From positions 1 to 64,000 of the forward strand of contig NZ_BMRN01000023.1 of NCBI RefSeq assembly GCF_014648655.1: a stretch of DNA of 64,000 nucleotides, given 5' to 3'. The notes beneath the pieces are model-generated. The model was not told the DNA's origin. It worked only from the letters and a program-made list of their open reading frames with translations, and did no database searches. This stretch comes from Streptomyces atratus. GTDB taxonomy: Bacteria; Actinomycetota; Actinomycetes; Streptomycetales; Streptomycetaceae. Positions 1 through 64,000 of the stretch are shown here, piece after piece (the stretch's first letter is position 1; every line of letters begins with the position of its first letter). A program made the translations under genes and the position numbers.

Positions 1-2
1 TC

Positions 3-89
3 ACCAACCCCGTCGCCAACATCACCGCGGCCGCCAACTACGCCGCCCACCGCTACGGGTCGATCGACAACGTCAACTCCGCCTACTGA
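3..89 (+). CDS. C-terminal end of a lytic transglycosylase (SLT domain), cut by the window edge
   Basis: Only the last 28 codons are present. The visible residues include NPVANITAAANYAAHRYGS, the closing segment of actinobacterial SLT-type transglycosylase domains, which cleave peptidoglycan glycan strands outside the membrane. The Asn-Pro-Val-Ala-Asn-Ile and His-Arg-Tyr-Gly-Ser motifs are what I recognise. Signal peptide and catalytic Glu lie upstream of the window. A strong hairpin follows 30 bases after the stop, so transcription probably ends there. Confidence 0.72.
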   Translation, partial: TNPVANITAAANYAAHRYGSIDNVNSAY

Positions 90-119
90 GCCACAGACTC
101 AGCATCCCCCTCGCGAGCC

Positions 120-161
120 AGGACCGGCACAGGCAGCAACACCGCTGCCCATGCCGGTCCT
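120..161 (+). terminator. Hairpin terminator after the transglycosylase gene
   Basis: A 10-bp perfect outer stem (AGGACCGGCA at 120-129 with TGCCGGTCCT at 152-161) encloses a second 6-bp stem (GGCAGC/GCTGCC). No long U-tract follows, which is usual for Streptomyces terminators. The rest of 90-360 shows no gene I can support. Confidence 0.7.
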
Positions 162-360
162 TCCGCAACTGGTGTGGCAGGCCGCCCGGCGGGGCTCGAT
201 GCAGCAACCCCCGGTTCCTCCGGCCGCCGACCGCCGGGCGTCGCAAGGACGGCGCTCGGGCCACCGCCGCCCGCTCGGCGACGCCTCGGCGATTCGAGGT
301 ACGTCGACGCACCGACGTCAAGGACATGGCTGATATGGAGATCCTGGCGTTCGTGACTTT

Positions 361-1155
361 TCAGGGGAGGATGGAGTCGACGTATCCACCGTCCGTGCGC
401 ACGGCCCCGCCGGTCGTGGCGGATGCGAGGTCGGAGCTGAGATATACGGCCATGTTGGCGATCTCCTCCGGCTCGATCAGCCTCTGCAGGAGCGACCGAG
501 GCCGGTACTTGACCATGAACTCCCGCTGCGCTTCGTCCCAGGGAAGACCGGGGTCGACGAGTTCGTACACGAAATCCTCGACACCGCCGGTGTGAGTCGG
601 CCCGGCGATAATCGAGTTGACGGTGACTCCGGTGCCGGCAGCGTCCTTGGCGAAGCCCCGCGTGACGGCGAGCAGGGCAGTTTTCGACACGCCGTAGTGG
701 ACCATCTCCACCGGGATGACCACCGCCGAATCGCTTGCGATGTTCAGGACTCGCCCCCAGGAGCGCTCCTTCATGGCCGGGAGGTAGGCGCGGATCATCC
801 TGACGGCGGACAGGACATTCACGTCGAAGTACTGGCGCCACGCCTCGTCGCTGATCTCCAGGGCCGGGGTCGCCCCGAAGATGCCGAGATTGTTGACGAG
901 GACGGCGACGTCCGGGGCCGCTTCGGTGACCTGACGGGCGCCGTCGTCGGTGGTGATGTCGCCGGGTGCGGCGATGAAGGCGTCACGGTCCGTCTCCTGC
1001 CGCAGCCTGTCGATGGCATCGTCCACGGACTGCCGGCGGCGTCCGTTGACGGCCACGCGAGCGCCGGCCCCGGCCAGCCCTGCGGCAATGGCAAAACCGA
1101 TACCTTGCGTGGATCCGGTGACGAGTGCGGTCCTGCCGGTGAGATCGATGAGCAC
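361..1155 (-). CDS. SDR-family NAD(P)-dependent oxidoreductase
   Basis: A 264-residue classical short-chain dehydrogenase/reductase. Visible motifs are the cofactor glycine motif TGSTQGIG (residues 13-20), NNLG (88-91, a variant of NNAG), the catalytic Ser141 and Y154-GVS-K158. The C-terminus ends in a typical TGGAVRTDGGYVDSI segment. Cytosolic oxidation or reduction of a hydroxyl/carbonyl substrate is expected; the substrate cannot be inferred. It stands alone, convergent with the gene at the left edge. The Asn-Leu change in NNAG is tolerated in many members. Confidence 0.93.
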   Translation of the reverse strand: MLIDLTGRTALVTGSTQGIGFAIAAGLAGAGARVAVNGRRRQSVDDAIDRLRQETDRDAFIAAPGDITTDDGARQVTEAAPDVAVLVNNLGIFGATPALEISDEAWRQYFDVNVLSAVRMIRAYLPAMKERSWGRVLNIASDSAVVIPVEMVHYGVSKTALLAVTRGFAKDAAGTGVTVNSIIAGPTHTGGVEDFVYELVDPGLPWDEAQREFMVKYRPRSLLQRLIEPEEIANMAVYLSSDLASATTGGAVRTDGGYVDSILP

Positions 1156-1689
1156 GGTTTCTCCTCAGTCACGTGGTCGGTGCGGATGTGGCCGTCGCCG
1201 CCGGCCGGTGCAATGGTGTTCGGACGCCGGGAGTCGGCGAGCGTGCGACGGGTGAACACACCCGACGTTCGGGGTGGGAACGGTCATGGCGTTGATCCTT
1301 CCGCGTCGAGGATCACCAGCGGCCGCACGGCGCGTACAGGGGATCGGGAAAGCCCCGAAGGGTGACGGCAGGTCTCCCGCGCGGGACGTCTCAGCGGACC
1401 CCCGCACATCGATCGCGCACGCGGTGAACAGCCCGGGCCGGGGCCGGAGATTCAGCCGGCCGAAGTCGTCCCGGCTGCGGACGGCCTCTGGACCCGCCGC
1501 GTGGGGTATGCCCTGGGACCGATGCCCGTGCAACTGCTCCGGCCGTGGCCGTGGACGGGGATCCTTCCGCTGATGGTTCACAGGTGATTCAACTCCGTTC
1601 ACCTGCGCTGCCCAGGATTCGCCATGGGCATGTCGTACGTCTTCACGGCGTGCCCTTCACCTTGCAGCGATCAGGAAGGACGGCTGCTG
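1156..1689. other. Intergenic region between the SDR and metallophosphoesterase genes
   Basis: About 530 bases without a supportable gene. Long reading frames exist on both strands but are Arg/Pro-rich shadows. One short plus-strand frame ending near 1579 has a coding-like codon pattern and could be a remnant of a lost gene; I cannot assign a family. The region must hold divergent promoters for both neighbours. Confidence 0.4.
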
Positions 1690-4600
1690 ATGCGGCCAGC
1701 AGAGCGGCGAACACGGCCGGGTGGCAGATCGGGCGGACGACGGCTCGCGGGGGTGACCCTCACCGCGCTGCTCCTCGTGAGCGGCAACCTGACGACGGCG
1801 TACGCCGATACCGGTGCGGAGCAGCGCACACCAGGGCGGAGCGGGTCGGCGGGCGGCACGAGCCTGCCGGTCCTCACCCCGGGCGACGGGGCGTATCTGG
1901 AGGGCACGGAGAAGGTCGCGGCCACGCCGACGCTCGCCGGTGACTCCGTGACGGGGCTCGCGGTCGACGGGAAGGCGATCGACGCCGAGCAGACGGTCGG
2001 GGTGTCCCGGCTCAGCTTCGACGTCGGGTCGAACTCGACGGAGGCCCGCTACCACAACTACGTGCTGGTCAACGGTGAGTACCGGGCCGACATCGGCGAC
2101 CTCGTCAACGAGCGGGGCACGATCGAGATCCCGAACCAGCACCTGGTCAAGGGCGAGAACAAGATCGAGATCCTGGCCGGCGCGGTCGACAGCTCGTGCG
2201 GCGCCAACTACGACGACTTCGTGCTGTCCGACATCAGCCTGGACCTGCTCGGCGAGGTCGCGGACGGCGAGGAGAACGAATACACGTACTCCTTCGGCGA
2301 CGGCAGCTGCGGTTCCAACACCTCGCTGCTGACGAAGGCCACGCTCAGCTTCTTCGTACTGGGCGACCCGCAGGGCACCACCGGACTTCAAGCCGACCTG
2401 GACACCGCGGAGTTCGCCAACGGCGAGCACGCCTTCACCGCGAGGACCGTCTCCGGCAAGACCGTCAAGAACACCGTGACGGTGAACAACGCCCCGGCGG
2501 GTGCCCCCCGGCTGCTGCCCAAGGACGGCACGCTGGTGAAGGGCCGGCAACCGGTGTTCGCGAACTTCCCGGCGGGTGCCGAGGGCGACGTCGAGTCGCT
2601 GACCGTGGACGGTGACACGCCCGTCACCGATCCGCACCTCGGCAACGGCGCGGCGACCTTCTCCTTCGACGTGGGGTCGAACTCGATCGACGACCGGAAC
2701 GACAACTACCTGCTCGTCAACGGCAAGCGCGTCGACCTGGGCGGCACCTGGGTGAGTCAGCGGGTCGACATAGCCGTCCCGGCGCGCCACCTGGCGCCCG
2801 GTGACAACACCATCACGGTCGTCACGAGCTCGTACAAGGAGAGCTGTGGCAACAACCGCGACGACTTCGACATCGCGCGGCTCGCCCTCACCCTCGACGG
2901 CGCGACCGTCACGGGCCAGGACATCGCGGACTCGTACGCCATGGGCGACGGCACCTGCGGCAACAGCGACACCCGCCTGCGCGAAGTGGAACTGCACTAC
3001 ACGATCGACGCCCCGGCCGTGCGAGTCTCCGACACCCTCGGATCCGGCAACGCGACCCTCGGCTTCACCGTGGGCAGCAACTCGATCGAGGCCCGTTACC
3101 AGAACCACATCCTGGTGAACGGTCAGAAGCACGTGCTCGACAGCGACTTCGTCAGTCAGCACGTCGGCCTGACCTTCCCGAACGAGTGGCTGGTCCCCGG
3201 CTGGAACACGGTCGATTTCGTCACCGGTACGTTTCCGACCTCGTGCGGGGACAACCGCGACGACTTCGCCGTCTCCGACATCACCCTCACCCCGGCGAAC
3301 GGCACCGCCACCGGCCGGATGGTCAAGGGCTCGTACAGCTTCGGCGACGGCAATTGCGGCGACAACGTCAACCCGCTGACCGAGATCGACCTCGAGTTCT
3401 TCGTCGAGGGTCCGGCCCAGGGCCTCCGCGCGGACCTCGACACCGCGGAGATCGACGACGGAAAGCACACCCTGGCCGCGACCTCGAAGACCGGCAGGAC
3501 CGCGACCCGCGTCCTGGTCACCGACAACTCGGCGCCCCAGGTTTCTGCCAGCATCCCCGCCGCCGGCCAGAGGATCACCGCGTCGGTCGTCCTCGACGTC
3601 CGGCTGGGGGACCTCTCAGGCGTGGTGGACGGCCCGGACGTGAAGCTCGACGGCAAACCGATCCAGCTCGGCGCCTTTGTGGGTCCCGGTCTGTCCGCCG
3701 GCGAGCACACGCTGTCGGTGTCCGGAACCGACGGCGTCGGCAACAGCGGCACCCGCGAGGTGAAGTTCACTTCCGCCGGCATCCCGGACACCCCCGCCGA
3801 CCTCACTCCGAAGTCCGGCACGACCGACGCGGACAGCAACGTCGAACTGTCGGCGAAGGTTGCCGAGCCCGACGGCGGCACGGTGAGCGCCACCTTCTCC
3901 GAGGCCGAGATCCTCACCCCCAACCAGGTGTACGTGGGAACGGCCACGTCCGTTCCCACGACGCTCAAGGTCAACGGCGAGAAGAAGGTGAAGGCCGACG
4001 GCCTCGCACCCGCCGACGGCAGGACGCTCGACGCGCCGGCCGCCGAGGACGTCACGTACCAGCGGTTCGACGTCCAGGTGAAGGGCCATGTCGACGCGCC
4101 GGTGCTGCGCTGGGAGGGCGTCATCGACCCCGAGCGGCTCGCCGCGCTGCGCGTGTGGAACACCGGGACGAAGCAGTGGGATGTCCTGACCAGCGCCCGC
4201 GGAGCCGCCGACGGCGACACCGTCCTGACCGCCGTCGTCGACCGGAAATACATCGACCGGCAGCAGGTCCACACCATGGTGACCGGCGAGGACCCCTTCG
4301 CCGACGACATCGACGCCGGTGACCCGAACGGGTTCGCCGACCCCGACTCGTACGACTTCTCGATCGTCCACTACACCGACACGCAGTACCTCTCCGAGGG
4401 CGCGGTTGAGCAGGAGACGCCCGAGGAACGCGCGGTCTGGGAGAAGGCGTACGGCGACGTCTCACGCTGGATCGCGGACAACAAGGACAAGCACAAGATC
4501 GCGTACGTCGCCCACACCGGCGACATCATCGAGAACAACATCCGCAAGCCCGTCGACGAAGCCATGCGGCGCCAGGTCACCGGAGAGCTGGAGGTGTCCT

Positions 4601-5667
4601 CGAAGCAGCAGAAGATCCTGGACGACGCGGGTGTGCCGAACGGTGTGATCGCGGGCAACCACGACAACCAGTCAGGCACCGAGAACGGTCCGGACGCGAT
4701 CTACAACCAGTACTACGGGCCCGAGCGCTACCAGGCGCTCTCGAAGGGCTGGGAGCACGCCGAGTACGGAGGCCCCTGGCGCGCGGGCGACAACCAGAAC
4801 CACTACGAGCTGTTCTCCGCCGGCGGCCTCGACTTCGTCGTGGTCGGCCTGTCCTACGGGGTGACGCGCGAGGAAGCCGAATGGGCCGACTCCGTCTTCA
4901 AACGCTACCCCGACCGCAACGGCATCCTGCTCTCGCACGACTACCTCGCCCCGAGCAGCAACCCCGACGGACGCGGCGCCAAGTTCTCCGCGCCGGACGG
5001 CTCGATGCTGTACAAGACGGTGGTCCAGGACAACCCCAACGTGTTCCTGATCCTCGCCGGTCATGAGCACGGCGTCGGCACCAACGTGAAGCCGAGGGTC
5101 GGCGAGGTCGGTCACGACGTCGTCGAGCTGCTCGCGGACTACCAGTTCTACACGGTGTCCGCGGACCGGCTCGGGCTCACCGAGATCGGCGGCTACCAGC
5201 CCGACGACCAGCTGCGGTTCGGCGCGAGCTTCTTCCGCATGCTCCAGTTCGACGTCGACCGGTCCGAGCTGACCGTCGACACCTACTCCCCGCTGCTCGA
5301 CGAGTTCGGCGCCACCGAGTACGACACGAACCACCGTTACGACGGCACCGAGGACAACATGGTCCTCCCGATCGACCTCAGCACCCGCAAGACGACCTTC
5401 AAGACCGACTCGCTGGCGCTCTACAACCCCGTGAGCGTCATCGGGAGGACCAAGGCCGGCTCCGGTGAGGTCGCCTCGGTGAACTGGAAGGGGCTCAAGC
5501 CCGGCACGACCCACGCGTGGTTCGTCACGGCGCGCTCCACCGGCGGCGGCGTGAGCGCCTCCGAGCCGAGCGCCTTCGTGACCAAGGACGCCCATGGCCG
5601 GCCCGGCACCTGGGGACCGGACGTGCCCGCCTACCCGTGGTTCACGTCGTCCGCCGACCGGCGGTGA
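1690..5667 (+). CDS. Large secreted metallophosphoesterase with three internal repeats
   Basis: A 1,325-residue exported calcineurin-like phosphoesterase. I chose the ATG at 1690 because GGAAGGA lies 9 bases upstream; an upstream in-frame ATG at 1624 lacks such a site. A twin-arginine-rich N-terminus, hydrophobic core and Ala-Tyr-Ala cleavage site form a signal peptide. Three repeats containing F-x-VGSNS, an LVNG turn and two SCG/NCG cysteine motifs begin near residues 109, 326 and 460. The metallophosphatase domain carries TDTQ (about 895, in place of the usual DxH), GDIIE (944), GNHDN (988), SHDY (1083) and GHEHG (1124). A fibronectin-like tail follows. It probably acts on an extracellular phosphoester; the substrate is unknown. 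Confidence 0.92.
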   Translation: MRPAERRTRPGGRSGGRRLAGVTLTALLLVSGNLTTAYADTGAEQRTPGRSGSAGGTSLPVLTPGDGAYLEGTEKVAATPTLAGDSVTGLAVDGKAIDAEQTVGVSRLSFDVGSNSTEARYHNYVLVNGEYRADIGDLVNERGTIEIPNQHLVKGENKIEILAGAVDSSCGANYDDFVLSDISLDLLGEVADGEENEYTYSFGDGSCGSNTSLLTKATLSFFVLGDPQGTTGLQADLDTAEFANGEHAFTARTVSGKTVKNTVTVNNAPAGAPRLLPKDGTLVKGRQPVFANFPAGAEGDVESLTVDGDTPVTDPHLGNGAATFSFDVGSNSIDDRNDNYLLVNGKRVDLGGTWVSQRVDIAVPARHLAPGDNTITVVTSSYKESCGNNRDDFDIARLALTLDGATVTGQDIADSYAMGDGTCGNSDTRLREVELHYTIDAPAVRVSDTLGSGNATLGFTVGSNSIEARYQNHILVNGQKHVLDSDFVSQHVGLTFPNEWLVPGWNTVDFVTGTFPTSCGDNRDDFAVSDITLTPANGTATGRMVKGSYSFGDGNCGDNVNPLTEIDLEFFVEGPAQGLRADLDTAEIDDGKHTLAATSKTGRTATRVLVTDNSAPQVSASIPAAGQRITASVVLDVRLGDLSGVVDGPDVKLDGKPIQLGAFVGPGLSAGEHTLSVSGTDGVGNSGTREVKFTSAGIPDTPADLTPKSGTTDADSNVELSAKVAEPDGGTVSATFSEAEILTPNQVYVGTATSVPTTLKVNGEKKVKADGLAPADGRTLDAPAAEDVTYQRFDVQVKGHVDAPVLRWEGVIDPERLAALRVWNTGTKQWDVLTSARGAADGDTVLTAVVDRKYIDRQQVHTMVTGEDPFADDIDAGDPNGFADPDSYDFSIVHYTDTQYLSEGAVEQETPEERAVWEKAYGDVSRWIADNKDKHKIAYVAHTGDIIENNIRKPVDEAMRRQVTGELEVSSKQQKILDDAGVPNGVIAGNHDNQSGTENGPDAIYNQYYGPERYQALSKGWEHAEYGGPWRAGDNQNHYELFSAGGLDFVVVGLSYGVTREEAEWADSVFKRYPDRNGILLSHDYLAPSSNPDGRGAKFSAPDGSMLYKTVVQDNPNVFLILAGHEHGVGTNVKPRVGEVGHDVVELLADYQFYTVSADRLGLTEIGGYQPDDQLRFGASFFRMLQFDVDRSELTVDTYSPLLDEFGATEYDTNHRYDGTEDNMVLPIDLSTRKTTFKTDSLALYNPVSVIGRTKAGSGEVASVNWKGLKPGTTHAWFVTARSTGGGVSASEPSAFVTKDAHGRPGTWGPDVPAYPWFTSSADRR

Positions 5668-5705
5668 CCGGTTGACCCGTAGGTAGCACCTGTTCGGCAC
5701 CCACG

Positions 5706-5742
5706 CCCGACGTCCCGGATCCGAGCGGTCCGGGACGTCGGG
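5706..5742 (+). terminator. Perfect 14-bp hairpin after the metallophosphoesterase
   Basis: Arms at 5706-5719 and 5729-5742 are perfectly complementary around a 9-base loop. It lies 39 bases after the stop codon and 43 bases before the next start, so it probably separates the two transcription units. Confidence 0.75.
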
Positions 5743-5784
5743 CCCACCACTGCCCGGCCCTCGACAACGAGAACCGAGAACTCC

Positions 5785-6981
5785 ATGCGCCCAGCCCCCT
5801 TGCCCCTGCCGGCGACCCTGCCCTCCTCCTGGCTGTCCCGGCTCCGGCAGCGCCGGCTGCCCGCCGCGCTCCTCACCACCGTCGCGGCCCTGATGGCCGT
5901 ACTCGTCGCCGGCCTCGCCCACCCGGCCCCCGCCGCCGCGCACGACGCGACCTCGACCGCGTACGTCGAGGTGGAGGGCGCCGGAGCCCGTGCCGAGGCG
6001 ACCCTCGACCTCGAATACGACCTGCTCATGAAGTCGGCCTGGCTGTACGCCGAGGCGTACGAGGCGAAGGACCGTGCGGAGCAGCTGCACCAGCTCGACA
6101 CCCATGCCGAAGCGGTGACCGAGTACGTCACCGGACGCTTCGCCGTCACCCGCGACGGCACCTCCTGCACCCCCCGCCGCGTCGGCGACGCGGACGTCCG
6201 CACCCGCGGCACCCGGCCGTTCGCCGTCCTCACCCTGGCCTACGACTGCGCGGGTGGCGCCGATGGCACCTACACCGTCTCCAGCGCCCTGTTCCCCGAC
6301 GCAGAGAGCTTCGTCCACAGCACGGAGACGATCGTCCACTACGACATCGACGGGCAGCGAGGCTCTCAGGTGCTGTCCGCCGCCGAGCCGGCCCTGGAGA
6401 CCGGCGGACACCACGAGTCGCACCAGATAGTGGAGTTCTTCCTGCTCGGCACCGAACACCTGCTGTTCGGCCTGGACCACATCCTCTTCCTGCTGTCGCT
6501 GCTCATCGGCGCTCGCGGCCTGCGCGACATCGTCCTCACGGCGACCGCCTTCACGGCCGCGCACAGCGTCACGTTCCTGCTGGCGACCACGGGCGTGGTG
6601 AACGTGCCGGGATCGGTCGTGGAGCCGGTCATCGCGGCCTCCATCGCCGTTGTGGCGCTCGCGGGCGTCGTCCTTCGCGACCGGGAGGGGAGCGGACGCT
6701 GGCGGCTTCTGGCCGTCTTCCTGTTCGGCCTCGTCCACGGTCTGGGCTTCGCGGGCGCGCTCGGCATCGACGAGAGCTGGTCCTGGGAGCTGCTGCTGTC
6801 GCTGCTGAGCTTCAACGCCGGCATCGAGGCGGTGCAGTTGGGCATCATCGCCGCAGTGTTCCCGCTGCTGGCCCTCCTTCGCCGGACTCCCGCACACCGC
6901 TGGGCCCTGCCCGCCATGACCGCGCCCATCGTGATCGTCAGCCTGTACTGGGTCTGGGACCGGGTAGCAGTCGCGGCGTGA
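5785..6981 (+). CDS. HupE/UreJ-family membrane protein (type 2)
   Basis: A 398-residue protein with a signal peptide (AAA-type cleavage near residue 52), an extracytoplasmic region of about 150 residues, and six or seven C-terminal membrane segments. The family signatures are visible: HLLFGLDHILFLLS, AFTAAHSVT, EPVIAASIA and HGLGFAGALG. HupE/UreJ proteins are linked to nickel or cobalt handling for hydrogenase and urease; the conserved His and Asp residues inside the membrane fit metal passage. No urease or hydrogenase genes are in the window, so the metal role here is inference. Confidence 0.9.
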   Translation: MRPAPLPLPATLPSSWLSRLRQRRLPAALLTTVAALMAVLVAGLAHPAPAAAHDATSTAYVEVEGAGARAEATLDLEYDLLMKSAWLYAEAYEAKDRAEQLHQLDTHAEAVTEYVTGRFAVTRDGTSCTPRRVGDADVRTRGTRPFAVLTLAYDCAGGADGTYTVSSALFPDAESFVHSTETIVHYDIDGQRGSQVLSAAEPALETGGHHESHQIVEFFLLGTEHLLFGLDHILFLLSLLIGARGLRDIVLTATAFTAAHSVTFLLATTGVVNVPGSVVEPVIAASIAVVALAGVVLRDREGSGRWRLLAVFLFGLVHGLGFAGALGIDESWSWELLLSLLSFNAGIEAVQLGIIAAVFPLLALLRRTPAHRWALPAMTAPIVIVSLYWVWDRVAVAA

Positions 6982-7058
6982 CCTGGGTGTATTGATCACG
7001 GGCGTCGCTGGACCCGGGCATCGAAGAGATCCAGTCGTCGGAGGCACGCATCCACCGG

Positions 7059-7823
7059 TCAAGCGGGCAGTCGTGGCACGCTTTCGACGAGGCGACGCGT
7101 GTACGGGTGCGCGGGAGCGCCCAGCACCTGTGCGGTCCCACCCTGTTCGACGATGTGGCCGCTCTCCAGGACGGCGGTGCGTTCGCACAGCGAGGCGACC
7201 ACCGACAGGTCGTGGGAGACCATGACGAGAGTCAGGCCCCGCTCCTGCTTCAACTCGTTGAGCAGATCGACGACCTTGACGCGAGTGGTGACATCGAGCG
7301 CACTGACGGGCTCGTCGGCGAGCAGCACTCGCGGGTCGCACACGGTCGCGCGGGCAATCGCGATGCGCTGGCGTTGGCCGCCGGAGAACTCGTGCGGATA
7401 GCGCTCAGCGGCGTCGGCCGGGAGGCCGACCCGCTCCAGGGCGTCGGCGACCTTGGGCCCGGCCGTGCTCCGGCTGTCGAGGCCGAGGGAGCGCAGTGGT
7501 TCGGACACGATGCCGCCGACGCGCTGACGCGGGTCCAGCGACGAGTACGGGTCCTGGAAGACGCACTGCACACTGCGCCTGAAACGCCGCATCTGCTCGC
7601 TGTTGCGTGGCTTCAGCTCTTCGCCGTCGAACCGGACGGTGCCGGTGGTTGCCCGGGCGAGCCCGAGGAGCAACCGCAGCAGAGTCGTCTTGCCCGCGCC
7701 CGATTCGCCGACGAGGGCGAGGCTCTGCCCGGTCTCGACGGTGAGGGAGATGTCCTCGACGACGGGCGCGGCGTGTCCTCGGTAGCTGAAGGAGGCTTCG
7801 TTCAGCTCCAGTACGGGCGTCAT
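7059..7823 (-). CDS. Oligopeptide/dipeptide ABC transporter ATPase (second of two)
   Basis: A 254-residue ATPase with Walker A GESGAGKT (39-46), Q-loop FQDPYSSLDPR, ABC signature FSGGQRQRIAIA, Walker B VLLADEP and switch His in VSHD. It is the last gene of a five-gene transporter operon and overlaps the upstream ATPase gene by 4 bases. It drives import with the other ATPase across the cytoplasmic membrane. It lacks the C-terminal Cys-rich extension often found in OppF/DppF, so it is on the short side for the family. Confidence 0.95.
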   Translation of the reverse strand: MTPVLELNEASFSYRGHAAPVVEDISLTVETGQSLALVGESGAGKTTLLRLLLGLARATTGTVRFDGEELKPRNSEQMRRFRRSVQCVFQDPYSSLDPRQRVGGIVSEPLRSLGLDSRSTAGPKVADALERVGLPADAAERYPHEFSGGQRQRIAIARATVCDPRVLLADEPVSALDVTTRVKVVDLLNELKQERGLTLVMVSHDLSVVASLCERTAVLESGHIVEQGGTAQVLGAPAHPYTRRLVESVPRLPA

Positions 7824-8620
7824 CGCGTGCTCCTCAGGTCCAGAGCTGATTCCAGCTGCCGTGCGCTTTCCACCAGCGCCTTGGTGTACTCCTCACGCGG
7901 GGTGCGTACGATCTCGCGGACGTCGCCCTCCTCGACGGCGCGGCCGTCCTTCATGACCAGAACGCGTTCGGTGACCCTCGCGACGACCGCGAGGTCGTGG
8001 CTGACGAAGAGGACGGCCATGTCCCGTTCCCGTACAAGGGTGTCGAGCAGGTCGAGCATGTCGGACTGCACGGTGACGTCGAGGGCGGTGGTCGGCTCGT
8101 CCGCGATGAGCAGCTTCGGCTCGCAGGCCAGTGCCATGGCGAGTGCGACGCGCTGGCGCTGTCCGCCGGAGATCTCGTGCGGGAAGGCGCGGGCGATGCG
8201 GTCGGGCTCGGGCAGCCGCACTTGCTCCAGCGCTGCTACGACAGCCCGCTTCAGCTCGGCGCCCTTCAGGCCTCGCCTTCTGCTCAGCGGTTCGGCGATC
8301 TGCCTGCCGACGCGCATCAGCGGGTCGAGCGCGGTGAGTGGCTCCTGGAAGACGATGGCGGCGTCCTGGCCGCGCACACCCGTGAGCTGCTTCTCGCTCG
8401 CGCCCACGATCTGGGTGCCGGCGAGCTCGGCGCTGCCGGTGACCGTCATCCCGTCGGGCAGCAGGCCGAGCACGGCGAGGGTGGTCAGCGACTTCCCGGA
8501 GCCCGACTCTCCGATGAGGCCCAGGCGTTCGCCGGGGGCCATGGCCAGCGAGAGGCGGTCGACGAGGATGCGCCCGTCGGCCGTACGGATCGTGAGGTCG
8601 CGTACGTCGAGGATGTTCAC
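7820..8620 (-). CDS. Oligopeptide/dipeptide ABC transporter ATPase (first of two)
   Basis: A 266-residue ATPase. The GTG at 8620 was chosen because it overlaps the permease stop as GTGA and the protein then begins exactly at the domain (VNILDVRDLTI); the longer open frame upstream is a shadow of the permease. Walker A GESGSGKS (37-44), FQEPLTALDPL, ISGGQRQRVALA, LLIADEPTTALD and VSHDLAVV are all present. It pairs with the following ATPase as the DppD/DppF-type motor. Confidence 0.94.
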   Translation of the reverse strand: MNILDVRDLTIRTADGRILVDRLSLAMAPGERLGLIGESGSGKSLTTLAVLGLLPDGMTVTGSAELAGTQIVGASEKQLTGVRGQDAAIVFQEPLTALDPLMRVGRQIAEPLSRRRGLKGAELKRAVVAALEQVRLPEPDRIARAFPHEISGGQRQRVALAMALACEPKLLIADEPTTALDVTVQSDMLDLLDTLVRERDMAVLFVSHDLAVVARVTERVLVMKDGRAVEEGDVREIVRTPREEYTKALVESARQLESALDLRSTR

Positions 8621-9444
8621 GCGCGCCTCCGCCGGGCCGCAGGGTCGAGGGTGTCGCGCAGTCCGTCGGCGATGAGGTTCACACCGATGACGAGCAGGAC
8701 GAGAAGGATGCCGGGGGCCAGCGCGCCTGCCGGGGCCGTGGTGAAGGTGGCCTGCGCCTCCTGGAGCATGCGGCCCCACGAGGCGTTGGGCGGCGGCGCT
8801 CCCAGACCCAGGTAGGACAGGCCGGCCTCGGCCAGCACCGCGAGCCCGAACTGGAGGGCCAGGTTCACCACGAGCGTCGGCCAGATGTTGGGCAGTACGT
8901 GCCCGGCCACGATCCGCGGCCACGACGTGCCCGAGGTGCGCGCGGCCGTGATGTAGTCCTGTGCCAGGACCCGCTTGACCAGGATCCGCACCAACCGTGC
9001 CACGACCGCGCTCTGCGCGAGGCCGATCGCCAGCACGGCGGACCCCAGCGTGGCCGAGCGGGCGGCGACGATGAGCATGGCCAGCAGCAGCGTCGGGAAG
9101 GCGATCAGGATGTCGAGGAACGCGGAGAGCGTGTCGTCTATCCAGCCCTGCGCGAACGCGGCCAGCACACCCAGCGTGCCACCGAGGGCGGCCGCGATGA
9201 GGACCGATCCCAGGCCCGCTTCGAAGGCGATACGGGAGCCGGTCATCAGCTGGGTGAACAGATCGCGGCCGAGCTTGTCGGTGCCGAGGAGGTGGCCCGC
9301 ACCGGGGCCCGTGAGCCGTCCGCCGGACGTGTCGTCGGCGGCGTACGGGAGCCAGAAGAGCGAGACCAGCGCAAGCACGGCGATCAGGCCGGCCAGGACG
9401 CATCCGACGGTCAACGTGTACGAGCGCTTCGTCGACCGCTTCAT
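8617..9444 (-). CDS. Peptide-type ABC transporter permease (DppC/OppC family)
   Basis: A 275-residue inner-membrane permease with an N-terminal membrane segment, the LGTDKLGRDLFTQ motif of the OppC/DppC branch, and the EAA coupling loop around AARTSGTSWPRIVAGHVLPN. About six membrane segments are visible. The ATG at 9444 overlaps the preceding permease gene by 4 bases and the next ATPase by 4, a sign of translational coupling. Confidence 0.95.
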   Translation of the reverse strand: MKRSTKRSYTLTVGCVLAGLIAVLALVSLFWLPYAADDTSGGRLTGPGAGHLLGTDKLGRDLFTQLMTGSRIAFEAGLGSVLIAAALGGTLGVLAAFAQGWIDDTLSAFLDILIAFPTLLLAMLIVAARSATLGSAVLAIGLAQSAVVARLVRILVKRVLAQDYITAARTSGTSWPRIVAGHVLPNIWPTLVVNLALQFGLAVLAEAGLSYLGLGAPPPNASWGRMLQEAQATFTTAPAGALAPGILLVLLVIGVNLIADGLRDTLDPAARRRRA

Positions 9445-10406
9445 CGGGCACCTCCCGAAAGCCTGCCGCGCAGCCGCGGATCGATGATCCGCTGTGCGAA
9501 GTCGGCCGCGAAGCCGATGATCAGCACCGCGAGCGTGGAGACGAACAGCACGCCCTGGATGACCGGATAGTCGTGCTGCGCGATGCCGGTCGCGAGCAGG
9601 GAGCCGAGACCCGGGAGCGCATAGACGGACTCCACGACCACCGCGCCCAGCAGTGTGGACGCCAGCTCGATGCCGAGGATCGAGATCACCGGTACGGAGG
9701 CGTTGCGCAGCCCGTGCCGCCACATGGCCTGCCCGAACGACGAACCCATGGCTCGCGCGGTGCGCAGGTAGTCGCTGCCCAGTACGTCGAGTGAGGCCGA
9801 CCTGACGTAGCGGATCAGCGAGGCGCTCATCACGAGCGCGATGGTGATGACGGGCAGGGCGAGTGAGCGGATCGCCTCGGCCGGCTGTGACCAGCCGTCC
9901 TGCGGGAAGCCGCCCGCGGGAAGCCAGCCGGCGTTCAGGGCGAAGACGGCTATGAGGATCATGCCGAGCCAGAACACGGGGACGGCGATGCCCAGTTGGG
10001 ACACTCCGTTGAGCAGCGCGCCGTACCAGGTCCGGCGCCGGTGCGCGGCCACGAAGCCGACCGGAACGGCGATGAGCACCGCCAGGACGAACGCGGCCAG
10101 GGTGAGCGGGACGGTGACGTTCAGCCGAGAGGCGATCTCGGGCCCGACCGGCAGCGAGCTCACGAACGACGTACCGAGGTCACCGCTCGCCAACTGCCCG
10201 ATCCAGTGGACGAACTGCTCGGGCAGCGGCTTGTCGGAGCCGATGGAGTGCCGGGCCGCCGCGATCTGCTCCGGGCCGGCGCCCACCGAGGTGAGCGCGT
10301 TGGCGGGGTCGCCCGGCAGCATCCGCAGCAGGGCGAACAGGACCACGCTCGCGAGCGCCAGCGACACCAGCAGGAAGGCGAGACGGCGCAGGAGATACCG
10401 GCCCAT
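9441..10406 (-). CDS. Peptide-type ABC transporter permease (DppB/OppB family)
   Basis: A 321-residue permease that starts MGRYLLRRLAFLLV, the standard DppB opening, followed by LPGDPA and six membrane segments. The EAA loop reads DYLRTARAMGSSFGQAMWRHGLRN. The ATG at 10406 shares one base with the stop of the binding-protein gene (TGATG), so it is coupled to it. A longer open frame upstream is a shadow of the binding protein. Confidence 0.95.
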   Translation of the reverse strand: MGRYLLRRLAFLLVSLALASVVLFALLRMLPGDPANALTSVGAGPEQIAAARHSIGSDKPLPEQFVHWIGQLASGDLGTSFVSSLPVGPEIASRLNVTVPLTLAAFVLAVLIAVPVGFVAAHRRRTWYGALLNGVSQLGIAVPVFWLGMILIAVFALNAGWLPAGGFPQDGWSQPAEAIRSLALPVITIALVMSASLIRYVRSASLDVLGSDYLRTARAMGSSFGQAMWRHGLRNASVPVISILGIELASTLLGAVVVESVYALPGLGSLLATGIAQHDYPVIQGVLFVSTLAVLIIGFAADFAQRIIDPRLRGRLSGGAR

Positions 10407-11923
10407 CAGCCCTTCTTGATGTCGTAGGCGAAGAACTGGGAGTTGAGGCCGTTGACCGGGTAGCCGGACAGCTTGCTGTTGGCCACGACGATCTGCGGGT
10501 ACAGATACAGCCAGTCGCTGGCCGCGTCCTCGGCGGTCTTGCGGTTGACCTTCTTCAGGAGTTCGGTCTGCTCGGAGGTGCTGGACGCCTGCTCGGCCTC
10601 CTCGACCCACTGCGTGACCTGCTTGTTGTCGTAGCCCCAGTAGAAGTCGGGGTTGCCGTACCAGACCAGGTCGCGGTCATTGACGTGTTCCTGGAGCGTC
10701 GCCGTGAAGTCGTGGTTCTTGTAGACCTTCGTGTACCACTCGTCCGGCGTGATCGTGTTGATCTCGACGGTGATGCCGACCTTGGCGAGCTGCGACTTGA
10801 TGAAGGTCGCGGCGGTCGGGTGCGGGTCGTAGTTCGGGGTGTCGAGGGTGAAGCTGAAGCCGTTCTCGTATCCGGCCTCGGCGAGCAGCTTCTTGGCGCG
10901 CGCGGTGTCGTACGCGTTGACCTCGGTGAGATCCTCGTACCACGGGTCGGTGGGGGGCACCATGGAGCCGATGGGCTTGCCGTAGCCGCCCCAGACCGAC
11001 TCCAGCAGCTTCTTGTCGTCGATGGCGGCGGAGACGGCCTGGCGGACCTTGACGTCCGTGAAGGGCTTGGCCTTGTCGTTGAAGGCGAGCAGCAGCTTGG
11101 TCGTCGAGTTGCCGTCGTTGACCTTGTAGTTCTGGTTGCTCTTGAACTGGTCGAGGGCGTCGGGCGACTGCTCGCTCGTGACGACATCCACTGCGTTGGT
11201 CAGCAGCGCGTTGTTCAGCGCCGTGGCGTCCTTGTAGTAGTGGAAGACGACCTGCTTGTTGGCGGCCGCGTCGCCCCAGTAGCCGGCGAACCGGGCGAGG
11301 CTGAGAGCGGAGCCGCGGGTCCACTTGTCCAGCGTGTACGGGCCGGTGCCGTCCTCGTCCGTCTTGAGGCCCTTCGCGTCGGAGTTGATGATCCACACGT
11401 AGGAGAGGTTGTAGACGAAGGAGATCGACTTCTTCGACAGCTGGACCTCCACCGTGCGCGGATCAGGCGTCTCGACGGATTTGATGACCTCGAGATTGCT
11501 CTTGCGCGCGGACTGCGAGTCCTTCGCGATCACCTTTTCGAGGCTGTACTTGACGTCCTGGCTGGTGAGCTTCTTGCCACTGTGGAACTTCACACCGTCG
11601 CGCAGGGTGAAGGTGTACGTGAGTCCGTCGCCGCTGACCTTGTAGTCCTGGGCGAGCAGATTCTCGACCTTGCCGTTGTCGGTGAGCTTGAACAGCCCTT
11701 CGTACACGTTGCCGTTGAGTGCCTCGGTGACGCCCTGGCCGCCGCCTGCGGTGTTGTCGAGATTCTGCGGCTCGTAGAGCGAACCGATGTTGATTGTGGC
11801 GTTCTTGTCGTGCGCCCCTCCGGCGGCGCCGCCCGCGTTGGAGCCCCCGCCGCAGGCTGTGAGGGTCAGGGCGAGGGCGGCGGCGGTGGCCCCGCCGTAC
11901 AGGGAAGTCTTCTTGATGCTCAT
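10406..11923 (-). CDS. Peptide-type ABC transporter substrate-binding lipoprotein
   Basis: A 505-residue SBP_bac_5 family protein. The N-terminus has a lipobox LTAC (Cys24), so the mature protein is lipid-anchored outside the membrane and delivers substrate to the two permeases. Family segments such as YEGLFKL, FHSGKKLTSQDVKYSLE and VRQAVSAAIDD are visible. The ligand could be peptides, nickel complexes or another small solute; sequence alone does not say. It heads the transport genes and follows DUF1684 by 47 bases. Confidence 0.94.
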   Translation of the reverse strand: MSIKKTSLYGGATAAALALTLTACGGGSNAGGAAGGAHDKNATINIGSLYEPQNLDNTAGGGQGVTEALNGNVYEGLFKLTDNGKVENLLAQDYKVSGDGLTYTFTLRDGVKFHSGKKLTSQDVKYSLEKVIAKDSQSARKSNLEVIKSVETPDPRTVEVQLSKKSISFVYNLSYVWIINSDAKGLKTDEDGTGPYTLDKWTRGSALSLARFAGYWGDAAANKQVVFHYYKDATALNNALLTNAVDVVTSEQSPDALDQFKSNQNYKVNDGNSTTKLLLAFNDKAKPFTDVKVRQAVSAAIDDKKLLESVWGGYGKPIGSMVPPTDPWYEDLTEVNAYDTARAKKLLAEAGYENGFSFTLDTPNYDPHPTAATFIKSQLAKVGITVEINTITPDEWYTKVYKNHDFTATLQEHVNDRDLVWYGNPDFYWGYDNKQVTQWVEEAEQASSTSEQTELLKKVNRKTAEDAASDWLYLYPQIVVANSKLSGYPVNGLNSQFFAYDIKKG

Positions 11924-11970
11924 GAGGAGTACGCGCTTTCGTGCTGCGAGGCGGGGGAGTGCGGGGTTGA

Positions 11971-12711
11971 TCAGTGCTGCGCGGGGAAGCCGTCGCGGAA
12001 GACGGGCCGCTTCTCTCCGGCCTCTACGGGCAGGTGGAAACGGTTCTGCCGCGGCGGCATCGGACAGTTGTACTGGTCGGAGAATCCGCAGGGCGGCACG
12101 AAGGCACGGTTGAAGTCGAGCAGGACGCGGCCTGCGCCGGTGTGGGTGACGAAGAGGAAGCGCCCGGCACCGTAGGTGGTGTCGCCGTTGGTGGGGTCGC
12201 CGAAGACGAGCAGTAGGGTGCCGTCGTCGTCGAAGGCGCTCAGTGTGTACTCCCGGCCGTCCAGGGTGAGCTCGATGTCGCCCGGCACGACGAGGTCACG
12301 GGTGCCGCCGTTGTCCCGGATGTGCTCGAACCCGACCCGCCTGGCACCCGACACCGGGGTGTACGCGGCCTCCAGTACCCAGGCCGGGTCGTACGGGAAG
12401 ACATCGGTGCGATCGAAGTTCTGGATCGCGGGGGACTGCGCGTCCCAGAAGCGGAGACCGTACTCGGGCTCGCCGGTGACGAAGTCGGTGCGCTCCACTG
12501 TGGTGACGGTCACAGAATCCGGCGCTCCGGCACGGGCCGCATCGAGGTCGGGGCGCTCACCGGCCGGGGCCCAGCGGGTCTCGACGAGGGCGAGATTCCC
12601 CACGGCCGAGGTGACAGAGCGCCGCCGCTCGGCGCGCCATGCCTCCCAGTCCCCGGCGGGGTCGGACGGCTGGTCGGGCACTACAGCGGCGTGGGACACG
12701 GCATTACTCAT
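11971..12711 (-). CDS. DUF1684 family protein
   Basis: A 246-residue cytosolic protein. The end of the domain (PPCGFSDQYNCPMPPRQNR) is diagnostic of DUF1684: an Asn-rich PPC motif followed by a conserved Cys-Pro and Asn-Arg. It probably shares an operon with the peptide-type transporter because the gap to the lipoprotein gene is only 47 bases. The role of DUF1684 is not established. The upstream ribosome site is weak. Confidence 0.9.
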   Translation of the reverse strand: MSNAVSHAAVVPDQPSDPAGDWEAWRAERRRSVTSAVGNLALVETRWAPAGERPDLDAARAGAPDSVTVTTVERTDFVTGEPEYGLRFWDAQSPAIQNFDRTDVFPYDPAWVLEAAYTPVSGARRVGFEHIRDNGGTRDLVVPGDIELTLDGREYTLSAFDDDGTLLLVFGDPTNGDTTYGAGRFLFVTHTGAGRVLLDFNRAFVPPCGFSDQYNCPMPPRQNRFHLPVEAGEKRPVFRDGFPAQH

Positions 12712-13117
12712 TCACGTAGACGTACGTCGGCTGTCACGCCTCGAATGTCACGCTGCGTGAACTTCAACCCAAAGGACCTTCTTTATCTTTCATAAGGCGA
12801 GCTAATGTCAAATTTGGCTGAATAGTGAGACCGGGGCGGAGTCGGTGGCCCGAGCCAGCCGCCGGTGGCCAGGCGGCAGCACTCGGCCGAGCCGTGCGAA
12901 GCCGAGCCGCGGCTTGTGCCGGAGGAGCCCGCTGGGCGCTCGCCCTCCCTCGTGTGCGGACGGAGCTCAGCTGTTGGAGCGCAGCGCACACACGAGCGAC
13001 TTCGTGACCTTTTCTACCGGGCTCAGCCCCGGGTGCGCGTGGCGCGAGGTCTTCCAGGACGATGACCCGGCAGCCACTTCGGCGGCCGTGGCGCCAGGGG
13101 CAAGGCCGATTCCGACA
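12712..13117. other. Intergenic sequence left of the transposon, holding part of a disrupted frame
   Basis: About 400 bases. An AT-richer stretch (12,765-12,830) upstream of DUF1684 is a likely promoter area. A minus-strand frame from 13,117 to a stop at 12,967-12,969 stays open. If the transposon and one target copy are removed, it joins without a break to a minus frame on the other side (19,354 upward). I do not recognise the product. Confidence 0.4.
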
Positions 13118-13122
13118 TCGTC
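13118..13122 (+). repeat. Left copy of the 5-bp target-site duplication (TCGTC)
   Basis: TCGTC directly abuts the left inverted repeat and is identical to the five bases directly outside the right inverted repeat. Five-base duplications are the rule for Tn3-family insertion. Confidence 0.93.
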
Positions 13123-13160
13123 GGGGGTCGAGGAACATCGGAACGAGAACCGGCGCTAAG
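13123..13160 (+). repeat. Left terminal inverted repeat of the Tn3-family element
   Basis: Thirty-eight bases starting with five Gs and ending CTAAG. The only difference from the right repeat is G instead of A at base 25 from the outer end (13,147). Confidence 0.95.
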
Positions 13161-13219
13161 GATCTGTCGGTGCTGGTGGGCGGCTGACGGAGTGTCGGGG
13201 GCCGGGCCCATCTGAAGTC

Positions 13220-13328
13220 GTTCCACGGATAACGCCCTATTATCTGCGGGACGGCTGATCGCGACCTGCGGGAACGGCCGCCAGGCCGTACATGAAGCGG
13301 CCCTGTTATCTGCGGCAAGGGGGAAACG
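13220..13328 (+). other. Candidate cointegrate-resolution site beside the tyrosine recombinase
   Basis: Between the left inverted repeat and the recombinase start lies a non-coding segment with two exact direct copies of TTATCTGCGG (13,240-13,249 and 13,306-13,315), 66 bases apart. GGATAA at 13,228 stands in inverted orientation to the first copy. Tn3 elements with TnpI-type tyrosine recombinases place such repeated core and accessory sites next to the recombinase gene. The position and repeats are seen; the function is inferred. Confidence 0.5.
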
Positions 13329-14306
13329 GTGCCCGCCGTCATACAGCTGCCCGCCGGGAAGGCGCTGACCGTCCGCGCGGCGGCCGATGTCTTCCTCGAC
13401 TCGCTCGGCAACCCGAACACGGTCCGCAACTAGGGGATCGGGGTGGGCAAGACCGCCGAGCGGCTCGGCGAGGGCCGGCCACTGGCGTCCGTGGCGGACG
13501 ACGAGATCGGCGAAGCACTGGAACTGCTGTGGGGCACCTCCGCGGTGAACACCTGGAACGCCCGGCGCGCGTCGGTGCTCTCGTGGCTGGGGTGGTGCGG
13601 TGAGCGAGGGTACGACGGCCCGGCGGTCCCGGCCTGGGCGAAGCGGCTTACCCCGCCGGACTCCGAGACGCCGGCCCGCTCGAGAATGGCGATCGACCGG
13701 CTGATCGCGCGGCGGGAGGTGCACCTGCGGGAGAAGACGCTGTGGCGGATGCTTTACGAGACCACCGCCCGCGCCGAGGAGATCCTGGGCGTCAACATCG
13801 AGGAGTTGGACCTCGCCGGACGCCGGGCCCCGGTGAAGGGCAAGGGCGCCCGCCCTCGTACGCGTCGCCGCGGCGCAGTCCGCGAGGACTTCGTCCTGGA
13901 GACGGTCTACTGGGACGCCGGCGCCGCCCGGTTGTTGCCTCGCCTACTCAAGGGGCGTACGCGCGGCCCGGTGTTCGTCACTCATCGCAAGCCCGGCCCC
14001 GGCAAGGTCGTCAGCCCGCGCGATATCTGTCCGGACACCGGGCTCGCGCGTCTTTCGTACGGGCAGGCCCGGATGTTGCTGGACGAGCACACCGCCCTCG
14101 GTGGTGGGCCGGGCACGGGCTGGGATCTGCATGAGTGGCGGCACTCCGGCCTGACCCACCTCGGCGAGGGAGGGGCGAGCCTGCTGATGCTCATGGCCAA
14201 GTCGCGGCACAAGAAGCCGGAGACCGCCCGACGCTATTTCCACCCTTCCGCAGAGGCGATCGCCGAGGTCATGAGTTTGCTCGCGCCCGGCGACGGCAGG
14301 CGTTGA
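13329..14306 (+). pseudogene. Tyrosine recombinase of the transposon, interrupted by an in-frame TAG
   Basis: Reading from GTG 13,329 gives 34 codons of an integrase N-terminus ending NPNTVRN, then TAG at 13,431-13,433, then the same frame continues [12 protein letters not shown] single-base change from a Tyr codon explains it. Translation could restart at GTG 13,443, giving 287 residues with the catalytic set intact: Arg110, Lys near 134, His230-x-x-Arg233, His256 and Tyr265. The lost part would be the start of the DNA-binding core domain. It probably once resolved cointegrates for the element. Whether the short form works is unknown. Confidence 0.82.
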
Positions 14307-14438
14307 GTTCGGCGATACCCGGCCTGTCGGCGCTGTCGCGAGGGCGAGCGGGGCGCATCCCTCGGTGCGCGGTGTCGGCAGTGTGCTGGTGCCCCGCCTG
14401 GAGGCTGCCGACCGCTGGTTCACAGGCGGCGCGAACGC

Positions 14439-15425
14439 TCATCCCTGGCCGTGGCTCAGCCAGTGGGCGATGTCGGCGATGACGGCGGGGTCGACATGCT
14501 GCGGAGTTCCATATTCGGCGGGGGTGGATGGTCCTGCGCCGGGGAAGAACAGGTGGTTGTCGGCTTCGTAGACACGGATATCGGCTTCCGGGCGGCCGAC
14601 CAGGCCCGTCCGCCATCGCACGAGGTCGTTGGCGACGGTGACCTGGTAGTCGCGTCCTCCTTGGAGGATGAGCATCGGCTTGCTGAGTCCGGCCGCGATC
14701 GCGACCGGGTCGTAGTCACGCAGTTCGAGCCAGTACGGCGCGGACAGGCCGAACGGCAGATCCGCTGCGGGGGTCGAGGGCGTGAGTTCCGCGCTGTCGA
14801 CCAGGGCGGCCTGCCGCTGGAAGGTCTCGATGACCTCGGGTGGGACCTGGTCGGGGAGCACGGTGGCGAGGTAGCTGACGACGCGGACAGCGGCGTGGTG
14901 CATCGGCTGCGTGTCACCGGCCATGATCACGAGGCCCGCCACCGCGGGTGCGGCGACGGCGACGGCGGGGGCAACCTTGCCGCCCATACTGTGGCCGAGG
15001 ACGAAGACCCGCTCGGGGTCCACCGAGCGGTGGCCACGGAGCAGGTCGACCGCGTCGACGGCATGCGGCACGTATTCCTGCGTCATCGTCAGGTCCGATG
15101 CCGCAGCCACATCGCGGTGGGCGTAGGTCGCCTTGTCGAAGCGCAGCACTGTCGTCCCGCGGCTGGCGAGCCCCCAGGCCAGGTCCTTGAGCGGTTTGTT
15201 CGGCCCGCTGGTCTCGTCGCGGTCGAACGGTCCACCACCGGCGAGCAGCACCACGCCGGGGCCGGGAGCCTGCCCGCGGGGGACGCTCACCGTGCCTGAC
15301 ACCGCGAGTGGGCCGGTGCCGACGGTGACCTCGTACTCGCTGAAGCGGCCGGGCTCGGCATAGGGCGGTGGCATCCAAGCGAGTTCTGAGCCGGGCATGG
15401 ACTCTGTCACAGCGCCGTCAGGCAT
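14439..15425 (-). CDS. Alpha/beta hydrolase (transposon passenger)
   Basis: A 328-residue alpha/beta hydrolase starting at ATG 15,425 (an in-frame ATG 13 codons upstream is less well placed). The oxyanion region GGGPFDRDE, nucleophile elbow GHSMGG, an acid after LILQGGRD and the late EADNHLFF histidine form the catalytic set. It resembles dienelactone-hydrolase or acyl-peptidase-like esterases. It faces an HTH regulator across a 58-base gap, so the pair probably forms a regulated detoxification or ester-cleaving module carried by the transposon. Confidence 0.9.
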   Translation of the reverse strand: MPDGAVTESMPGSELAWMPPPYAEPGRFSEYEVTVGTGPLAVSGTVSVPRGQAPGPGVVLLAGGGPFDRDETSGPNKPLKDLAWGLASRGTTVLRFDKATYAHRDVAAASDLTMTQEYVPHAVDAVDLLRGHRSVDPERVFVLGHSMGGKVAPAVAVAAPAVAGLVIMAGDTQPMHHAAVRVVSYLATVLPDQVPPEVIETFQRQAALVDSAELTPSTPAADLPFGLSAPYWLELRDYDPVAIAAGLSKPMLILQGGRDYQVTVANDLVRWRTGLVGRPEADIRVYEADNHLFFPGAGPSTPAEYGTPQHVDPAVIADIAHWLSHGQG

Positions 15426-15442
15426 CCCATCACAACCTTTCT

Positions 15443-15479
15443 CAATGAATGCGAACGGTAGCATGGCGTGAGATCATTG
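15443..15479. promoter_or_regulatory. Candidate operator between the passenger genes
   Basis: CAATGA (15,443-15,448) and TCATTG (15,474-15,479) form an inverted repeat in the 58-base divergent gap, 4 bases before the regulator start. Its position suits autoregulation and control of the hydrolase by the HTH protein. Spacing is wide, so this is tentative. Confidence 0.4.
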
Positions 15480-15483
15480 CAGG

Positions 15484-16074
15484 ATGGATGCTTTCGAACT
15501 CTTGGCCCACCCGGTGCGGTTGCGAGTGGTTCATGCGATGCGCGGCGGCAGGGAACTGACCACCGCCGAGCTGTGCGACCGCATCCGGGACGTCTCGAAG
15601 GCCACGGTCTACCGGCACGTCGACCTGCTCGCAGCCGGCGGGGTCCTGGAAGTCGCCCTGGAACGACGCGTGCGCGGCGCCGTCGAGCGCCGCTACCGGC
15701 TGCGCCGCGACCGCGCGGGGATCAATACGGACACGGCCAATTCACTCTCGCTCGACGACCATCGCAGCGCATTCGCCGCCGCTCTGGCGGTCCTGACTGC
15801 CGAATTCACCGCGTATCTCGACCGCGACACGGCCGACCCGGTAGCCGACCTGGTCGGCTACCGGCAGCATGCCGTCTGGCTCAGCCCTGGGGAACTGCAC
15901 GGGATGATCGACGGGATGCGGGAGGCGATCGCCCCACACCTGGCCAACGAGCCATCACCCGACCGCACGCAGTACCTGATCAGCCCGATCCTCTTCCCCG
16001 TCGAAGCGCCGCCGACCGAAACCGGCACCGATAACACCGCCGCGGGCAGCCAGAGCCCGGGACCCTGTAGCTGA
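15484..16074 (+). CDS. ArsR-like winged-helix regulator (transposon passenger)
   Basis: A 196-residue protein with an N-terminal helix-turn-helix domain (LAHPVRLRVVHAMRGG, then ELCDRIRDVSKATVYRHVDLL) typical of the HTH_20/ArsR-like group, and a C-terminal region with no recognised domain. No metal-binding Cys pair is visible. It is divergent from the hydrolase and most simply represses it. The last 20 residues are low-complexity Gly/Ser/Thr/Pro. Confidence 0.85.
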   Translation: MDAFELLAHPVRLRVVHAMRGGRELTTAELCDRIRDVSKATVYRHVDLLAAGGVLEVALERRVRGAVERRYRLRRDRAGINTDTANSLSLDDHRSAFAAALAVLTAEFTAYLDRDTADPVADLVGYRQHAVWLSPGELHGMIDGMREAIAPHLANEPSPDRTQYLISPILFPVEAPPTETGTDNTAAGSQSPGPCS

Positions 16075-16163
16075 GCAAAGTCCACCACTGTCCCCGTGCC
16101 CGGTTTGCCCCGAGGCCCAAGCCGCACGGCCAATTCCGCCACCGAGAAGGCTGATGCACCTCC

Positions 16164-19100
16164 CTACGCATCATCGGTGGTATCGGGGGCCCGCAGCGGG
16201 CGCAGGCCGCCAGGCAGGTCGGGCAGCTGGAACGAGTACCGACCGAGCATGTTGACGTGATGCCGCACGAACGGGGACAGACGGGCCACGTCCTCGTCGC
16301 GGACGTCGAACCCGTCCTCTCGTAGCTGCTGTACGGCGGCGTCCATGTACCTCGTGTTGAACAGCACGAGCGCATTGAGGACCAGGCCGAGCGCCCCGAT
16401 CTGGTCCTCCATGCCGTCCTGGTAGCGCTGGTAGAGCTGCCCCGCCCGCCCGTGGAAGATCTTCCGGGCGAGCGCGTGGCGGCCTTCCTGGAGGTTGGCC
16501 TGCACCTTGATCTGCCGCCGGTAGCCGGGCTCGTCGGCCAGGCGCAGGATGTGCAGGGTCTTCGCGATCCGCCCGTAGTGCGCGATCGCGTCGCCGAGCG
16601 GGGTGGGCCGGCCATCGCGGGAGAGCATCCGGATGACGTCGTAGGCGCGGACGGCTCCGGTGTGGATGGAGCCGATGATCCGCAGGATGTCCTCCCAGTG
16701 CCGCTCGATCCGGGCGAGGTCGATCCGACCGCGGGCTGCGTCCTGGAAGGCTCCGTAGTCGGCGGCACGGTCGATGCGCCACATCTTCTGATCCGGCAGG
16801 TCCGCGAGCTGCGGAGCATAGGCGAACCCGGCCAAGGTGAGGAGGCCGAAGACGATGTCGCTGTACGAGGCGGTGTCGGTGACGATCATCTCGGGGCGCT
16901 TGCCGCCGTCGCGGTCGTAGAGAACGTCCAGCACGTACAGCGAGTCGCGCGGGGTGCCGGCCACGACCTTCCCGCCGAGCCCGGCAGCCTGGTCGTTGAT
17001 CATGTTGAGCCAGGTCGCGCCGCCCCGGCGCCCGAAGTACTTCGGGTTCGGCCGCGCGTACACCGACGGCACGGGCACGACGAACCGCATCCCGTCCACC
17101 GAGGCCACCAGGCCCCCGCCCCAGCTCTGCGCGAGGCCGATGGACGCCTGGTGACTGATGAGGGCGGCGTTCGCGGCCCGGTAGGTCGCCAGCCGCAGAT
17201 ACGTCTGGTCAACGTGGGACAGCCGCCCGTACTTCAGCGCGTCCACGCTGCCCAGAACTGGGGTGTAGCCGACGTTGCAGCCTTGGGCGACCAGCAGCGC
17301 GGCGATCGTGACGTGCAGGTCCCGCAACCGGGCCTCGCCGCCCGTGATCGACGTGAACGCCTGGTCGGCACCGGTCCAGGAGAAGACCTCCAGCAGCACT
17401 TCGGGCAGGTCCACGCGCGGCAGCATCGCGTTGACCGCAGCCCGCAGATCCAGCAGGGAGGCCGGTTTGGGCTCCGGCTCCAGGGCGGCGAAGTGCAGTC
17501 GCCCGTCATCGTCGAAGACGATCTGCGCGTTGTCCGGGGCGCGGCCGGCGACCTCCTGGTAGGTGCCGTCCAGCAACGCGGCCCGCGCCGCCAGATGCCC
17601 GCCGGCCTCCCCGGGCAGGTTCAACGAGGCCAGGACGGTCGGCCTTGCCTGCTGCCACGCCTCGCCGGCCAGCAGCTTCGCCCGCGGGTCACCCCACTTC
17701 GATGAGTTCCTGGCGAAGACCTGCTTGCTCCGCAGCATCCGGTGCAGGTGCTCCAGCACGCAGAACGTGTACGCCTTCCAGTCCACCGTCCCCGGCTCCA
17801 GATGCGGCGCCGACAGGACCAGACGACGCCATGATCCGGTCAGCAGACCGGCGTCGATCTCGGCCGGGCCGACCTTCTTGCGGCCCATCAGCTCCGGCAG
17901 CGACAGCAGCACGCACAGCACGGCCTCGCCCTCCGGGGTGGCGTCGAAGTCCACCACGGCGACCAGCAGCCGCAGGAACGGCCGGACCGTGCCGAACCGG
18001 TTGACCAGCATCGCCCGCCATGCCTCGTCGGCGTCCGAGTCCAGCGGCGGAGTCAGCTCGAACAGCGCGGCGATCGCCGCGGCCAGCTCATGCCGGGGCA
18101 CCACCTGCTCGATCGCCGCCCACATCCCCTCCAGGCTCTCCACCTTCGGCGGGGCGATCTCCCCGGTGTCAGTGTCGACCTGCTCGCTCGTGGTGTCGAA
18201 CACCACCTGAAACGCGGTCGCCAGCTTCGCCGACGCCCGCTCCACCCTCGGCAGGGTCTTCAGCTTCTCCTTCGCGCTCTCCCGCTCCGCCCTGGCCAGC
18301 AGCTTCGTCGCGATCAACACCTCCAGCAGGTCCAGCGCGGCGTCCACCGCCCGCGAAGTCAGATAGACCGTGGTGGCCAGCAACGTCGCGAGCCGCCGGG
18401 CGTCCGAGTGCCGGCGGAGCAGCGACGCTTTGCCGTCCACCCCGTAGCGCGACAGCTCCGCCAGCCGCCGCGGCGGTATCCCCGACACATCCAGGGCACC
18501 CATCCCGAGCCCGGCGATCTCCTCCGCCCGCTCCAGCGCCCGCCTCATCTGCGGCCCCGACACCCGCACCGGCCCGCGCCGCAACCGGTCCAGCTCCGAG
18601 ACCCGCTCACCCGGCGGCACGGTCAGCAGGGAATCCAGCACAGCCCGCTGCCCCACGCTCAGCATCCCGTACAGGGTGTCCCACAGCCGCTGGTTCGCCG
18701 CCTCCCGCACCGAGGCCACCAGCCTCGTCAGCGTTGTCACCCCCGGCAGTAGCACCCGCCGCTCACGCAGCCAGCCCGACGCCGCGTCGAACAACGCCTT
18801 CGGCCCCTCGCCCGTCGTCCACGCCCGCGCGTCCACCCGCTCCCGCAGCTCCCCCTCCGCCTCGGCGAACTCCCGGTACTCCAGAACCCGCCGCAGCTCG
18901 CGCACATGCTCCAGCCGGGTGTTTTCCCACTCGCCGTACACCTTCAGCACCGACGGATCACCGATGTCGAGCTGCTCAGCGAGGTAGTCCACGACCTCCG
19001 GCGGCACAGACGTCGGGTCGTCCAGGAACACCCCGAGATAGCGCGCGGTCGTGAGCTGGGCCGCAAACCCCAAGCGGTTGTGGGCCCGCCTCTTGGACTC

Positions 19101-19220
19101 GATCAGCTCCCGGTCCGCGTCGTCCAGGAAGAAGAAGCGCTCCAGCTCCGTACGGGACGGCGCCCCGTGATACGCCGCGTACGCGGCAGCCTGCTCATCC
19201 GTCAAAAACTCGACCGGCAC
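16164..19220 (-). CDS. tnpA: Tn3-family transposase
   Basis: A full-length 1,018-residue transposase. The first 165 residues match the DUF4158 N-terminal domain found in Tn3 transposases; the C-terminal 400 residues form the DDE_Tnp_Tn3 catalytic domain. Catalytic acids are visible as ASVDGMRF (Asp near 709), IVTDTASYSD (Asp near 778) and QEGRHALAR (Glu near 912). No frameshift is seen. It starts 90 bases inside the right inverted repeat and should act on both 38-bp ends, making cointegrates. Confidence 0.97.
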   Translation of the reverse strand: MPVEFLTDEQAAAYAAYHGAPSRTELERFFFLDDADRELIESKRRAHNRLGFAAQLTTARYLGVFLDDPTSVPPEVVDYLAEQLDIGDPSVLKVYGEWENTRLEHVRELRRVLEYREFAEAEGELRERVDARAWTTGEGPKALFDAASGWLRERRVLLPGVTTLTRLVASVREAANQRLWDTLYGMLSVGQRAVLDSLLTVPPGERVSELDRLRRGPVRVSGPQMRRALERAEEIAGLGMGALDVSGIPPRRLAELSRYGVDGKASLLRRHSDARRLATLLATTVYLTSRAVDAALDLLEVLIATKLLARAERESAKEKLKTLPRVERASAKLATAFQVVFDTTSEQVDTDTGEIAPPKVESLEGMWAAIEQVVPRHELAAAIAALFELTPPLDSDADEAWRAMLVNRFGTVRPFLRLLVAVVDFDATPEGEAVLCVLLSLPELMGRKKVGPAEIDAGLLTGSWRRLVLSAPHLEPGTVDWKAYTFCVLEHLHRMLRSKQVFARNSSKWGDPRAKLLAGEAWQQARPTVLASLNLPGEAGGHLAARAALLDGTYQEVAGRAPDNAQIVFDDDGRLHFAALEPEPKPASLLDLRAAVNAMLPRVDLPEVLLEVFSWTGADQAFTSITGGEARLRDLHVTIAALLVAQGCNVGYTPVLGSVDALKYGRLSHVDQTYLRLATYRAANAALISHQASIGLAQSWGGGLVASVDGMRFVVPVPSVYARPNPKYFGRRGGATWLNMINDQAAGLGGKVVAGTPRDSLYVLDVLYDRDGGKRPEMIVTDTASYSDIVFGLLTLAGFAYAPQLADLPDQKMWRIDRAADYGAFQDAARGRIDLARIERHWEDILRIIGSIHTGAVRAYDVIRMLSRDGRPTPLGDAIAHYGRIAKTLHILRLADEPGYRRQIKVQANLQEGRHALARKIFHGRAGQLYQRYQDGMEDQIGALGLVLNALVLFNTRYMDAAVQQLREDGFDVRDEDVARLSPFVRHHVNMLGRYSFQLPDLPGGLRPLRAPDTTDDA

Positions 19221-19310
19221 CCCGGACCTCCAAACAGTCGATCAATACGACTGCCGAAGGTTCATCCCTCGCAGAAGCCCAGGTCAAAGCCCTCAGCGAG
19301 GCCGGGCAGG

Positions 19311-19348
19311 CTTAGCGCCGGTTTTCGTTCCGATGTTCCTCGACCCCC
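19311..19348 (-). repeat. Right terminal inverted repeat of the Tn3-family element
   Basis: Reverse complement of the left end at 37 of 38 bases, with the outermost G run at 19,344-19,348 on the minus strand. Confidence 0.95.
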
Positions 19349-19353
19349 TCGTC
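19349..19353 (+). repeat. Right copy of the 5-bp target-site duplication (TCGTC)
   Basis: Identical to 13,118-13,122 and directly adjacent to the right terminal repeat. Confidence 0.93.
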
Positions 19354-19469
19354 GTGAAGGAGCTGGAGCGCAGCGTGACCGGCGCGCAAGAAGGCCCGCC
19401 TCGCGGAGGGCTGGGCAGCCGCTTCCCGATGCCGTCGCGGCCTGTGGCAACGCGAGCGCGACCTGTCGC

Positions 19470-19880
19470 CTACGGAGTCGAGGGCGTCAGCGCCTCTTCC
19501 AGTTTCGCGAGCGTTGCCGCGTGACCGAAGAGACCGGGCACACCGCCCGAATGCAGGAAGACCGTGCGCTGCCCGGGTACCGCTTCGCCGTCCTCGACCG
19601 CCGCGATCAAGCCGCCATCGCGCGTCCGGTGCAGATCGGGTCGAGCACGATGCCTTCGGTGGGCCGTGGCGCCGGCGGCGAGCGCTGCACCGCAGGCCCA
19701 CTCGAGTTTGCGTACCTTGTTTCCGCCGCCGCCCAGGCCGGTGAGGTCATCGCGTTTGACGCGCAGGTCACCCGCGCCTGGACCAATGGCCCGGGCCGGC
19801 CGTGGCATGGGCTCGAGAGCGGTCGGCCGGGTTCCGAGTACCGCTCGCTGCGAGGTACGGCTGTCCGGGGTCATCGCCAC
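19470..19880 (-). pseudogene. Internally deleted D-cysteine desulfhydrase / ACC deaminase-like gene
   Basis: The start of a PLP-dependent protein is clear (VKRDDLTGLGGGGNKVRKLE, containing the PLP lysine motif), and so is the end (GLIAAVEDGEAVPGQRT, then VFLHSGGVPGLFGHA). Between them, a segment in the +1 frame reads EGIVLDPICTGRAMA, the usual text just before GLIAAV. The gene has therefore lost about 200 central codons and has at least two frame changes. It cannot make an active enzyme. It lies 121 bases right of the transposon end. Confidence 0.85.
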
Positions 19881-20340
19881 CGCTCTTCACCTGCGCTGCC
19901 GTCGTGTGTGTCCTCGGATCACGCTGCGACGGCGGTAACCGCGCGGACGCTGGAGGCGTTCGGCGTCGGGGACAGTGGCTACGGCTCATGTACTTTCAGG
20001 TCGAGCGAGGCGATGGCTTCGATCCGCTCGCCCCACCCGAAATCACTGCCGTGAGGACTCCTCGTGCCTGCGGGCCGGACAAATGGGTCCGCACGTCGCC
20101 TCGGTGCAACTCCCTCCTTGCGGGCGGGACGACATCCGCCCGTCCGGCATGCATGGCGGCGGTTGGCTCATCGGTGTGACGGAGCCTCAGCAGCCGCACA
20201 CGTACGTACGGATCGCCGGTGCGCCCACGGCGCTGGGCTACCGGGTCCCCGCGTGAGCGCCAGGTCGAACCCTGTTCGCGCCGGCGCATCCACACACGTG
20301 CGGACTGCTACCGGTAGGTGGAGAGCGTGCGCGCAGATCT
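19881..20340. other. Non-coding or decayed stretch between the desulfhydrase remnant and HAD gene
   Basis: About 460 bases with no supportable gene. A short minus frame near 19,990-20,045 has a coding-like reading and may be another remnant; I cannot name it. The other open frames are Arg-rich shadows. Confidence 0.35.
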
Positions 20341-20367
20341 CGAATGAGGCGCCCGGCACCTCATTCG
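20341..20367 (-). terminator. Hairpin terminator at the end of the HAD gene
   Basis: CGAATGAGG (20,341-20,349) pairs with CCTCATTCG (20,359-20,367) around a 9-base loop. The stem includes the stop codon of the HAD gene, read on the minus strand. Confidence 0.6.
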
Positions 20368-21059
20368 TGGGGTGGCCCTGCCATGGCGATCCGGGTGTTG
20401 GCCCAGGCCATCAACTCCGCGTCACCCAGGGTGCTGACCCATAAATCGACCCGGTCCGCACCCCGTCCGGCAGGGCGGGGGCCGGCCCCCAGCACGCGCA
20501 GGCCTGCGCTTCGCGCCGAGTCGATACCGGTGACGGAGTCCTCCACCGCCAGTGCGTCCTGCGGCCGCACGCCGCAAAGATCTGCCGCAGCGGCATAGAC
20601 GTCCGGATGGGGCTTGGGCCGCAGCGTGTCGCCCGCGACGACGATATGGCCGAAGTGGCCCAGCAGTCCGGCCCGGTCCAGGCTGGATTCCACCATGTCC
20701 AGGGGGCAGTTGCTGGCAACCGCGAGTGGCAGATGGCGGGCGGCCAGACGGACCAGCGCCGCCGCGCCCGGCATGGTGACGGGGTCTGCGGCGACCAACG
20801 CCGTGAAGTGCTGGAGAAGCGAATGGGTCATATCGTCGGTGAGGTCAGGCTTTCCGGTCGCCTCGGCCATGAGGCTCCCGCACTCGGTGTAATGCACCCC
20901 CTTGGCTCGCTCGGCGAATCCGGCCGGGGGTTTGAGACCGAACTCTCTGAAGACTCTGTTGCGTGCGTCCTGCCAGTGGCGTTCGGTGTCCATCAGGGTT
21001 CCGTCGCAATCGAAGACGATAGCGGCCGGGGACCAGTCAAGGATGCGATGAGCTGTCAT
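20361..21059 (-). CDS. HAD-family hydrolase (beta-phosphoglucomutase/phosphatase-like)
   Basis: A 232-residue class IA HAD protein. The start at ATG 21,059 places motif I (IVFDCDGTLMD) near residue 16, as usual; a 61-codon upstream extension is low-complexity and rejected. Motif II is VASN, motif III is the Lys in RPKPHPDVY, and motif IV is VEDSVTG. It should be a cytosolic phosphohydrolase or phosphomutase for a small sugar phosphate; the exact substrate is not readable. Confidence 0.92.
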   Translation of the reverse strand: MTAHRILDWSPAAIVFDCDGTLMDTERHWQDARNRVFREFGLKPPAGFAERAKGVHYTECGSLMAEATGKPDLTDDMTHSLLQHFTALVAADPVTMPGAAALVRLAARHLPLAVASNCPLDMVESSLDRAGLLGHFGHIVVAGDTLRPKPHPDVYAAAADLCGVRPQDALAVEDSVTGIDSARSAGLRVLGAGPRPAGRGADRVDLWVSTLGDAELMAWANTRIAMAGPPHE

Positions 21060-21629
21060 TTCTCTGCCGTTCTTGGAGAGTTTGCCGACTCCGTCCTGTC
21101 GCCGGGTTCGTGAGATGTCGGACTGCGGGAGAGATGCGCTCGACTGTTCAGCCTGGGATGCCGAACGGTCCTTCTTGACCGCGCGCGAAGGTGGTCGATC
21201 CGCCTGCGTGAGGCCCACCGCTCCGGACATCGTCCGTCTCATGGGTCGAGCCCGAAAACATCGTGGTCACTACGTTAATTTTGTCCGAAGAGGGACGCAA
21301 TCACTCCTTCGAGTGTTTGACGGCAGGTCGGTCGCAGGTTAAACGCGAGGGACGGGACGGCCGGAGGGGAACTGTGGAGTGCCGTCGGGCCTATCAACTA
21401 CGTTGCCAAGCAGGTCAGTTGATGCAAGCCGTGTCGTAGCGGCCGCTGAGGGTGGCCCCGTTCGTGGAGCCATCGGGATGAGGTCGCAAATTTCACCGAT
21501 GTCACCCACATGCACGCACGGTCGAAGAATAATAAAAGCTCCGCGGTCGGCGGCGCAGTGCCGCCAATGCGCGGGCGCACTACCCCCTGTATCAAACTCA
21601 TTGCATGAATGAACGAAGGTGGAACATAC
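21060..21629. other. Intergenic region upstream of the HAD and TetR genes
   Basis: About 570 bases, less GC-rich than the coding sequence (notably 21,260-21,330 and 21,480-21,540). It should carry divergent promoters. I looked for an autoregulatory element of the gamma-butyrolactone receptor class and could not identify a convincing one. Confidence 0.4.
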
Positions 21630-22283
21630 GTGCAAGACAGGGCGAGAGCGACCCGGAGATCCCTGCTGGAAGCCGCAGCGCAACTCTTTGTCGAACAGGG
21701 ATACGCAGGCACCAGCATCAACGACATAAGCGGCCGCTCGGGGAAGACCAGTGGAGCCATCTACTTTCACTACTCCAGCAAGGAAAAGCTCGCCCTCGCC
21801 GTCGTCAGTGAACAGTTCGCCGCATGGCCGCAATTGGCCCAGCACTACACGGCCCCGGGCGTCCCGCCGCTTGAGAAGCTCGTCGCGCTGAGCTTTGAAA
21901 TCGCCAGAGTGCTGCGCGAGGACGTCGTAGCCCGCGCCGGCGCCCGCCTGTGGGCCGAGCGCCGGGGCATCGACGCGCCCGTGCCCGCACCGTTTGCAGC
22001 CTGGACCGCTGCCGTCACGAGGCTTCTGGCCGAGGCCCGGTCCAGGGGCGAACTCGCCGAGGGGATCGAGCCGTCGGGCACCGCCACGACACTCGTGTGC
22101 GCGCTCTTCGGTCTGTACAGCCTCACCGACGAGGTGGCGAGGGAGCAGGAACTCGGGTCCCGGCTCGACCAGTGGTGGCTCCTGGTCCTGAACGCGCTGC
22201 AGGCGAGCCCTGACCCCGCTGCCCTGATCGCACGAGCGCGAGCACGGTTTCCCGTGAACGACCCGCCCGCCCGGGCCGAGTGA
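21630..22283 (+). CDS. ScbR-like TetR-family regulator (gamma-butyrolactone receptor type)
   Basis: A 217-residue regulator. GTG 21,630 was chosen because GAAGGTGG ends 7 bases upstream; an ATG seven codons earlier overlaps that site. The HTH reads INDISGRSGKTSGAIYFHYS, followed by KEKLALAVV, typical of the ArpA/ScbR group. A Trp in GARLWAERRG matches the ligand-pocket region of that group. No butyrolactone synthase neighbour is present, so it may be a pseudo-receptor answering another ligand. It is a single-gene unit closed by a hairpin. Confidence 0.85.
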   Translation: MQDRARATRRSLLEAAAQLFVEQGYAGTSINDISGRSGKTSGAIYFHYSSKEKLALAVVSEQFAAWPQLAQHYTAPGVPPLEKLVALSFEIARVLREDVVARAGARLWAERRGIDAPVPAPFAAWTAAVTRLLAEARSRGELAEGIEPSGTATTLVCALFGLYSLTDEVAREQELGSRLDQWWLLVLNALQASPDPAALIARARARFPVNDPPARAE

Positions 22284-22309
22284 CAGTCCGGCGCCAGGTG
22301 GCCGGACTG
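22284..22309 (+). terminator. Terminator directly after the TetR stop
   Basis: CAGTCCGGC (22,284-22,292) pairs with GCCGGACTG (22,301-22,309) around an 8-base loop; the stem starts on the base after the stop codon. The following 230 bases to the CBS gene show no gene. Confidence 0.75.
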
Positions 22310-22539
22310 CTTGCTCAGCTGCCTGGCGGGCCTGCCCCCGTGCTTCGCTTCGACTCTGCCCATGCCGCTCACGTCCTCACCCTCGCCCTGCCTCGACCCA
22401 CTCCCAGGTGCCGATGGTCCCTTCCGGGGGCTGACCGGTACCGCTCCGGACAGGCTGGGGGAGCCGTTCGGACAAGAGGTCGGCCACAGGGCTCTTCGCG
22501 GCGTGATCTGCGCCGCTCGGGTGGCCGGTTCAGGACGAT

Positions 22540-23148
22540 TCAGTGCGCGGTCGGCTGCGCAGGGCGGCAGTCGTCGATGTCGAACCCGAGCCTGCTGACC
22601 ACACCGACGACGCCTTCCAAACGCCAGGTCGACCGAACGGCCAGAGGGACGTCACTACGGTGGTGAAGGCGTCCCTCCAGCACGACCATGCCGTCCCGGA
22701 CGGAAACGGCGACGGCGCCGGGTGGCAGGCCCAGCGCGCTGACCAGGACCTCCTCCACCACCTGCTGACGGATCTCCTCGTCCGTACGCAGGAAGACCCG
22801 CAGCAGGTCGCGGCGGGTGGCGATACCGATGAGGCGGTCCTCCTCATCCACCACGGGCAGGCGGTCGACGCCCTGACGTTCCATCAGTCGTGCGGCATCC
22901 GAGACCCGTTGCTCCGGATGGATGGTGACCGCCGGGGTCGTCATCAGCTCTCCCGCGGCCGTGGCCGCAGAGCCGTGTGCGAGATCGGCGCAGGAGACCA
23001 CCCCGACCACCTTGTCATCGTGGTCGACGACCGGCAGTGCGCGGATACGGTGCCGATCCAGCAACCGCACCACGACGTCCAACGGCGTCTGCCGGCTTGC
23101 GCAGACGACCTCGCTGGTCATGACTTCGCCGACGGCGCGCGTCTTCAT
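22540..23148 (-). CDS. CBS-domain pair plus BON domain protein
   Basis: A 202-residue cytosolic protein. ATG 23,148 was chosen because GGAGGGA lies just upstream; a longer open frame is Pro/Arg-rich. Two CBS motifs (VGEVMTSEVV...ALPVVDHDDKVVGVVS and GELMTTPAVT...RLPVVDEEDRLIGIAT) occupy residues 5-120, followed by a BON domain (GVVGVVSRLGFDIDD) near 135-195. CBS pairs sense adenine nucleotides; BON domains bind lipids or other ligands. Such proteins are members of DosR-type dormancy regulons, which fits the neighbours. Confidence 0.9.
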   Translation of the reverse strand: MKTRAVGEVMTSEVVCASRQTPLDVVVRLLDRHRIRALPVVDHDDKVVGVVSCADLAHGSAATAAGELMTTPAVTIHPEQRVSDAARLMERQGVDRLPVVDEEDRLIGIATRRDLLRVFLRTDEEIRQQVVEEVLVSALGLPPGAVAVSVRDGMVVLEGRLHHRSDVPLAVRSTWRLEGVVGVVSRLGFDIDDCRPAQPTAH

Positions 23149-23344
23149 GGCGCTTCCCTCCTTCACGGTGCGAGCGGGAGGCGGGCAGGCCTTGCTCCCC
23201 GCCGGGTGACAGTGCCTCTGCCTCGAGGCACCTGCCGGCCGCCTCGCCGCCCCTTCAGCCTCGCAGCCACCCTGCGCCGCGGCGCAGGGCCCAGACGTAC
23301 CCGGTAGGGGACCGACCCGCCTCGCACCGGAGGGCCGGGAGACT

Positions 23345-23743
23345 CTAATCCCGCCCGCTGATGGCCTGGCCACCACGCCACGGTGGGGGAGTGGCCGACC
23401 TGCGGGCCGCCTCCTTGCGGTGCAGGACCCGAGTCATCTGGCTGCGGAGGCGGTCCTGCAACCGGTCCGCCAGTTCATGTGCCGTCGCCTCCTGGGCGTG
23501 CACGACCACAAGAGTGTTCCCCACAACGAGCTCGGCCCCGGCAGACCAGGGCTGCTCGACGTGGTGCGCCGCCGCCTTCGCGATCCTCACCTTGCCGCTG
23601 ACGTCTGGAACTCCGGGCCGGTTGAAAGCCTTGTCGACCTTGGTCCGAACGTACGCGAGCGCCTCTTCGTCCACATCGCCTTCCGCTCGCACCTGTACTG
23701 CGACGGTGGAGGTGACGTGGGTGCCGGTGTCCTTTGCAGTCAT
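23345..23743 (-). CDS. Ribosome hibernation / sigma-54 modulation (HPF/RaiA-like) protein
   Basis: A 132-residue protein with the beta-alpha-beta S30EA fold visible as TSTVAVQVRAEGDVDEEALAYVRTK, then VRIAKAAAHH, ELVVGNTLVVVHAQEATAHELADRLQDRLRSQM. It would bind the 30S subunit and silence ribosomes during stasis. It lacks the long C-terminal dimerisation domain of long HPF. It is divergent from devR, with two DevR-type boxes in the 368-base gap, so DevR control is likely. Confidence 0.82.
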   Translation of the reverse strand: MTAKDTGTHVTSTVAVQVRAEGDVDEEALAYVRTKVDKAFNRPGVPDVSGKVRIAKAAAHHVEQPWSAGAELVVGNTLVVVHAQEATAHELADRLQDRLRSQMTRVLHRKEAARRSATPPPWRGGQAISGRD

Positions 23744-23828
23744 CTGCTCCGCTCCTTCGATCGTTGGGCAGCGGCTTCAGACTTCTGCGAGGACCGGCGT
23801 GGGCCCAGGGCTGTCAGGCCCCAGGAAC

Positions 23829-23842
23829 GGGGCCATAGGGCC
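23829..23842. promoter_or_regulatory. DevR/OsdR-type box upstream of the hibernation factor
   Basis: GGGGCCATAGGGCC fits the RGGNC-N4-RGSCC pattern shared by seven sites in this cluster. It lies 86 bases upstream of the hibernation-factor start. A hairpin (GGCCCC/GGGGCC) partly overlaps it. Confidence 0.5.
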
Positions 23843-24000
23843 TCCCTCTCCAGGGCCGCCGGACTCGCCCTTCGGCAGTGTGGGTCCGACCGGCTGCCGG
23901 GAGCCGCCAGGGGGCGTGGTCCTCGACGTGGACGTGTCCGGTCCGCCAGTTCGTCCCCGCACGGCACCACTGCTTCTGGCCGGGGGAGACTCTGCGGGAA

Positions 24001-24018
24001 CAGGGCCGACCGGCCCTG
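24001..24018. promoter_or_regulatory. Palindromic DevR/OsdR-type box upstream of devR
   Basis: CAGGGCCGACCGGCCCTG has perfect 8-base arms around a 2-base centre. It lies 94 bases upstream of devR, which suggests autoregulation. The central 16 bases are the exact reverse complement of the box before the PPOX gene at 33,612. Confidence 0.6.
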
Positions 24019-24111
24019 GTCCCTCGGCCCGGACCCGGAAACGATGCCGGTACGGAGACCGATACGGCCCAAGTGGACATCGACGAGTGACGCGGAACCA
24101 GGGAGCAAGTG

Positions 24112-24804
24112 ATGGCGGACAGCAAGCAGCCCGGCCCCGACAGCCCGATCCGGGTCTTCCTGCTGGACGACCACGAGGTGGTACGACGTGGAGTGCGCGA
24201 CCTGCTGAACGACGAGCCGGACATCGATGTGATCGGCGAGGCCGGCACCGTGGAGCAGGCCCTGGTGCGCGTCCCCGCACTGCGCCCGCAGGTGGCGGTC
24301 CTGGACGTCCGGCTGCCCGACGGTGACGGCGTGACCGTGTGCCGGGAGCTGCGCTCGCGCATGCCGGAGCTGGCCTGCCTGATGCTGACCTCCTTCGACG
24401 ACGAGGAGGCGCTGCTGGACTCGATCATGGCGGGTGCGTCCGGATACGTTCTGAAGCAGATCCAAGGATCGGACCTGGTGTCCGCGGTACGCACCGTGGC
24501 CCGCGGCCAGTCCCTGCTGGATCCGAGCGCCACCACCAGGCTGATGGCCCGTCTTCGGAGCGGGCGGCAGCAGGAAGAAGAGCAGGACGCCCTGCTCGGT
24601 CTGACCGAGCGGGAGCGTGAGATCCTCGCCCTGATCGGCGAGGGCCTCACCAACCGCCAGATCGGCCAGCGGCTGTACCTCGCCGAGAAGACGGTGAAGA
24701 ACCACATCTCCCGCCTGCTCGCCAAACTCGGCGTGGAGCGCCGTATCCAGGCCGCGGTCATAGCCACCCAGGTCCAGGACCGGCAGAGGCAGGAAGGGCG
24801 CTGA
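24112..24804 (+). CDS. devR: Dormancy response regulator DevR/DosR (OsdR-like), NarL family
   Basis: A 230-residue NarL/FixJ regulator, read from ATG 24,112 (GGGAG 6 bases upstream; an overlapping GTG is one codon earlier). The receiver domain has acidic pocket DD19-20, phospho-acceptor Asp65 in [13 protein letters not shown], and Lys in GYVLKQIQG. The LuxR-type HTH reads [21 protein letters not shown] then [18 protein letters not shown]. The match to mycobacterial DevR is close throughout, including the DVRLPDG and EGLTNRQIG stretches. It should switch on genes for hypoxia or nitric-oxide stress from the boxes in this cluster. Its cognate kinase gene next door is destroyed (see 24,970). Confidence 0.93.
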
Positions 24805-24969
24805 AGTCCCGGGCCGGAAGGACCTGTAATCGCCGCTGCCCGCACCGCCTGGCATGCCTTCCTCCCCTGGCAGTGAGTCCGATCTCATACCGCTCTCATA
24901 CCGCCGTCTGCCGCGGGCCGACAACGTGGCCCCGACGAGGATGATCGGCCGTCGGCAGGGTGAGGGGCT

Positions 24970-25380
24970 TTGGAAGAATCGCCGGCGAGAGGCCCCGAGG
25001 GTGCCCGGGTCCGGCTGCCGCAGCAGCTGCTGGAGGAGTTGCAGGCCCGCCTGGACGCGGCCCGTGGCACCCGCGACCGCGTGCACAGTCTGCTGGAAGC
25101 GGTCCTCTCGGTCGGCCGTGACGACGAGATGCGCCGCGGCGGCTTTCCCGACGGCTCCATGGAGCCCAAGGCCGAGACAGCGGCCCGGTTCGTCGAGCGC
25201 ACCGGAGGCCCGGCCGCGATCGGTGCTCTGGACGCGGCGTACGAGATCGTTCACGGCAGGCCGGGCACGCTGATCCGTCCGAACCCAACGGGCGGCCGAC
25301 CTGCGACCGGAGTCAGCCGGACCGGGCCTCGAGCCACCGACGGTAGGCGGCAACCGCCGTCGGCAGCGTCGGGAAGATGA
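24970..25380 (+). pseudogene. Chimeric remnant: DevS-like kinase N-terminus joined to carbamate kinase C-terminus
   Basis: Codons 1-47 read like the start of a DevS sensor kinase (VRLPQQLLEELQARLD, then RDRVHSLLEAVLSVGRD), matching the intact kinase at 36.1 kb. At about 25,120 the text becomes the end of carbamate kinase (DGSMEPKAETAARFVE, then AAIGALDAAYEIVHGRPGT). The join is in frame, but both GAF domains, the kinase core and most of carbamate kinase are gone. The original stop is also lost and the frame runs into the 3' end of the SulP gene on the other strand. It is a deletion scar, not a functional gene. Confidence 0.82.
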
Positions 25381-27031
25381 GATCCGTCCCGACCGAGCCC
25401 GCGAGACCGTACGCATTCAGGTCGTCCAGCAGGTCCTGCTTGACCCGGGCGAGGGCGAACACGATGCCGCGGCCGCTCAGTTCGCGGCGCAGTTCGTCGA
25501 CCGCGTCGAGGGCGGTGATGTCGACCTCCACGTTCGCCTCGGTGTTGAGGACGAACCAGCGGACGGGATCGGTCTGTTGGGCGACCGCGGCCAGCGCACG
25601 GCGCCGGAAGTCCTCCGCGTTGGCGAAGAACAGCGGCGAGTCGTAGCGGTAGACCAGCAGACCGGGGATCGTACGGGCCTGGGGGTAGTCGTCCACGTCG
25701 TGCATGCCCGCCATGCCGGGCACCAGCCCCTCCACCGCGTCGTGCGGGCGGGCCACCCGGGTCAGCAACTCGGCCACCGACAGGCCCACAGCCACGACCA
25801 CGCCGTACAGGATGTCCAGGGCGAGCACCCCGGCCAGGCAGCCGAGCGCGAGCAGCAGTTCGCGGCGGCGGAAGGACGCCAGGCGGCGGAAGCCCGCGAG
25901 GTCGATCATCCGCACGGCGGCGTAGACGACGAGCGCGCCCAGCACGGCGGCGGGGGTGCGGGTCAGCAGCGGACTGAGGAAGAGCAGGACGGCCAGCACC
26001 GCCGCCCCGGCGACCAGGGAGTACGCCTGGCTGCGGGCGCCCGCCGAGGAGGCGAGGGCGGTGCGGCTGGCGCTGCTGCTCACCGGGAAGCCGTGCAGGG
26101 CGGCGGCACCCAGGTTGGCCGTGCCCAGGGCGAGGAACTCCTGGTTGGCGTCGAGCCCGGGCCCATCTGCCTCGCGGTCGGTGAACGCCCGTGCGGTGAG
26201 GATGAAGTCGGTGTACGCGACCAGGAGCACGCCGAGGGCGGGCAGCACCAGGTGCGGCAGCTCGCTCAGGTCGGGCAGGGCGAGGTCCGGCAGCCCCGAG
26301 GGGACCGTGCCGATCACCTTGATGCCGTACCGGTCGTCGAGGTCGAAGGCCACCACGGCCGCCGTACCGAGGACCATGGTGAGCAGCGGCCCGGGCAGCG
26401 CACGGACGTAACGGGCCACCAGGAAGAGGAAGGCGAGCGCGGCGGCCGAGAAGACGACCGTGTTCGGGTGCGCCTCGTCCAGATGGCTGACGTACGACCA
26501 CAGTTGGGGGAAGAACTCGGAACTGGTCGTCCTCACCCCGGTGAGTTTGGGCACCTGGTCCACCATCATGATCAGGGCCACGCCCGCGAGGTAGCCGATC
26601 AGGACGGGGCGGGAGAGCAGGTCCGCGAGAAAGCCCAGCCGCACCGTCCGCGCCACGAGGCACAACAGCCCGACCGTGGCCGCGAGGCCGGCCGCCAGCG
26701 AGGCGTAGCGCCCGGAGTTCCCCGCGGCGAGCGGGCCGACCACGGCGGCCGTCATGATGGCGGTCGTCGACTCGGGACCGACCGACAGCAGGCGCGAGGA
26801 ACCGAACAGCGTGTACAGCGCCAGGGCCGGCAGGATCGCCCACAGCCCGGCGACCGGCGGCAGCCCGGCCACACCCGCGTACGCCATGACCTGCGGCACG
26901 AGGTAGGCCGCCACGGTCACTCCGGCCAGCAGGTCGCCCTTCAGCCACGCACGCCGATAGCCGAGAAGCTCGGCGAGGCCGGGCACCAGGCGGTGCCACC
27001 CGGGAATGTGCCCGTCCGAACCGCCGGTCAT
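25313..27031 (-). CDS. SulP-family anion transporter with STAS domain
   Basis: A 572-residue SLC26/SulP transporter. ATG 27,031 was chosen: the protein then begins MTGGSDGHIPGWHRLVPG and the first transmembrane region follows. About 12 membrane segments span residues 30-440, including YLVPQVMAYAGVAGLPPVAGLWA and the VGPESTTAIMTAA signature. The C-terminal STAS domain (about 450-560) includes VYRYDSPLFFANAEDFRRR. Substrate is sulfate, bicarbonate or a similar anion. SulP genes also sit in mycobacterial DosR regulons (Rv1739c type). Its promoter shares the region holding a DevR-type box at 27,164. Confidence 0.93.
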   Translation of the reverse strand: MTGGSDGHIPGWHRLVPGLAELLGYRRAWLKGDLLAGVTVAAYLVPQVMAYAGVAGLPPVAGLWAILPALALYTLFGSSRLLSVGPESTTAIMTAAVVGPLAAGNSGRYASLAAGLAATVGLLCLVARTVRLGFLADLLSRPVLIGYLAGVALIMMVDQVPKLTGVRTTSSEFFPQLWSYVSHLDEAHPNTVVFSAAALAFLFLVARYVRALPGPLLTMVLGTAAVVAFDLDDRYGIKVIGTVPSGLPDLALPDLSELPHLVLPALGVLLVAYTDFILTARAFTDREADGPGLDANQEFLALGTANLGAAALHGFPVSSSASRTALASSAGARSQAYSLVAGAAVLAVLLFLSPLLTRTPAAVLGALVVYAAVRMIDLAGFRRLASFRRRELLLALGCLAGVLALDILYGVVVAVGLSVAELLTRVARPHDAVEGLVPGMAGMHDVDDYPQARTIPGLLVYRYDSPLFFANAEDFRRRALAAVAQQTDPVRWFVLNTEANVEVDITALDAVDELRRELSGRGIVFALARVKQDLLDDLNAYGLAGSVGTDLIFPTLPTAVAAYRRWLEARSG

Positions 27032-27163
27032 GAGCCGCCCTTCGCCTTCAGGATCCACCGGAGCGCCGCCATCCTTCCAGCTGGGGGGCGCGGTCCACGA
27101 GATGCCCACCGGGTCCCACGCGTACCGTGCACAACGAGTTCGCCCCAACAGGCCCCGTAGAAA

Positions 27164-27177
27164 GGGACCTTCAGCCC
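27164..27177. promoter_or_regulatory. DevR/OsdR-type box between the SulP and DoxX-like genes
   Basis: GGGACCTTCAGCCC, 100 bases upstream of the DoxX-like start and 133 upstream of the divergent SulP start. It also resembles the mycobacterial DosR box (GGGACT-WW-AGTCCC). Confidence 0.55.
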
Positions 27178-27276
27178 AACGGCCGCAGACCTTCGGCATC
27201 CGGCGGCGCGCGGCGCCCGCGACAAGAGTGAGGAGTGTCAGGACAAGGACCAGACATCCCCGAAGGGATCACCGCC

Positions 27277-27897
27277 ATGGCCGTGCACGAGCACCCTCAC
27301 CGGAGCCCAGGTTTCCACCTGTCCTACCGCAGAAACCGCACCGGCTCCGCGATCGCCGTGTCGGCACGCGCCGACACCCACGCCGTGGGGGCCCACGCCC
27401 TGGCGTCCCTGCGTCTGCTCACCGGTTTCGTCTTCCTGTGGGCGTTCCTGGACAAGACTTTCGGCTTCGGCTACGCGACCGAGTCCGGCAAGGGCTGGAT
27501 CGACGGCGGGTCGCCGACGAGGGGCTTCCTCGGTTCCGTTGCCGCCGGGCCGATGGAGTCGACGTTCCACTCGTGGGCCGGTGACGCCTGGGCGGACCGG
27601 CTGTTCATGATGGGCCTGCTCAGCATCGGCGTGGCCCTCATGGCCGGCGTGGCTCTGCGGCCGGCGGCGGTGGCGGGCACGGCGATGATGGCGTTGATGT
27701 GGATCGCCGAGTGGCCGCCGGCCAAGCACCTGTCGGACGGGTCGCCGAGCATGTCGACGAATCCCTTCGCCGACTACCACGTCATCTACGCGGTGGCTCT
27801 GATCGCCGTGGCGGCCGCGGGCGCGGGTGCCACCTGGGGCCTGGGCCGGCTGTGGGCGCGGCTCCCGATCGTCCGCGACCACACCTGGCTGCGCTGA
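27277..27897 (+). CDS. DoxX-like small membrane protein
   Basis: A 206-residue protein. ATG 27,277 follows GAAGGGA by 8 bases; an earlier GTG has no room for a ribosome site. Four membrane segments are visible, starting with ALASLRLLTGFVFLWAFLDK, which resembles the first DoxX helix, and ending in ALIAVAAAGAGATWGLGRLW. DoxX-like proteins take part in redox or thiol stress handling at the membrane. The family match is partial, so I name it with care. A terminator hairpin follows 8 bases after the stop. Confidence 0.75.
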   Translation: MAVHEHPHRSPGFHLSYRRNRTGSAIAVSARADTHAVGAHALASLRLLTGFVFLWAFLDKTFGFGYATESGKGWIDGGSPTRGFLGSVAAGPMESTFHSWAGDAWADRLFMMGLLSIGVALMAGVALRPAAVAGTAMMALMWIAEWPPAKHLSDGSPSMSTNPFADYHVIYAVALIAVAAAGAGATWGLGRLWARLPIVRDHTWLR

Positions 27898-27905
27898 AAG
27901 CCAAC

Positions 27906-27940
27906 GGTGCGACGGCCGCTTGTTCGGGGACCGTCGCACC
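27906..27940 (+). terminator. Hairpin terminator after the DoxX-like gene
   Basis: GGTGCGACGG (27,906-27,915) pairs perfectly with CCGTCGCACC (27,931-27,940) around a 15-base loop. Confidence 0.7.
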
Positions 27941-27951
27941 AAGCACTGCAC

Positions 27952-27985
27952 AGGACCATCGGCCGGGCTGAAGGACCAGTGGCCC
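27952..27985. promoter_or_regulatory. Two tandem DevR/OsdR-type boxes upstream of the stress-protein gene
   Basis: AGGACCATCGGCCG (27,952-27,965) and AGGACCAGTGGCCC (27,972-27,985) are spaced 20 bases start to start, two helical turns, and lie 75-108 bases before the universal stress protein start. Paired sites at about this spacing are common in DosR-controlled promoters. Confidence 0.6.
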
Positions 27986-28019
27986 CTGCCTCGAAAGACC
28001 CCCTGAACACGATGCTGGA

Positions 28020-28043
28020 ATCGGGTCCCTTCGGGTCCCCGAT
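28020..28043 (+). promoter_or_regulatory. 5'-leader hairpin just before the stress-protein ribosome site
   Basis: ATCGGG (28,020-28,025) pairs with CCCGAT (28,038-28,043), with an inner CCC-TTC-GGG stem. It ends 2 bases before the AGGAGG ribosome site (28,046-28,051) and could affect mRNA stability or initiation. Confidence 0.35.
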
Positions 28044-28059
28044 CCAGGAGGTGGAGATC

Positions 28060-28965
28060 ATGTCCCGTACCATTACCGTAGGTTTCGACGGCTCGCCCGA
28101 GAGCCGGGCCGCCGCCGAATGGGCTGCCCGCGAGGCGAAGCTGCGCGGACTACCGGTGAGGCTCGTCCAGGTCTGGGAACCGGTACCGGAGCCCATGGCC
28201 CAGGCCCCGCTCCTCGGCGTCGAGACCCGTCAGCACTGGACCGAGAGGGTGCCGCGCCAGGCCGCCGAAGGGCTGCGGCTGCGCCACCCCGGCGTCGAGG
28301 TGACCACCGAACACGTCAGCGGACGGGCCGCCGAGGCCTTGGCCCGCGCCGCGCAGGACGCCGAACTGCTCGTCCTCGGCTCTCGCGGCCTGGGCGGACT
28401 CGGCGGCTTCCTGGTCGGCTCGGTCGGCCTCGCAGCCGTGGCGTCCACCGAGCGACCCGTTGTCCTGGTCCGCGCCGGAGAGCAGGCCACCGACGAGCAC
28501 GAGATGGACAAGGCCGGCATCCCGTCCACCGCCGCCCCCTTCCGCCCCGTCGTCCTCGGACTCGACGTCGGCAGCCCCGACGAGGCGCTGATCGGGTTCG
28601 CCTTCGACGCCGCCACGCGCCGGAACGTGCCGCTGCACGTCGTGCACGGCTGGAACCCGCCGCCCTACTACGCCTACGGCATGGCCCTGGAGGCCGCGGT
28701 CCAGCGGGAGCTGGCGGGGGTCGAATCCACTGTCCTGACCGAGGAACTGCGCCCCTGGCGGCAGAAGTTCCCCGACGTCGAGGTCGTGGCGGAGTCCCGC
28801 TACGGCAGCCCGTCCAACCTCCTGATCGACGCCTCTCGAGAGGCCTCTCTGGTCGTCGTCGGCCGACGCATCCGCCGCTCCTCCGTCGGCGCCCACATCG
28901 GCACCGTCACCCACGCCGTCCTGCATCACGCCACCGCCCCCGTCGCCGTCGTCGCACACGACTGA
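28060..28965 (+). CDS. Tandem universal stress protein
   Basis: A 301-residue protein made of two USP domains (residues about 1-145 and 160-301). Domain 1 starts TITVGFDGSPESRAAAEWA and has the ATP-binding motif GSRGLGGLGGFLVGSVG. Domain 2 starts VVLGLDVGSPDEALIGFAF and its motif is degenerate (GRRIRRSSVGAHIGTVTHA). ATG 28,060 follows AGGAGG by 8 bases. Tandem USPs are hallmark DosR-regulon products in mycobacteria. It is followed 29 bases later by the alcohol dehydrogenase gene, likely one operon. Confidence 0.95.
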   Translation: MSRTITVGFDGSPESRAAAEWAAREAKLRGLPVRLVQVWEPVPEPMAQAPLLGVETRQHWTERVPRQAAEGLRLRHPGVEVTTEHVSGRAAEALARAAQDAELLVLGSRGLGGLGGFLVGSVGLAAVASTERPVVLVRAGEQATDEHEMDKAGIPSTAAPFRPVVLGLDVGSPDEALIGFAFDAATRRNVPLHVVHGWNPPPYYAYGMALEAAVQRELAGVESTVLTEELRPWRQKFPDVEVVAESRYGSPSNLLIDASREASLVVVGRRIRRSSVGAHIGTVTHAVLHHATAPVAVVAHD

Positions 28966-28994
28966 CGCGCCACTGCAGAAAGAGAGAAGAGACC

Positions 28995-30017
28995 ATGAAG
29001 GCAGCAGTCGTACGAGCCTTCGGCGAGCCCCTGGTCATCGAGGAGCGCCCCGACCCCGAGCCCGGTCCCGGCCAGGTCCGCGTCCGTGTCGAGGCCTCCG
29101 GGCTGTGCCACACCGACATTCACGCCGCGCACGGTGACTGGCCCGTCAAGCCCACCCCGCCGTTCGTCCCCGGCCACGAGGGCGTCGGCCTCGTCGAGAA
29201 GCTCGGTGAGGGCGTCACGCATCTGAGCGCCGGTCAGCGGGTTGCCGTGCCGTGGCTGGGCCGGGCGTGCGGGCGGTGCGAGCACTGCCTGTCCGGCTGG
29301 GAGACGCTGTGCGAGCAGCAGGTCAACACCGGTTTCGGCTGCGACGGAGGGTACGCCGAGAAGATGCTGGCCTGGGCCGACTTCGCCCAGCCTGTGCCCG
29401 AGGGCGTCACCGCCTTCGAGGCCGCCCCGCTGGCCTGCGCCGGCGTCACCTCCTACAAGGCTCTGAAGGTCGCCGACGTCAAGCCCGCGCAGTTGGTCGC
29501 GATCTCCGGCGTCGGTGGCCTGGGCCACCTCGCCCTGCAGTACGCCAAGATCGCAGGCGCTACGGTCGCCGCGATCGACGTCACCGACGACAAGCTCCAG
29601 CTCGCCACCGAGCTCGGCGCCGACATCGTCATTGACGCCCGCAAGCAGGATGCCGGCAAGGAGCTGAAGGAGCACGGCGGTGCCCACGCGGCGATCGCCC
29701 TCGCGGTGAACCCGGCCGCGTTCGAGGCCGTCAACTCCGGTCTGCGGCGCGGCGGCAAGCTCGTGATGGTGGCCCTGCCCGCACACGGCACCATCCAGGT
29801 CCCCATCTTCGACACCGTCCTGAACGGCACCTCGGTGATCGGCTCCATCGTCGGCACACGACAGGACCTCGCCGAGGTCTTCCAGCTCCACGCGGCCGGC
29901 CGTACGAAGGTCATCTACGAGACCCGTCCGCTCGCCTCCGTGAACGAGTCGATCGACGCGGTGTTGCGCGGCGAGATCAAGGCCCGGGTCGTCTTCGACC
30001 TCGGCGCGGGACGGTGA
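28995..30017 (+). CDS. Zinc-dependent alcohol dehydrogenase (AdhP/AdhA type)
   Basis: A 340-residue medium-chain dehydrogenase. The catalytic zinc ligands are visible in SGLCHTDIHA (Cys) and PGHEGVG (His-Glu); the structural zinc site is the cysteine cluster RACGRCEHCLSGWETLC. The NAD-binding motif is SGVGGLGHLALQYAK. It should interconvert ethanol and acetaldehyde or similar, using NAD(H), a sensible sink for reducing power under low oxygen. It is co-transcribed with the stress-protein gene. Confidence 0.95.
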   Translation: MKAAVVRAFGEPLVIEERPDPEPGPGQVRVRVEASGLCHTDIHAAHGDWPVKPTPPFVPGHEGVGLVEKLGEGVTHLSAGQRVAVPWLGRACGRCEHCLSGWETLCEQQVNTGFGCDGGYAEKMLAWADFAQPVPEGVTAFEAAPLACAGVTSYKALKVADVKPAQLVAISGVGGLGHLALQYAKIAGATVAAIDVTDDKLQLATELGADIVIDARKQDAGKELKEHGGAHAAIALAVNPAAFEAVNSGLRRGGKLVMVALPAHGTIQVPIFDTVLNGTSVIGSIVGTRQDLAEVFQLHAAGRTKVIYETRPLASVNESIDAVLRGEIKARVVFDLGAGR

Positions 30018-30022
30018 GGACG

Positions 30023-30352
30023 ATGGACCTCCCGATCGTCGTCGGTGTCGACGGCTCGGAGCCCAGCACGCGGGCCGTCGGCCGGGCGGCCGACGAGCCA
30101 CCCTGCGAGGCGCGTCACTACGGCTCCAGGGGCCGGGGCACCGACGTGTCCGGCCTCGAGCCGCTGCTGCGCCCGGAGGTCGTTGCCGTCGTCGGAGCTG
30201 GACGCAAACCCGGCTCGGTCGGTCGGGCGATCCTGCACCACCTGAAGGCGGGCGGATGCACGCGCCGCATTTTCGCGGTGAACCCGAACTCCAGCCACAT
30301 CCTCGGCGTGCCGTCCTATCCGTCCGACAGCGCCCTGCCCAGGACCCCCGAC
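30023..30352 (+). pseudogene. Fused remnants: universal stress protein start and acyl-CoA synthetase CoA-binding domain
   Basis: Codons 1-25 (MDLPIVVGVDGSEPSTRAVG onward) are the start of another universal stress protein. Without a stop the frame passes into GLEPLLRPEVVAVVGAGRKP, GSVGRAILHHLKAGG and IFAVNPNSSHILGVPSYPS, which is the CoA-binding domain of NDP-forming acetate-CoA ligase / Pat-type proteins. Neither domain is complete. The piece ends where CBS sequence begins in another frame. It is 6 bases downstream of the alcohol dehydrogenase stop. Confidence 0.78.
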
Positions 30353-30648
30353 TGCTCGCCGACCACGACATCAGCGGACTGCCGGTGGTCGACGAGGACG
30401 AGAAGGTCATCGGCGTCATCTCCGAGACCGACTTGATGGCCCGGCAAGCGGAGACACCCGACCCGTACGAGCCGAAGAATCGCATCCGGTTCGCGGCACC
30501 GACGCGAAGCGCCAGGCGGCAGGGCGTGAGGGCGACGGCTCGCACCGCCGGTCAGCTGATGACCGAACCACCCGTCACCGTGCACGCCGAGGACACCGTC
30601 GTCGAGGCCGCCCGGACCATGGTCCACAGGCGCATCGGGAGGCTCCCG
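30353..30648 (+). pseudogene. Fragment of a CBS-domain protein
   Basis: The frame reads LLADHDISGLPVVDEDEKVI then GVISETDLMARQ, the second half of a CBS domain, followed by GQLMTEPPVTVHAEDTVVEA and ARTMVHRRIGRLP, the first half of another. The start and the end of the gene are missing. CBS proteins like this one belong to the same stress regulon, and the fragment is paralogous to, but distinct from, the intact CBS-BON gene at 22.5 kb. Confidence 0.78.
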
Positions 30649-31443
30649 CACCGCTGGCTCACCGCGCTCGTCGACGCCCTGCGCGCCGCGTCCACCCCGG
30701 CGAGCGCGGCGGCCGACGACCGCGACCCGCGGGAGCTGGACACCGCTGCCGCGCAGGACCTGTTGCGCCAGGTGGCCGGCTTCGGGCAGCCCGCCCCGCT
30801 GTTCGTGATCACTGGCGGTGACCCGTTCCAGCGCCCCGACCTGACCGACCTCATCGCGCACGGCAGGAAAGTCGGGGTCCGGGTTGCTGTCTCCCCCTCT
30901 GGCACCCCGACGCTCACCGATGAGCGATTGCGCGCCGTGCACGCTGCGGGCGCGTCCGGGCTCTCGCTCCGCCTGGACGGCTCCACCGCCGAACTGCACG
31001 ACGCCTTCCGCGGGGTGCCCGGGGTGTTCCGCTGGACCCTGGACGCCTGGGACACAGCGCGTTGCCTCGGCATGAAGGTGCAGATCAACACGACGGTCGC
31101 CCGGCACAACCTGTACGACCTCCCCGACATCGTCCGCCTGGTCGCCGAGCACGGGGCGATGCTGTGGAGTGCCTTCTTCCTGGTGCCCACCGGCCGCGGC
31201 CGCACCCTCGGCGCACTGACCCCCGCCGAGGTCGAGGACGTCCTCAACTTCGTCCACGACGTCGGCCTGGCGGTGCCCGCCAAGACCACCGAAGCCCACC
31301 ACTTCCGCCGCGTCGCCCTGCAGCGCCAAGTGCTCGCGAACAGCGGCGACGACCACGTGGCCGTGCTCGGACTCGGGCCGCTGTACCGGGAACTGCGCAA
31401 GCGATCGGCCGAGTTGGGCCTTGACGCCGGAACGCGCCGGGTG
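30649..31443 (+). pseudogene. Fragment of a radical SAM/SPASM protein lacking its iron-sulfur N-terminus
   Basis: From about 30,713 the frame reads DRDPRELDTAAAQDLLRQ, LFVITGGDPFQRPDLTDLI, LSLRLDGSTAELHDAF, KVQINTTVARHNLYDLPDIV and FFLVPTGRGRTLGALT. This is the core of a radical SAM/SPASM maturase-type protein. The N-terminal CxxxCxxC cluster motif is absent, replaced by the CBS fragment in the same open frame, and the C-terminal SPASM region is gone. It cannot bind the radical SAM cluster. Open frame length alone would make it look like a 417-residue gene. Confidence 0.8.
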
Positions 31444-31591
31444 CGGCGTCCGCCGCCTGATGCTCGCCGCGGGCGGCCACGGCATCGCCCACGCCAAGGG
31501 CCACTTTGAACCTGCCCGGATCCTGGCGGTCGCCTCCCTCGTCGGCTCGCTCGGCGTCGTCCTGCCGGCCACCGCCCTGCCCGCCACCTGA
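31444..31591 (+). pseudogene. C-terminal tail of an unidentified membrane protein
   Basis: In a different frame from the radical SAM piece, the sequence reads GVRRLMLAAGGHGIAHAKGH then FEPARILAVASLVGSLG, ending LPATALPAT and a stop at 31,589-31,591. It has a coding-like pattern and one hydrophobic segment. I do not recognise the family. It is the fifth fragment in the chain that starts at 30,023. Confidence 0.5.
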
Positions 31592-31624
31592 CCCGTGGCC
31601 ACGACGAAGAGAAGAGGAGACATC

Positions 31625-32644
31625 ATGCGTACCCGAGCCCCGCTGGACGCCGCCACCGTGGAGTCGCTCCTGACGGCGGCCGTGGCAGCCCCGTCGATCC
31701 ACAACACACAGCCCTGGCGCTTCCGCCTGGATCCCGACAGCCAGGCATTGGAGGTCCGTTCGGCGCCGGAGCGAACACTGCCGCTGACCGACCCGATGCA
31801 CCGCGCCCAGTATCTGTCCGTGGGCGCCGCGGTCTTCAACCTCCGGCTCGCCGCCGTCCACCAGGGCCGGCGGCCGGAGGTGAGACTGCTGCCGGATCCG
31901 CACGAACCAGGGCTGCTGGCCACCGTACGACTGACCGGTCGACTCGGCGCGGACGACCAGCCGTCGGACCCTGGCCTCTATGAGGCCATCGCGCGGCGGC
32001 ACACCAGCCGGATGCCGTTCACCGGCCGACCGGTGCCTGAGCCGATCGTGGCGGAGATGACGGCGGCCGCGTGCGCCGCCGGCGCACGCCTGCACGTGCC
32101 GGACATCGCCGGAACACGGAAGCTGCTGCGTGTGACCGCCGCAGCCGAAGCACGCAACCACGCTCACCCGGAGCGCACCGCCGAAACCCGAACCTGGATC
32201 ACCGCCCCGGGAGCAGACACCCGCTACGGGATGCCCGTCACCGCCCTCGGGCCGCCCGACGCGGCCGCGCGGATGCCGGTGCGGGACTTCACCGGTGCGC
32301 TGCCCGCCTTCCGTCTGCCCGCCCTCTGGTTCGAACGCCACGTTCAGATGGCCCTGCTGTGGATGTCCCACGACCGGCGGGAGGATTGGCTGCGGGCGGG
32401 CCAGGCCCTGCAGTACGTCCTGCTCACGGCCACCGCCCACGGGCTGCGCACGTCACTCCTGTACCAGGCCATGGAATGGCCCGACCTGCGGGCGGCGACG
32501 GCCCTCCCGGGACACAAGCGGTGCCATCCGCACATGCTGATCAGATTCGGCTACGGACCGGACGGCGGCCGCACCCCGCGAGCGCCCGGGCACTGCGCTG
32601 TTCGTCCCGCAGCACCGCCCGCAACCGCTACCGGAACGAGCTGA
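31625..32644 (+). CDS. Acg/nitroreductase-like FMN-binding protein
   Basis: A 339-residue protein starting at ATG 31,625 (AGAGGAGA 6 bases upstream). Family text includes AAVAAPSIHNTQPWRFR near the start, RRHTSRMPFTGRPVPEPIV in the middle and a duplicated nitroreductase fold, as in mycobacterial Acg and Rv3131, which are DosR-controlled. These proteins bind flavin but may sequester rather than turn over substrate. The last 25 residues are Pro/Thr/Ala-rich and differ from the usual ending, so a 3' frameshift is possible. A decayed duplicate of its middle part lies at 32,866. Confidence 0.88.
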   Translation: MRTRAPLDAATVESLLTAAVAAPSIHNTQPWRFRLDPDSQALEVRSAPERTLPLTDPMHRAQYLSVGAAVFNLRLAAVHQGRRPEVRLLPDPHEPGLLATVRLTGRLGADDQPSDPGLYEAIARRHTSRMPFTGRPVPEPIVAEMTAAACAAGARLHVPDIAGTRKLLRVTAAAEARNHAHPERTAETRTWITAPGADTRYGMPVTALGPPDAAARMPVRDFTGALPAFRLPALWFERHVQMALLWMSHDRREDWLRAGQALQYVLLTATAHGLRTSLLYQAMEWPDLRAATALPGHKRCHPHMLIRFGYGPDGGRTPRAPGHCAVRPAAPPATATGTS

Positions 32645-32719
32645 GGACGCGGTCTTTTCCGGCGCCGTCCAAGGAACACGGCGGACAGGGCCGCAGCTGT
32701 CCGCCGCAAGGACGGCCCG

Positions 32720-32800
32720 TCAGCCTGCGCCGCAGGCAGCCCCGAGCTCGCGCCGGGTGACGAGCTCCGCCTCGATCCGTAAGAACATGGTGTCCGCTGC
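32720..32800 (-). pseudogene. C-terminal remnant of a PPOX-family gene
   Basis: The minus frame reads ADTMFLRIEAELVTRRELG and then AACGAG and a stop. It is clearly paralogous to the end of the intact gene at 33,157 (RDAVFVRIESEMVTGRELRG), with matching DNA over about 60 bases. Upstream sequence is lost. Confidence 0.75.
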
Positions 32801-32865
32801 TGTTGCCCAGGGGCGCGGACTGTCCGTGACAGCCGTTTCGCGCTCCGCCGCCAGACCGTTCAGAC

Positions 32866-33020
32866 CGTGGCGCTACCGGTGATGATCACAGCCATGGGTC
32901 CGCGGGAAGCATCCGGGCGGACACCGGTGCGGGACTCACCGGTGCGCTACCCGCGCCACGGATGTCCGCCCTGCGCTTCGAACGCCATGCCCAGGTGGCC
33001 TGCTGCGGACGTCCCACGAC
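32866..33020 (+). pseudogene. Remnant of a duplicated nitroreductase-like gene
   Basis: DNA here aligns over about 150 bases with 32,230-32,385 of the intact nitroreductase-like gene, sharing GCCGGTGCGGGACT-type text, the TTCGAACGCCA segment and GTCCCACGACC. Small insertions and deletions break the frame several times. With the PPOX remnant at 32,720 it indicates an old duplication of the nitroreductase/PPOX pair. Confidence 0.7.
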
Positions 33021-33156
33021 CTGGTTCCCTCACAGGGCCGCAGTCGGCGGTCGGTCATATGGGTACCGGGCCGACGGAGTGACTCCGCGCCGCCGGCACC
33101 CGCCTGTGTCCGCGCGGCCGGAGTCAGCGCCCGCGGTCGCTGCGGGCTGCGCCTCA

Positions 33157-33576
33157 CTACGTGCCAAGCGCTCCCCTGAGCTCGCGTCCGGTGACCATCT
33201 CGGACTCGATCCGTACGAACACCGCGTCCCGCAGGGGCATCCAGGAGCTGGGGCCGGTCTGCGACAGCCGCTCGTGCTCAGCGGGATCGGTCAACACGGT
33301 GGCCCGTCCGGTGACGACCACGCTCCAGCCGGACCGGGTTGCCGCGTCGAACTCGTCCGCCTCGAAGGCGACTACGACGCCGTCGATGGCGTGTACGAGG
33401 TCCGAGTCCGGCGATGTGCACAGCAGGACGGAGGCGTCCGTGTCCAGGGAGAAGTTGATGGGGAGGACCGCGGGCAGTGCCTGTCGGGTGTAGACCACAC
33501 GGCCGACCGGCACCTTGGCCAGGAGGCGCAGGCACTCCTGCCGGTCGAGGGCGCGAAAGGCGTCGTTCGGGGACAT
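33157..33576 (-). CDS. Pyridoxamine 5'-phosphate oxidase-family (PPOX) FMN-binding protein
   Basis: A 139-residue split-barrel protein. ATG 33,576 follows GGAGG by 8 bases. Recognisable text: ECLRLLAKVPVGRVVYTRQALPAVLPINF, SVLLCTSPDSDLVHAIDG, VAFEADEFDA and GWSVVVTGRA. The fold binds FMN, F420 or heme and reduces small molecules; members are frequent in DosR-type clusters. A perfect palindromic DevR-type box lies 36 bases upstream of the start. Confidence 0.9.
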   Translation of the reverse strand: MSPNDAFRALDRQECLRLLAKVPVGRVVYTRQALPAVLPINFSLDTDASVLLCTSPDSDLVHAIDGVVVAFEADEFDAATRSGWSVVVTGRATVLTDPAEHERLSQTGPSSWMPLRDAVFVRIESEMVTGRELRGALGT

Positions 33577-33611
33577 CAGGTCATCCTCCCTGTGGGCGCC
33601 GGGAAGGGGGT

Positions 33612-33627
33612 AGGGCCGGTCGGCCCT
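33612..33627. promoter_or_regulatory. Palindromic DevR/OsdR-type box upstream of the PPOX gene
   Basis: AGGGCCGGTCGGCCCT has perfect 7-base arms around GT. It is the reverse complement of the core of the devR box at 24,001 and lies 36 bases before the PPOX start. Confidence 0.6.
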
Positions 33628-33757
33628 CTTTTGTTGTGTCCCGGCAGGAGCGGGGTGCGGCCGCGCGGCCTCAGGAGTCGCGCGGGCGATCCGGAGCACG
33701 GATCCGAGGAGGTGCGGGCGGTCGGATCCGACCTTGAGGGCCCTTTGCCCGGCCGTA

Positions 33758-33771
33758 GGGACCCATGGCCC
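33758..33771. promoter_or_regulatory. DevR/OsdR-type box upstream of the NarK remnant
   Basis: GGGACCCATGGCCC, 125 bases before the start of the truncated nitrate/nitrite transporter gene, suggesting that gene was once part of the regulon. Confidence 0.5.
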
Positions 33772-33895
33772 ATGCCGCTCGGGCGTCCGGATGCGGACAG
33801 TGGCTGCGAGGCGTCCGATCTGTGGGGCAGCGAACCTGTGGTTCCCATGCGCCCCCGCGCCACCGAACCAACGGGAGAGGGAAGGGGCGGACAAC

Positions 33896-34122
33896 ATGAA
33901 CCAGCCGACGACGACGGAGAGCGAGAGGCCGGCCTCGGGCGCGGCCGGTGCCCGGCCAGGCATGGCTGATGCCGGCCCTGGCCACCATCGGTTTCGCCGT
34001 CAACTTCTGGGCATGGGCGCTGCTCAGCCCGCTCGGTCCGCGCTTCAAGGACTCCCTCGACCGGTCTTCGTTCCACCAGTCGCTGCTGGTGGCGCTGCCG
34101 GTCGTGGCCGGCTCCCTGGGCC
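33896..34122 (+). pseudogene. Truncated NarK-type nitrate/nitrite transporter (MFS), N-terminus only
   Basis: The start MNQPTTTESERPASGAAGAR is in one frame; after a 1-base shift near 33,960 the text continues LMPALATIGFAVNFWAWALL, SPLGPRFKDSLDRSSFHQSL and LVALPVVAGSLGR, the first two membrane segments of NarK-like transporters. All later segments are missing. Sequence from 34,123 to 34,366 shows short fragments I cannot assign. Loss of nitrate import would matter for anaerobic respiration in this regulon. Confidence 0.8.
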
Positions 34123-34366
34123 GCAGGCGGCCGGCAGGCGGACGACTTCTACCGGGACCGCTGATTGCACGGCAAGGTGGTGCGCCCGTTCGTGGTCCCC
34201 CGGGTACTGAAGTGTCGCGGGCTCTTTTCCGAACCGCAGGCTCGCGATGAGCTCCACGAACCCTGCGCTCCAAACCGGGGACATCAGTTCTCATCACCGA
34301 CATTGATCACGCGGAACCGAGGCAGGTGATTCCTGAACTCACGTCGAAGCGACATCCACGGAAAAG

Positions 34367-36100
34367 TTACACACCCAGCGGGACGACCCACTCGATGACG
34401 GTGCCACTCGGGTCGTTCGAAGACAGGCTGAACGTGCCGCCCATCTCCTCCGCGCGCCTGCAGAGGTTGGCCAGGCCGCTGCGGCGGGTGACCGCCGGGT
34501 CGATCCCGCGGCCGTTGTCGGCCACGCGCAGCTGCAGGGCGGCGCCGGTGACATCGACGCTGACGTCGACGGTGGTGGCGTGTGCGTGCCGAGCGGCGTT
34601 GGACAGGGCCTCGCCGAGCACGGCCAGCAACTGTTCGGCCTGTTCGGCGGACACGGCCGTGTCCAGCAACCCGGTCATGCGTAGAGCCGGGGCAAAGGCA
34701 AGCGATTCGGTGGCCCATTCAGTGGCCGCCACCAGCTGGGCGCGCAGCCCGCTGCCGGGACGGGTCTGATCGTGCTCGCGCAGGCCGTAGATGGTGGAAC
34801 GGATGATCTTGATGGTGTCATCCAGGTCGTTCACAACCCGCTGGATCCGCTCGCCGACCTGCGGTCGGTCGGTCACTCGGCCCAGCGTGGACTGCAACGA
34901 CAGCGCGCCGGCGAACAGCCGCTGGATGACCAGGTCATGCAGGTCTCGGGCAATCCTGTCGCGGTCATTGAGCACGAGCATGCGCTCCGTGTCCCGCCGG
35001 TGCTCAGCGACGTCCAAGGCCAACGCAGCCTGGTTGCCGAACCCGGTGACCATGTCGACAACGGCGTCCGTGAAGAAAGCGCTGCCCGGTACGTTCGCCA
35101 CCTGCAGCACCCCGCGGACGTGCTCCCGGGTGCCGAGCGGTACGAAGAACGCCGGCCCCAGCTCCACCACCGAGGCGCTGCCGCCCTCGGCGCGCGGGTC
35201 GGCGCTCACGGCATCACTGACGATCCTCTCCCCGGACGTGAAGACCTTCGCAGCCAGCGCCGCGGCGGGCAGCACCAGCCCGCGGACCTCCTCGGCCAAC
35301 GCTCCCGAGGCGGCCTCGATGACCAACTCGCCGCGGTCACCGACCGGCACCCCCAAGGTGACCAGGTCCGCACCGGCCATCTCCCGCACGGTGGCCGTGA
35401 CAGACTCCAGCACCGCGGCGGGCTCCACACCGGACAGCAGGCTACGCGTCAGCTCGTTGCTGGCCGCCAGCCACCGCTGTCGGCGGTCCGCATCCTCGTA
35501 CAGCCGGGCGTTGTCGATCGCCACACCGGCCGCCGCGGCCAGGGTCCGCAGCACCGCCTCGTCGTCGGTGTCGAACTCCGCTCCGCTCTGTTTGTTGGTC
35601 AGGTACAGGTTTCCGAAGACCTGGTCGCGGACCCGGATGGGGGCGCCGAGGAAGCTGGTCATCGGCGGATGCCCGGAGGGGAAGCCGACAGACGCCGGAT
35701 GCTGGGCCAGGTTCGCCAGGCGCAGTGGTTCCGGGTGACGGATGAGCTGCCCGAGGATGCCCTCGCCGCGCGGGTAGTGCCCGATCCGGGCGATGGCCTC
35801 CTCGTCGATGCCGACCGTGACGAACTGCTTGATCGTGCCTTCCTCGCCCAGGACGCCGAGTGCCCCGTATCGGGCGTCGACCAGGGTGACCGCCGACTCC
35901 ACGATGCGGCGCAGCACCACCTCCAGGTCCAGGTCGGAGCCGACCGCCAGCACCGCGTCCAGCAGCGTGTGGACCCGGTCCCGGGCCCCCTGAGCCTGCG
36001 TCACCTGCTGCTGCAGGTCCTCCAGCAGTGCATCCAGCCGCAGCTGTGGAGACATCCCGGATGTCTCCACCTCACGCGAATCCTGCGCGCGCTCGTCCAC
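34367..36100 (-). CDS. devS: DevS/DosS-like two-GAF sensor histidine kinase
   Basis: A 577-residue kinase read from GTG 36,100, placed 5 bases after AGGGAG; upstream in-frame starts are weaker. GAF-A (about 58-200) carries the SGHPPMTSFLG segment; His144 falls where the haem proximal His of DosS/DosT lies (by motif comparison, inferred). GAF-B spans about 225-365. The HisKA_3 dimerisation helix DRDRIARDLHDLVIQRLFA has His388, followed by a HATPase domain with NAARHAHA and DNGRGID motifs. It would sense oxygen, NO or redox through haem and phosphorylate DevR. It is 10 kb from devR, unlike the usual adjacent arrangement. Confidence 0.92.
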   Translation of the reverse strand: MDERAQDSREVETSGMSPQLRLDALLEDLQQQVTQAQGARDRVHTLLDAVLAVGSDLDLEVVLRRIVESAVTLVDARYGALGVLGEEGTIKQFVTVGIDEEAIARIGHYPRGEGILGQLIRHPEPLRLANLAQHPASVGFPSGHPPMTSFLGAPIRVRDQVFGNLYLTNKQSGAEFDTDDEAVLRTLAAAAGVAIDNARLYEDADRRQRWLAASNELTRSLLSGVEPAAVLESVTATVREMAGADLVTLGVPVGDRGELVIEAASGALAEEVRGLVLPAAALAAKVFTSGERIVSDAVSADPRAEGGSASVVELGPAFFVPLGTREHVRGVLQVANVPGSAFFTDAVVDMVTGFGNQAALALDVAEHRRDTERMLVLNDRDRIARDLHDLVIQRLFAGALSLQSTLGRVTDRPQVGERIQRVVNDLDDTIKIIRSTIYGLREHDQTRPGSGLRAQLVAATEWATESLAFAPALRMTGLLDTAVSAEQAEQLLAVLGEALSNAARHAHATTVDVSVDVTGAALQLRVADNGRGIDPAVTRRSGLANLCRRAEEMGGTFSLSSNDPSGTVIEWVVPLGV

Positions 36101-36469
36101 CACAGCTCCCTTTACCGTCTCGCTGGCCCACCCCAAGGATGCCCGACGGGTCGAACCCGTTCGACGGCACCCTGGAGAGCAGCGAGGCAGGTCTCAGGAA
36201 GGGTGGGCAGATAGGTGATCGTCCCATGGCCGGGCCCGATGACCTCGGTTGTGACGTGGATCAGAGCCGTAGTTCAGGGTGCCCGGGCCGACGTCGTACA
36301 AGGGAGAGTCGGGTGACATCCAGTAGGCCCCCGACAGACGGGCGAATCTTGGTGGTGGCTGCGGATCCGTGTTGCTGCTGGTTTTCTCCATGAAGCGGGA
36401 GCGGCGGGAGCAGCCGGGCGGCGCCCCTGCCGACGGCCGGGGCGCCGCTCAGCTCAGGGCCGGGACCTG
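36101..36469. other. Intergenic region with overlapping palindromes, no confident gene
   Basis: Upstream of devS at 36,140-36,165 lie nested inverted repeats (ACGGGT-CGA-ACCCGT and GTCGAA-CCCG-TTCGAC). A 65-codon minus frame at 36,194-36,391 has AT-richer third positions than its neighbours and no recognised family; I do not call it a gene. Confidence 0.35.
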
Positions 36470-36640
36470 AACATCGTGCGCGTGCACCGCCGCTGGGGCA
36501 TGGCCAACATTCCCAAGGTGGGCCGGCTCCGGTTCCGGTGGACCAAGGACCTGCCCGTGGGCAGGCACGCCAACGCGGAGAACCGGATCACCGGGGCACG
36601 GCTGGTCAAGGACGCGCTCGGCCGGCACATTGCGAAGTGG
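36470..36640 (+). pseudogene. Fragment of an IS605-family TnpB (OrfB)
   Basis: The frame reads IVRVHRRWGMANIPKVGRLR, FRWTKDLPVGRHANAENRIT and ARLVKDALGRHIA, which matches the N-terminal region of TnpB/OrfB proteins of IS200/IS605 elements (NRRWG...IPKVGWVRFRWSR...). The RuvC nuclease core and the zinc ribbon are absent. No terminal hairpins were recognised, so only a scrap of the insertion sequence remains. Confidence 0.65.
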
Positions 36641-36697
36641 CTGTCCGAACAGACGACTGGTCGGCGGCGTCACAACAGCCTGGTTCGCACGCAAGCA

Positions 36698-36825
36698 CAG
36701 GCAGGGAGCCTTCTCGCCGGAGTGAAGCGATGTTCCTCGAGATCTTCGAGTCTGACGCGTGCCGGTGTACAGTCAAGAACGCCCTTGACCTGCACAAAGC
36801 AGGCAGGGAGCCGTCTCCCAGGAGT
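36698..36825 (+). repeat. Duplicated panD leader segment
   Basis: Two 26-base direct repeats, 36,698-36,723 and 36,800-36,825, identical at 23 positions (both begin CAGGCAGGGAGCC and end GGAGT). Each places a GGAG ribosome site just before an ATG (36,730 and 36,831). This looks like a short tandem duplication of the panD leader. Confidence 0.65.
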
Positions 36826-36876
36826 CCAAAATGCTGCGTACTCTGGTCAAGTCCAAGATCCATCGTGCCACCGTGA
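36730..36876 (+). CDS. Possible upstream ORF overlapping the panD start
   Basis: A 48-codon frame from ATG 36,730 with GGAG 7 bases upstream. It overlaps the first 46 bases of panD in another frame. It contains several Cys and Ser codons and has no recognised family. It may be a translated leader affecting panD, or a by-product of the leader duplication. Evidence is limited to the start signal. Confidence 0.2.
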
Positions 36877-37256
36877 CTCAGGCCGACCTGCACTACGTCG
36901 GTTCCGTCACCGTGGATGCCGCACTCATGGAAGCCGCGGATCTTCTGCCCGGCGAGCTCGTGCACATCGTCGACATCGACAACGGTGCCCGACTGGAGAC
37001 ATACGTCATCGAGGGCGAACGCGGCTCCGGTGTCATCGGTATCAATGGCGCCGCCGCCCACCTCGTCCACCCCGGTGACCTGGTCATCCTGATCAGCTAC
37101 GCACAGGTCGACGACGCCGAGGCCCGTGGACTGACCCCGCGCATCGTGCACGTCGACGCCGGTAACCGTATCGTCGCGCTCGGCGCCGATGCCTCCGAGC
37201 CCGTACCCGGCACCGCCACCGAACGGAGCCCGCACGCAGTCCCCGCGGCGCGCTGA
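36831..37256 (+). CDS. panD: Aspartate 1-decarboxylase (pyruvoyl enzyme)
   Basis: A 141-residue proenzyme starting [19 protein letters not shown]. Self-cleavage occurs at Gly-Ser in YVGSVTVD (Ser25), making the pyruvoyl group. Other conserved text: [41 protein letters not shown]. It converts aspartate to beta-alanine for pantothenate and coenzyme A. The ending is longer than in E. coli. ATG follows AGGAG by 5 bases. A GNAT gene follows 30 bases later, probably in the same operon. Confidence 0.97.
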
Positions 37257-37286
37257 CCCGGCTCGACCACCGAGGGAGTACCCGCC

Positions 37287-37646
37287 ATGGCGGAACAGAC
37301 CGACCGGATCGAACTCGACATCCGCGACGACCGCGCGAGCGGCAACCTGCTCGCGTACGAGAACGGCAAGGCCGTTGGAGTCATCGCGTACTTCGTGATG
37401 GACGGCGACCCCGCCGCGCTCGTGGCCGTGCACACCGTCGTCGAACCCGGTCACGAGGGCAAGGGCATCGCCGGTGCCCTCGTCCAGGAGTTCTACGCCA
37501 TGGCGGGCCTTGAGGGCGTCCCTGTCGTCCCGCTCTGCTCGTACGCCGCGAAGTGGGCGCAGCGCCACCCCGACCAGGCTCCCGAAGCCCCGGCCGAACT
37601 GGTGGAGCAGGCGAAGGTCCAGCTCACGTCCCACCCCGAACTGTAA
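37287..37646 (+). CDS. Small GNAT-type N-acetyltransferase (COG2388-like)
   Basis: A 119-residue protein. The acetyl-CoA-binding loop reads HEGKGIAGALVQEF, preceded by the beta strand VAVHTVVEP, and the ending has the conserved VPLCSYAAKWAQRHP of the small YjdJ-like group. It probably acetylates a small molecule or protein. It lies directly downstream of panD. Regulators of PanZ type also are GNAT proteins that act on PanD, but this protein is of a different subgroup, so such a link is speculative. Confidence 0.88.
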   Translation: MAEQTDRIELDIRDDRASGNLLAYENGKAVGVIAYFVMDGDPAALVAVHTVVEPGHEGKGIAGALVQEFYAMAGLEGVPVVPLCSYAAKWAQRHPDQAPEAPAELVEQAKVQLTSHPEL

Positions 37647-37681
37647 TGATCCCATCGGCCGGGAGATGTACCGTTCGGCCG

Positions 37682-38308
37682 ATGACACTCGCCCTGCTGC
37701 ACACCTCCCCGGTCCATGTCCCGGTCTTCGACGCGCTCCGGGACACGGACCATCCCGGACTCGGCCTGCGTCATCTCGTGCACGAGGACCTGCTCACCCG
37801 GGCGAGGGAATCGGGCCCGGAGGCAGTGTCGGGCAAGATCAGGGCGCTGCTCGCGGGCGCCGTCGCCGAGGGTGCCTCCGCAGTGCTCTGTACCTGTTCG
37901 ACGATCGGTGGGGTCGCGGAGTCGGCCGCGGCGACGCTCGGCGTTCCCGTGCTGCGTGTCGACCGCCCGATGGCGGCCGCTGCTGCGGAACGGGAACGCG
38001 TGGTGGTACTCGCGACCGAATCCGCGACCCTGGGGCCGACCCTCGCGCTGCTCGCCGAAGAAGCGGGGGACCGGCCCGTCGAGGTCCGTACCGTGATGGT
38101 CGACGGTGCCTGGGCGTGCTTCGAAGCCGGTGACCGTGACGGCTGTCTGGACCTGGTCGCGGCCGCGGTCGATGCGGTGACGGACGCCGATGTGATCGTG
38201 CTGGCACAGGTGTCCATGGCCGATGCGGTCACCCGTACGGCCACTCGGATCCCGGTGCTCTCCAGCCCCCGGCCGGGCCTCGCCGCCGCGGCCGCCGCCG
38301 CGCGCTGA
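37682..38308 (+). CDS. Aspartate/glutamate racemase-superfamily protein
   Basis: A 208-residue protein. The catalytic cysteine is in VLCTCSTIGG and a second lies at GAWACFEAGD, where the superfamily puts its second base. It begins MTLALLHTSPVHVPVFDAL, similar to hydantoin racemase or arylmalonate decarboxylase relatives. The C-terminus is Ala-rich. Substrate is unknown. The gap to the GNAT gene is 35 bases, so it may belong to the panD transcript. Confidence 0.85.
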   Translation: MTLALLHTSPVHVPVFDALRDTDHPGLGLRHLVHEDLLTRARESGPEAVSGKIRALLAGAVAEGASAVLCTCSTIGGVAESAAATLGVPVLRVDRPMAAAAAERERVVVLATESATLGPTLALLAEEAGDRPVEVRTVMVDGAWACFEAGDRDGCLDLVAAAVDAVTDADVIVLAQVSMADAVTRTATRIPVLSSPRPGLAAAAAAAR

Positions 38309-38434
38309 CCTGCCGTTCGGGTTCCGGACCTGCGCGGATCATTCGGAACCTGTACGTATGGACTCACCAGGCGCGGGCAGCCGGTCCGAGGGACGGTGGA
38401 AGGAGATCCACCCCGAACCGCTCGGAGGCCCCCG

Positions 38435-38632
38435 ATGACCGATCCGTACCCCGACCCCGTGCCACCGGCGCCCACCCCGGGACCGATGCCGGGGCCTCCG
38501 GCGCCGCTGCCGGAGCCACCGCCTCCGCCGCCGGGCCCCGTCCCGCCCGGTCCGTCACCGGATCCGATTCCGCAGCCGCCCACCCCCAAGCCGCCGCCGG
38601 CGCCGGAGCCGTCACCCCGGTCGGCCGGATGA
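38435..38632 (+). CDS. Short proline-rich protein
   Basis: A 65-residue peptide, about half proline, starting MTDPYPDPVPPAPTPG. ATG 38,435 has CGGAGG ending 8 bases upstream. No signal peptide or domain. It could be a real small protein of the type common in Streptomyces or a chance frame in C-rich DNA; the ribosome site is the main support. Confidence 0.5.
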   Translation: MTDPYPDPVPPAPTPGPMPGPPAPLPEPPPPPPGPVPPGPSPDPIPQPPTPKPPPAPEPSPRSAG

Positions 38633-38693
38633 GTCGGCCGGATGACCGCTGCCCGGTGCACGTCGCGGGCTCTGCTTTCTCGGACGGTAAGCC

Positions 38694-38860
38694 TCAGGCC
38701 CCGGCCAGGACGGCGTTCGCCCGCGCGGTGACCTCGGTGAGTACGCGGCCTGCCGCTGCCAGGTCCTCGGTCGGCAGACCCGCGTACAGCCGGGCCGTGA
38801 TATCCGCGACGCCGGCCCTGTTCGCATGCAGGCGGTCACGGCCTGCGGGTGTGAGGCCGA
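38694..38860 (-). pseudogene. C-terminal remnant of a MarR-family regulator
   Basis: The minus frame reads ARVGLTPAGRDRLHANRAGV, ARLYAGLPTEDLAAAGRVL and TEVTARANAVLAGA then stop. This is the wing end and dimerisation helix of MarR proteins. The DNA-binding part is missing: upstream of about 38,860 the text no longer resembles MarR. Confidence 0.75.
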
Positions 38861-39016
38861 CGCGGGCTGCGCTGTGGCTGCGTGGGAATCGAGCCGCTTG
38901 CCGTGGCGGCGGCCATTACCCCTGGCTCGACGACCCCCGCCGATTCACCCGGACCGTCGGGGCGTTCCTCACTCAGGGGCGTGGCGGGCAGGCGGTCTGA
39001 CTCGACCGGGCGGAAC

Positions 39017-40432
39017 TCAGACGGTGGGCGGCCGCACCGGCGCCGGTCCCAGTGTGGTGCTGCCGGGAGCGGCCCGGTGCCCGAGCCCGGTCCGGTACGC
39101 GTCCATCGCCGCCTCGGTACGGCCCAGACGTCGTAGCAGATCGCCCAGGAGCCGGCAGATGTCCGCGAGATCACCTGCGGCGCCCGCTCGCTCCAGCAGG
39201 GCCAGCGCGGTGACGTAGTGCTCCTCTGCGGAATCGAGATCGCCCCGATCCTCGTGGATGAGGCCGAGCAGCCGGTGCGCGCCGCCGGCGTGGACCGAGC
39301 CCCGGTCGGGGTGCAGTTCGCCCAGGAGCCGATGCAGCAACTCTTGGGCCTGGGCCGCCTTGCCACGCCGGCGCAGCACATCGGCCAGCTCCACCTCGAC
39401 CTGTGCCGTGTACAGGGCGGCCCGCTTCGACGCCAGCATGTCGCGGGCGGCGCGCAGCTCGGTTTCGGCACCGGACAGGTCGCCGTCCTGTGCGTGGACA
39501 TAGCCGCGCATCCAGTGGCAGTGCGCCAACTCCGTACGGATCTGGAGCTGTTGATAGATCTCGGCCGCCTTGGCGAGGGAAGCGTCGGCTTCCGTGGTGC
39601 GGCCCGCTGCGATGAGCGTGCGTGCGACGCTCCGGTGCAGTCCGGCGACCAGCTCCGGATCGGACACCTTCGGTGCGAGAGCCAGTGCCAGCTCACCCGC
39701 CTGTGCGGCGCGGGCATGGGCGCCCATGTCCATGTACGGCGCGATCACGGCCGTGTACAGCAGCAGGAGTGCGCCGGGGTCCTGCAGGCCGGAGGCGTTG
39801 AGCTCGTCGATGGCACTTTCCAGCAGGTAGCAGGCGTAACGGAGTTCACCCGCCAGTAGGTGGGCGACCGCCCGGCCGCGGACGGCAGGGGCGCGCCGGG
39901 GGAGCGGTGCGTCGGCGAGCAGCCTCTCCGCGGCCTCGAAGTGGCCGCGGGCCACGGGCAGATCGCCCGTCTCCAGTGCGCACTGGCCGAGCCCGAGCAG
40001 CGCTGCGGCGCGTTCGCTGTCGAGTCCGTGCCCGTCGGCCTCGGCGAGCAGCCGGGTGTAGGTGGCGGCGGCGTCCTCGGCGGCGCCGGTGGCCAGTGTC
40101 CGTTGGGCCTCGACGAGCTTCAGTCGCAGATCTGTGGCGAGATGGGCGGGGCGTCCGGTCGCCAGTTCCTCGTACGTCACGCCGAGCCGGTCCGCGAGGT
40201 GGCGCACGGCCGCTTCCGACGGGCGGACCCGGCCCGCCTCCAGGGTGGAGACATAGGCAGGGGTGTAGGAGGGCTCGGCGAGCTGCCGCTGGGTCAGTCC
40301 GCGTTCGGCGCGAAGCCTTTGTACGCGCCGACCGACGGCTCCGGGATCGTCGTGGCCCGGGCCGTGCGCGTCGTCCGGCCCGTGGCCGGAGCCGGCTCCG
40401 GTGCCTCGTCTTGTTGTGCGCTTCTCGTTCAT
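39017..40432 (-). CDS. XRE-family regulator with tetratricopeptide repeats
   Basis: A 471-residue protein from ATG 40,432 (AGAAGGGG upstream). After a charged Gly-rich start, an XRE helix-turn-helix occupies about 35-95 (VQRLRAERGLTQRQLAE, YVSTLEAGRVRPSEA). From 110 to 455 there are 8 or so helical TPR repeats such as ALLGLGQCALETGDLPVARG. This build is used by peptide-responsive or protein-partner-responsive regulators. It is divergent from a secreted M64 peptidase gene with an inverted repeat between them, so it may control that gene. Confidence 0.9.
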   Translation of the reverse strand: MNEKRTTRRGTGAGSGHGPDDAHGPGHDDPGAVGRRVQRLRAERGLTQRQLAEPSYTPAYVSTLEAGRVRPSEAAVRHLADRLGVTYEELATGRPAHLATDLRLKLVEAQRTLATGAAEDAAATYTRLLAEADGHGLDSERAAALLGLGQCALETGDLPVARGHFEAAERLLADAPLPRRAPAVRGRAVAHLLAGELRYACYLLESAIDELNASGLQDPGALLLLYTAVIAPYMDMGAHARAAQAGELALALAPKVSDPELVAGLHRSVARTLIAAGRTTEADASLAKAAEIYQQLQIRTELAHCHWMRGYVHAQDGDLSGAETELRAARDMLASKRAALYTAQVEVELADVLRRRGKAAQAQELLHRLLGELHPDRGSVHAGGAHRLLGLIHEDRGDLDSAEEHYVTALALLERAGAAGDLADICRLLGDLLRRLGRTEAAMDAYRTGLGHRAAPGSTTLGPAPVRPPTV

Positions 40433-40549
40433 CGCGCCGCCCCTTCTGCCTCGCACGGCCTCGAAATGCGGCCCATGCATCGTAAATGCCCGGCTACGAG
40501 CCTCAATCACTCGGCCCCTGGGCCTTGTTCGGGGCCCCGCACCCTTCTA

Positions 40550-40579
40550 GGTTAAGCATCACATTAAGTCCATTTAACC
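40550..40579. promoter_or_regulatory. Inverted repeat between the XRE-TPR regulator and the peptidase gene
   Basis: GGTTAA (40,550-40,555) and TTAACC (40,574-40,579) lie in an AT-rich part of the 202-base divergent gap, 56 bases upstream of the peptidase start. It may be an operator of the XRE regulator. Confidence 0.45.
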
Positions 40580-40634
40580 AGTGAGTTATGTGCTGGTCGT
40601 GCCCCGGAAGTGCCCGGGACCAGAGGAGTTGTCC

Positions 40635-42050
40635 ATGCGCATACGCCCCCACACGCGCCGAACAGCAGTATCGATGACGGGACTTGCTCTCATCGGCCTC
40701 CTGGCGGCGACCGCCGCCACCACCCCCGCGTCAGCCACCCCCACGGGCACCGATGGTGGCCGGCGCGTCGAGGCCGAGTATTTCCCCGACCCCGGCGGCC
40801 CGGGCAGGACCGTGGAGGTCCCCGCCGCTTCCCCCGTGCAGAGGGGAAGAAGCGCCGCCGCCCCGCTGAGCGCCGCCGAGTCCGCACTCGACGGCGCGGT
40901 GGGCGAGCAGGCCGTGACGGGTCCCACCGACGACCGCCTGGACGTCGTGATCATCGGCGACGGCTACACGGCCGGCCAGCAGGACGACTTCCACGCGGAC
41001 GCCACCGCCAAGTGGGCCGACATCACCGCCCTGGAGCCGTACAAGAGCTACCAGGGTCTGTTCAATGTCTGGACCGTCGATGCCGTCTCCAACGAATCCG
41101 GCGTCAGCGGAGACCCCGGAGCGGACAGCGCCAAGGACACCGCACTCGGCAGCTATTTCTGGTGCTCGGACATCGAGCGGCTGATCTGCACCGACATCGA
41201 CAAGGTGGCCGCTTACGCCGCCAAGGCCCCGGCCGCGGACCTCGTGGTCGTCATCGCCAACTCCACCAAGTACGGCGGCGCGGGCTACTCCGGACTCCAG
41301 GCCGAGGGCCACCCCTTCAACGGAGTCTCCACACTCTCGTCCGACCACGCCTCGTCCGGCCTGATCGCCGCCCATGAGATCGGGCACTCGGTGGGCCTGC
41401 TCGACGACGAGTACACATACGAGGCGTACGGCACCTGGACCGGAGGCGAGCAGGGCGGAATCAACTCCACCACCTACACGCCCGCGCAACTCACCGAGAA
41501 GCGGGCCAAGTGGTACCGCTGGCTGGGGCAGAGCGACCCGGCGGGCGGCACGGTCGGCACGTACGAGGGCAGCGCCTACTACCCGTTCGGCATCTACCGC
41601 CCGACCGCTTCATCGATCATGCGCGAGCTGAGCAACACCGAATTCAACCTGCCGGGACGCGAGGCGATGATCGCCGGGTTCTACCGCGCGGGCAACGCAC
41701 TGAGCAGCACCGTCGACACGGACGCCACCATCGGACCCGGCCGCCGTATCGCGGTGACCCCGGCGGACCTCACCACTGTCGGCGCCAAGCCCCACACGCA
41801 CGGGCGGCCCGATGCCGCCACCGGCCTCGCCCGGACCGATCTGCGCTGGTACGTCGACGGCGTCGAGAAGGTCGCCGCCCGGGGACGTACCTCCGTCACC
41901 CCGGCCTCGCTCGGAGTCCACGCGGACGGCCGCAGCCACAAGGTGACCGCCGAGGCCGTGGACCGTACGGACGCCATTCGCGACCCCGCCGTCCGTGCCC
42001 TGGCCACTGACACCCTCACCTGGAGCGTCAGGCCGACCGGGCACCGGTAG
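40635..42050 (+). CDS. Secreted M64-family zinc metallopeptidase
   Basis: A 471-residue exported protease. ATG 40,635 follows GAGGAG by 7 bases. A signal peptide with core LIGLLAATAATTPASA is clear. The M64 domain begins DRLDVVIIGDGYTAGQ, contains YSGLQAEGHPFNGVSTL, and has the zinc motif HEIGHSVGLLDDEY with the third ligand in that segment; the Met-turn region is SSIMRELSNTEFNLPGREA. The C-terminal 100 residues form a beta-rich tail. It should act outside the cell on proteins; the family includes IgA1-type peptidases, but many soil members have unknown targets. Confidence 0.93.
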   Translation: MRIRPHTRRTAVSMTGLALIGLLAATAATTPASATPTGTDGGRRVEAEYFPDPGGPGRTVEVPAASPVQRGRSAAAPLSAAESALDGAVGEQAVTGPTDDRLDVVIIGDGYTAGQQDDFHADATAKWADITALEPYKSYQGLFNVWTVDAVSNESGVSGDPGADSAKDTALGSYFWCSDIERLICTDIDKVAAYAAKAPAADLVVVIANSTKYGGAGYSGLQAEGHPFNGVSTLSSDHASSGLIAAHEIGHSVGLLDDEYTYEAYGTWTGGEQGGINSTTYTPAQLTEKRAKWYRWLGQSDPAGGTVGTYEGSAYYPFGIYRPTASSIMRELSNTEFNLPGREAMIAGFYRAGNALSSTVDTDATIGPGRRIAVTPADLTTVGAKPHTHGRPDAATGLARTDLRWYVDGVEKVAARGRTSVTPASLGVHADGRSHKVTAEAVDRTDAIRDPAVRALATDTLTWSVRPTGHR

Positions 42051-42057
42051 CAGTTCC

Positions 42058-42855
42058 TCAGGCGATGATCGGGACGACGGCCTCGGGCGTCAGCATCCGG
42101 AAGGTGAACGCCTGATGGAAGTAGAGCCGGATGCTGGTCGCGTCGTGGTCCTGATAGCCGATCGACAGATCCTGGCCCAGGCACAGTTCGAAGTCGCCGC
42201 CACGGGTGGACAGAAGTACACCACCCGCGACGGCGGGCGCCCAGAGGATCCGGTCGTCGAGCTGCCGGGCCAGATGGGTGGCCACCGGATATCCGTGATC
42301 GGAGGTCTCGGTCGCCTCGGTGAAGGCATCGGCACCGAGCAGCAGCCGGTACGGCCCGTCGACACCGGCCAGCCGCAGTCGGGTGAGTGCCTGGCTGACG
42401 GTGGCCGGGTAGTCGCGGGCGTCGGCCGGCAGCGGCAGCGGGGAGTGCGAGGAACCGTCCCGAAGTCCGGTGATGCCGGCCGACGCGTACCCGTCGATGA
42501 TCGCCATGTCCTCGGCGAACGCACAGGTGCGGGCCGCCTCCTTGACGGGCTGCCAGTCGCTGTCGTCGGAACCGCGCTCGACGTCGTCCACGGCCGACCG
42601 GGTCACCGTGAACGGCACCCGCCAGTCGATGACGGGCACCGAGGTGCGGGCCCGGGCGAGCACGTCCGGCGTGGGGGGATCGATGTCGCGCAGATGACCG
42701 TCGCTGATGGCCGCCAGCCCGGGGCCGTCCGGGCCGGTCACGTCGACGACACGGCGGCCCGCCACATGGCGGCTGAAGGTGCGCCGGGCCTCTTCTTCGA
42801 TCTGGTCCCAGGCGGCTTCCGTGACAGGGGCGAGTTCGCGGTGGAGGTTGTTCAT
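42058..42855 (-). CDS. Family 1 encapsulin shell protein
   Basis: A 265-residue encapsulin with the HK97 phage-capsid fold. Recognisable text: MNNLHRELAPVTEAAWDQIEEEA, HVAGRRVVDVTGPDG, then WQPVKEAARTCAFAEDMAII and GQDLSIGYQDHD. Length matches the family (about 265). It self-assembles into a protein nanocompartment in the cytosol. The start overlaps the stop of the DyP gene by 4 bases (ATGA), so shell and cargo are made together. Confidence 0.96.
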   Translation of the reverse strand: MNNLHRELAPVTEAAWDQIEEEARRTFSRHVAGRRVVDVTGPDGPGLAAISDGHLRDIDPPTPDVLARARTSVPVIDWRVPFTVTRSAVDDVERGSDDSDWQPVKEAARTCAFAEDMAIIDGYASAGITGLRDGSSHSPLPLPADARDYPATVSQALTRLRLAGVDGPYRLLLGADAFTEATETSDHGYPVATHLARQLDDRILWAPAVAGGVLLSTRGGDFELCLGQDLSIGYQDHDATSIRLYFHQAFTFRMLTPEAVVPIIA

Positions 42856-43922
42856 CGCTGGGCGCTTTCTTGCAGGCTGCCGATATGCAGCGAACCGTCG
42901 TCCGAACGGACCCGGGCCTGCGCCACCGCCGGCGCGGACGCCGGCTCCGGCAGGGTCTCGGTCGCGGTCACTGCGGGCGACGGCGGCGGGGCGTCGAAGA
43001 AGTCGGCGCTGGGGACGTAGAAGAGCGTGCCGGTGACCGCCGTCGAGAAGTCGAGGATGCGGTCGTACGTGCCGGTCGGATTGCCGAGGAACATATTGCG
43101 GAGCATCTGCTCGGTCACGCCCGGGTCGGCGGCGTATCCGATGAAGTACGTGCCGAACTCGCCCTGTTCGAAGCTGCCGAACGGCATGTTGGCCCGCAGG
43201 ATCTCGCGTTCCGTGCCGTCCGGGTCCGTGATCGTATTGAGGGCGACATGCGAGTCGGCGGGCTTGACGTCGTCGGAGAGCTCGATGTCGGCGAACTTCG
43301 TACGGCCGATGACCCGCTCCTGCGCCTCGGTGCTCAGCGTGTTCCAGGACGCGAGATCGTGCAGATACTTCTGCACGATCACATAACTGCCACCCGCGAA
43401 CTCCGGATCCTCCTCATCGACCAGGGCCGCCGACCGCGCACCTGCCCCCACGGGGTTCTCGGTGCCGTCCACGAAGCCGAGCAGATCCCGGTGATCGAAG
43501 TAGCGGAACCCCTGCGTCTCGTCGACGACCTTCACCGCCCCGCCGAGCCGGTCGAGGAGCTGGGCCGCCCACTCGTAACACACGTCCATCCGCTCGGCCC
43601 GGATGTGGAACAGCAGGTCCCCCGGGGTGGCGGGGGCATGGTGGCGGGCACCGTGCAGTTCCTTGAACGGGTGGAGCCCCGCAGGACGCGGCCCCGTGAA
43701 CAGCCGGTCCCAGGCGTCGGAGCCGAAGGCGGTGACAGCGGCCAGGTCGGCGCCCGGAAACCGGAATCCGATGGAGCGGGCGATCGCCGCCAGATCCGGC
43801 AGCACCTCGCGTACGACGGGCTCACCACCGGGCTCGATCGTGGCGACCAGGATCAGGGCGGCGCTGGTCAGCGGGGCGACGACGGGCTGTGCGGCGACAG
43901 GTTCCGGCGTGGCGTCGGGCAT
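42852..43922 (-). CDS. Encapsulin-targeted dye-decolourising peroxidase (DyP)
   Basis: A 356-residue haem peroxidase. The DyP signature GFVDGTENP carries the distal Asp; the proximal His is in the DVKPADSHVALN stretch and the distal Arg in EILRANMPFG. The C-terminal tail ends DGSLHIGSLQESAQR, a near-consensus encapsulin cargo-loading peptide (DGSLGIGSL...). The tail is joined by a Pro/Ala/Thr-rich linker. It uses hydrogen peroxide to oxidise dyes or other substrates inside the compartment. First gene of the two-gene operon. Confidence 0.97.
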   Translation of the reverse strand: MPDATPEPVAAQPVVAPLTSAALILVATIEPGGEPVVREVLPDLAAIARSIGFRFPGADLAAVTAFGSDAWDRLFTGPRPAGLHPFKELHGARHHAPATPGDLLFHIRAERMDVCYEWAAQLLDRLGGAVKVVDETQGFRYFDHRDLLGFVDGTENPVGAGARSAALVDEEDPEFAGGSYVIVQKYLHDLASWNTLSTEAQERVIGRTKFADIELSDDVKPADSHVALNTITDPDGTEREILRANMPFGSFEQGEFGTYFIGYAADPGVTEQMLRNMFLGNPTGTYDRILDFSTAVTGTLFYVPSADFFDAPPPSPAVTATETLPEPASAPAVAQARVRSDDGSLHIGSLQESAQR

Positions 43923-44543
43923 ACGGGGGCTCCATGAGGCGTCAGCGGTACGGAACGGCAGCGGGCTCGCGGGTGCGGGGGCGACAAGTGGGCCCGCTGC
44001 TACTTACGCATACGTACGACGACGCCGCACCCCGGGTCACCCGAGCGGGCGACTGCGCGGATGGTCCTGTTCCCCGTGATCCCCGGGCGCGCTCGCGGCC
44101 GTCACGCGGGGCGACCGACCGACGATCCGGGACGCGAGTTCACCCACGTGCCCGCGGCCGAGGACCCGCAGGGGCCCGCTCATGGTTGTCGCCCGCGGCA
44201 TGATCACCGGCCAGTACCCGTCCGTCCCTCTCCATACCGCCTGCGGCAGAACTGCTGAAGAAGCCGGCCTGACAAGGGGTGCGATCACCCGCCGGGGCGG
44301 ACGTCGACACATCCGGGGCACGGGGACAGCCGTCCACCATGACCGGCCGGTCTTGTGGGCTGTCCGCCGGGAGCGTCGCGATCAGCCCGGGCAGCCCGGC
44401 CGGCAGCAGCAGGTCCGTCGTCGCGGCCGGTTCCGCGGCGGTCCACCAGCGGTGTCCGGGTCCGGGGTCACATGTGTCAGCCCCGTCTCCTGCAACGCCC
44501 TTCGCATTCGCCGAGGGCGTGGAGCGCCCACCGGCGTCGCGTA
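43923..44543. other. Intergenic region between the DyP operon and gnd
   Basis: About 620 bases. The DyP promoter should lie near 43,930-44,040. A minus-strand open frame covering 44,140-44,540 has a coding-like middle part but no recognised family; it overlaps gnd as a shadow and I do not call it. Confidence 0.35.
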
Positions 44544-45986
44544 TCAGCCGGCCTCGACCTCCGACCGGTCGCCGCCCCAGAGCGTGTGGAAGGAGCCCTC
44601 GCGGTCCGTGCGCCGGTATGTGTGCGCGCCGAAGAAGTCGCGCTGTCCCTGGGTGAGCGCCGCGGGCAGCCGGTCCGCGCGCAGTCCGTCGTAGTACGAG
44701 AGCGCGGCTGCGAACCCCGGCGTCGGCACCCCCTGCCGTACCGCCTCGGCGACCACCGTGCGCCAGTCGTCCTGCGCCGCACCGATCTCCTCGGCGAACT
44801 GCTCGTCCGAGAGCAGGCTCAGCAGGTCGGGGCGGGTGTCGTAGGCCGCCCGGATCCGGTCCAGGAACGCGGCCCTGATGATGCACCCGGCCCGCCAGAT
44901 CGCTGCCACCGCGCCGAGGCCGATGTCCCAGTGGTAGGCCTCGCTGCCCGCCCGGATCTGGTGGAACCCCTGCGTGTACGAGACGATCTTGGACGCGTAC
45001 AGCGCCTGCTCGACCTGGTCGGCGAAGGCCGCAGCCGCTGTCTCGTCGAGCGCCGTGGGTGACGGGCCCGCCAGGCCCTGCGCCGCCTCGCGCAGATCCG
45101 CATGGCCGGACAGCGAGCGGGCGAAGACGGCCTCCGCGATACCGGAGACGGGCACCCCCAGATCCAGTGCGATCTGCACCGTCCAGCGGCCCGTGCCCTT
45201 CTGCTCCGCCCGGTCCTGCACGATGTCGACGAAGGGCTTTCCGGTGGCCGCGTCGGTGTGGGCGAGGAACTCTGCCGTGATCTCGATCAGATACGAGTCC
45301 AGGCGGCCGGTGTTCCAGCTGCGGAATGTCTCGGCGATCTTCGCGGGGGAGTAGCCCGCCACCGTGCGCAGCAGGTCGTACGCCTCCGCGATCAGCTGCA
45401 TGTCCGCGTACTCGATGCCGTTGTGGACCATCTTCACGAAGTGCCCGGCACCGTCGGGACCGATGTGGGTGGTGCAGGGGGAGCCGTCCTTCGCCTTGGC
45501 GGCGATCTTCTCCAGCAGCGGCCCCAGCGATTCGTACGACTGGGTCGAGCCGCCCGGCATGATGCTCGGCCCGTTCAGCGCGCCCTCCTCGCCGCCCGAG
45601 ATGCCGACGCCCACGAAGTGAATGCCGTGCTCGCGCAGTTCCTTCTCGCGGCGGCGGGTGTCCTCGAAGTGTGCGTTGCCGCCGTCGATGATGACGTCGC
45701 CCTCTTCGAGGAGCGGGGCGAACTCCTGGATCACGGCGTCCGTCGGATCGCCCGCCTTCACCATGACGACCAGCCGGCGCGGACGTTCCAGCGCCGCGAC
45801 GAACTCCTCCGGCGTGTGTGCGGCAACGAAGGAACCCTCGTCGCCGAACTCCTTGACCAGGGCGTCCGTCTTCGCGGTCGTGCGGTTGTGCAGGGCGACC
45901 GTGAAGCCGTTGCGGGCGAAGTTACGAGCGAGATTGCGGCCCATGACCGCGAGTCCTGTGACGCCGATCTGCGCAGTGCCGCTCAT
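44544..45986 (-). CDS. gnd: 6-phosphogluconate dehydrogenase, decarboxylating
   Basis: A 480-residue enzyme of the long (NADP-type) branch. ATG 45,986 begins MSGTAQIGVTGLAVMGRNLA, the cofactor motif. Catalytic text: GGEEGALNGPSIMPGG and GAGHFVKMVHNGIEYADMQ (Lys and Asn-Gly-Ile-Glu of the active site), plus DKGTGRW-like EQKGTGRWTV. It oxidises 6-phosphogluconate to ribulose 5-phosphate in the pentose phosphate pathway, yielding NADPH. The ribosome site is weak. A TetR gene is divergent, but its operator lies nearer its own gene. Confidence 0.97.
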   Translation of the reverse strand: MSGTAQIGVTGLAVMGRNLARNFARNGFTVALHNRTTAKTDALVKEFGDEGSFVAAHTPEEFVAALERPRRLVVMVKAGDPTDAVIQEFAPLLEEGDVIIDGGNAHFEDTRRREKELREHGIHFVGVGISGGEEGALNGPSIMPGGSTQSYESLGPLLEKIAAKAKDGSPCTTHIGPDGAGHFVKMVHNGIEYADMQLIAEAYDLLRTVAGYSPAKIAETFRSWNTGRLDSYLIEITAEFLAHTDAATGKPFVDIVQDRAEQKGTGRWTVQIALDLGVPVSGIAEAVFARSLSGHADLREAAQGLAGPSPTALDETAAAAFADQVEQALYASKIVSYTQGFHQIRAGSEAYHWDIGLGAVAAIWRAGCIIRAAFLDRIRAAYDTRPDLLSLLSDEQFAEEIGAAQDDWRTVVAEAVRQGVPTPGFAAALSYYDGLRADRLPAALTQGQRDFFGAHTYRRTDREGSFHTLWGGDRSEVEAG

Positions 45987-46099
45987 CTGTGTGCTCTGCA
46001 ATCTGTGTGGGGGTGCCGGGATCTTCAGTATGGATACGGGGTGCGGGGACGACCTGTTCAGCATGGGCCGTATGGACCAGGCTATGTATATTAGGAAAA

Positions 46100-46118
46100 T
46101 ACCTAGGTGGTCTAGGTA
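46100..46118. promoter_or_regulatory. Perfect inverted repeat upstream of the TetR gene
   Basis: TACCTAG (46,100-46,106) and CTAGGTA (46,112-46,118) are separated by GTGGT and lie 19 bases before the TetR start, next to an AT-rich -10-like stretch. It is the probable operator of this regulator. Confidence 0.7.
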
Positions 46119-46136
46119 CTCCTGTGGAGGTGTCGG

Positions 46137-46730
46137 ATGGTCCGTGCGGGTCTCACGACCGAACGCGTGGTGGAGGCGGCGGCCGATCTGGCCGACTCCA
46201 TCGGATTCGACAAGGTCACGATCTCCGCACTGGCCCGCGGCTTCGGGGTCAAGGACGCCAGCCTGTACTCGCATGTCCGGAATCTGCACGACCTGCGGAC
46301 CCGGGTCGCGCTGCTGGCCGCGGGTGAGTTCATCGACCGGATCGCAGCCGCGGTGGCGGGCCGGGCCGGAAAGGACGCCCTGGTGGCGTTCGCCGACGCC
46401 TACCGGGCGTTCGCGCTGGAGCGGCCCGGGCGGTACGAGGCGACGCAGATGCGCATCGACCCCGCCGTCGCCGCCCGGTCGTCCGCGTACCACCGCACCA
46501 TCGAAACCACGGGCGCGATGCTGCGCGCCTACGGCCTGGCCGAGCCCGACCTCACGGACGCGGTACGGCTGCTGCGCAGCACCTTCCACGGCTACTGCGC
46601 CCTGGAGGCGAGCGGAGGCTTTGGCGCGCCCCGCGACGTACAGACGTCCTGGGAGCGGTCCGTCGGGGCCCTGCACTTCCTGCTGGAGCACTGGCCGTCC
46701 GCCACGAGCAAGGGGGAGAACAATGACTGA
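46137..46730 (+). CDS. TetR-family regulator (TetR/WHG type)
   Basis: A 197-residue regulator. The HTH reads DKVTISALARGFGVKDASLYSHVRN, followed by a ligand domain with the WHG-like FHGYCALEASGGFG. ATG 46,137 follows GGAGGTG by 7 bases. The stop overlaps the following alpha/beta hydrolase gene, so the two form an operon that is probably autoregulated through the inverted repeat just upstream. Confidence 0.92.
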   Translation: MVRAGLTTERVVEAAADLADSIGFDKVTISALARGFGVKDASLYSHVRNLHDLRTRVALLAAGEFIDRIAAAVAGRAGKDALVAFADAYRAFALERPGRYEATQMRIDPAVAARSSAYHRTIETTGAMLRAYGLAEPDLTDAVRLLRSTFHGYCALEASGGFGAPRDVQTSWERSVGALHFLLEHWPSATSKGENND

Positions 46731-47622
46731 CCGCACGACACCGGCCCGCACCGGCCGAATGAAGGTGCCCGGAGCGACGCTGTACTACGAGGTGCGCGGC
46801 GAGGGCCCGCTGCTGCTGATGATGCCCGGCGGGAGCGCCGACGCAGGGATCTACGACCGGATGGCGGCGCGGCTGGCCGACCGGTGGACCGTAGCCGCCT
46901 TCGATCCACGCGGATACTCGCGCAGCGTCCTCGACGGGGAGGCCGGTGACCAGCAGGTGGAGGTACAGAGCGAGGACGCGTACCGGCTGATCGACCTGCT
47001 GTCACCGGACGGCGGGCCCGCGGCCGTCTTCGGCTCCAGTTCGAGCGCCGTCGTCGCCCTGGACCTGCTCACCCGTCACCCGGAACGGCTGCACCGGGTG
47101 ATCGCGCACGAGCCGCCGGTGGTGGAGCTGCTGCCCGATCCGGAACAGGGACGGAAGCTCTTCGCCGCCGTGCGCGACTCCTACCGCAGGGACGGGGTGG
47201 TCGCCGCGCTGGCCACCATGACCGAGGGCCTGACGGGTCCGGATGCGGAACGGCCGGCCGAGGGCGAACGCCGGGCGCAAGCGGACCGTCCGGCCGGGGG
47301 CGGGCACCGGGTGGCGGCCGAACCGTCCCCGTACGAGGCCGAGGTGTTCCGGCGGATGCGCGCCAACCTCCCGGTGTTCCTGGAGCACGTGCTGTGCCCG
47401 TTCAGCGGCTACGTACCGGACTTGGAGGCCCTCGGGCGCGGCGCGGAGAAGCTGACCATCGGGGTCGGGCAGGACTCCCGCACACTGCTCACGGCCATTC
47501 CGGGTGCCCGGCTGGTGGACAGGGTCGGCGGCAGGCTCGTGGAGTTCCCCGGTGGGCACACCGGTTCCACCGAGGATCCTGACGCGTTCGCCGCGCGGTT
47601 GCGAGAGGCGCTGCTCGACTGA
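46723..47622 (+). CDS. Alpha/beta hydrolase
   Basis: A 299-residue hydrolase. Oxyanion text is MMPGGSADAGIYD, the nucleophile elbow is FGSSSSAVVALD, and the catalytic His is in EFPGGHTGSTEDP. Text around 178-205 is a low-complexity Glu/Arg/Ala/Gly insertion in the cap region. ATG 46,723 overlaps the TetR stop by 8 bases. The TetR protein probably responds to a substrate or product of this enzyme. Confidence 0.92.
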   Translation: MTDRTTPARTGRMKVPGATLYYEVRGEGPLLLMMPGGSADAGIYDRMAARLADRWTVAAFDPRGYSRSVLDGEAGDQQVEVQSEDAYRLIDLLSPDGGPAAVFGSSSSAVVALDLLTRHPERLHRVIAHEPPVVELLPDPEQGRKLFAAVRDSYRRDGVVAALATMTEGLTGPDAERPAEGERRAQADRPAGGGHRVAAEPSPYEAEVFRRMRANLPVFLEHVLCPFSGYVPDLEALGRGAEKLTIGVGQDSRTLLTAIPGARLVDRVGGRLVEFPGGHTGSTEDPDAFAARLREALLD

Positions 47623-47735
47623 ACCGGGCAGGTCAGGAGGTGGTGACGGGCTCGTTCCCGGTTCCCATTTCACCTGCACCCTTCACCCGCTCCACCAGCG
47701 GGAACGCAGACCGCAGCCATGAGGGCGGGACAGCC

Positions 47736-48330
47736 ATGCCTGCTTTCGACGCACCCGAACCGATCTCCGTCACCCGCGAATTCGGCATCGGGTCCGTTCA
47801 GGCCGCCGCGACGAAGCGTACGGACACGGTGGTCGAGGTGCTGCCGAGCGCCGGCGCCCCAGACGTCGACGTGCGCGCCGCACAGCAGACCAAAGTCACC
47901 TGCACGGGCGGCAAGTTGCTGGTCAAGGGCCCCAGGAAGCGATCTCTGTTCGGCATAAGCGGACCGCTCGACCTCGGCATCGTACTGCAGGCCGGTTCCT
48001 CGCCCTGCTCACACCGGCACTCACCTGGCCGGCCGCAGCGATCGGGCTGGTGGCCAAGAACCCCGAGACTGCCGGCGACAACCCATGTCGCTGACGTTCC
48101 TCCCCTTCCTCGGCAGCGCCATCGTCCCACCGGAGTCCATGCCCACCGGGCTGCGCCGGTTCGCCGAGTACCAGTCCTTCACACCGATCATCGAGACGCT
48201 GTGCGGCCTGCTGTTGGGCACCGAGATCGGCAACAGCGGGATCATCGCGCTCGCCCGGTGCGTCGGGATGAGCCTGGTCGGCTGTCCGTGGGCGCGGTCG
48301 TTCTTCAACCGCGATGCCACCCGCTGGGTA
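47736..48330 (+). pseudogene. Chimeric remnant: DUF4097 N-terminus joined to an ABC-2 permease C-terminus
   Basis: From ATG 47,736 the text is a DUF4097 protein start (MPAFDAPEPISVTREFGIGS, KRTDTVVEVLPSAGAPDVD, KLLVKGPRKRSLFG). After IVLQAGSS near 47,998 it changes to LALLTPALTWPAAAIGLVAK and, after a frameshift near 48,085, FLPFLGSAIVPPESMPTGLR, FAEYQSFTPIIETLCGLLLG and SFFNRD, the end of a daunorubicin-resistance-type ABC-2 permease. In Streptomyces a DUF4097 gene is often followed by a DrrA-like ATPase and this permease, so one deletion removing the ATPase explains the fusion. Confidence 0.82.
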
Positions 48331-48553
48331 ACTCTCCTGCGGAGAAGGACGGATGACCGGCACAGTCGTCAACCCTCGTACCCGATAACACGGTACGGGG
48401 GCTGACGAGTGCACCGGCCACGAACCTCGGGCGGCGGTGTCCCCTGGGCCGTCCGTGACGGGTGAGCCGCTGTCGCTCCCTTGTCATCGGCCTTTGTCTG
48501 CACATAAGTTGGGCGCTTGCGACATGTCCTAAAGCCAGTGGGGGAGCCAAGTC

Positions 48554-49912
48554 ATGGCCGCAAACGGACGGCACCGCAGATATCAGCCCAGCCGGCTCAA
48601 CCGTGCCTCGCTCACGGTCACCGTCGGCGGTGTGGGCATCGCGCTCCCGCTCATCGCAGCCGCCTCGGCAGGTGCCGCCTCGACGGATGTCTGGGAGAAG
48701 GTAGCCGCCTGCGAGTCCACCGGCAACTGGCACATCAACAGTGGCAACGGCTACTTCGGTGGCCTTCAGTTCACCCGGTCGACGTGGGCGGCCTACGGCG
48801 GCACCGTCTACGCCCCGCGCGCCGACCTGGCCACCAAGGACCAGCAGATAGCCATCGCCGAGAAGGTGCTCGAAGGACAGGGACCCGGCGCCTGGCCGGG
48901 CTGCTCGACACGGGCGGGGCTGACCAGTGGCGGGGAAGCCCCCGGCAGCAACCCGCAGTCGGAGCGGACCAGCCACTTACAGGCTCCCGGGAAGGCTGCC
49001 GCCGGTAAGCCGGAGACGAAGCGGACGTCCACGCCCGCCAAGCCGACCACTGTGCCCGGCAAGCGAGAGTCGTACACCGTGGCCGGCGGTGACTCGCTCT
49101 CCACGATCGCGGCGAGTGAGCATGTCCGGGGCGGCTGGCAGCACCTGTACGCGGCGAATCGCGCGATCGTGGGGGACGACCCGGATCTCATCTTTCCCGG
49201 ACAGCGCCTGAGCCTCGATGTGGCCCGGGCACCGAAGGCGGGTTCCAAGACGGGCTCGACGCCGGCCGCGCAGCCGAAGACCGCACCGCGCCAGAAGGCG
49301 AAGCCGCGGCATCAGACCACCGAGCCGAAGCAGCAACCGGCCACGTCGCAACACCAAGCCGCGAAGCCGCGGCATCAGACCACCGAGCCGAAGCAGCAAC
49401 CGGCCACGTCGCAACACCAAGCCGCGAAGCCGCGGCACCGGACCACCGAGCCGAAGCAGCACCCCAAGAAGGCCGAGAGCCACAAGCCGCAGCGGGCGGA
49501 GAAGCACTCCGACACTCTCGTCGCACCGGTTGCGGCAGGTCTCGGTACCCCCTACCACCGGGCCGGTTCCTGGGCCAGTGGCTATCACACCGGTGTCGAC
49601 TTCCCCGTCCCGACCGGCACCTCGGTGAAGGCGGTCGGCTCCGGCACCGTCGTCTCGGCGGGCTGGGCGGGGGCGTACGGATACCAGATCGTCATTCGGC
49701 ACAGCGACGGCAAGTACAGCCAGTACGCGCATCTGTCCGCGCTTCATGTGCGTGAGGGCCGGCATGTCTCCGCAGGCCAGCGGATTGCGCGCTCGGGCTC
49801 CACCGGGAACGTCACCGGTCCGCACCTGCACTTCGAGATCCGTACCGGCCCCGGTTACGGCTCGGACATCGACCCGCTGGCCTACCTCAGGGCGGGCGGC
49901 GTCAGCGTCTGA
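48554..49912 (+). CDS. Secreted Rpf-LysM-M23 cell-wall enzyme
   Basis: A 452-residue exported protein with a signal peptide (hydrophobic core then SAGAAS). Residues 44-120 are a resuscitation-promoting-factor/transglycosylase domain (VWEKVAACESTGNWHINSGN; catalytic Glu in ACES). A LysM domain follows at about 172-222 (YTVAGGDSLSTIAASEHV). A Lys/Gln/Pro/His-rich repeat linker spans 250-320. The C-terminal M23 peptidase (340-448) has YHTGVDFPVPTG and GPHLHFEIR with zinc ligands His, Asp and His. It can cut glycan and peptide of peptidoglycan, useful in germination or growth restart. GGGGGAG precedes the start; no riboswitch was recognised upstream. Confidence 0.95.
   Translation: MAANGRHRRYQPSRLNRASLTVTVGGVGIALPLIAAASAGAASTDVWEKVAACESTGNWHINSGNGYFGGLQFTRSTWAAYGGTVYAPRADLATKDQQIAIAEKVLEGQGPGAWPGCSTRAGLTSGGEAPGSNPQSERTSHLQAPGKAAAGKPETKRTSTPAKPTTVPGKRESYTVAGGDSLSTIAASEHVRGGWQHLYAANRAIVGDDPDLIFPGQRLSLDVARAPKAGSKTGSTPAAQPKTAPRQKAKPRHQTTEPKQQPATSQHQAAKPRHQTTEPKQQPATSQHQAAKPRHRTTEPKQHPKKAESHKPQRAEKHSDTLVAPVAAGLGTPYHRAGSWASGYHTGVDFPVPTGTSVKAVGSGTVVSAGWAGAYGYQIVIRHSDGKYSQYAHLSALHVREGRHVSAGQRIARSGSTGNVTGPHLHFEIRTGPGYGSDIDPLAYLRAGGVSV
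49298..49470 (+). repeat. 63-bp tandem repeat in the linker of the Rpf-LysM-M23 gene
   Basis: Two identical 63-base units (49,298-49,360 and 49,361-49,423) and a diverging third partial unit. Each encodes 21 residues rich in Lys, Gln, Pro, His and Thr. Perfect identity of copies suggests recent expansion, so length may vary between strains. Confidence 0.88.
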
Positions 49913-51099
49913 ACGACCCCCTGGGTCCCGGCTTTGTCAGCCGGCGCGGCAGGCTCCGCGGACACGCCACCCCGTCGTGCTGCGGTGCCGCTGTGCGGCG
50001 ACCGCCCGGGCCCGAACTCCACCTGCCCGAGGCGACGCTCCAGAGGCATCACAGGGGCTGCCGAGAACGTCTCCGCGATCGTCTCGACGGCTGCGGCGGG
50101 CGTCGGCGGTGCGGGCTCGGGAAGAATGACGACCTTCTGCGTCTCGGCCGGCCGGGCCGGATCCACCGCCGGTTCCACAATGCCTCCGACGCCGGGCTCC
50201 GCGTCCGCCCCGTTCCCCAGAGCGTCCGGGTACTCGCTCCCGGCCGGCTGCCCGGCGCGGTGCTCCGCGCCCAGCCGCTCCGTCGTGAGAAGTATCAGCC
50301 CGCCCGCGGCGACCACCCCGCAGGCCAGCGCGAGCATGGTGCCCGCCGTACCGTGCAGGAACTGCTCATCGAACATGGTGATGCCGACAACCGCGGCTAT
50401 CACCGGGTTCACCACGGTCACCGTGGCCAGCGGCGCGGTCAGACCGGCGCCCCGGTACGCGGCCTGGGAGAGCAGCAGCCCGGTGGCCGCGAACGTGCCT
50501 ATCGCCAGCAGCGCCGGCATTCCGGCCCCTGCCGCACCGGAGGTCCACTGCACGGCCACCGTCTTCGTGAACACCGAGGCGATACCGAAAGCGACGCCCG
50601 CGGCCCCGGCCAGGATCACGCTTCGTACCACCGGCCGGTGCAAGCCCTTGGAGATCAGGAACAGCGCTGCGACCGCACCGAGCGCCACGCCGGCGAGCGT
50701 CAGCTGATCGGGGCCGCTCAGGGTGTGCGACTCGGAGTTCCCGGTGAGCGCGAGCAGGCCCGCCAGACCGACGGTCGCCATGATCGCGCCGCGCCATGCG
50801 ATGGCACCTGCCCGGCGGCGTACGAAGAGTGCCGCCATCGGCAGGGCGAAGACGATGGTCAGCGCACCGAGCGGCTGGACGAGACTGAGCGGACCGTAGG
50901 CCAGCGCCACGACATGCAGCACCGCGCCCACGCCGTTCAGTGCCACGGCTGCCCACCAGACACGGTTGCGCAAGGGGGCGAGCGAGCGGCCGTCTCCAGC
51001 CGTGGCCACGCGCTCCTGGACGATCGCCCCGGCCGCGTAGGCGACCGCGGAGACCAGTGACAGCAGCACGGACAGCGCAAGGGAACTCATGTACACCAC
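49882..51099 (-). CDS. DMT-like multi-pass membrane transporter
   Basis: A 405-residue protein with about nine membrane segments over residues 1-290 in the EamA/DMT arrangement: ALSVLLSLVSAVAYAAGAIVQ, ALAYGPLSLVQPLGALTIVFALP, LATVTVVNPVIAAVVGITMFDEQ. The last 115 residues are a soluble Pro/Ala/Glu-rich tail. Start is GTG 51,099 or the next GTG; GAAGGGA precedes them. The 3' end overlaps the peptidase gene by 31 bases, convergent. Substrate unknown. A GTAGT-N5-ACTAC inverted repeat lies upstream near 51,160. Confidence 0.87.
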   Translation of the reverse strand: MVYMSSLALSVLLSLVSAVAYAAGAIVQERVATAGDGRSLAPLRNRVWWAAVALNGVGAVLHVVALAYGPLSLVQPLGALTIVFALPMAALFVRRRAGAIAWRGAIMATVGLAGLLALTGNSESHTLSGPDQLTLAGVALGAVAALFLISKGLHRPVVRSVILAGAAGVAFGIASVFTKTVAVQWTSGAAGAGMPALLAIGTFAATGLLLSQAAYRGAGLTAPLATVTVVNPVIAAVVGITMFDEQFLHGTAGTMLALACGVVAAGGLILLTTERLGAEHRAGQPAGSEYPDALGNGADAEPGVGGIVEPAVDPARPAETQKVVILPEPAPPTPAAAVETIAETFSAAPVMPLERRLGQVEFGPGRSPHSGTAARRGGVSAEPAAPADKAGTQGVVQTLTPPALR

Positions 51100-51344
51100 G
51101 ATGTCCCTTCAAGGCCGCCGCGTCGTCGTCCTTGAGGCGGCAATCCTGAGTACTGCTTTGGTAGTACGTGACTACTCCCAGTGTCCTCCTATGGGCGGTA
51201 GTCCTCTCTGCGGAGGGCCTTGGAGCGATCAACCCGAGGGGGTGTGAGCTGCTGTCGGTTTGCTGAGCTGAAGTGCGTTGTGGTGAGCAGGAGTGAGTCC
51301 TGTCGGCGGCTGTGGGGCGGGCGGCGTCCCGCCCGCCCCACAGC

Positions 51345-51800
51345 TCAGCTGCTCAGCTCGAACTCGGCCCGGATACGCTTGCCCACCGGCACGCGCTCGG
51401 CGGTCAGCCGGTCGCACAGCGCCACCACGATCTCCATGCCGTGGCCGCCGGGGCGTGTCGGGTCGGGTGAGTAGAAGAGCGGCAAGGCCGTGCTGCTGTC
51501 GTACACCGTGACGCTGACGCGCTCCGCGGTGCCCTCCAGTTCCAGCAGATACGGACCCTGGCTGTAGCGATCCGCATTGGTGACCAGCTCGCTCACGGCC
51601 AGCATCAGATCGCTGCGGGTGTGCTCGCCGAACACCGCGAGCCACTCCGCGGCCAGCCGGACCAGAAAACGGTCGGCCAGGTCCCGCGCCTGCGCGATGC
51701 AGCCGGGCTCGCCGTCGAACACCTCGGCGCTGTGCAGAACGTCCGTGAGCCGGTCTCCGCGGGGGCGGCCGGCCGGTCGCGAGGTGACCTGTTCGTTCAT
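51345..51800 (-). CDS. Anti-sigma-factor-like ATP-binding protein (RsbW/SpoIIAB-type)
   Basis: A 151-residue HATPase_c protein, common in Streptomyces. N box: LAVSELVTNADRYSQGP; G1 box: VYDSSTALPLF with a later GGHGMEIV; the Bergerat fold is otherwise complete. I start at ATG 51,800 (GGAGC just upstream); a further ATG is 13 codons earlier. It may bind a sigma factor or anti-anti-sigma protein. It sits directly downstream of the kinase and phosphatase genes on the same strand, so a partner-switching unit is plausible. Confidence 0.87.
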   Translation of the reverse strand: MNEQVTSRPAGRPRGDRLTDVLHSAEVFDGEPGCIAQARDLADRFLVRLAAEWLAVFGEHTRSDLMLAVSELVTNADRYSQGPYLLELEGTAERVSVTVYDSSTALPLFYSPDPTRPGGHGMEIVVALCDRLTAERVPVGKRIRAEFELSS

Positions 51801-51899
51801 GTGCTCCAGCCAGGGCGACGCAGGGGTGTTCGATGACAACTGCTCGACGTTCGCCTACCCGCGACGAACGGTCCCACTCCGGGGAAGACCCGGCAGATC

Positions 51900-53525
51900 T
51901 CAGCCATGGCCGGGCCGCCCCACGACGCGTTCCGCGACGAGTGGTTCAGCAGCGGTGTGCGCGGGTACGGCGGGGGCGACCGGCAGCGTGAAGCGGACAC
52001 AGGTGCCTTCGGCGGCCTCCGGATCCAGCCAGATCCGGCCCCCGTGGAACTCCACGATCTTCCGGCACAGGGCCAGACCGATGCCCGTTCCCTCGTACTG
52101 CTCCCTGCCGTGCAGACGCTGGAAGATGACGAACACCTTCTGCGAGAACTCCGGCGCGATACCTATGCCATTGTCCGCGACGGAGAAGTGCCAGTCGTCG
52201 CCGTCCCGTACACAGCCGACCGTGATCCGGCAGGGTACGTCGGGGCGGCGGAACTTCACCGCGTTGCCGATCAGGTTCTGCCAGACCATGGAGAGTGCCG
52301 TCGCGTCCCCGGTCGGTTCGGGCAGCGGGTCCTCCCGGACGACCGTGGCACCGGACTCCTCGACGACCAGCGCGAGATTGGCCAGCGCACGGTCGAGGGC
52401 GCCGTCGAGGTCGACCGGCTTCCACCTGTCGTGCACCCGCCCCATACGGGAGAAGGTGAGTAGATCGTTGATCAGCACCTGCATCCGCTTGGCGCCGTCG
52501 ACCGCGTAGTCGATGTACTGCCGTGCCCGGTCGTCGAGCTCCGCGGCGTACCGCTGCTCCAGAAGCCGGCAGAACGAGGCGACCTTGCGCAGCGGTTCCT
52601 GCAGATCGTGCGAGGCGACATAGGCGAACTGCTCCAGTTCGGCATTGGACCGGCGCAGCTCCTGTGCCTGTTCCGCCAGCAGCGTCCCGCGCTCCTGGGA
52701 TTCGGCGAGCTCCTCGACGATGCGGCGGCGCATGTCCTCCACAGCCGCCGCCACCGCCCGCACATCGGACGGTCCGTCGACCTCGATCCGGTTACGGAAC
52801 GCCCCCGAGCTGACCGTGTCCGAGGCGGCGGTCAGCCGGCGCAGCGGCCGGCCCACCATCCGGTTCAGCAGCAGACTCAGCGAGACGATCGCCAGCAGAA
52901 AGCCCACGACCAGCGAGATGAATACCTGGTCACGGGTGATGCGGGCCGTGCTCAGATCGGCGCGGGCCCGGTCGCGCGCCACATCGAGGTGCGCCTGCTG
53001 TGTCGTGTACAGCCGCCGCAGAGTGTCGAATTCGCCCTTGCTCCGCCGGATCGGGGCCGAGGACTCGGACGCCGGGCCGTCCCGGCGTACCGCGGCGACC
53101 AGCGGCTCGGCGTGCCGGCTGCGCCACTCCCGCGCGGCTGCGGCGATCCGGTCAAGATCGCGGGCGAAGGGCTGCTCGTCCCCGACGAGGGAACGCACCC
53201 TGGCCAGCCGCAGCTTCTCGTCCCGCATTCCCGCCTCGTACGGCCGCAGGAAGGTCGAGTCACCGGTGAGCGCGTATCCGCGGACCCCGGTCTCCTGGTC
53301 CAGCAGGGCGTTCTGCAACTGGAAGGACGATGAGCGGGCGGGCTGGATGCGGTCCACCAGCTCGGTGGTGCGGTCGGATATCCGGGACAGCACCAGGCCA
53401 CCGACGGTCAGCCCGCCGCAGACGACCAGCACGAAGACGGCGAGAATCAGATGGACCCAGTTCTGGACCGACAAGTGTGAAACGAGGCCGCGCGGGCGGG
53501 CCGGCGACGCGTCCCGGCCGCTCAT
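51900..53525 (-). CDS. Membrane sensor histidine kinase with CHASE3 and HAMP domains
   Basis: A 541-residue kinase. Membrane segments at about 23-47 and 200-222 flank a CHASE3-type extracellular domain (LQNALLDQETGVRGYALTGD). A HAMP domain follows (NRMVGRPLRRLTAASDTV), then a coiled region, HisKA with QFAYVASHDLQEPLRKVASF (phospho-His in SHD), and HATPase_c with NLIGNAVKF, DNGIGI and GTGIGLALCRKIVE. The start shares a base with the stop of the upstream phosphatase gene (TGATG), so the two are coupled. Confidence 0.93.
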   Translation of the reverse strand: MSGRDASPARPRGLVSHLSVQNWVHLILAVFVLVVCGGLTVGGLVLSRISDRTTELVDRIQPARSSSFQLQNALLDQETGVRGYALTGDSTFLRPYEAGMRDEKLRLARVRSLVGDEQPFARDLDRIAAAAREWRSRHAEPLVAAVRRDGPASESSAPIRRSKGEFDTLRRLYTTQQAHLDVARDRARADLSTARITRDQVFISLVVGFLLAIVSLSLLLNRMVGRPLRRLTAASDTVSSGAFRNRIEVDGPSDVRAVAAAVEDMRRRIVEELAESQERGTLLAEQAQELRRSNAELEQFAYVASHDLQEPLRKVASFCRLLEQRYAAELDDRARQYIDYAVDGAKRMQVLINDLLTFSRMGRVHDRWKPVDLDGALDRALANLALVVEESGATVVREDPLPEPTGDATALSMVWQNLIGNAVKFRRPDVPCRITVGCVRDGDDWHFSVADNGIGIAPEFSQKVFVIFQRLHGREQYEGTGIGLALCRKIVEFHGGRIWLDPEAAEGTCVRFTLPVAPAVPAHTAAEPLVAERVVGRPGHG

Positions 53526-54802
53526 CACGGCTCTCCCCGTCCCCAGCCCAGATGGAGCACGGCCACGTCGTCGGCGAGACCGCCGTACGGGGACGCGGCC
53601 CCGGCGGCCTCGTCGACCAGGGTGTCCACAAAGGCACGGGCCGCCAGGGCCCCATGCCTGCGGGCCATGGTGAGCAGGCCGTCCTCGCCCAGCCGGGAAC
53701 CAGGCCCCGTGCGCCCCTCGAAGAGGCCGTCCGTGAAGAGGACGATCCGCCCGTCCCCGGGCAGGGACAGCTCCGAGACGCTCCACCGTCCCGCCCCCGG
53801 GAGCAGCCCCAGGGCCATCCCGGGCTCGGGCTCTACCCGGCTCACCCGGGCACCGCTGCGCAGCAGCAGCCCGGGGTGACCGGCCCGCACCACCCGCACC
53901 CGACGGCGGTCCGGCGCGAAGGACAGTGAGGTGACGGTGGCGAAGACATGCGGGTCGGATCGTTCGGCGACCAGGATCTCCTCCAGCAACCTGACGCGTT
54001 CGAGCTGGCCGGTGGCGCACAACACCGCGGTGCGCCAGGCCACCCGCAGACAGACACCCAGCGCCGCCTCCGCGGCCCCGTGCCCCGACACATCACCGAT
54101 CACCGCGTGCACCGTGCCGTCGGACGTCTGCACCACGTCGTAGAAGTCACCGCTGAGCAAGGCGTGCGCCCGGCCCGGTTCGTATCGCGCCACCGCCTCG
54201 AAGGAGTCGTCGCGCAGCAGGGGCACGGGCAGCAGCCCGCGTTCGAGGCGGGCGTTCTCCTGCGCCATCAGCCGGTTGGCACGCAGCGCCGCGGCGGCCC
54301 GCTCGACCTGCTTGCGCTGGAGGGCGTACCGGACCGAGCGGCCCAGCGCCTCCGGATCCAGCCGCCCCTTGACGAGATAGTCCTGGGCGCCGGTCGCCAC
54401 GGCCGACAGGCCCGTATCGGCCTCGGCCCTGCCGGTCAGCACCACAATGGCCGCATCGGGCGCCGACTCGACGATCTGGGTGACGGCGTCCAGGCCGTAC
54501 ACATCGGACAGGTGCAGATCGAGCAGTACGCAGCACGGGGTCCGGCAGCCGGCCAGGAACCGGCGCGCCTCCGTGAGCGTCCTGCACCAGGTCAGGGCGG
54601 AGTCCAGTTCGCTGTCGGCGAGCATCTCCTCGACGAGGAGCGCATCACCGGCGTCGTCCTCGACCAGCAGGATCACGGCATCGACGTCCCACACCGAGCC
54701 GTTGCCGAGACTGTTGCCGACCGGCACAAGTCTGTTCTGTTCGGGGACGGCGGCCGGGCGCACAGGTTGCGGCGGAGCGCCGCCCACAGGGAGTTCGGCC
54801 AC
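53525..54802 (-). CDS. Response-regulator SpoIIE-type phosphatase (PP2C)
   Basis: A 425-residue protein read from GTG 54,802; upstream codons are a non-conserved extension. A receiver domain (about 40-160) has the phospho-acceptor Asp in CCVLLDLHLSDVYG and Lys in DYLVKGRLDP. A linker helix leads to a PP2C/SpoIIE domain with metal-site text SGDFYDVVQ, VIGDVSGHGAAEAALG and GLADDVAVLHLG. It should dephosphorylate a Ser/Thr phosphoprotein, such as an anti-sigma antagonist, in response to phosphorylation by the coupled CHASE3 kinase. Confidence 0.93.
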   Translation of the reverse strand: MAELPVGGAPPQPVRPAAVPEQNRLVPVGNSLGNGSVWDVDAVILLVEDDAGDALLVEEMLADSELDSALTWCRTLTEARRFLAGCRTPCCVLLDLHLSDVYGLDAVTQIVESAPDAAIVVLTGRAEADTGLSAVATGAQDYLVKGRLDPEALGRSVRYALQRKQVERAAAALRANRLMAQENARLERGLLPVPLLRDDSFEAVARYEPGRAHALLSGDFYDVVQTSDGTVHAVIGDVSGHGAAEAALGVCLRVAWRTAVLCATGQLERVRLLEEILVAERSDPHVFATVTSLSFAPDRRRVRVVRAGHPGLLLRSGARVSRVEPEPGMALGLLPGAGRWSVSELSLPGDGRIVLFTDGLFEGRTGPGSRLGEDGLLTMARRHGALAARAFVDTLVDEAAGAASPYGGLADDVAVLHLGWGRGEP

Positions 54803-55055
54803 TCTCCACCCCCTTGTAAGGACGGCACAGCTCAGCCCTGGCCGTATCGCAGGGAAGCATATGTGACCGATCCGTGGAGGAGCCGTCCGGCGGGGGCAGC
54901 CATGCACACGCGAGCCCGCGAACTGCGGCGAACCGCTGTGAAGTCACGCGAACGGAGCAGCATCCGGTGCATGGCAGACTTGATCGGGGCGTTCGGCCCG
55001 GCAGGACCATGTATGGCGGTCGGCGCCACGAGTGACAAGCGACAGAGGAACGGCA

Positions 55056-56540
55056 ATGACGGTGACAGAGGACAGCCCGGAGCTCGCTCCCGGTACTGAG
55101 GAGTTCGGTCCCGGTATCGACCCGGAGCGGCTGGCCGTCTGCCTGAGCGTGCTCGACGAACTCGACAGCATCGAGGTCGACCACCCCGACGCCATCGCCG
55201 TGCGCCGCGCCACGGCCGGGATCTACCGGACCGTGAAGCAGCGCCGCCGTCAGGAGCGCCGCGCCGCCAAGACCGCGCACGACAAGGCCGTCACCGAGGC
55301 CACCGCGACCGGCTCGGCCGACCGCATCGACGACGAGACCCAGGGGGTCTTGCCGTCGTCCTCGGCCCGTGCCGAGATCGCGGGAGTCCTCCAGCGGCCC
55401 CGGTCCTGCTACATCTGCAAGACCAGGTACGTCGAGGTGGACGCCTTTTACCACCAGCTCTGCCAGCAGTGCGCCAAGGAGAACCGCTCGCGCCGCGACG
55501 CACGGACCGACCTCACCGGCCGGCGCGCGCTCCTCACCGGCGGCCGCGCGAAGATCGGCATGTACATCGGGCTGCGGCTGCTGCGCGACGGCGCGCACAC
55601 CACCATCACCACCCGTTTTCCCAACGACGCGATCCGCCGTTTCAAGGCGATGCCGGACAGCGACGAGTGGATCCACCGGCTGAAGATCGTCGGAATCGAT
55701 CTGCGCGACCCCGCCCAGGTCGTCGCGCTCGCCGACTCGGTCGCGGCCGAGGGCCCGCTGGACATTCTGATCAACAACGCGGCACAGACCGTGCGCCGGT
55801 CCGCGAACGCGTACAGCGAACTGGTCAACGCCGAGTCCGCCCCGCTCCCGGCGGGCGAGCTGCCCGCCGCCGAGGTCATCGGCACCTTCGGCAGCGGCAC
55901 CGTCGACCGTGTCGCGGCCCTCCCGGCCGCCCGCAAGGAAGGCCTGAGCGCGCAGGACGTCACCGAGCTCGCCCTGGTCACCGGGTCCGCCTCCCTGGAG
56001 CGGATCGCCGCCGGAACGGCGATCGACGCGGGCGGTCTCGTACCCGACCTGCATGACACCAACAGCTGGATCCAGACCGTCGAAGAGGTCGAACCGATCG
56101 AGCTGCTGGAAGTCCAGCTCTGCAACTCCACCGCGCCCTTCATCCTGATCAGCCGGCTCCGCCCGGCGATGGCGGCGACCGCCGCCAAGCGCGCCTATGT
56201 GGTCAACGTGTCCGCGATGGAGGGTGTGTTCAGCCGTGGCTACAAGGGCGCGGGCCACCCGCACACCAACATGGCCAAGGCCGCGCTGAACATGCTCACC
56301 CGCACCAGCGCCCAGGAGATGTTCGAGAAGGACGGCATCCTGATGACCGCCGTCGACACCGGCTGGATCACCGACGAGCGCCCGCACCCCGACAAGATCC
56401 GGCTTGCCGAAGAGGGCTTCCATGCCCCGCTCGACCTGGTCGACGGCGCCGCCCGCGTCTACGACCCGATCGTGCGCGGCGAGGAGGGCGAGGACCTGTA
56501 CGGCTGCTTCCTCAAGGACTACGCGCCCGCCAACTGGTAG
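55056..56540 (+). CDS. SDR-like oxidoreductase with an N-terminal zinc-ribbon extension
   Basis: A 494-residue protein from ATG 55,056 (AGAGGAA upstream). Residues 1-110 are helical. Cys118-x2-Cys121 and Cys136-x2-Cys139 form a zinc-ribbon-like motif. The SDR part begins at 152 with TGGRAKIG (161-168), a variant of TGxxxGIG, and has LINNAAQ (239-244). An insertion of about 80 residues follows. The catalytic Ser is probably Ser386, but the usual Tyr of Y-x3-K is Thr404 before Lys408 (HTNMAK). This suggests altered chemistry or a non-catalytic, binding role. A real terminator follows the gene. Confidence 0.87.
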   Translation: MTVTEDSPELAPGTEEFGPGIDPERLAVCLSVLDELDSIEVDHPDAIAVRRATAGIYRTVKQRRRQERRAAKTAHDKAVTEATATGSADRIDDETQGVLPSSSARAEIAGVLQRPRSCYICKTRYVEVDAFYHQLCQQCAKENRSRRDARTDLTGRRALLTGGRAKIGMYIGLRLLRDGAHTTITTRFPNDAIRRFKAMPDSDEWIHRLKIVGIDLRDPAQVVALADSVAAEGPLDILINNAAQTVRRSANAYSELVNAESAPLPAGELPAAEVIGTFGSGTVDRVAALPAARKEGLSAQDVTELALVTGSASLERIAAGTAIDAGGLVPDLHDTNSWIQTVEEVEPIELLEVQLCNSTAPFILISRLRPAMAATAAKRAYVVNVSAMEGVFSRGYKGAGHPHTNMAKAALNMLTRTSAQEMFEKDGILMTAVDTGWITDERPHPDKIRLAEEGFHAPLDLVDGAARVYDPIVRGEEGEDLYGCFLKDYAPANW

Positions 56541-56574
56541 TCAACCGGTGGCGCTGCGTTCGTGCGGCGCCATG

Positions 56575-56609
56575 GACCCGGCCCGGAACGCGTTCCTGGC
56601 CGGGTCTTT
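56575..56609 (+). terminator. Rho-independent terminator after the zinc-ribbon SDR gene
   Basis: GACCCGGCC pairs with GGCCGGGTC around an inner GGAACGCGTTCC stem, followed by TTTT at 56,607-56,610. One of the few classical U-tract terminators in the window. Confidence 0.88.
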
Positions 56610-56889
56610 TCCGTACTCGATGGCCGAAAGTGACCTAGTGCACACATTCCATCGAGCGGGATCGCGCTCATTTGGTTACTCTGATCCGAACGGACGTCAT
56701 CGAGGAGTCCACAAAACCTCCTCGACCGTCCTGGGACAGGCTTGTCAACCAAGTCGCCGTCCCGCCCCGTACCCGGCGCCACCGCGACCGAACTGTTCTT
56801 GCCCCTGCCCCTCGCGGGTGGTCGACCCCCGGATATGAGGCCGCGGCGTCGGCGACGCCCCGGGGTTACGCGACACGAAGGAGTGCGCG

Positions 56890-57066
56890 GTGACGACACC
56901 AGAACTGGCGAAGCGCGAGAAGCGACCGGCCGAACGGCACGGAGAACGGACCCGCAAGACCGAGAAGCTCCGGAACATCGAGGTCTGGGCCAGGTCGGCG
57001 CCGATCCGGCTGGCCGGCTACGAGGACGACCTCGCCGAGCCACACATCCTGCCCAGCGTCGACTGA
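56890..57066 (+). CDS. Small basic protein of 58 residues
   Basis: GTG 56,890 with GAAGGAG ending 6 bases upstream. The translation starts MTTPELAKREKRPAERHGE and ends GYEDDLAEPHILPSVD; the middle contains EVWARSAPIRLAGYED. It is rich in Lys and Arg in the first half and acidic at the end. I do not recognise a named family. The strong ribosome site, high GC at third positions and flanking terminators on both sides support a real single-gene unit, easily missed because of its size and GTG start. Confidence 0.75.
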   Translation: MTTPELAKREKRPAERHGERTRKTEKLRNIEVWARSAPIRLAGYEDDLAEPHILPSVD

Positions 57067-57086
57067 CCGCTTCACACCTTCACAAC

Positions 57087-57130
57087 CCGAGCTCCGGCCC
57101 GCACCCCGCGAGGGGTGGGCTGGAGCTCGG
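57087..57130. terminator. Long hairpin after the 58-residue gene
   Basis: CCGAGCTCC (57,087-57,095) pairs with GGAGCTCGG (57,122-57,130); inner stems GCCC/GGGC and CACCCC/GGGGTG continue it around a GCGA tetraloop. It can serve both strands. Confidence 0.82.
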
Positions 57131-57149
57131 CTGTTCGGGCGTCCCCCGG

Positions 57150-57330
57150 TCAGAAGGCCGCATCGGCCGCCGCTGCCCCGGCGAACGACAGCCCGATCCC
57201 CCAGCGACGCTGAGCAGCAGATGGCGGGCCGATGTGACGGCGGGCCGATGTGAGGGACAGCAGTTCGTACGAGAACGCCGACCAGGTCGACCACGCGCCG
57301 CAGAAGCCAGTGGCGAGCAGAAGCTGGAGC
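57150..57330 (-). pseudogene. C-terminal remnant of a CrcB/Fluc fluoride channel gene
   Basis: The minus frame reads LLLATGFCGAWSTWSAFSYE then LLSLTSARRHIGPPS and ends SFAGAAAADAAF and stop. TGFCGA-x-ST-x-S-x-FSYE is the signature of CrcB fluoride channels. The first membrane segments are gone; at about 57,330 the sequence changes abruptly to a fragment of another gene on the opposite strand. Confidence 0.78.
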
Positions 57331-57336
57331 CTGGGC

Positions 57337-57532
57337 CCTGGCGCATCAGGGCGCGAACCTCACCGTCGAGGCCCCCGTGCCGATCCGCAGCGGTGACCGG
57401 GTCACCCTGCTCGGTCACGACCGGCCGCTCAGCCGGCGCGCCACGGACGGCTCGCTGGCGATCGACGCACCGGCGGCGGCCCGCAGGACCGGGAAGCACG
57501 CCCGGGTGTTCAAGATCGCCTGGTCGGGCTGA
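57337..57532 (+). pseudogene. C-terminal remnant of an alpha-L-fucosidase (GH29)-like gene
   Basis: The plus frame reads LTVEAPVPIRSGDRVTLLGH then DRPLSRRATDGSLAIDAPAA and ends RTGKHARVFKIAWSG and stop. This is the C-terminal beta-sandwich end of bacterial alpha-L-fucosidases (GDRVTLLGHD...AARRTGRHAWVFKI). All catalytic sequence is absent. Its end overlaps the last 23 bases of the lipase maturation factor gene, convergent. Confidence 0.72.
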
Positions 57533-58946
57533 CCCAGGCGGGAGCGAGCGATACGGGGGGCATGAAGTCCCGCACATAGGTGCGGTGCCACCACCGTCCG
57601 GTGGCCCGCAGTTCGCGCCAGGTCGTGTACCGGTAGTGGTACAGCCTGGCGCGGACATGTGTGGGCGGGGTCTCGGGGAACGGGTTGTGGCGCAGCAGCC
57701 GGAGCGTGTCCCGGTCGTTCTCCAGCAGCCGCTCCACGAACTGGCCGAACCAGGGGCCCGCGTACGCGGGGGAGAGGGCCGCGAACCACATCAGCCAGTC
57801 GAGCCGCAGATGGTACGGGGCGAACTGGCGGGGCAGCCGGTGCGGATCGCCCGGCTTGCCGCGGAAGCCGTACTCCTGCCAGACGGTGCCGTCGTGGAGT
57901 TCCTGCTCGTCGGTGCCCTCGACCACCACCTCCAGCCGGACCCGGCTGATGCTGCCGAACGCGCCGTAGGTATTGACCAGATGCAGTGGGTCGAACGAGC
58001 GGTTCATCACCTGGCGGCGGGAGATCAGATTGCGCGCCGGGCGGTAGCTGAGGAACACGACCAGCGCGGTGACCGCGATGACGACGATCTCGTACCAGAG
58101 CGGCGGCGCGGACTGTGCGGGCGGCGCGGTGAACAGGGACCAGTCGACGGCGGACAGGGCGAGAGTGATCGTCACCCAGTTCAGCCAGGCGAAGTTCCCC
58201 GAGACGACCAGCCACAGCTGGGTGACGATCATCAGTCCCGCGGCCGCGCTCGCCACCGGCTGCGGAGTGAAGAGGAGCACCGGCACCAGGAGTTGAGTGA
58301 CATGGTTGGCCGCCACCTCGGCCCGGTGGACGGGCCTGGGCAGCCGGTGGAAGAACCAGCTCAGCGGTCCCGGCATCGGCTGGGTCTCGTGGTGGAAGTA
58401 CAGACACGTCAGCTTGCGCCAGCATTCGTCGCCGCGGATCTTGATCAGCCCGGCGCCGAACTCCACCCGGAACAGCACCCAGCGCAGCAGCCACAGCACC
58501 AGCACGGGCGGCGCCGTGTCCGCGTTGCCGAGAAAGACGGCGAGGAAGCCGGTCTCCAGCAGCAGGGACTCCCAGCCGAAGCCGTACCACGTCTGGCCTA
58601 CCTGGACGATCGACAGATAGAGCGCCCACGGCAGTGCCCAGAGCGCCATCGCCGCCCAGAGCGGAACATAGGCGTCCACGCCCGCGATCAGCGCGACGGC
58701 GAGCGCGCAGCCGGTCCAGCAGACGAGGGCGAAGAAGCGGTCGGAGTAGTGGAGCCGGAAGAGGCCGGGCGTGCTGCGCCAGTCCGTACGCCGCAGGAAA
58801 TCCGGTACGGGCAGCATGCCGCGTTCGCCGATCAGCGCCCGGAACTGGAGCGCGGCGGTGAGAAAGGCGACCAGATAGATGCCGGCCAGAGCCCGCTGGA
58901 AGATCAGCCGGCTGAGCCAGTACCCGTCTGCGGTGAACCACTCCAT
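57510..58946 (-). CDS. Lipase maturation factor (LMF1)-family membrane protein
   Basis: A 478-residue multi-pass protein. LMF family text: SRLIFQRALAGIYLVAFLTAALQ, QVGQTWYGFGWESLLLETGFLA, FGAGLIKIRGDECWRKLTCL and YHYRYTTWRELRATGRWWHR. About seven membrane segments, then a soluble C-terminal domain with LVNTYGAFGSISRVR. In animals LMF1 helps fold secreted lipases; bacterial homologues have unknown roles and are sometimes tied to vitamin-K-dependent carboxylase-like folds. A single gene with its own start (GGAG upstream of ATG 58,946). Confidence 0.92.
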   Translation of the reverse strand: MEWFTADGYWLSRLIFQRALAGIYLVAFLTAALQFRALIGERGMLPVPDFLRRTDWRSTPGLFRLHYSDRFFALVCWTGCALAVALIAGVDAYVPLWAAMALWALPWALYLSIVQVGQTWYGFGWESLLLETGFLAVFLGNADTAPPVLVLWLLRWVLFRVEFGAGLIKIRGDECWRKLTCLYFHHETQPMPGPLSWFFHRLPRPVHRAEVAANHVTQLLVPVLLFTPQPVASAAAGLMIVTQLWLVVSGNFAWLNWVTITLALSAVDWSLFTAPPAQSAPPLWYEIVVIAVTALVVFLSYRPARNLISRRQVMNRSFDPLHLVNTYGAFGSISRVRLEVVVEGTDEQELHDGTVWQEYGFRGKPGDPHRLPRQFAPYHLRLDWLMWFAALSPAYAGPWFGQFVERLLENDRDTLRLLRHNPFPETPPTHVRARLYHYRYTTWRELRATGRWWHRTYVRDFMPPVSLAPAWVSPTRRS

Positions 58947-58983
58947 TGTCTCCAGTATCGGTCCGGTGACGCGGCTCGGCCCT

Positions 58984-59508
58984 TCAGACCCGCGCTCCCC
59001 GGTCTTCGGTGACGATCCGGCGCAGCGTGGTGCCGAGCCGACGGGCGTACCACCGCTGGATCACCGGTACGACGGGCCCCGCGAGCCGGGCGTGCCAGGC
59101 GGCAGGGCGGCTGAACGCCATGACGGTGAACCACACCGCCCCGTCGTCCGCCAGCTCCACCACGAATGACTCCTCGCCGCACTCGGGGTGCCGGACCAGC
59201 GTCCCGTACGCGAACCCGATGCGGTTCTTCTCGTACGCGGTCCAGACGACGCGGCAGGGTGCGGTGAACCGGAACGGGCCGATGCCCAGCGACACCCGAA
59301 CCGAGACCCCTGCCTCGGCGCGGGCCGCCGACGCGCGGACCCCGGCACCGCTGGTTCGATGCATGCGCCATTCGGTGACCGCCGCGCCCGCTGTCTCGAA
59401 GTCGGCCCGGCCGCGTCCGACCCGGGTCCGGTGGTGGAGGTGGTTGTAGCCGTCGGGGAGCGGGCCGAGGCGAGTGGCTCCGACCTCGGGGTAGGTGAAG
59501 GTGCTCAT
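58984..59508 (-). CDS. DUF1990 family protein
   Basis: A 174-residue protein: MSTFTYPEVGATRLGPLPDGYNHLHHRTRVG, GFAYGTLVRHPECGEESFVVE and the end WYARRLGTTLRRIV are the DUF1990 pattern. It probably has a SRPBCC-like ligand-binding fold. Its start overlaps the YndJ gene stop by 4 bases, so the two are co-translated. Function is unknown; pairing with YndJ is recurrent in bacteria. Confidence 0.92.
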   Translation of the reverse strand: MSTFTYPEVGATRLGPLPDGYNHLHHRTRVGRGRADFETAGAAVTEWRMHRTSGAGVRASAARAEAGVSVRVSLGIGPFRFTAPCRVVWTAYEKNRIGFAYGTLVRHPECGEESFVVELADDGAVWFTVMAFSRPAAWHARLAGPVVPVIQRWYARRLGTTLRRIVTEDRGARV

Positions 59509-60359
59509 GAGGTCCTGCCTTCGTGATCGGTGTGATTCCGGAGCCTGCGCCAGGCAAGCACGGAGCAGAGCGCGAAGCCGAGTGCGTTGCCGAGACCGTG
59601 GGTGGCGGCCATCCACGTCAGCGTGGGGTGAGGGAGCCCGGTGGCCTCGCCCAGTGCCCAGCTCAGCGCGAGCACCATGGTGACCACGAGCACGGCGGAC
59701 GAGGTGGCGAGCAGCAGCCGGGTGATGCGGTCCCGTTGCCCGCCGCGGATCGATCGCCAGGTGAGCAGGGCGACGGTCCACATGCCCGCTGTCAGAACGA
59801 CTGCCCCGGCCAGCTCGGCCCGGTCCCCGATGAAATAGCCGATCAGTACGAGCAGGGTGCCCAGCGGCACGCTCAGCGCAGCGAACCTTCCTGCGGCGCT
59901 GTCGGCGATCCGGCAGACGAGTCCCGAGACCAGTGCGGCGGCGAATCCGGCGAAGTGGAAGTGCGGCACGGTCAGTGCCAGGATGCCGAGCCCGAAGCCG
60001 AAGAGTGTGTGCCCCGAGCGTTCGGCGACCAGTGCGACGGCGGCGATCGCAGGGGTGACCAGGGCGGTGAGCAGGGCGATCTCCGTGGGTGCCACGGCGG
60101 ACGCTCTGGACGCTGCGAGGTTACGGAGCAGCCGCGGCGGGGCGTGCAGGGCGAGGAGCACGGCGCCGAGCGCGTAACAGGCCGCCAGGACGGCGGCGGG
60201 CCCGCCTCGCGGCAGCCAGAGTGCGACGGCGCCCGGCACGGCGAAGAGCGGCCACAGACGGCGCATCCGGTCCAGCTCGGGCGCACCGGTCAGCCGCAGC
60301 CCCATCGGAACCACCACCAGCATGCCCAGCATCACGATCAGACCGACCAGTACGGACAT
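59505..60359 (-). CDS. YndJ-family membrane protein
   Basis: A 284-residue protein with about nine membrane segments, including FGLGILALTVPHFHFAGFAAALVSG and LTWMAATHGLGNALGFALCSVLAW, the YndJ hallmarks with conserved His in HFHFAG and THGLGN. ATG 60,359 sits behind GGGGGG; a GTG two codons earlier is possible. Membrane-bound enzyme or carrier, function unknown. Two strong palindromes upstream suggest TetR-type control. Confidence 0.9.
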   Translation of the reverse strand: MSVLVGLIVMLGMLVVVPMGLRLTGAPELDRMRRLWPLFAVPGAVALWLPRGGPAAVLAACYALGAVLLALHAPPRLLRNLAASRASAVAPTEIALLTALVTPAIAAVALVAERSGHTLFGFGLGILALTVPHFHFAGFAAALVSGLVCRIADSAAGRFAALSVPLGTLLVLIGYFIGDRAELAGAVVLTAGMWTVALLTWRSIRGGQRDRITRLLLATSSAVLVVTMVLALSWALGEATGLPHPTLTWMAATHGLGNALGFALCSVLAWRRLRNHTDHEGRTS

Positions 60360-60372
60360 GACCACCCCCCGA

Positions 60373-60388
60373 CTTGAACGTGTTCAAG
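60373..60388. promoter_or_regulatory. TetR-type operator upstream of YndJ (16-bp palindrome)
   Basis: CTTGAACGTGTTCAAG is a perfect palindrome 14 bases upstream of the YndJ start. TTGAAC-N2-GTTCAA is a typical operator for TetR regulators of the DUF1990/YndJ type of unit. No TetR gene is adjacent. Confidence 0.7.
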
Positions 60389-60407
60389 TGTGCTCGGTGA
60401 TGACTCT

Positions 60408-60441
60408 ACGGCCTCTCTTGAACGCGTTCAAGAGAGGCCGT
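60408..60441. promoter_or_regulatory. Perfect 34-bp palindrome with the same TTGAAC core
   Basis: Bases 60,408-60,441 form a perfect palindrome centred on CTTGAACGCGTTCAAG with extended arms ACGGCCTCT and AGAGGCCGT. It repeats the core of the site 20 bases away. It may be a second operator and may also fold as a transcription terminator stem for sequence on either side. Confidence 0.72.
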
Positions 60442-60653
60442 GAGGTGGGGGATGGGAGGCCGGGTCCGGTCACGGTGGCAGCATGCCCGGTACGGAGATC
60501 ATTCCCGGACGCGACGTCGGCCTCGTCATGATCGGCTGTGGGCGGGTGGTCTGGATCCGGCGGCCGCAGAGGACGACGAACGGGCCGTTTGCGAGGGCGT
60601 GTCCGTGGCGCCGTACACCTGTTTCAGCGGCGAGTGACAGCCCCCGAAGGGTC
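60442..60653. other. Short region between the palindromes and the iron permease genes
   Basis: A plus-strand frame ends near 60,637 with DERAVCEGVSVAPYTCFSGE; its codon pattern is coding-like and it could be the tail of a lost gene. I cannot assign a family. No ATPase gene for the iron transporter is found here. Confidence 0.3.
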
Positions 60654-61718
60654 TCACAGCACTCCCCGGCGCCACTCCCGTGCCAGCAGCCAGCCGAGGT
60701 ACACACCCCCGATGGCCATCGTGTAGATGCCCACGGGCAGGTTCTCGAACAGCGGCAGTTGCTGGGCACAGAGATCCGCGATCACCAGCAGCAGCGCGCC
60801 GGTCAGCGCCGACAGCAACAGGTGCGGGCCGGAGACCCGGGTGATCCGCTTGGCGATCTGCGGAGCCGTCAGCGAGATGAACGCGATGGGCCCGGCGACA
60901 CCGACGGCGCCCGCCGAGAGCACGATCGCCAGCACGATGGCGATCGTCTTCGTGTTGCGGGGCTCGGACCCGAGTGCGCCCGCGATGTCGTCGCCCATCT
61001 CCCCGATGTCCAGCCGCCGTGCGATCAGGGCGGTGAGCGGGGCCACGATCAGCAGCACGAGCCAGATCGTGGTGGCGTCGTCCCAGGACCGCGCCGACAG
61101 GCTGCCGTTGACGTAGGCGGTGAGGACGGCCGCCCGGTCCCGCTCCATGGCGTAGACGACGTACTGGGTGACCGCCGTGCCGATCGCGGCGACACCGATA
61201 CCGGCGATGACGAGCCGTGCGGGGTTACGGAACCCGGTGCCGGTCGACACGTAGACCAGCACCATGGCGAGGACGGCACCGAGCAGTGCGCCGAGGGCCA
61301 CCGGCACGGTGTCCGGGAACATCAGCGCGGTGATCGCGGCGCCCGCGCCGGCGCCGGACGCCAGCCCGATCACATCCGGGCTGCCGAGCGGATTGCGGGT
61401 GACTGACTGGAACAGTGCCCCGGAAAGACCGAGCGCTGCGCCGGTGCCCATGGCGACCACCAGACGGGGGCCGCGCAGGCGTTCCAGGACGAAAGCGTGA
61501 CTGCCCTCGGCCCCGCCCGTCACCGCCCCGGTGAGATCGGCGAGCGGAATGCCCAGCCGCCCGAGCGACAGCGTGGCGACGGCGGCCACCACGAGCAGCA
61601 AGAACAGCACGAGTGCCGTCAGCACGGACACTCGCCGGAACGGCAACGCCACCGCCCTGCCGATCGTCAGAAACATCCTGGGCGAGACGGTACGGAATCC
61701 GGCCTGATGCGACGTCAT
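60654..61718 (-). CDS. Iron-siderophore ABC permease (FecCD family), second
   Basis: A 354-residue FecCD/BtuC-type permease with about ten membrane segments. Family text: RLPR-like RLRGPRLVVAMGTGAALGLSGALFQ, VTRNPLGSPDVIGLASGAG, GPIAFISLTAPQIAKRI. It starts 4 bases inside the preceding permease gene. With it, it forms the channel for ferric siderophore uptake. Last gene of the operon as seen here. Confidence 0.95.
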   Translation of the reverse strand: MTSHQAGFRTVSPRMFLTIGRAVALPFRRVSVLTALVLFLLLVVAAVATLSLGRLGIPLADLTGAVTGGAEGSHAFVLERLRGPRLVVAMGTGAALGLSGALFQSVTRNPLGSPDVIGLASGAGAGAAITALMFPDTVPVALGALLGAVLAMVLVYVSTGTGFRNPARLVIAGIGVAAIGTAVTQYVVYAMERDRAAVLTAYVNGSLSARSWDDATTIWLVLLIVAPLTALIARRLDIGEMGDDIAGALGSEPRNTKTIAIVLAIVLSAGAVGVAGPIAFISLTAPQIAKRITRVSGPHLLLSALTGALLLVIADLCAQQLPLFENLPVGIYTMAIGGVYLGWLLAREWRRGVL

Positions 61719-62752
61719 GCGTTGCCCCTCATCCTGCGCACGGCAATGAGCAGTGCGGGCGCTCCGATGAACGCTGTCACGACCCCGACCATCAGTTCCT
61801 GCGGGCGCATGACCACCCGCCCCACGACATCCGCGAGGAGCAGCAGCGCGGGACCGGCCAGTGCAGAGAAAAGGATCTGCACACGGAAGTCGACACCGAC
61901 CAGGGCCCGCACCACATGCGGAACGGCCAGGCCGACGAAGGCGATCGGGCCGACCGCCGCAGTTGCCGCGGCGCTCAACAGCGTGGCCGAGAGCAGCCCG
62001 CCCGCCCGGACCAGGGCCGGATTCGCCCCGAGGGACGCCGCGGTCGAGTCACCGAGTGCGAGCGTGTTGAGGCCGGGCCCCAGCACCGCGGCCATCACCA
62101 GTCCGACCACGGCGAACGGCAGAACCGACAGGAAGACGTCGAAGTCCCTGCCGCCGAGCGCGCCGACGACCCAGTACCGGTAGCTGTCGAACACCTGCGG
62201 CCGGCTCAGGGTGACTGCCTGGATGAACGCCATCAGCACGGCGGAGAGCACCGCACCGGCGAGCACGAGCCGCACCAGTCCGCTGCCCGAACCCGCTGAT
62301 CCGATCGCATGGACGAGCAGACCGGCGATCAGCGCACCGGGGAGCGCCCACCACATGGTGTCCGTACTGCCCGACGCCCCCAGGAAGGCCGTCGCGGCGA
62401 CGATGCTCGCCGAGGCGCCCGCGTTGATCCCGAGGAGACCGGGATCGGCCAGTGGATTACGGGTCACGCCCTGCATGAGTGTGCCCGCGACGGCCAGACA
62501 GAGACCGGCGAGTACACCGAGCGCGGTCCTCGGATAGCGGCTCTCGACGATGGTGGTGACATTCGGATCGGCGGTACCGGCCAGGACGTGCAGCACATCA
62601 CTGAACGAAGTGGTCCGGCTGCCGAACATGACGCTGGCGAGCACGGCGAGAACGAGGACGACGACTGCGATGACGAGGGAATACACCCGCCGAGCGGTGC
62701 CGGCCCGTGAGGCTCCGGCACCGCTCGGCGGTGCGTGCGTGGTGGTGGCCAT
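61715..62752 (-). CDS. Iron-siderophore ABC permease (FecCD family), first
   Basis: A 345-residue FecCD-type permease. ATG 62,752 was chosen because the protein begins in a short soluble tail before membrane segment 1 and lies 17 bases after the binding-protein stop. Family text: RYPRTALGVLAGLCLAVAGTLMQG, TRNPLADPGLLGINAGAS, GPIAFVGLAVPHVVRALVG. It pairs with the other permease as a heterodimer. Confidence 0.95.
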   Translation of the reverse strand: MATTTHAPPSGAGASRAGTARRVYSLVIAVVVLVLAVLASVMFGSRTTSFSDVLHVLAGTADPNVTTIVESRYPRTALGVLAGLCLAVAGTLMQGVTRNPLADPGLLGINAGASASIVAATAFLGASGSTDTMWWALPGALIAGLLVHAIGSAGSGSGLVRLVLAGAVLSAVLMAFIQAVTLSRPQVFDSYRYWVVGALGGRDFDVFLSVLPFAVVGLVMAAVLGPGLNTLALGDSTAASLGANPALVRAGGLLSATLLSAAATAAVGPIAFVGLAVPHVVRALVGVDFRVQILFSALAGPALLLLADVVGRVVMRPQELMVGVVTAFIGAPALLIAVRRMRGNA

Positions 62753-62769
62753 GTGGGTGGTGGTCGGTC

Positions 62770-63819
62770 TCAGCTGTTGTCGGCGGACTTGATGGCCTTG
62801 TCGATCAGCGGCAGGTAGCGGTCGATCACCCACGGCACGGTGAGCGGGTTGATGATCGAGGAGGCCGTGACGAAGGAGTTGTCCTTGCTGGAGACCACGG
62901 CGCCGCTCTTGACCGCGGGGATCGCCGCGTACAGCGGCTGAGCCTCGATCTCCTTGCGGGACTTGTCATCCATGTAGAAGGTGAAGACCAGGTCGCTGTC
63001 CTTCAGCTTCTCGGCGTTCTCCAGACCGATGAGCGCCGAGTCGGTGCCCTTGGTCTCCTTGAAGGTGTTCACCACCGGGTCGACGGTGAGGCCGAGGGAG
63101 GACACCATCTTGACGCGCTGCTCGTTGGGCTTGAACACGCCGAGGGTGCCGGGGCCGGTGTTGTAGATGTACGAGAACTTGTAGTTCTTGTAGTCCGGCC
63201 GGGTCGCCGCCGCGTCGGACAGCTGCTTCTCGATCTTCGAGACGAGGGTCTTCGCCTGGTCCGGCTGTCCCAGTGCCTTGGCGATGATGTCGATCTGCTG
63301 GTCCCAGTCCGTGCTCCACGCCAGATCGGGGTAGGCGACGGTGGGGGCGATGTCCTTGAGGATGTCGTAGTCCTTCTGCGTGATCCCGGACCACGGCGCG
63401 AGGATGACATCCGGCTCCAGCTCGGTGATGGCCTCGAAGTCGATGTCCTCACCGCCCGTGAACTGGGTCGGCAGCTTGTCGCCGGACTTCTTCACCGCCT
63501 CGTGGATCCAGGGCAGATAGCCCGTCTTGTCGCTGCCCCACTCGTACTTCTCCATGCCCACCGGGGTGTGGCCGAGCGCGATGGCGGTCTCGGCCGAGCC
63601 CTGGCCGAGGGTGACGATCCGTTCGGGCTGTTCCTTGATCTCGGCAGTGCCGAGCGCGCTCTTGATCGAGACGGGGAACGCTCCGTTGCTCTTCCCGGAT
63701 GCGCCGGAGGTCTCCTTGCCGTCGTCGCTCGACGAGCAACCACCGAGGACGAGAACGAACGCTGCGGCGGTGGCAGTTGCGGCGAGCGTCCGGCGACGCA
63801 CGGGGGTGAACCGGGACAT
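62770..63819 (-). CDS. Iron-siderophore binding lipoprotein (FepB/FecB family)
   Basis: A 349-residue periplasmic-type binding protein with lipobox LGGC (Cys28), so it is lipid-anchored outside the membrane. Text: ALGTAEIKEQPERIVTLGQG, DVILAPWSGITQKDYDIL and FSYIYNTGPGTLGVF are of the helical-backbone class III binding proteins. It captures a ferric siderophore for the two FecCD permeases. The first gene of the operon, 59 bases from an iron box; no ATPase gene is in this window. Confidence 0.95.
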   Translation of the reverse strand: MSRFTPVRRRTLAATATAAAFVLVLGGCSSSDDGKETSGASGKSNGAFPVSIKSALGTAEIKEQPERIVTLGQGSAETAIALGHTPVGMEKYEWGSDKTGYLPWIHEAVKKSGDKLPTQFTGGEDIDFEAITELEPDVILAPWSGITQKDYDILKDIAPTVAYPDLAWSTDWDQQIDIIAKALGQPDQAKTLVSKIEKQLSDAAATRPDYKNYKFSYIYNTGPGTLGVFKPNEQRVKMVSSLGLTVDPVVNTFKETKGTDSALIGLENAEKLKDSDLVFTFYMDDKSRKEIEAQPLYAAIPAVKSGAVVSSKDNSFVTASSIINPLTVPWVIDRYLPLIDKAIKSADNS

Positions 63820-63877
63820 GGATGTTCCTCATGGGTTGGTGAACGGAGCGGTTTGATCCCGCGCGGACTGCGAGGAT

Positions 63878-63896
63878 TTAGGTAAGCCTAAGCTAA
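63878..63896. promoter_or_regulatory. Iron box (DmdR/DtxR/IdeR operator)
   Basis: TTAGGTAAGCCTAAGCTAA is 19 bases long and close to the DmdR1 iron-box consensus TWAGGTWAGSCTWACCTWA, with one or two mismatches. It lies 59 bases upstream of the siderophore-binding protein start. Under sufficient iron the repressor would bind here and shut the uptake operon. Confidence 0.9.
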
Positions 63897-64000
63897 GCCG
63901 ACTTCCGCCTACAACCGACCTCCGGTTATCGGCATCCGCCTTTGGTTCGGACCCATTGGTGAAAGGTCTGGATCAACCTGCGTTGGGCGCATCGTGGCTC

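Follow-up and report, generated by a model that had tools for sequence, protein, structure and literature searches.

The window analysed here, a 64,000-nucleotide stretch of Streptomyces atratus (contig NZ_BMRN01000023.1), contains a chain of six gene fragments at positions 30023-31591, as judged from Pfam and NCBIfam profiles and from DNA matches in relatives (Table 1). A sequence-only reading had described a chain of five fragments at this place. Domain searches and the breaks in the DNA matches show that the chain is real, but it has six members, fragment F having gone unnamed. When searched piece by piece, the start of a universal stress protein, a CoA-binding domain, CBS domains and a radical SAM core were found in the pieces to which that reading had assigned them. 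Fragment A gave Usp (PF00582) over profile positions 5-31 of 141, with an E-value of 0.0014, a match that falls short of the family cut-off. The other Pfam matches were CoA_binding_2 in B (E 2.8e-8), two CBS stretches in C (E 2.1e-18) and, in D, Radical_SAM (E 1e-10), which is entered at profile position 21; the 195-aa parent protein of E had no Pfam match. At the DNA level, the matches of C, F and D to relatives have E-values of 3.6e-78, 3.2e-23 and 1.2e-250, which excludes chance similarity. Moreover, the ends of the DNA matches in genus genomes coincide with the fragment borders within a few to ~20 bases.

Table 1. Features of the eroded locus (window positions; J, junction).
Feature	Coordinates	Strand	Description
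Response regulator	24115-24798		Pfam
Usp (full stress protein)	28045-28962		
Fragment A	30023-30125	+	Universal stress protein, first ~34 codons (292 aa in NBC_01669)
J1 (A|B)	30125-30126		Exact microhomology not seen; on the B side the comparison is with a relative at ~85%
Fragment B	30126-30352	+	Start of a CoA-binding domain; the parent GNAT + ADP-forming acyl-CoA synthetase has 935 aa in genome G014
417-aa ORF	30256-31509	+	Starts in B (out of frame), runs in frame through C, F and D, and ends in E (out of frame)
J2 (B|C)	30349-30352		Microhomology of 4 bp or less; relatives at ~81-85% used for both sides
Fragment C	30349-30648	+	CBS domain pair, both ends incomplete, from a 243-aa CBS/BON protein
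J3 (C|F)	30648-30649		No clear microhomology; four relatives have 31-43 kb here
Fragment F	30649-30719	+	~24 codons (~70 bp) from the gene of a hemerythrin/DUF2249 protein (277 aa in S. lucensis, L070)
J4 (F|D)	30717-30719		~2 exact bp
Fragment D	30717-31456	+	TIGR04053 radical SAM/SPASM core, without the CxxxCxxC N-terminus and without the C-terminal part
J5 (D|E)	31456-31458		One untemplated base at 31457; both sides compared with NBC_01669 at ~97%
Fragment E	31458-31591	+	C-terminal tail of a 195-aa protein, a membrane protein by its look
J6	34123-34126		NarK-like MFS transporter cut after its start; NBC_01669 has 6.0 kb here
GAF histidine kinase	34367-36136		Pfam

The borders proposed from the letters alone fared unevenly. 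A junction expected near 30,352 agrees with J2, where the DNA matches in relatives end. The change near 30,098, by contrast, is a 1-bp deletion inside A (near 30097) and the first true junction is J1, while the border placed at 31,443 is actually J5. The supposed junction zone at 30,650-30,713 does have joins at both ends, but the zone itself is the sixth fragment, from the hemerythrin/DUF2249 gene. The junction pattern also extends past the chain, as far as J6.

Fragment D found its best NCBIfam model in TIGR04053, which it enters at position 28 of 366, scoring 256 bits against a cut-off of 395, and the CxxxCxxC cluster motif of that family is absent. The loss of the cluster-binding N-terminus had been anticipated, and its site could be located by comparison with Streptomyces sp. 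NBC_01669: in the radical SAM protein of this strain the motif CPLACLHC (C-x3-C-x2-C) stands just upstream of the break, ending six residues before the first residue common with the window copy. The predicted 417-residue ORF is present as well. Its opening ~31 codons are fragment B read in the wrong frame, and C, F and D then share a single frame that is stop-free over ~370 codons. This common open frame is what speaks for a new functional fusion protein made of CBS domains, a scrap of hemerythrin and a radical SAM domain. However, the radical SAM part has neither its Cys motif nor its C-terminal part, the CBS pair is incomplete, the first ~31 codons belong to an unrelated frame, and the ORF was seen in no other genome examined, among the matches listed. 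With motifs missing and no sign of conservation, we rejected the functional fusion, to which we attach next to no probability. On its sequence, the ORF is a relic, an accident of frame, and no function is expected of it. Predicted CBS/radical SAM ORFs like this one should be taken as a warning and not as real proteins.

The undeleted counterpart of this chain could be found in relatives, and the comparison yielded both the lost genes and the gap sizes between all five neighbouring pairs. The earlier idea that several deletions had occurred holds, as neighbouring pairs lie kilobases apart in relatives, mostly in the same order and orientation. In two genomes (G117 and G104), A, B, C, F, D and E occur in the same order and orientation, spread over ~51 kb. 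G117 carries, on one 55-kb stretch, an alcohol dehydrogenase gene (Adh), the counterparts of the six fragments, an Acg-type nitroreductase gene (Acg), PNPOx and NarK, with order and relative orientation as in the window; in G104 the six counterparts and Acg are arranged as in the window. The full-length alcohol dehydrogenase match is inverted and lies elsewhere in the stretch in G013, G216 and G104, and no D or E was seen in the G216 stretch. Counting loci, some of which are two stretches from one genome, the A-B gap measures 2.2-4.2 kb in 6/7 loci with both genes (opposite strands in the seventh), the B-C gap 2.02-2.03 kb in 7/7, the C-F gap 31-43 kb in four genomes, the F-D gap 0.84-1.84 kb in 16/18 (wrong order in two), and the D-E gap 0.49-3.73 kb, with a median of 3.3 kb, in 53/57 (opposite strands in four). 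Given these gaps, ~50 kb between A and E has become 1.3 kb in the window. Combining several relatives, the ancestral order would have been Adh, stress protein, GAPDH, acyl-CoA synthetase, CBS protein and a long middle including narGHJI, followed by hemerythrin, radical SAM, cupredoxin/oxidase, the 195-aa protein, Acg nitroreductase, PNPOx and NarK.

By gene kind, this order recalls the OsdR dormancy region of Streptomyces coelicolor, SCO0167-SCO0220 (PMC5069765). In that region SCO0198-0200 encode a stress protein, a Zn alcohol dehydrogenase and a second stress protein, SCO0212 a hemerythrin, SCO0213 a nitrate-nitrite transporter, SCO0214 a PNPOx protein, SCO0215 a nitroreductase and SCO0216-0219 narGHJI2 (PMC5069765), and genes of the same kinds are found in the intact relatives or as relics. 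The window also carries genes for a GAF histidine kinase and a response regulator. Unlike the S. coelicolor region, it lacks narGHJI, and only pieces are left of NarK, hemerythrin, the second stress protein, acyl-CoA synthetase, CBS and radical SAM. The open frames that were kept are Adh, one full stress protein, Acg, PNPOx and the two-component genes. An eroded OsdR-type island can be recognized in the group of stress protein, alcohol dehydrogenase and stress protein with two-component genes, the second stress protein being the start fragment A. The block of narGHJI, hemerythrin, NarK, PNPOx and nitroreductase is found as a remnant only: nitroreductase and PNPOx are present, NarK and hemerythrin are in pieces, and narGHJI is absent. 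At the matching place, narGHJI is found in NBC_01669 (Pfam) and in S. lucensis (by similarity).

The missing operon was not found elsewhere in the genome. With the NBC_01669 narGHJI operon as DNA query against the strain's own assembly, the largest match within the nar genes was 59 bp, and the NarI family (PF02665) had 0 matches in the whole assembly, which is estimated to be 99.99% complete; in a control set, 4/14 genomes were positive for PF02665. Since neither narGHJI nor any NarI family member was found, the strain is predicted to be without membrane-bound nitrate reductase, which seems to have been lost altogether from the genome. Searches of the same assembly for the lost parts (the A-C interval, the F-E interval, narGHJI and the J6 interval), which for the C-F middle covered chiefly narGHJI, recovered outside the window only 65-77% paralogues and short matches. 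We also considered a plasmid origin of the island and rejected it, as none of the 188 matching plasmid records covers 80% of the query. Fifteen of these 188 matches were listed, 14 of them at the alcohol dehydrogenase end and one, at 77% identity, at query positions 4161-5126 on the PNPOx/NarK side.

The comparison with NBC_01669 allowed us to place most of the deletions in time. The island, at 22496-36321, is 96.7-97.8% identical to that of NBC_01669 in five blocks. Background identity between the two strains is 77-92% in the right flank and 88% on average in one core region (121 kb aligned), and left of 22496 no match was found within the 30 kb compared. An island at ~97% identity in a background of ~88% was probably exchanged recently, and the exchange probably took place between species. 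At the matching places, NBC_01669 has a whole stress protein gene, narI, narJ, narH and narG, a complete 424-aa radical SAM gene, the 195-aa protein and a 480-aa MFS transporter (NarK). Because NBC_01669 keeps DNA that is lost in the window, J1, J4, J5 and J6 formed after the two ~97% copies had diverged, and if narGHJI was ancestral, J3 would also be post-split. The additional 6.0 kb of NBC_01669 at J6 comprises the rest of NarK and, by eye, hemerythrin-like and transposase-like ORFs.

NBC_01669 has losses of its own. No counterpart of B, C or F was found in it, apart from a single 80-bp match to C at 78% elsewhere, and the strain is without acyl-CoA synthetase, CBS and hemerythrin genes. These three losses occurred after the split, because the window keeps relics of the genes. 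The spacing between narG and the radical SAM gene is 113 bp in NBC_01669 and ~1.85 kb in Streptomyces sp. MMG1533. Also, 1.57 kb of the cupredoxin/oxidase gene is gone from NBC_01669, and the corresponding part of the window was removed by J5. As read from these alignments, the erosion of the two copies is independent. If the NBC_01669 copy were a mosaic, the dating would be weaker, that of J3 above all. What gives the locus its resolution is the combination of a close relative at ~97% with different losses, an intact order in other relatives and defined breakpoints. The window also contains, at 32740-33021, two likely older relics, a PNPOx-like piece and a second Acg-type nitroreductase piece, dated as older because they are common to NBC_01669.

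All six joins have 0-4 exact shared bases, and J5 alone has a base from neither side. Alignment to ~97% DNA was possible on both sides of J5 and J6 and on one side of J1 and J4; J2 and J3 were judged against relatives at ~80-89% alone, which leaves their microhomology uncertain by some bases. At J4, similarity to the F-side relatives runs on past the join, at 10-12 of 18 bases, so that similarity-assisted joining is possible there. A 20-bp overlap between D and E in the first alignments was discarded as a chance extension, since beyond the join only 8/20 and 4/20 bases match NBC_01669. The genome encodes Ku in two full genes/domains and one short copy. NHEJ scars in Streptomyces have 1-6 nt of microhomology in 50% of cases and nucleotide additions, including single non-templated ones, in 40% (Hoff et al., 2018; PMC5869714). 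The scars of S. ambofaciens resemble those of the window in their near-blunt joins, their short microhomology (0-4 bp here) and the single untemplated base, but they followed I-SceI cuts, whereas the window joins are natural and six of them lie within ~4 kb (PMC5869714). From these similarities we infer that NHEJ made the joins. The deletions were probably independent of one another.

The evidence for the joins comes from a single draft assembly in 243 contigs, and an assembler or gap closer faced with poor coverage might have joined contig ends that are not adjacent. The draft state of the genome agrees with such an artefact, as does the absence of the searched missing pieces from the assembly, which a coverage gap would also give. 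Furthermore, no other genome had the same junctions among the matches listed in 294 or 391 other genus genomes (overlapping draws), and none of 80 named loci runs from inside one fragment into the next, a weak run-on past J4 aside. On the other hand, exact overlaps of 0-4 bp are too little for overlap-based or k-mer-based joining. Nor is there an excess of missing DNA: in a ~150-kb core region compared with NBC_01669, length differences of at least 200 bp numbered 11, of which 6 were short here and 5 short there. NBC_01669, an independent assembly, has losses in the same island, and clean island deletions were present in 3/64 other chained loci. Specifically, 79 named loci (L065-L143) were given, 64 were chained and three had clean deletions, with four joins in total; by the criterion for chained loci, J5 and J6 of the window would fit and A, B, C and F would be invisible. 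We therefore consider an assembly artefact improbable. Smaller-scale relic chains were noticed at two of these loci, L072 (14076-14749) and L085 (11231-11547), where genes of Acg-type nitroreductases have been cut to adjacent pieces by clean deletions.

If the joins are real, they might still have arisen together, for instance if replication switched template forward several times in a single complex event. This possibility draws on the order and orientation kept by the four internal fragments, on the near-blunt character of all joins, and on the finding that at least four of them are younger than the NBC_01669 split. But NBC_01669 has different losses in the same island and Streptomyces shenzhenensis DSM 42034 (L085) has two adjacent clean deletions, which indicates that separate deletions do happen here; the results neither demand nor exclude simultaneity. 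A single event thus appears unlikely. The same preserved arrangement bears more heavily on a shattering or capture scenario, in which NHEJ randomly ligated pieces of DNA, for instance during uptake of the island. The island does look recently exchanged, and Streptomyces NHEJ repair can insert DNA (PMC5869714). However, random ligation of four internal pieces would keep both order and orientation in 1 of 384 cases (4! x 2^4), and both are fully kept; we regard this scenario as highly improbable. A further suggestion, possible though doubtful, would make the island a hot spot of deletion. In that case, two copies descended from one recent ancestor would have lost largely complementary parts independently within ~2-3% divergence, through end joining that recurred at a break-prone site or through one multi-jump replication event. 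The deletions per copy amount to at least four in the window, probably five or six, and to at least two in NBC_01669. If true, the locus would be a natural recorder of bacterial end joining eroding a gene island.

Altogether, the stretch is very probably the residue of a dispensable OsdR/DevR-type dormancy and nitrate-respiration island after NHEJ-type deletions. According to this interpretation, relaxed selection on nitrate respiration may have permitted five or more deletions (six if NarK is counted), which end joining would have closed at 0-4 bp of microhomology; ~50 kb would have been lost, and the scraps that stayed, 70-740 bp long, kept their original order. Substitution patterns were compared with the aid of outgroups. 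Nonsynonymous and synonymous changes in D, E and the NarK piece together number 13 and 8 on the window lineage and 2 and 4 on the NBC_01669 lineage; for six neighbouring genes the corresponding figures are 25 and 24, and 20 and 28. These counts are small, with 47 differences lacking an outgroup and 17 ties. Their direction weakly suggests lost constraint on the relics. A codon-based dating of the fragments was abandoned, as the changes were too few to decide.

Such decay is the work of known processes, and what distinguishes this case is an unusual density of deletions that relatives document unusually well, so that the window may be regarded as a well-resolved fossil of gene-island decay. Our literature search found no paper describing the locus or a relic chain of this kind. 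A comparable trend is the accumulation of indels in Streptomyces chromosome arms, where insertions and deletions drive divergence and low-value genes are eliminated (PMC8627663). That work deals with arms genome-wide, and no ordered relic chain is described in the excerpted text of that article (PMC8627663).

Two further features of the window deserve mention. At 16164-19220 on the reverse strand, 3.3 kb left of the island boundary, lies a full-length 1018-aa ORF with a DUF4158 domain, which we take to be a Tn3-family transposase and which is a possible means of island transfer. At 34126-34185, a stretch of ~40-60 bp is 74-95% identical in many relatives; it is found a second time, in inverted orientation, upstream of the radical SAM gene and is possibly a shared regulatory or coding motif.
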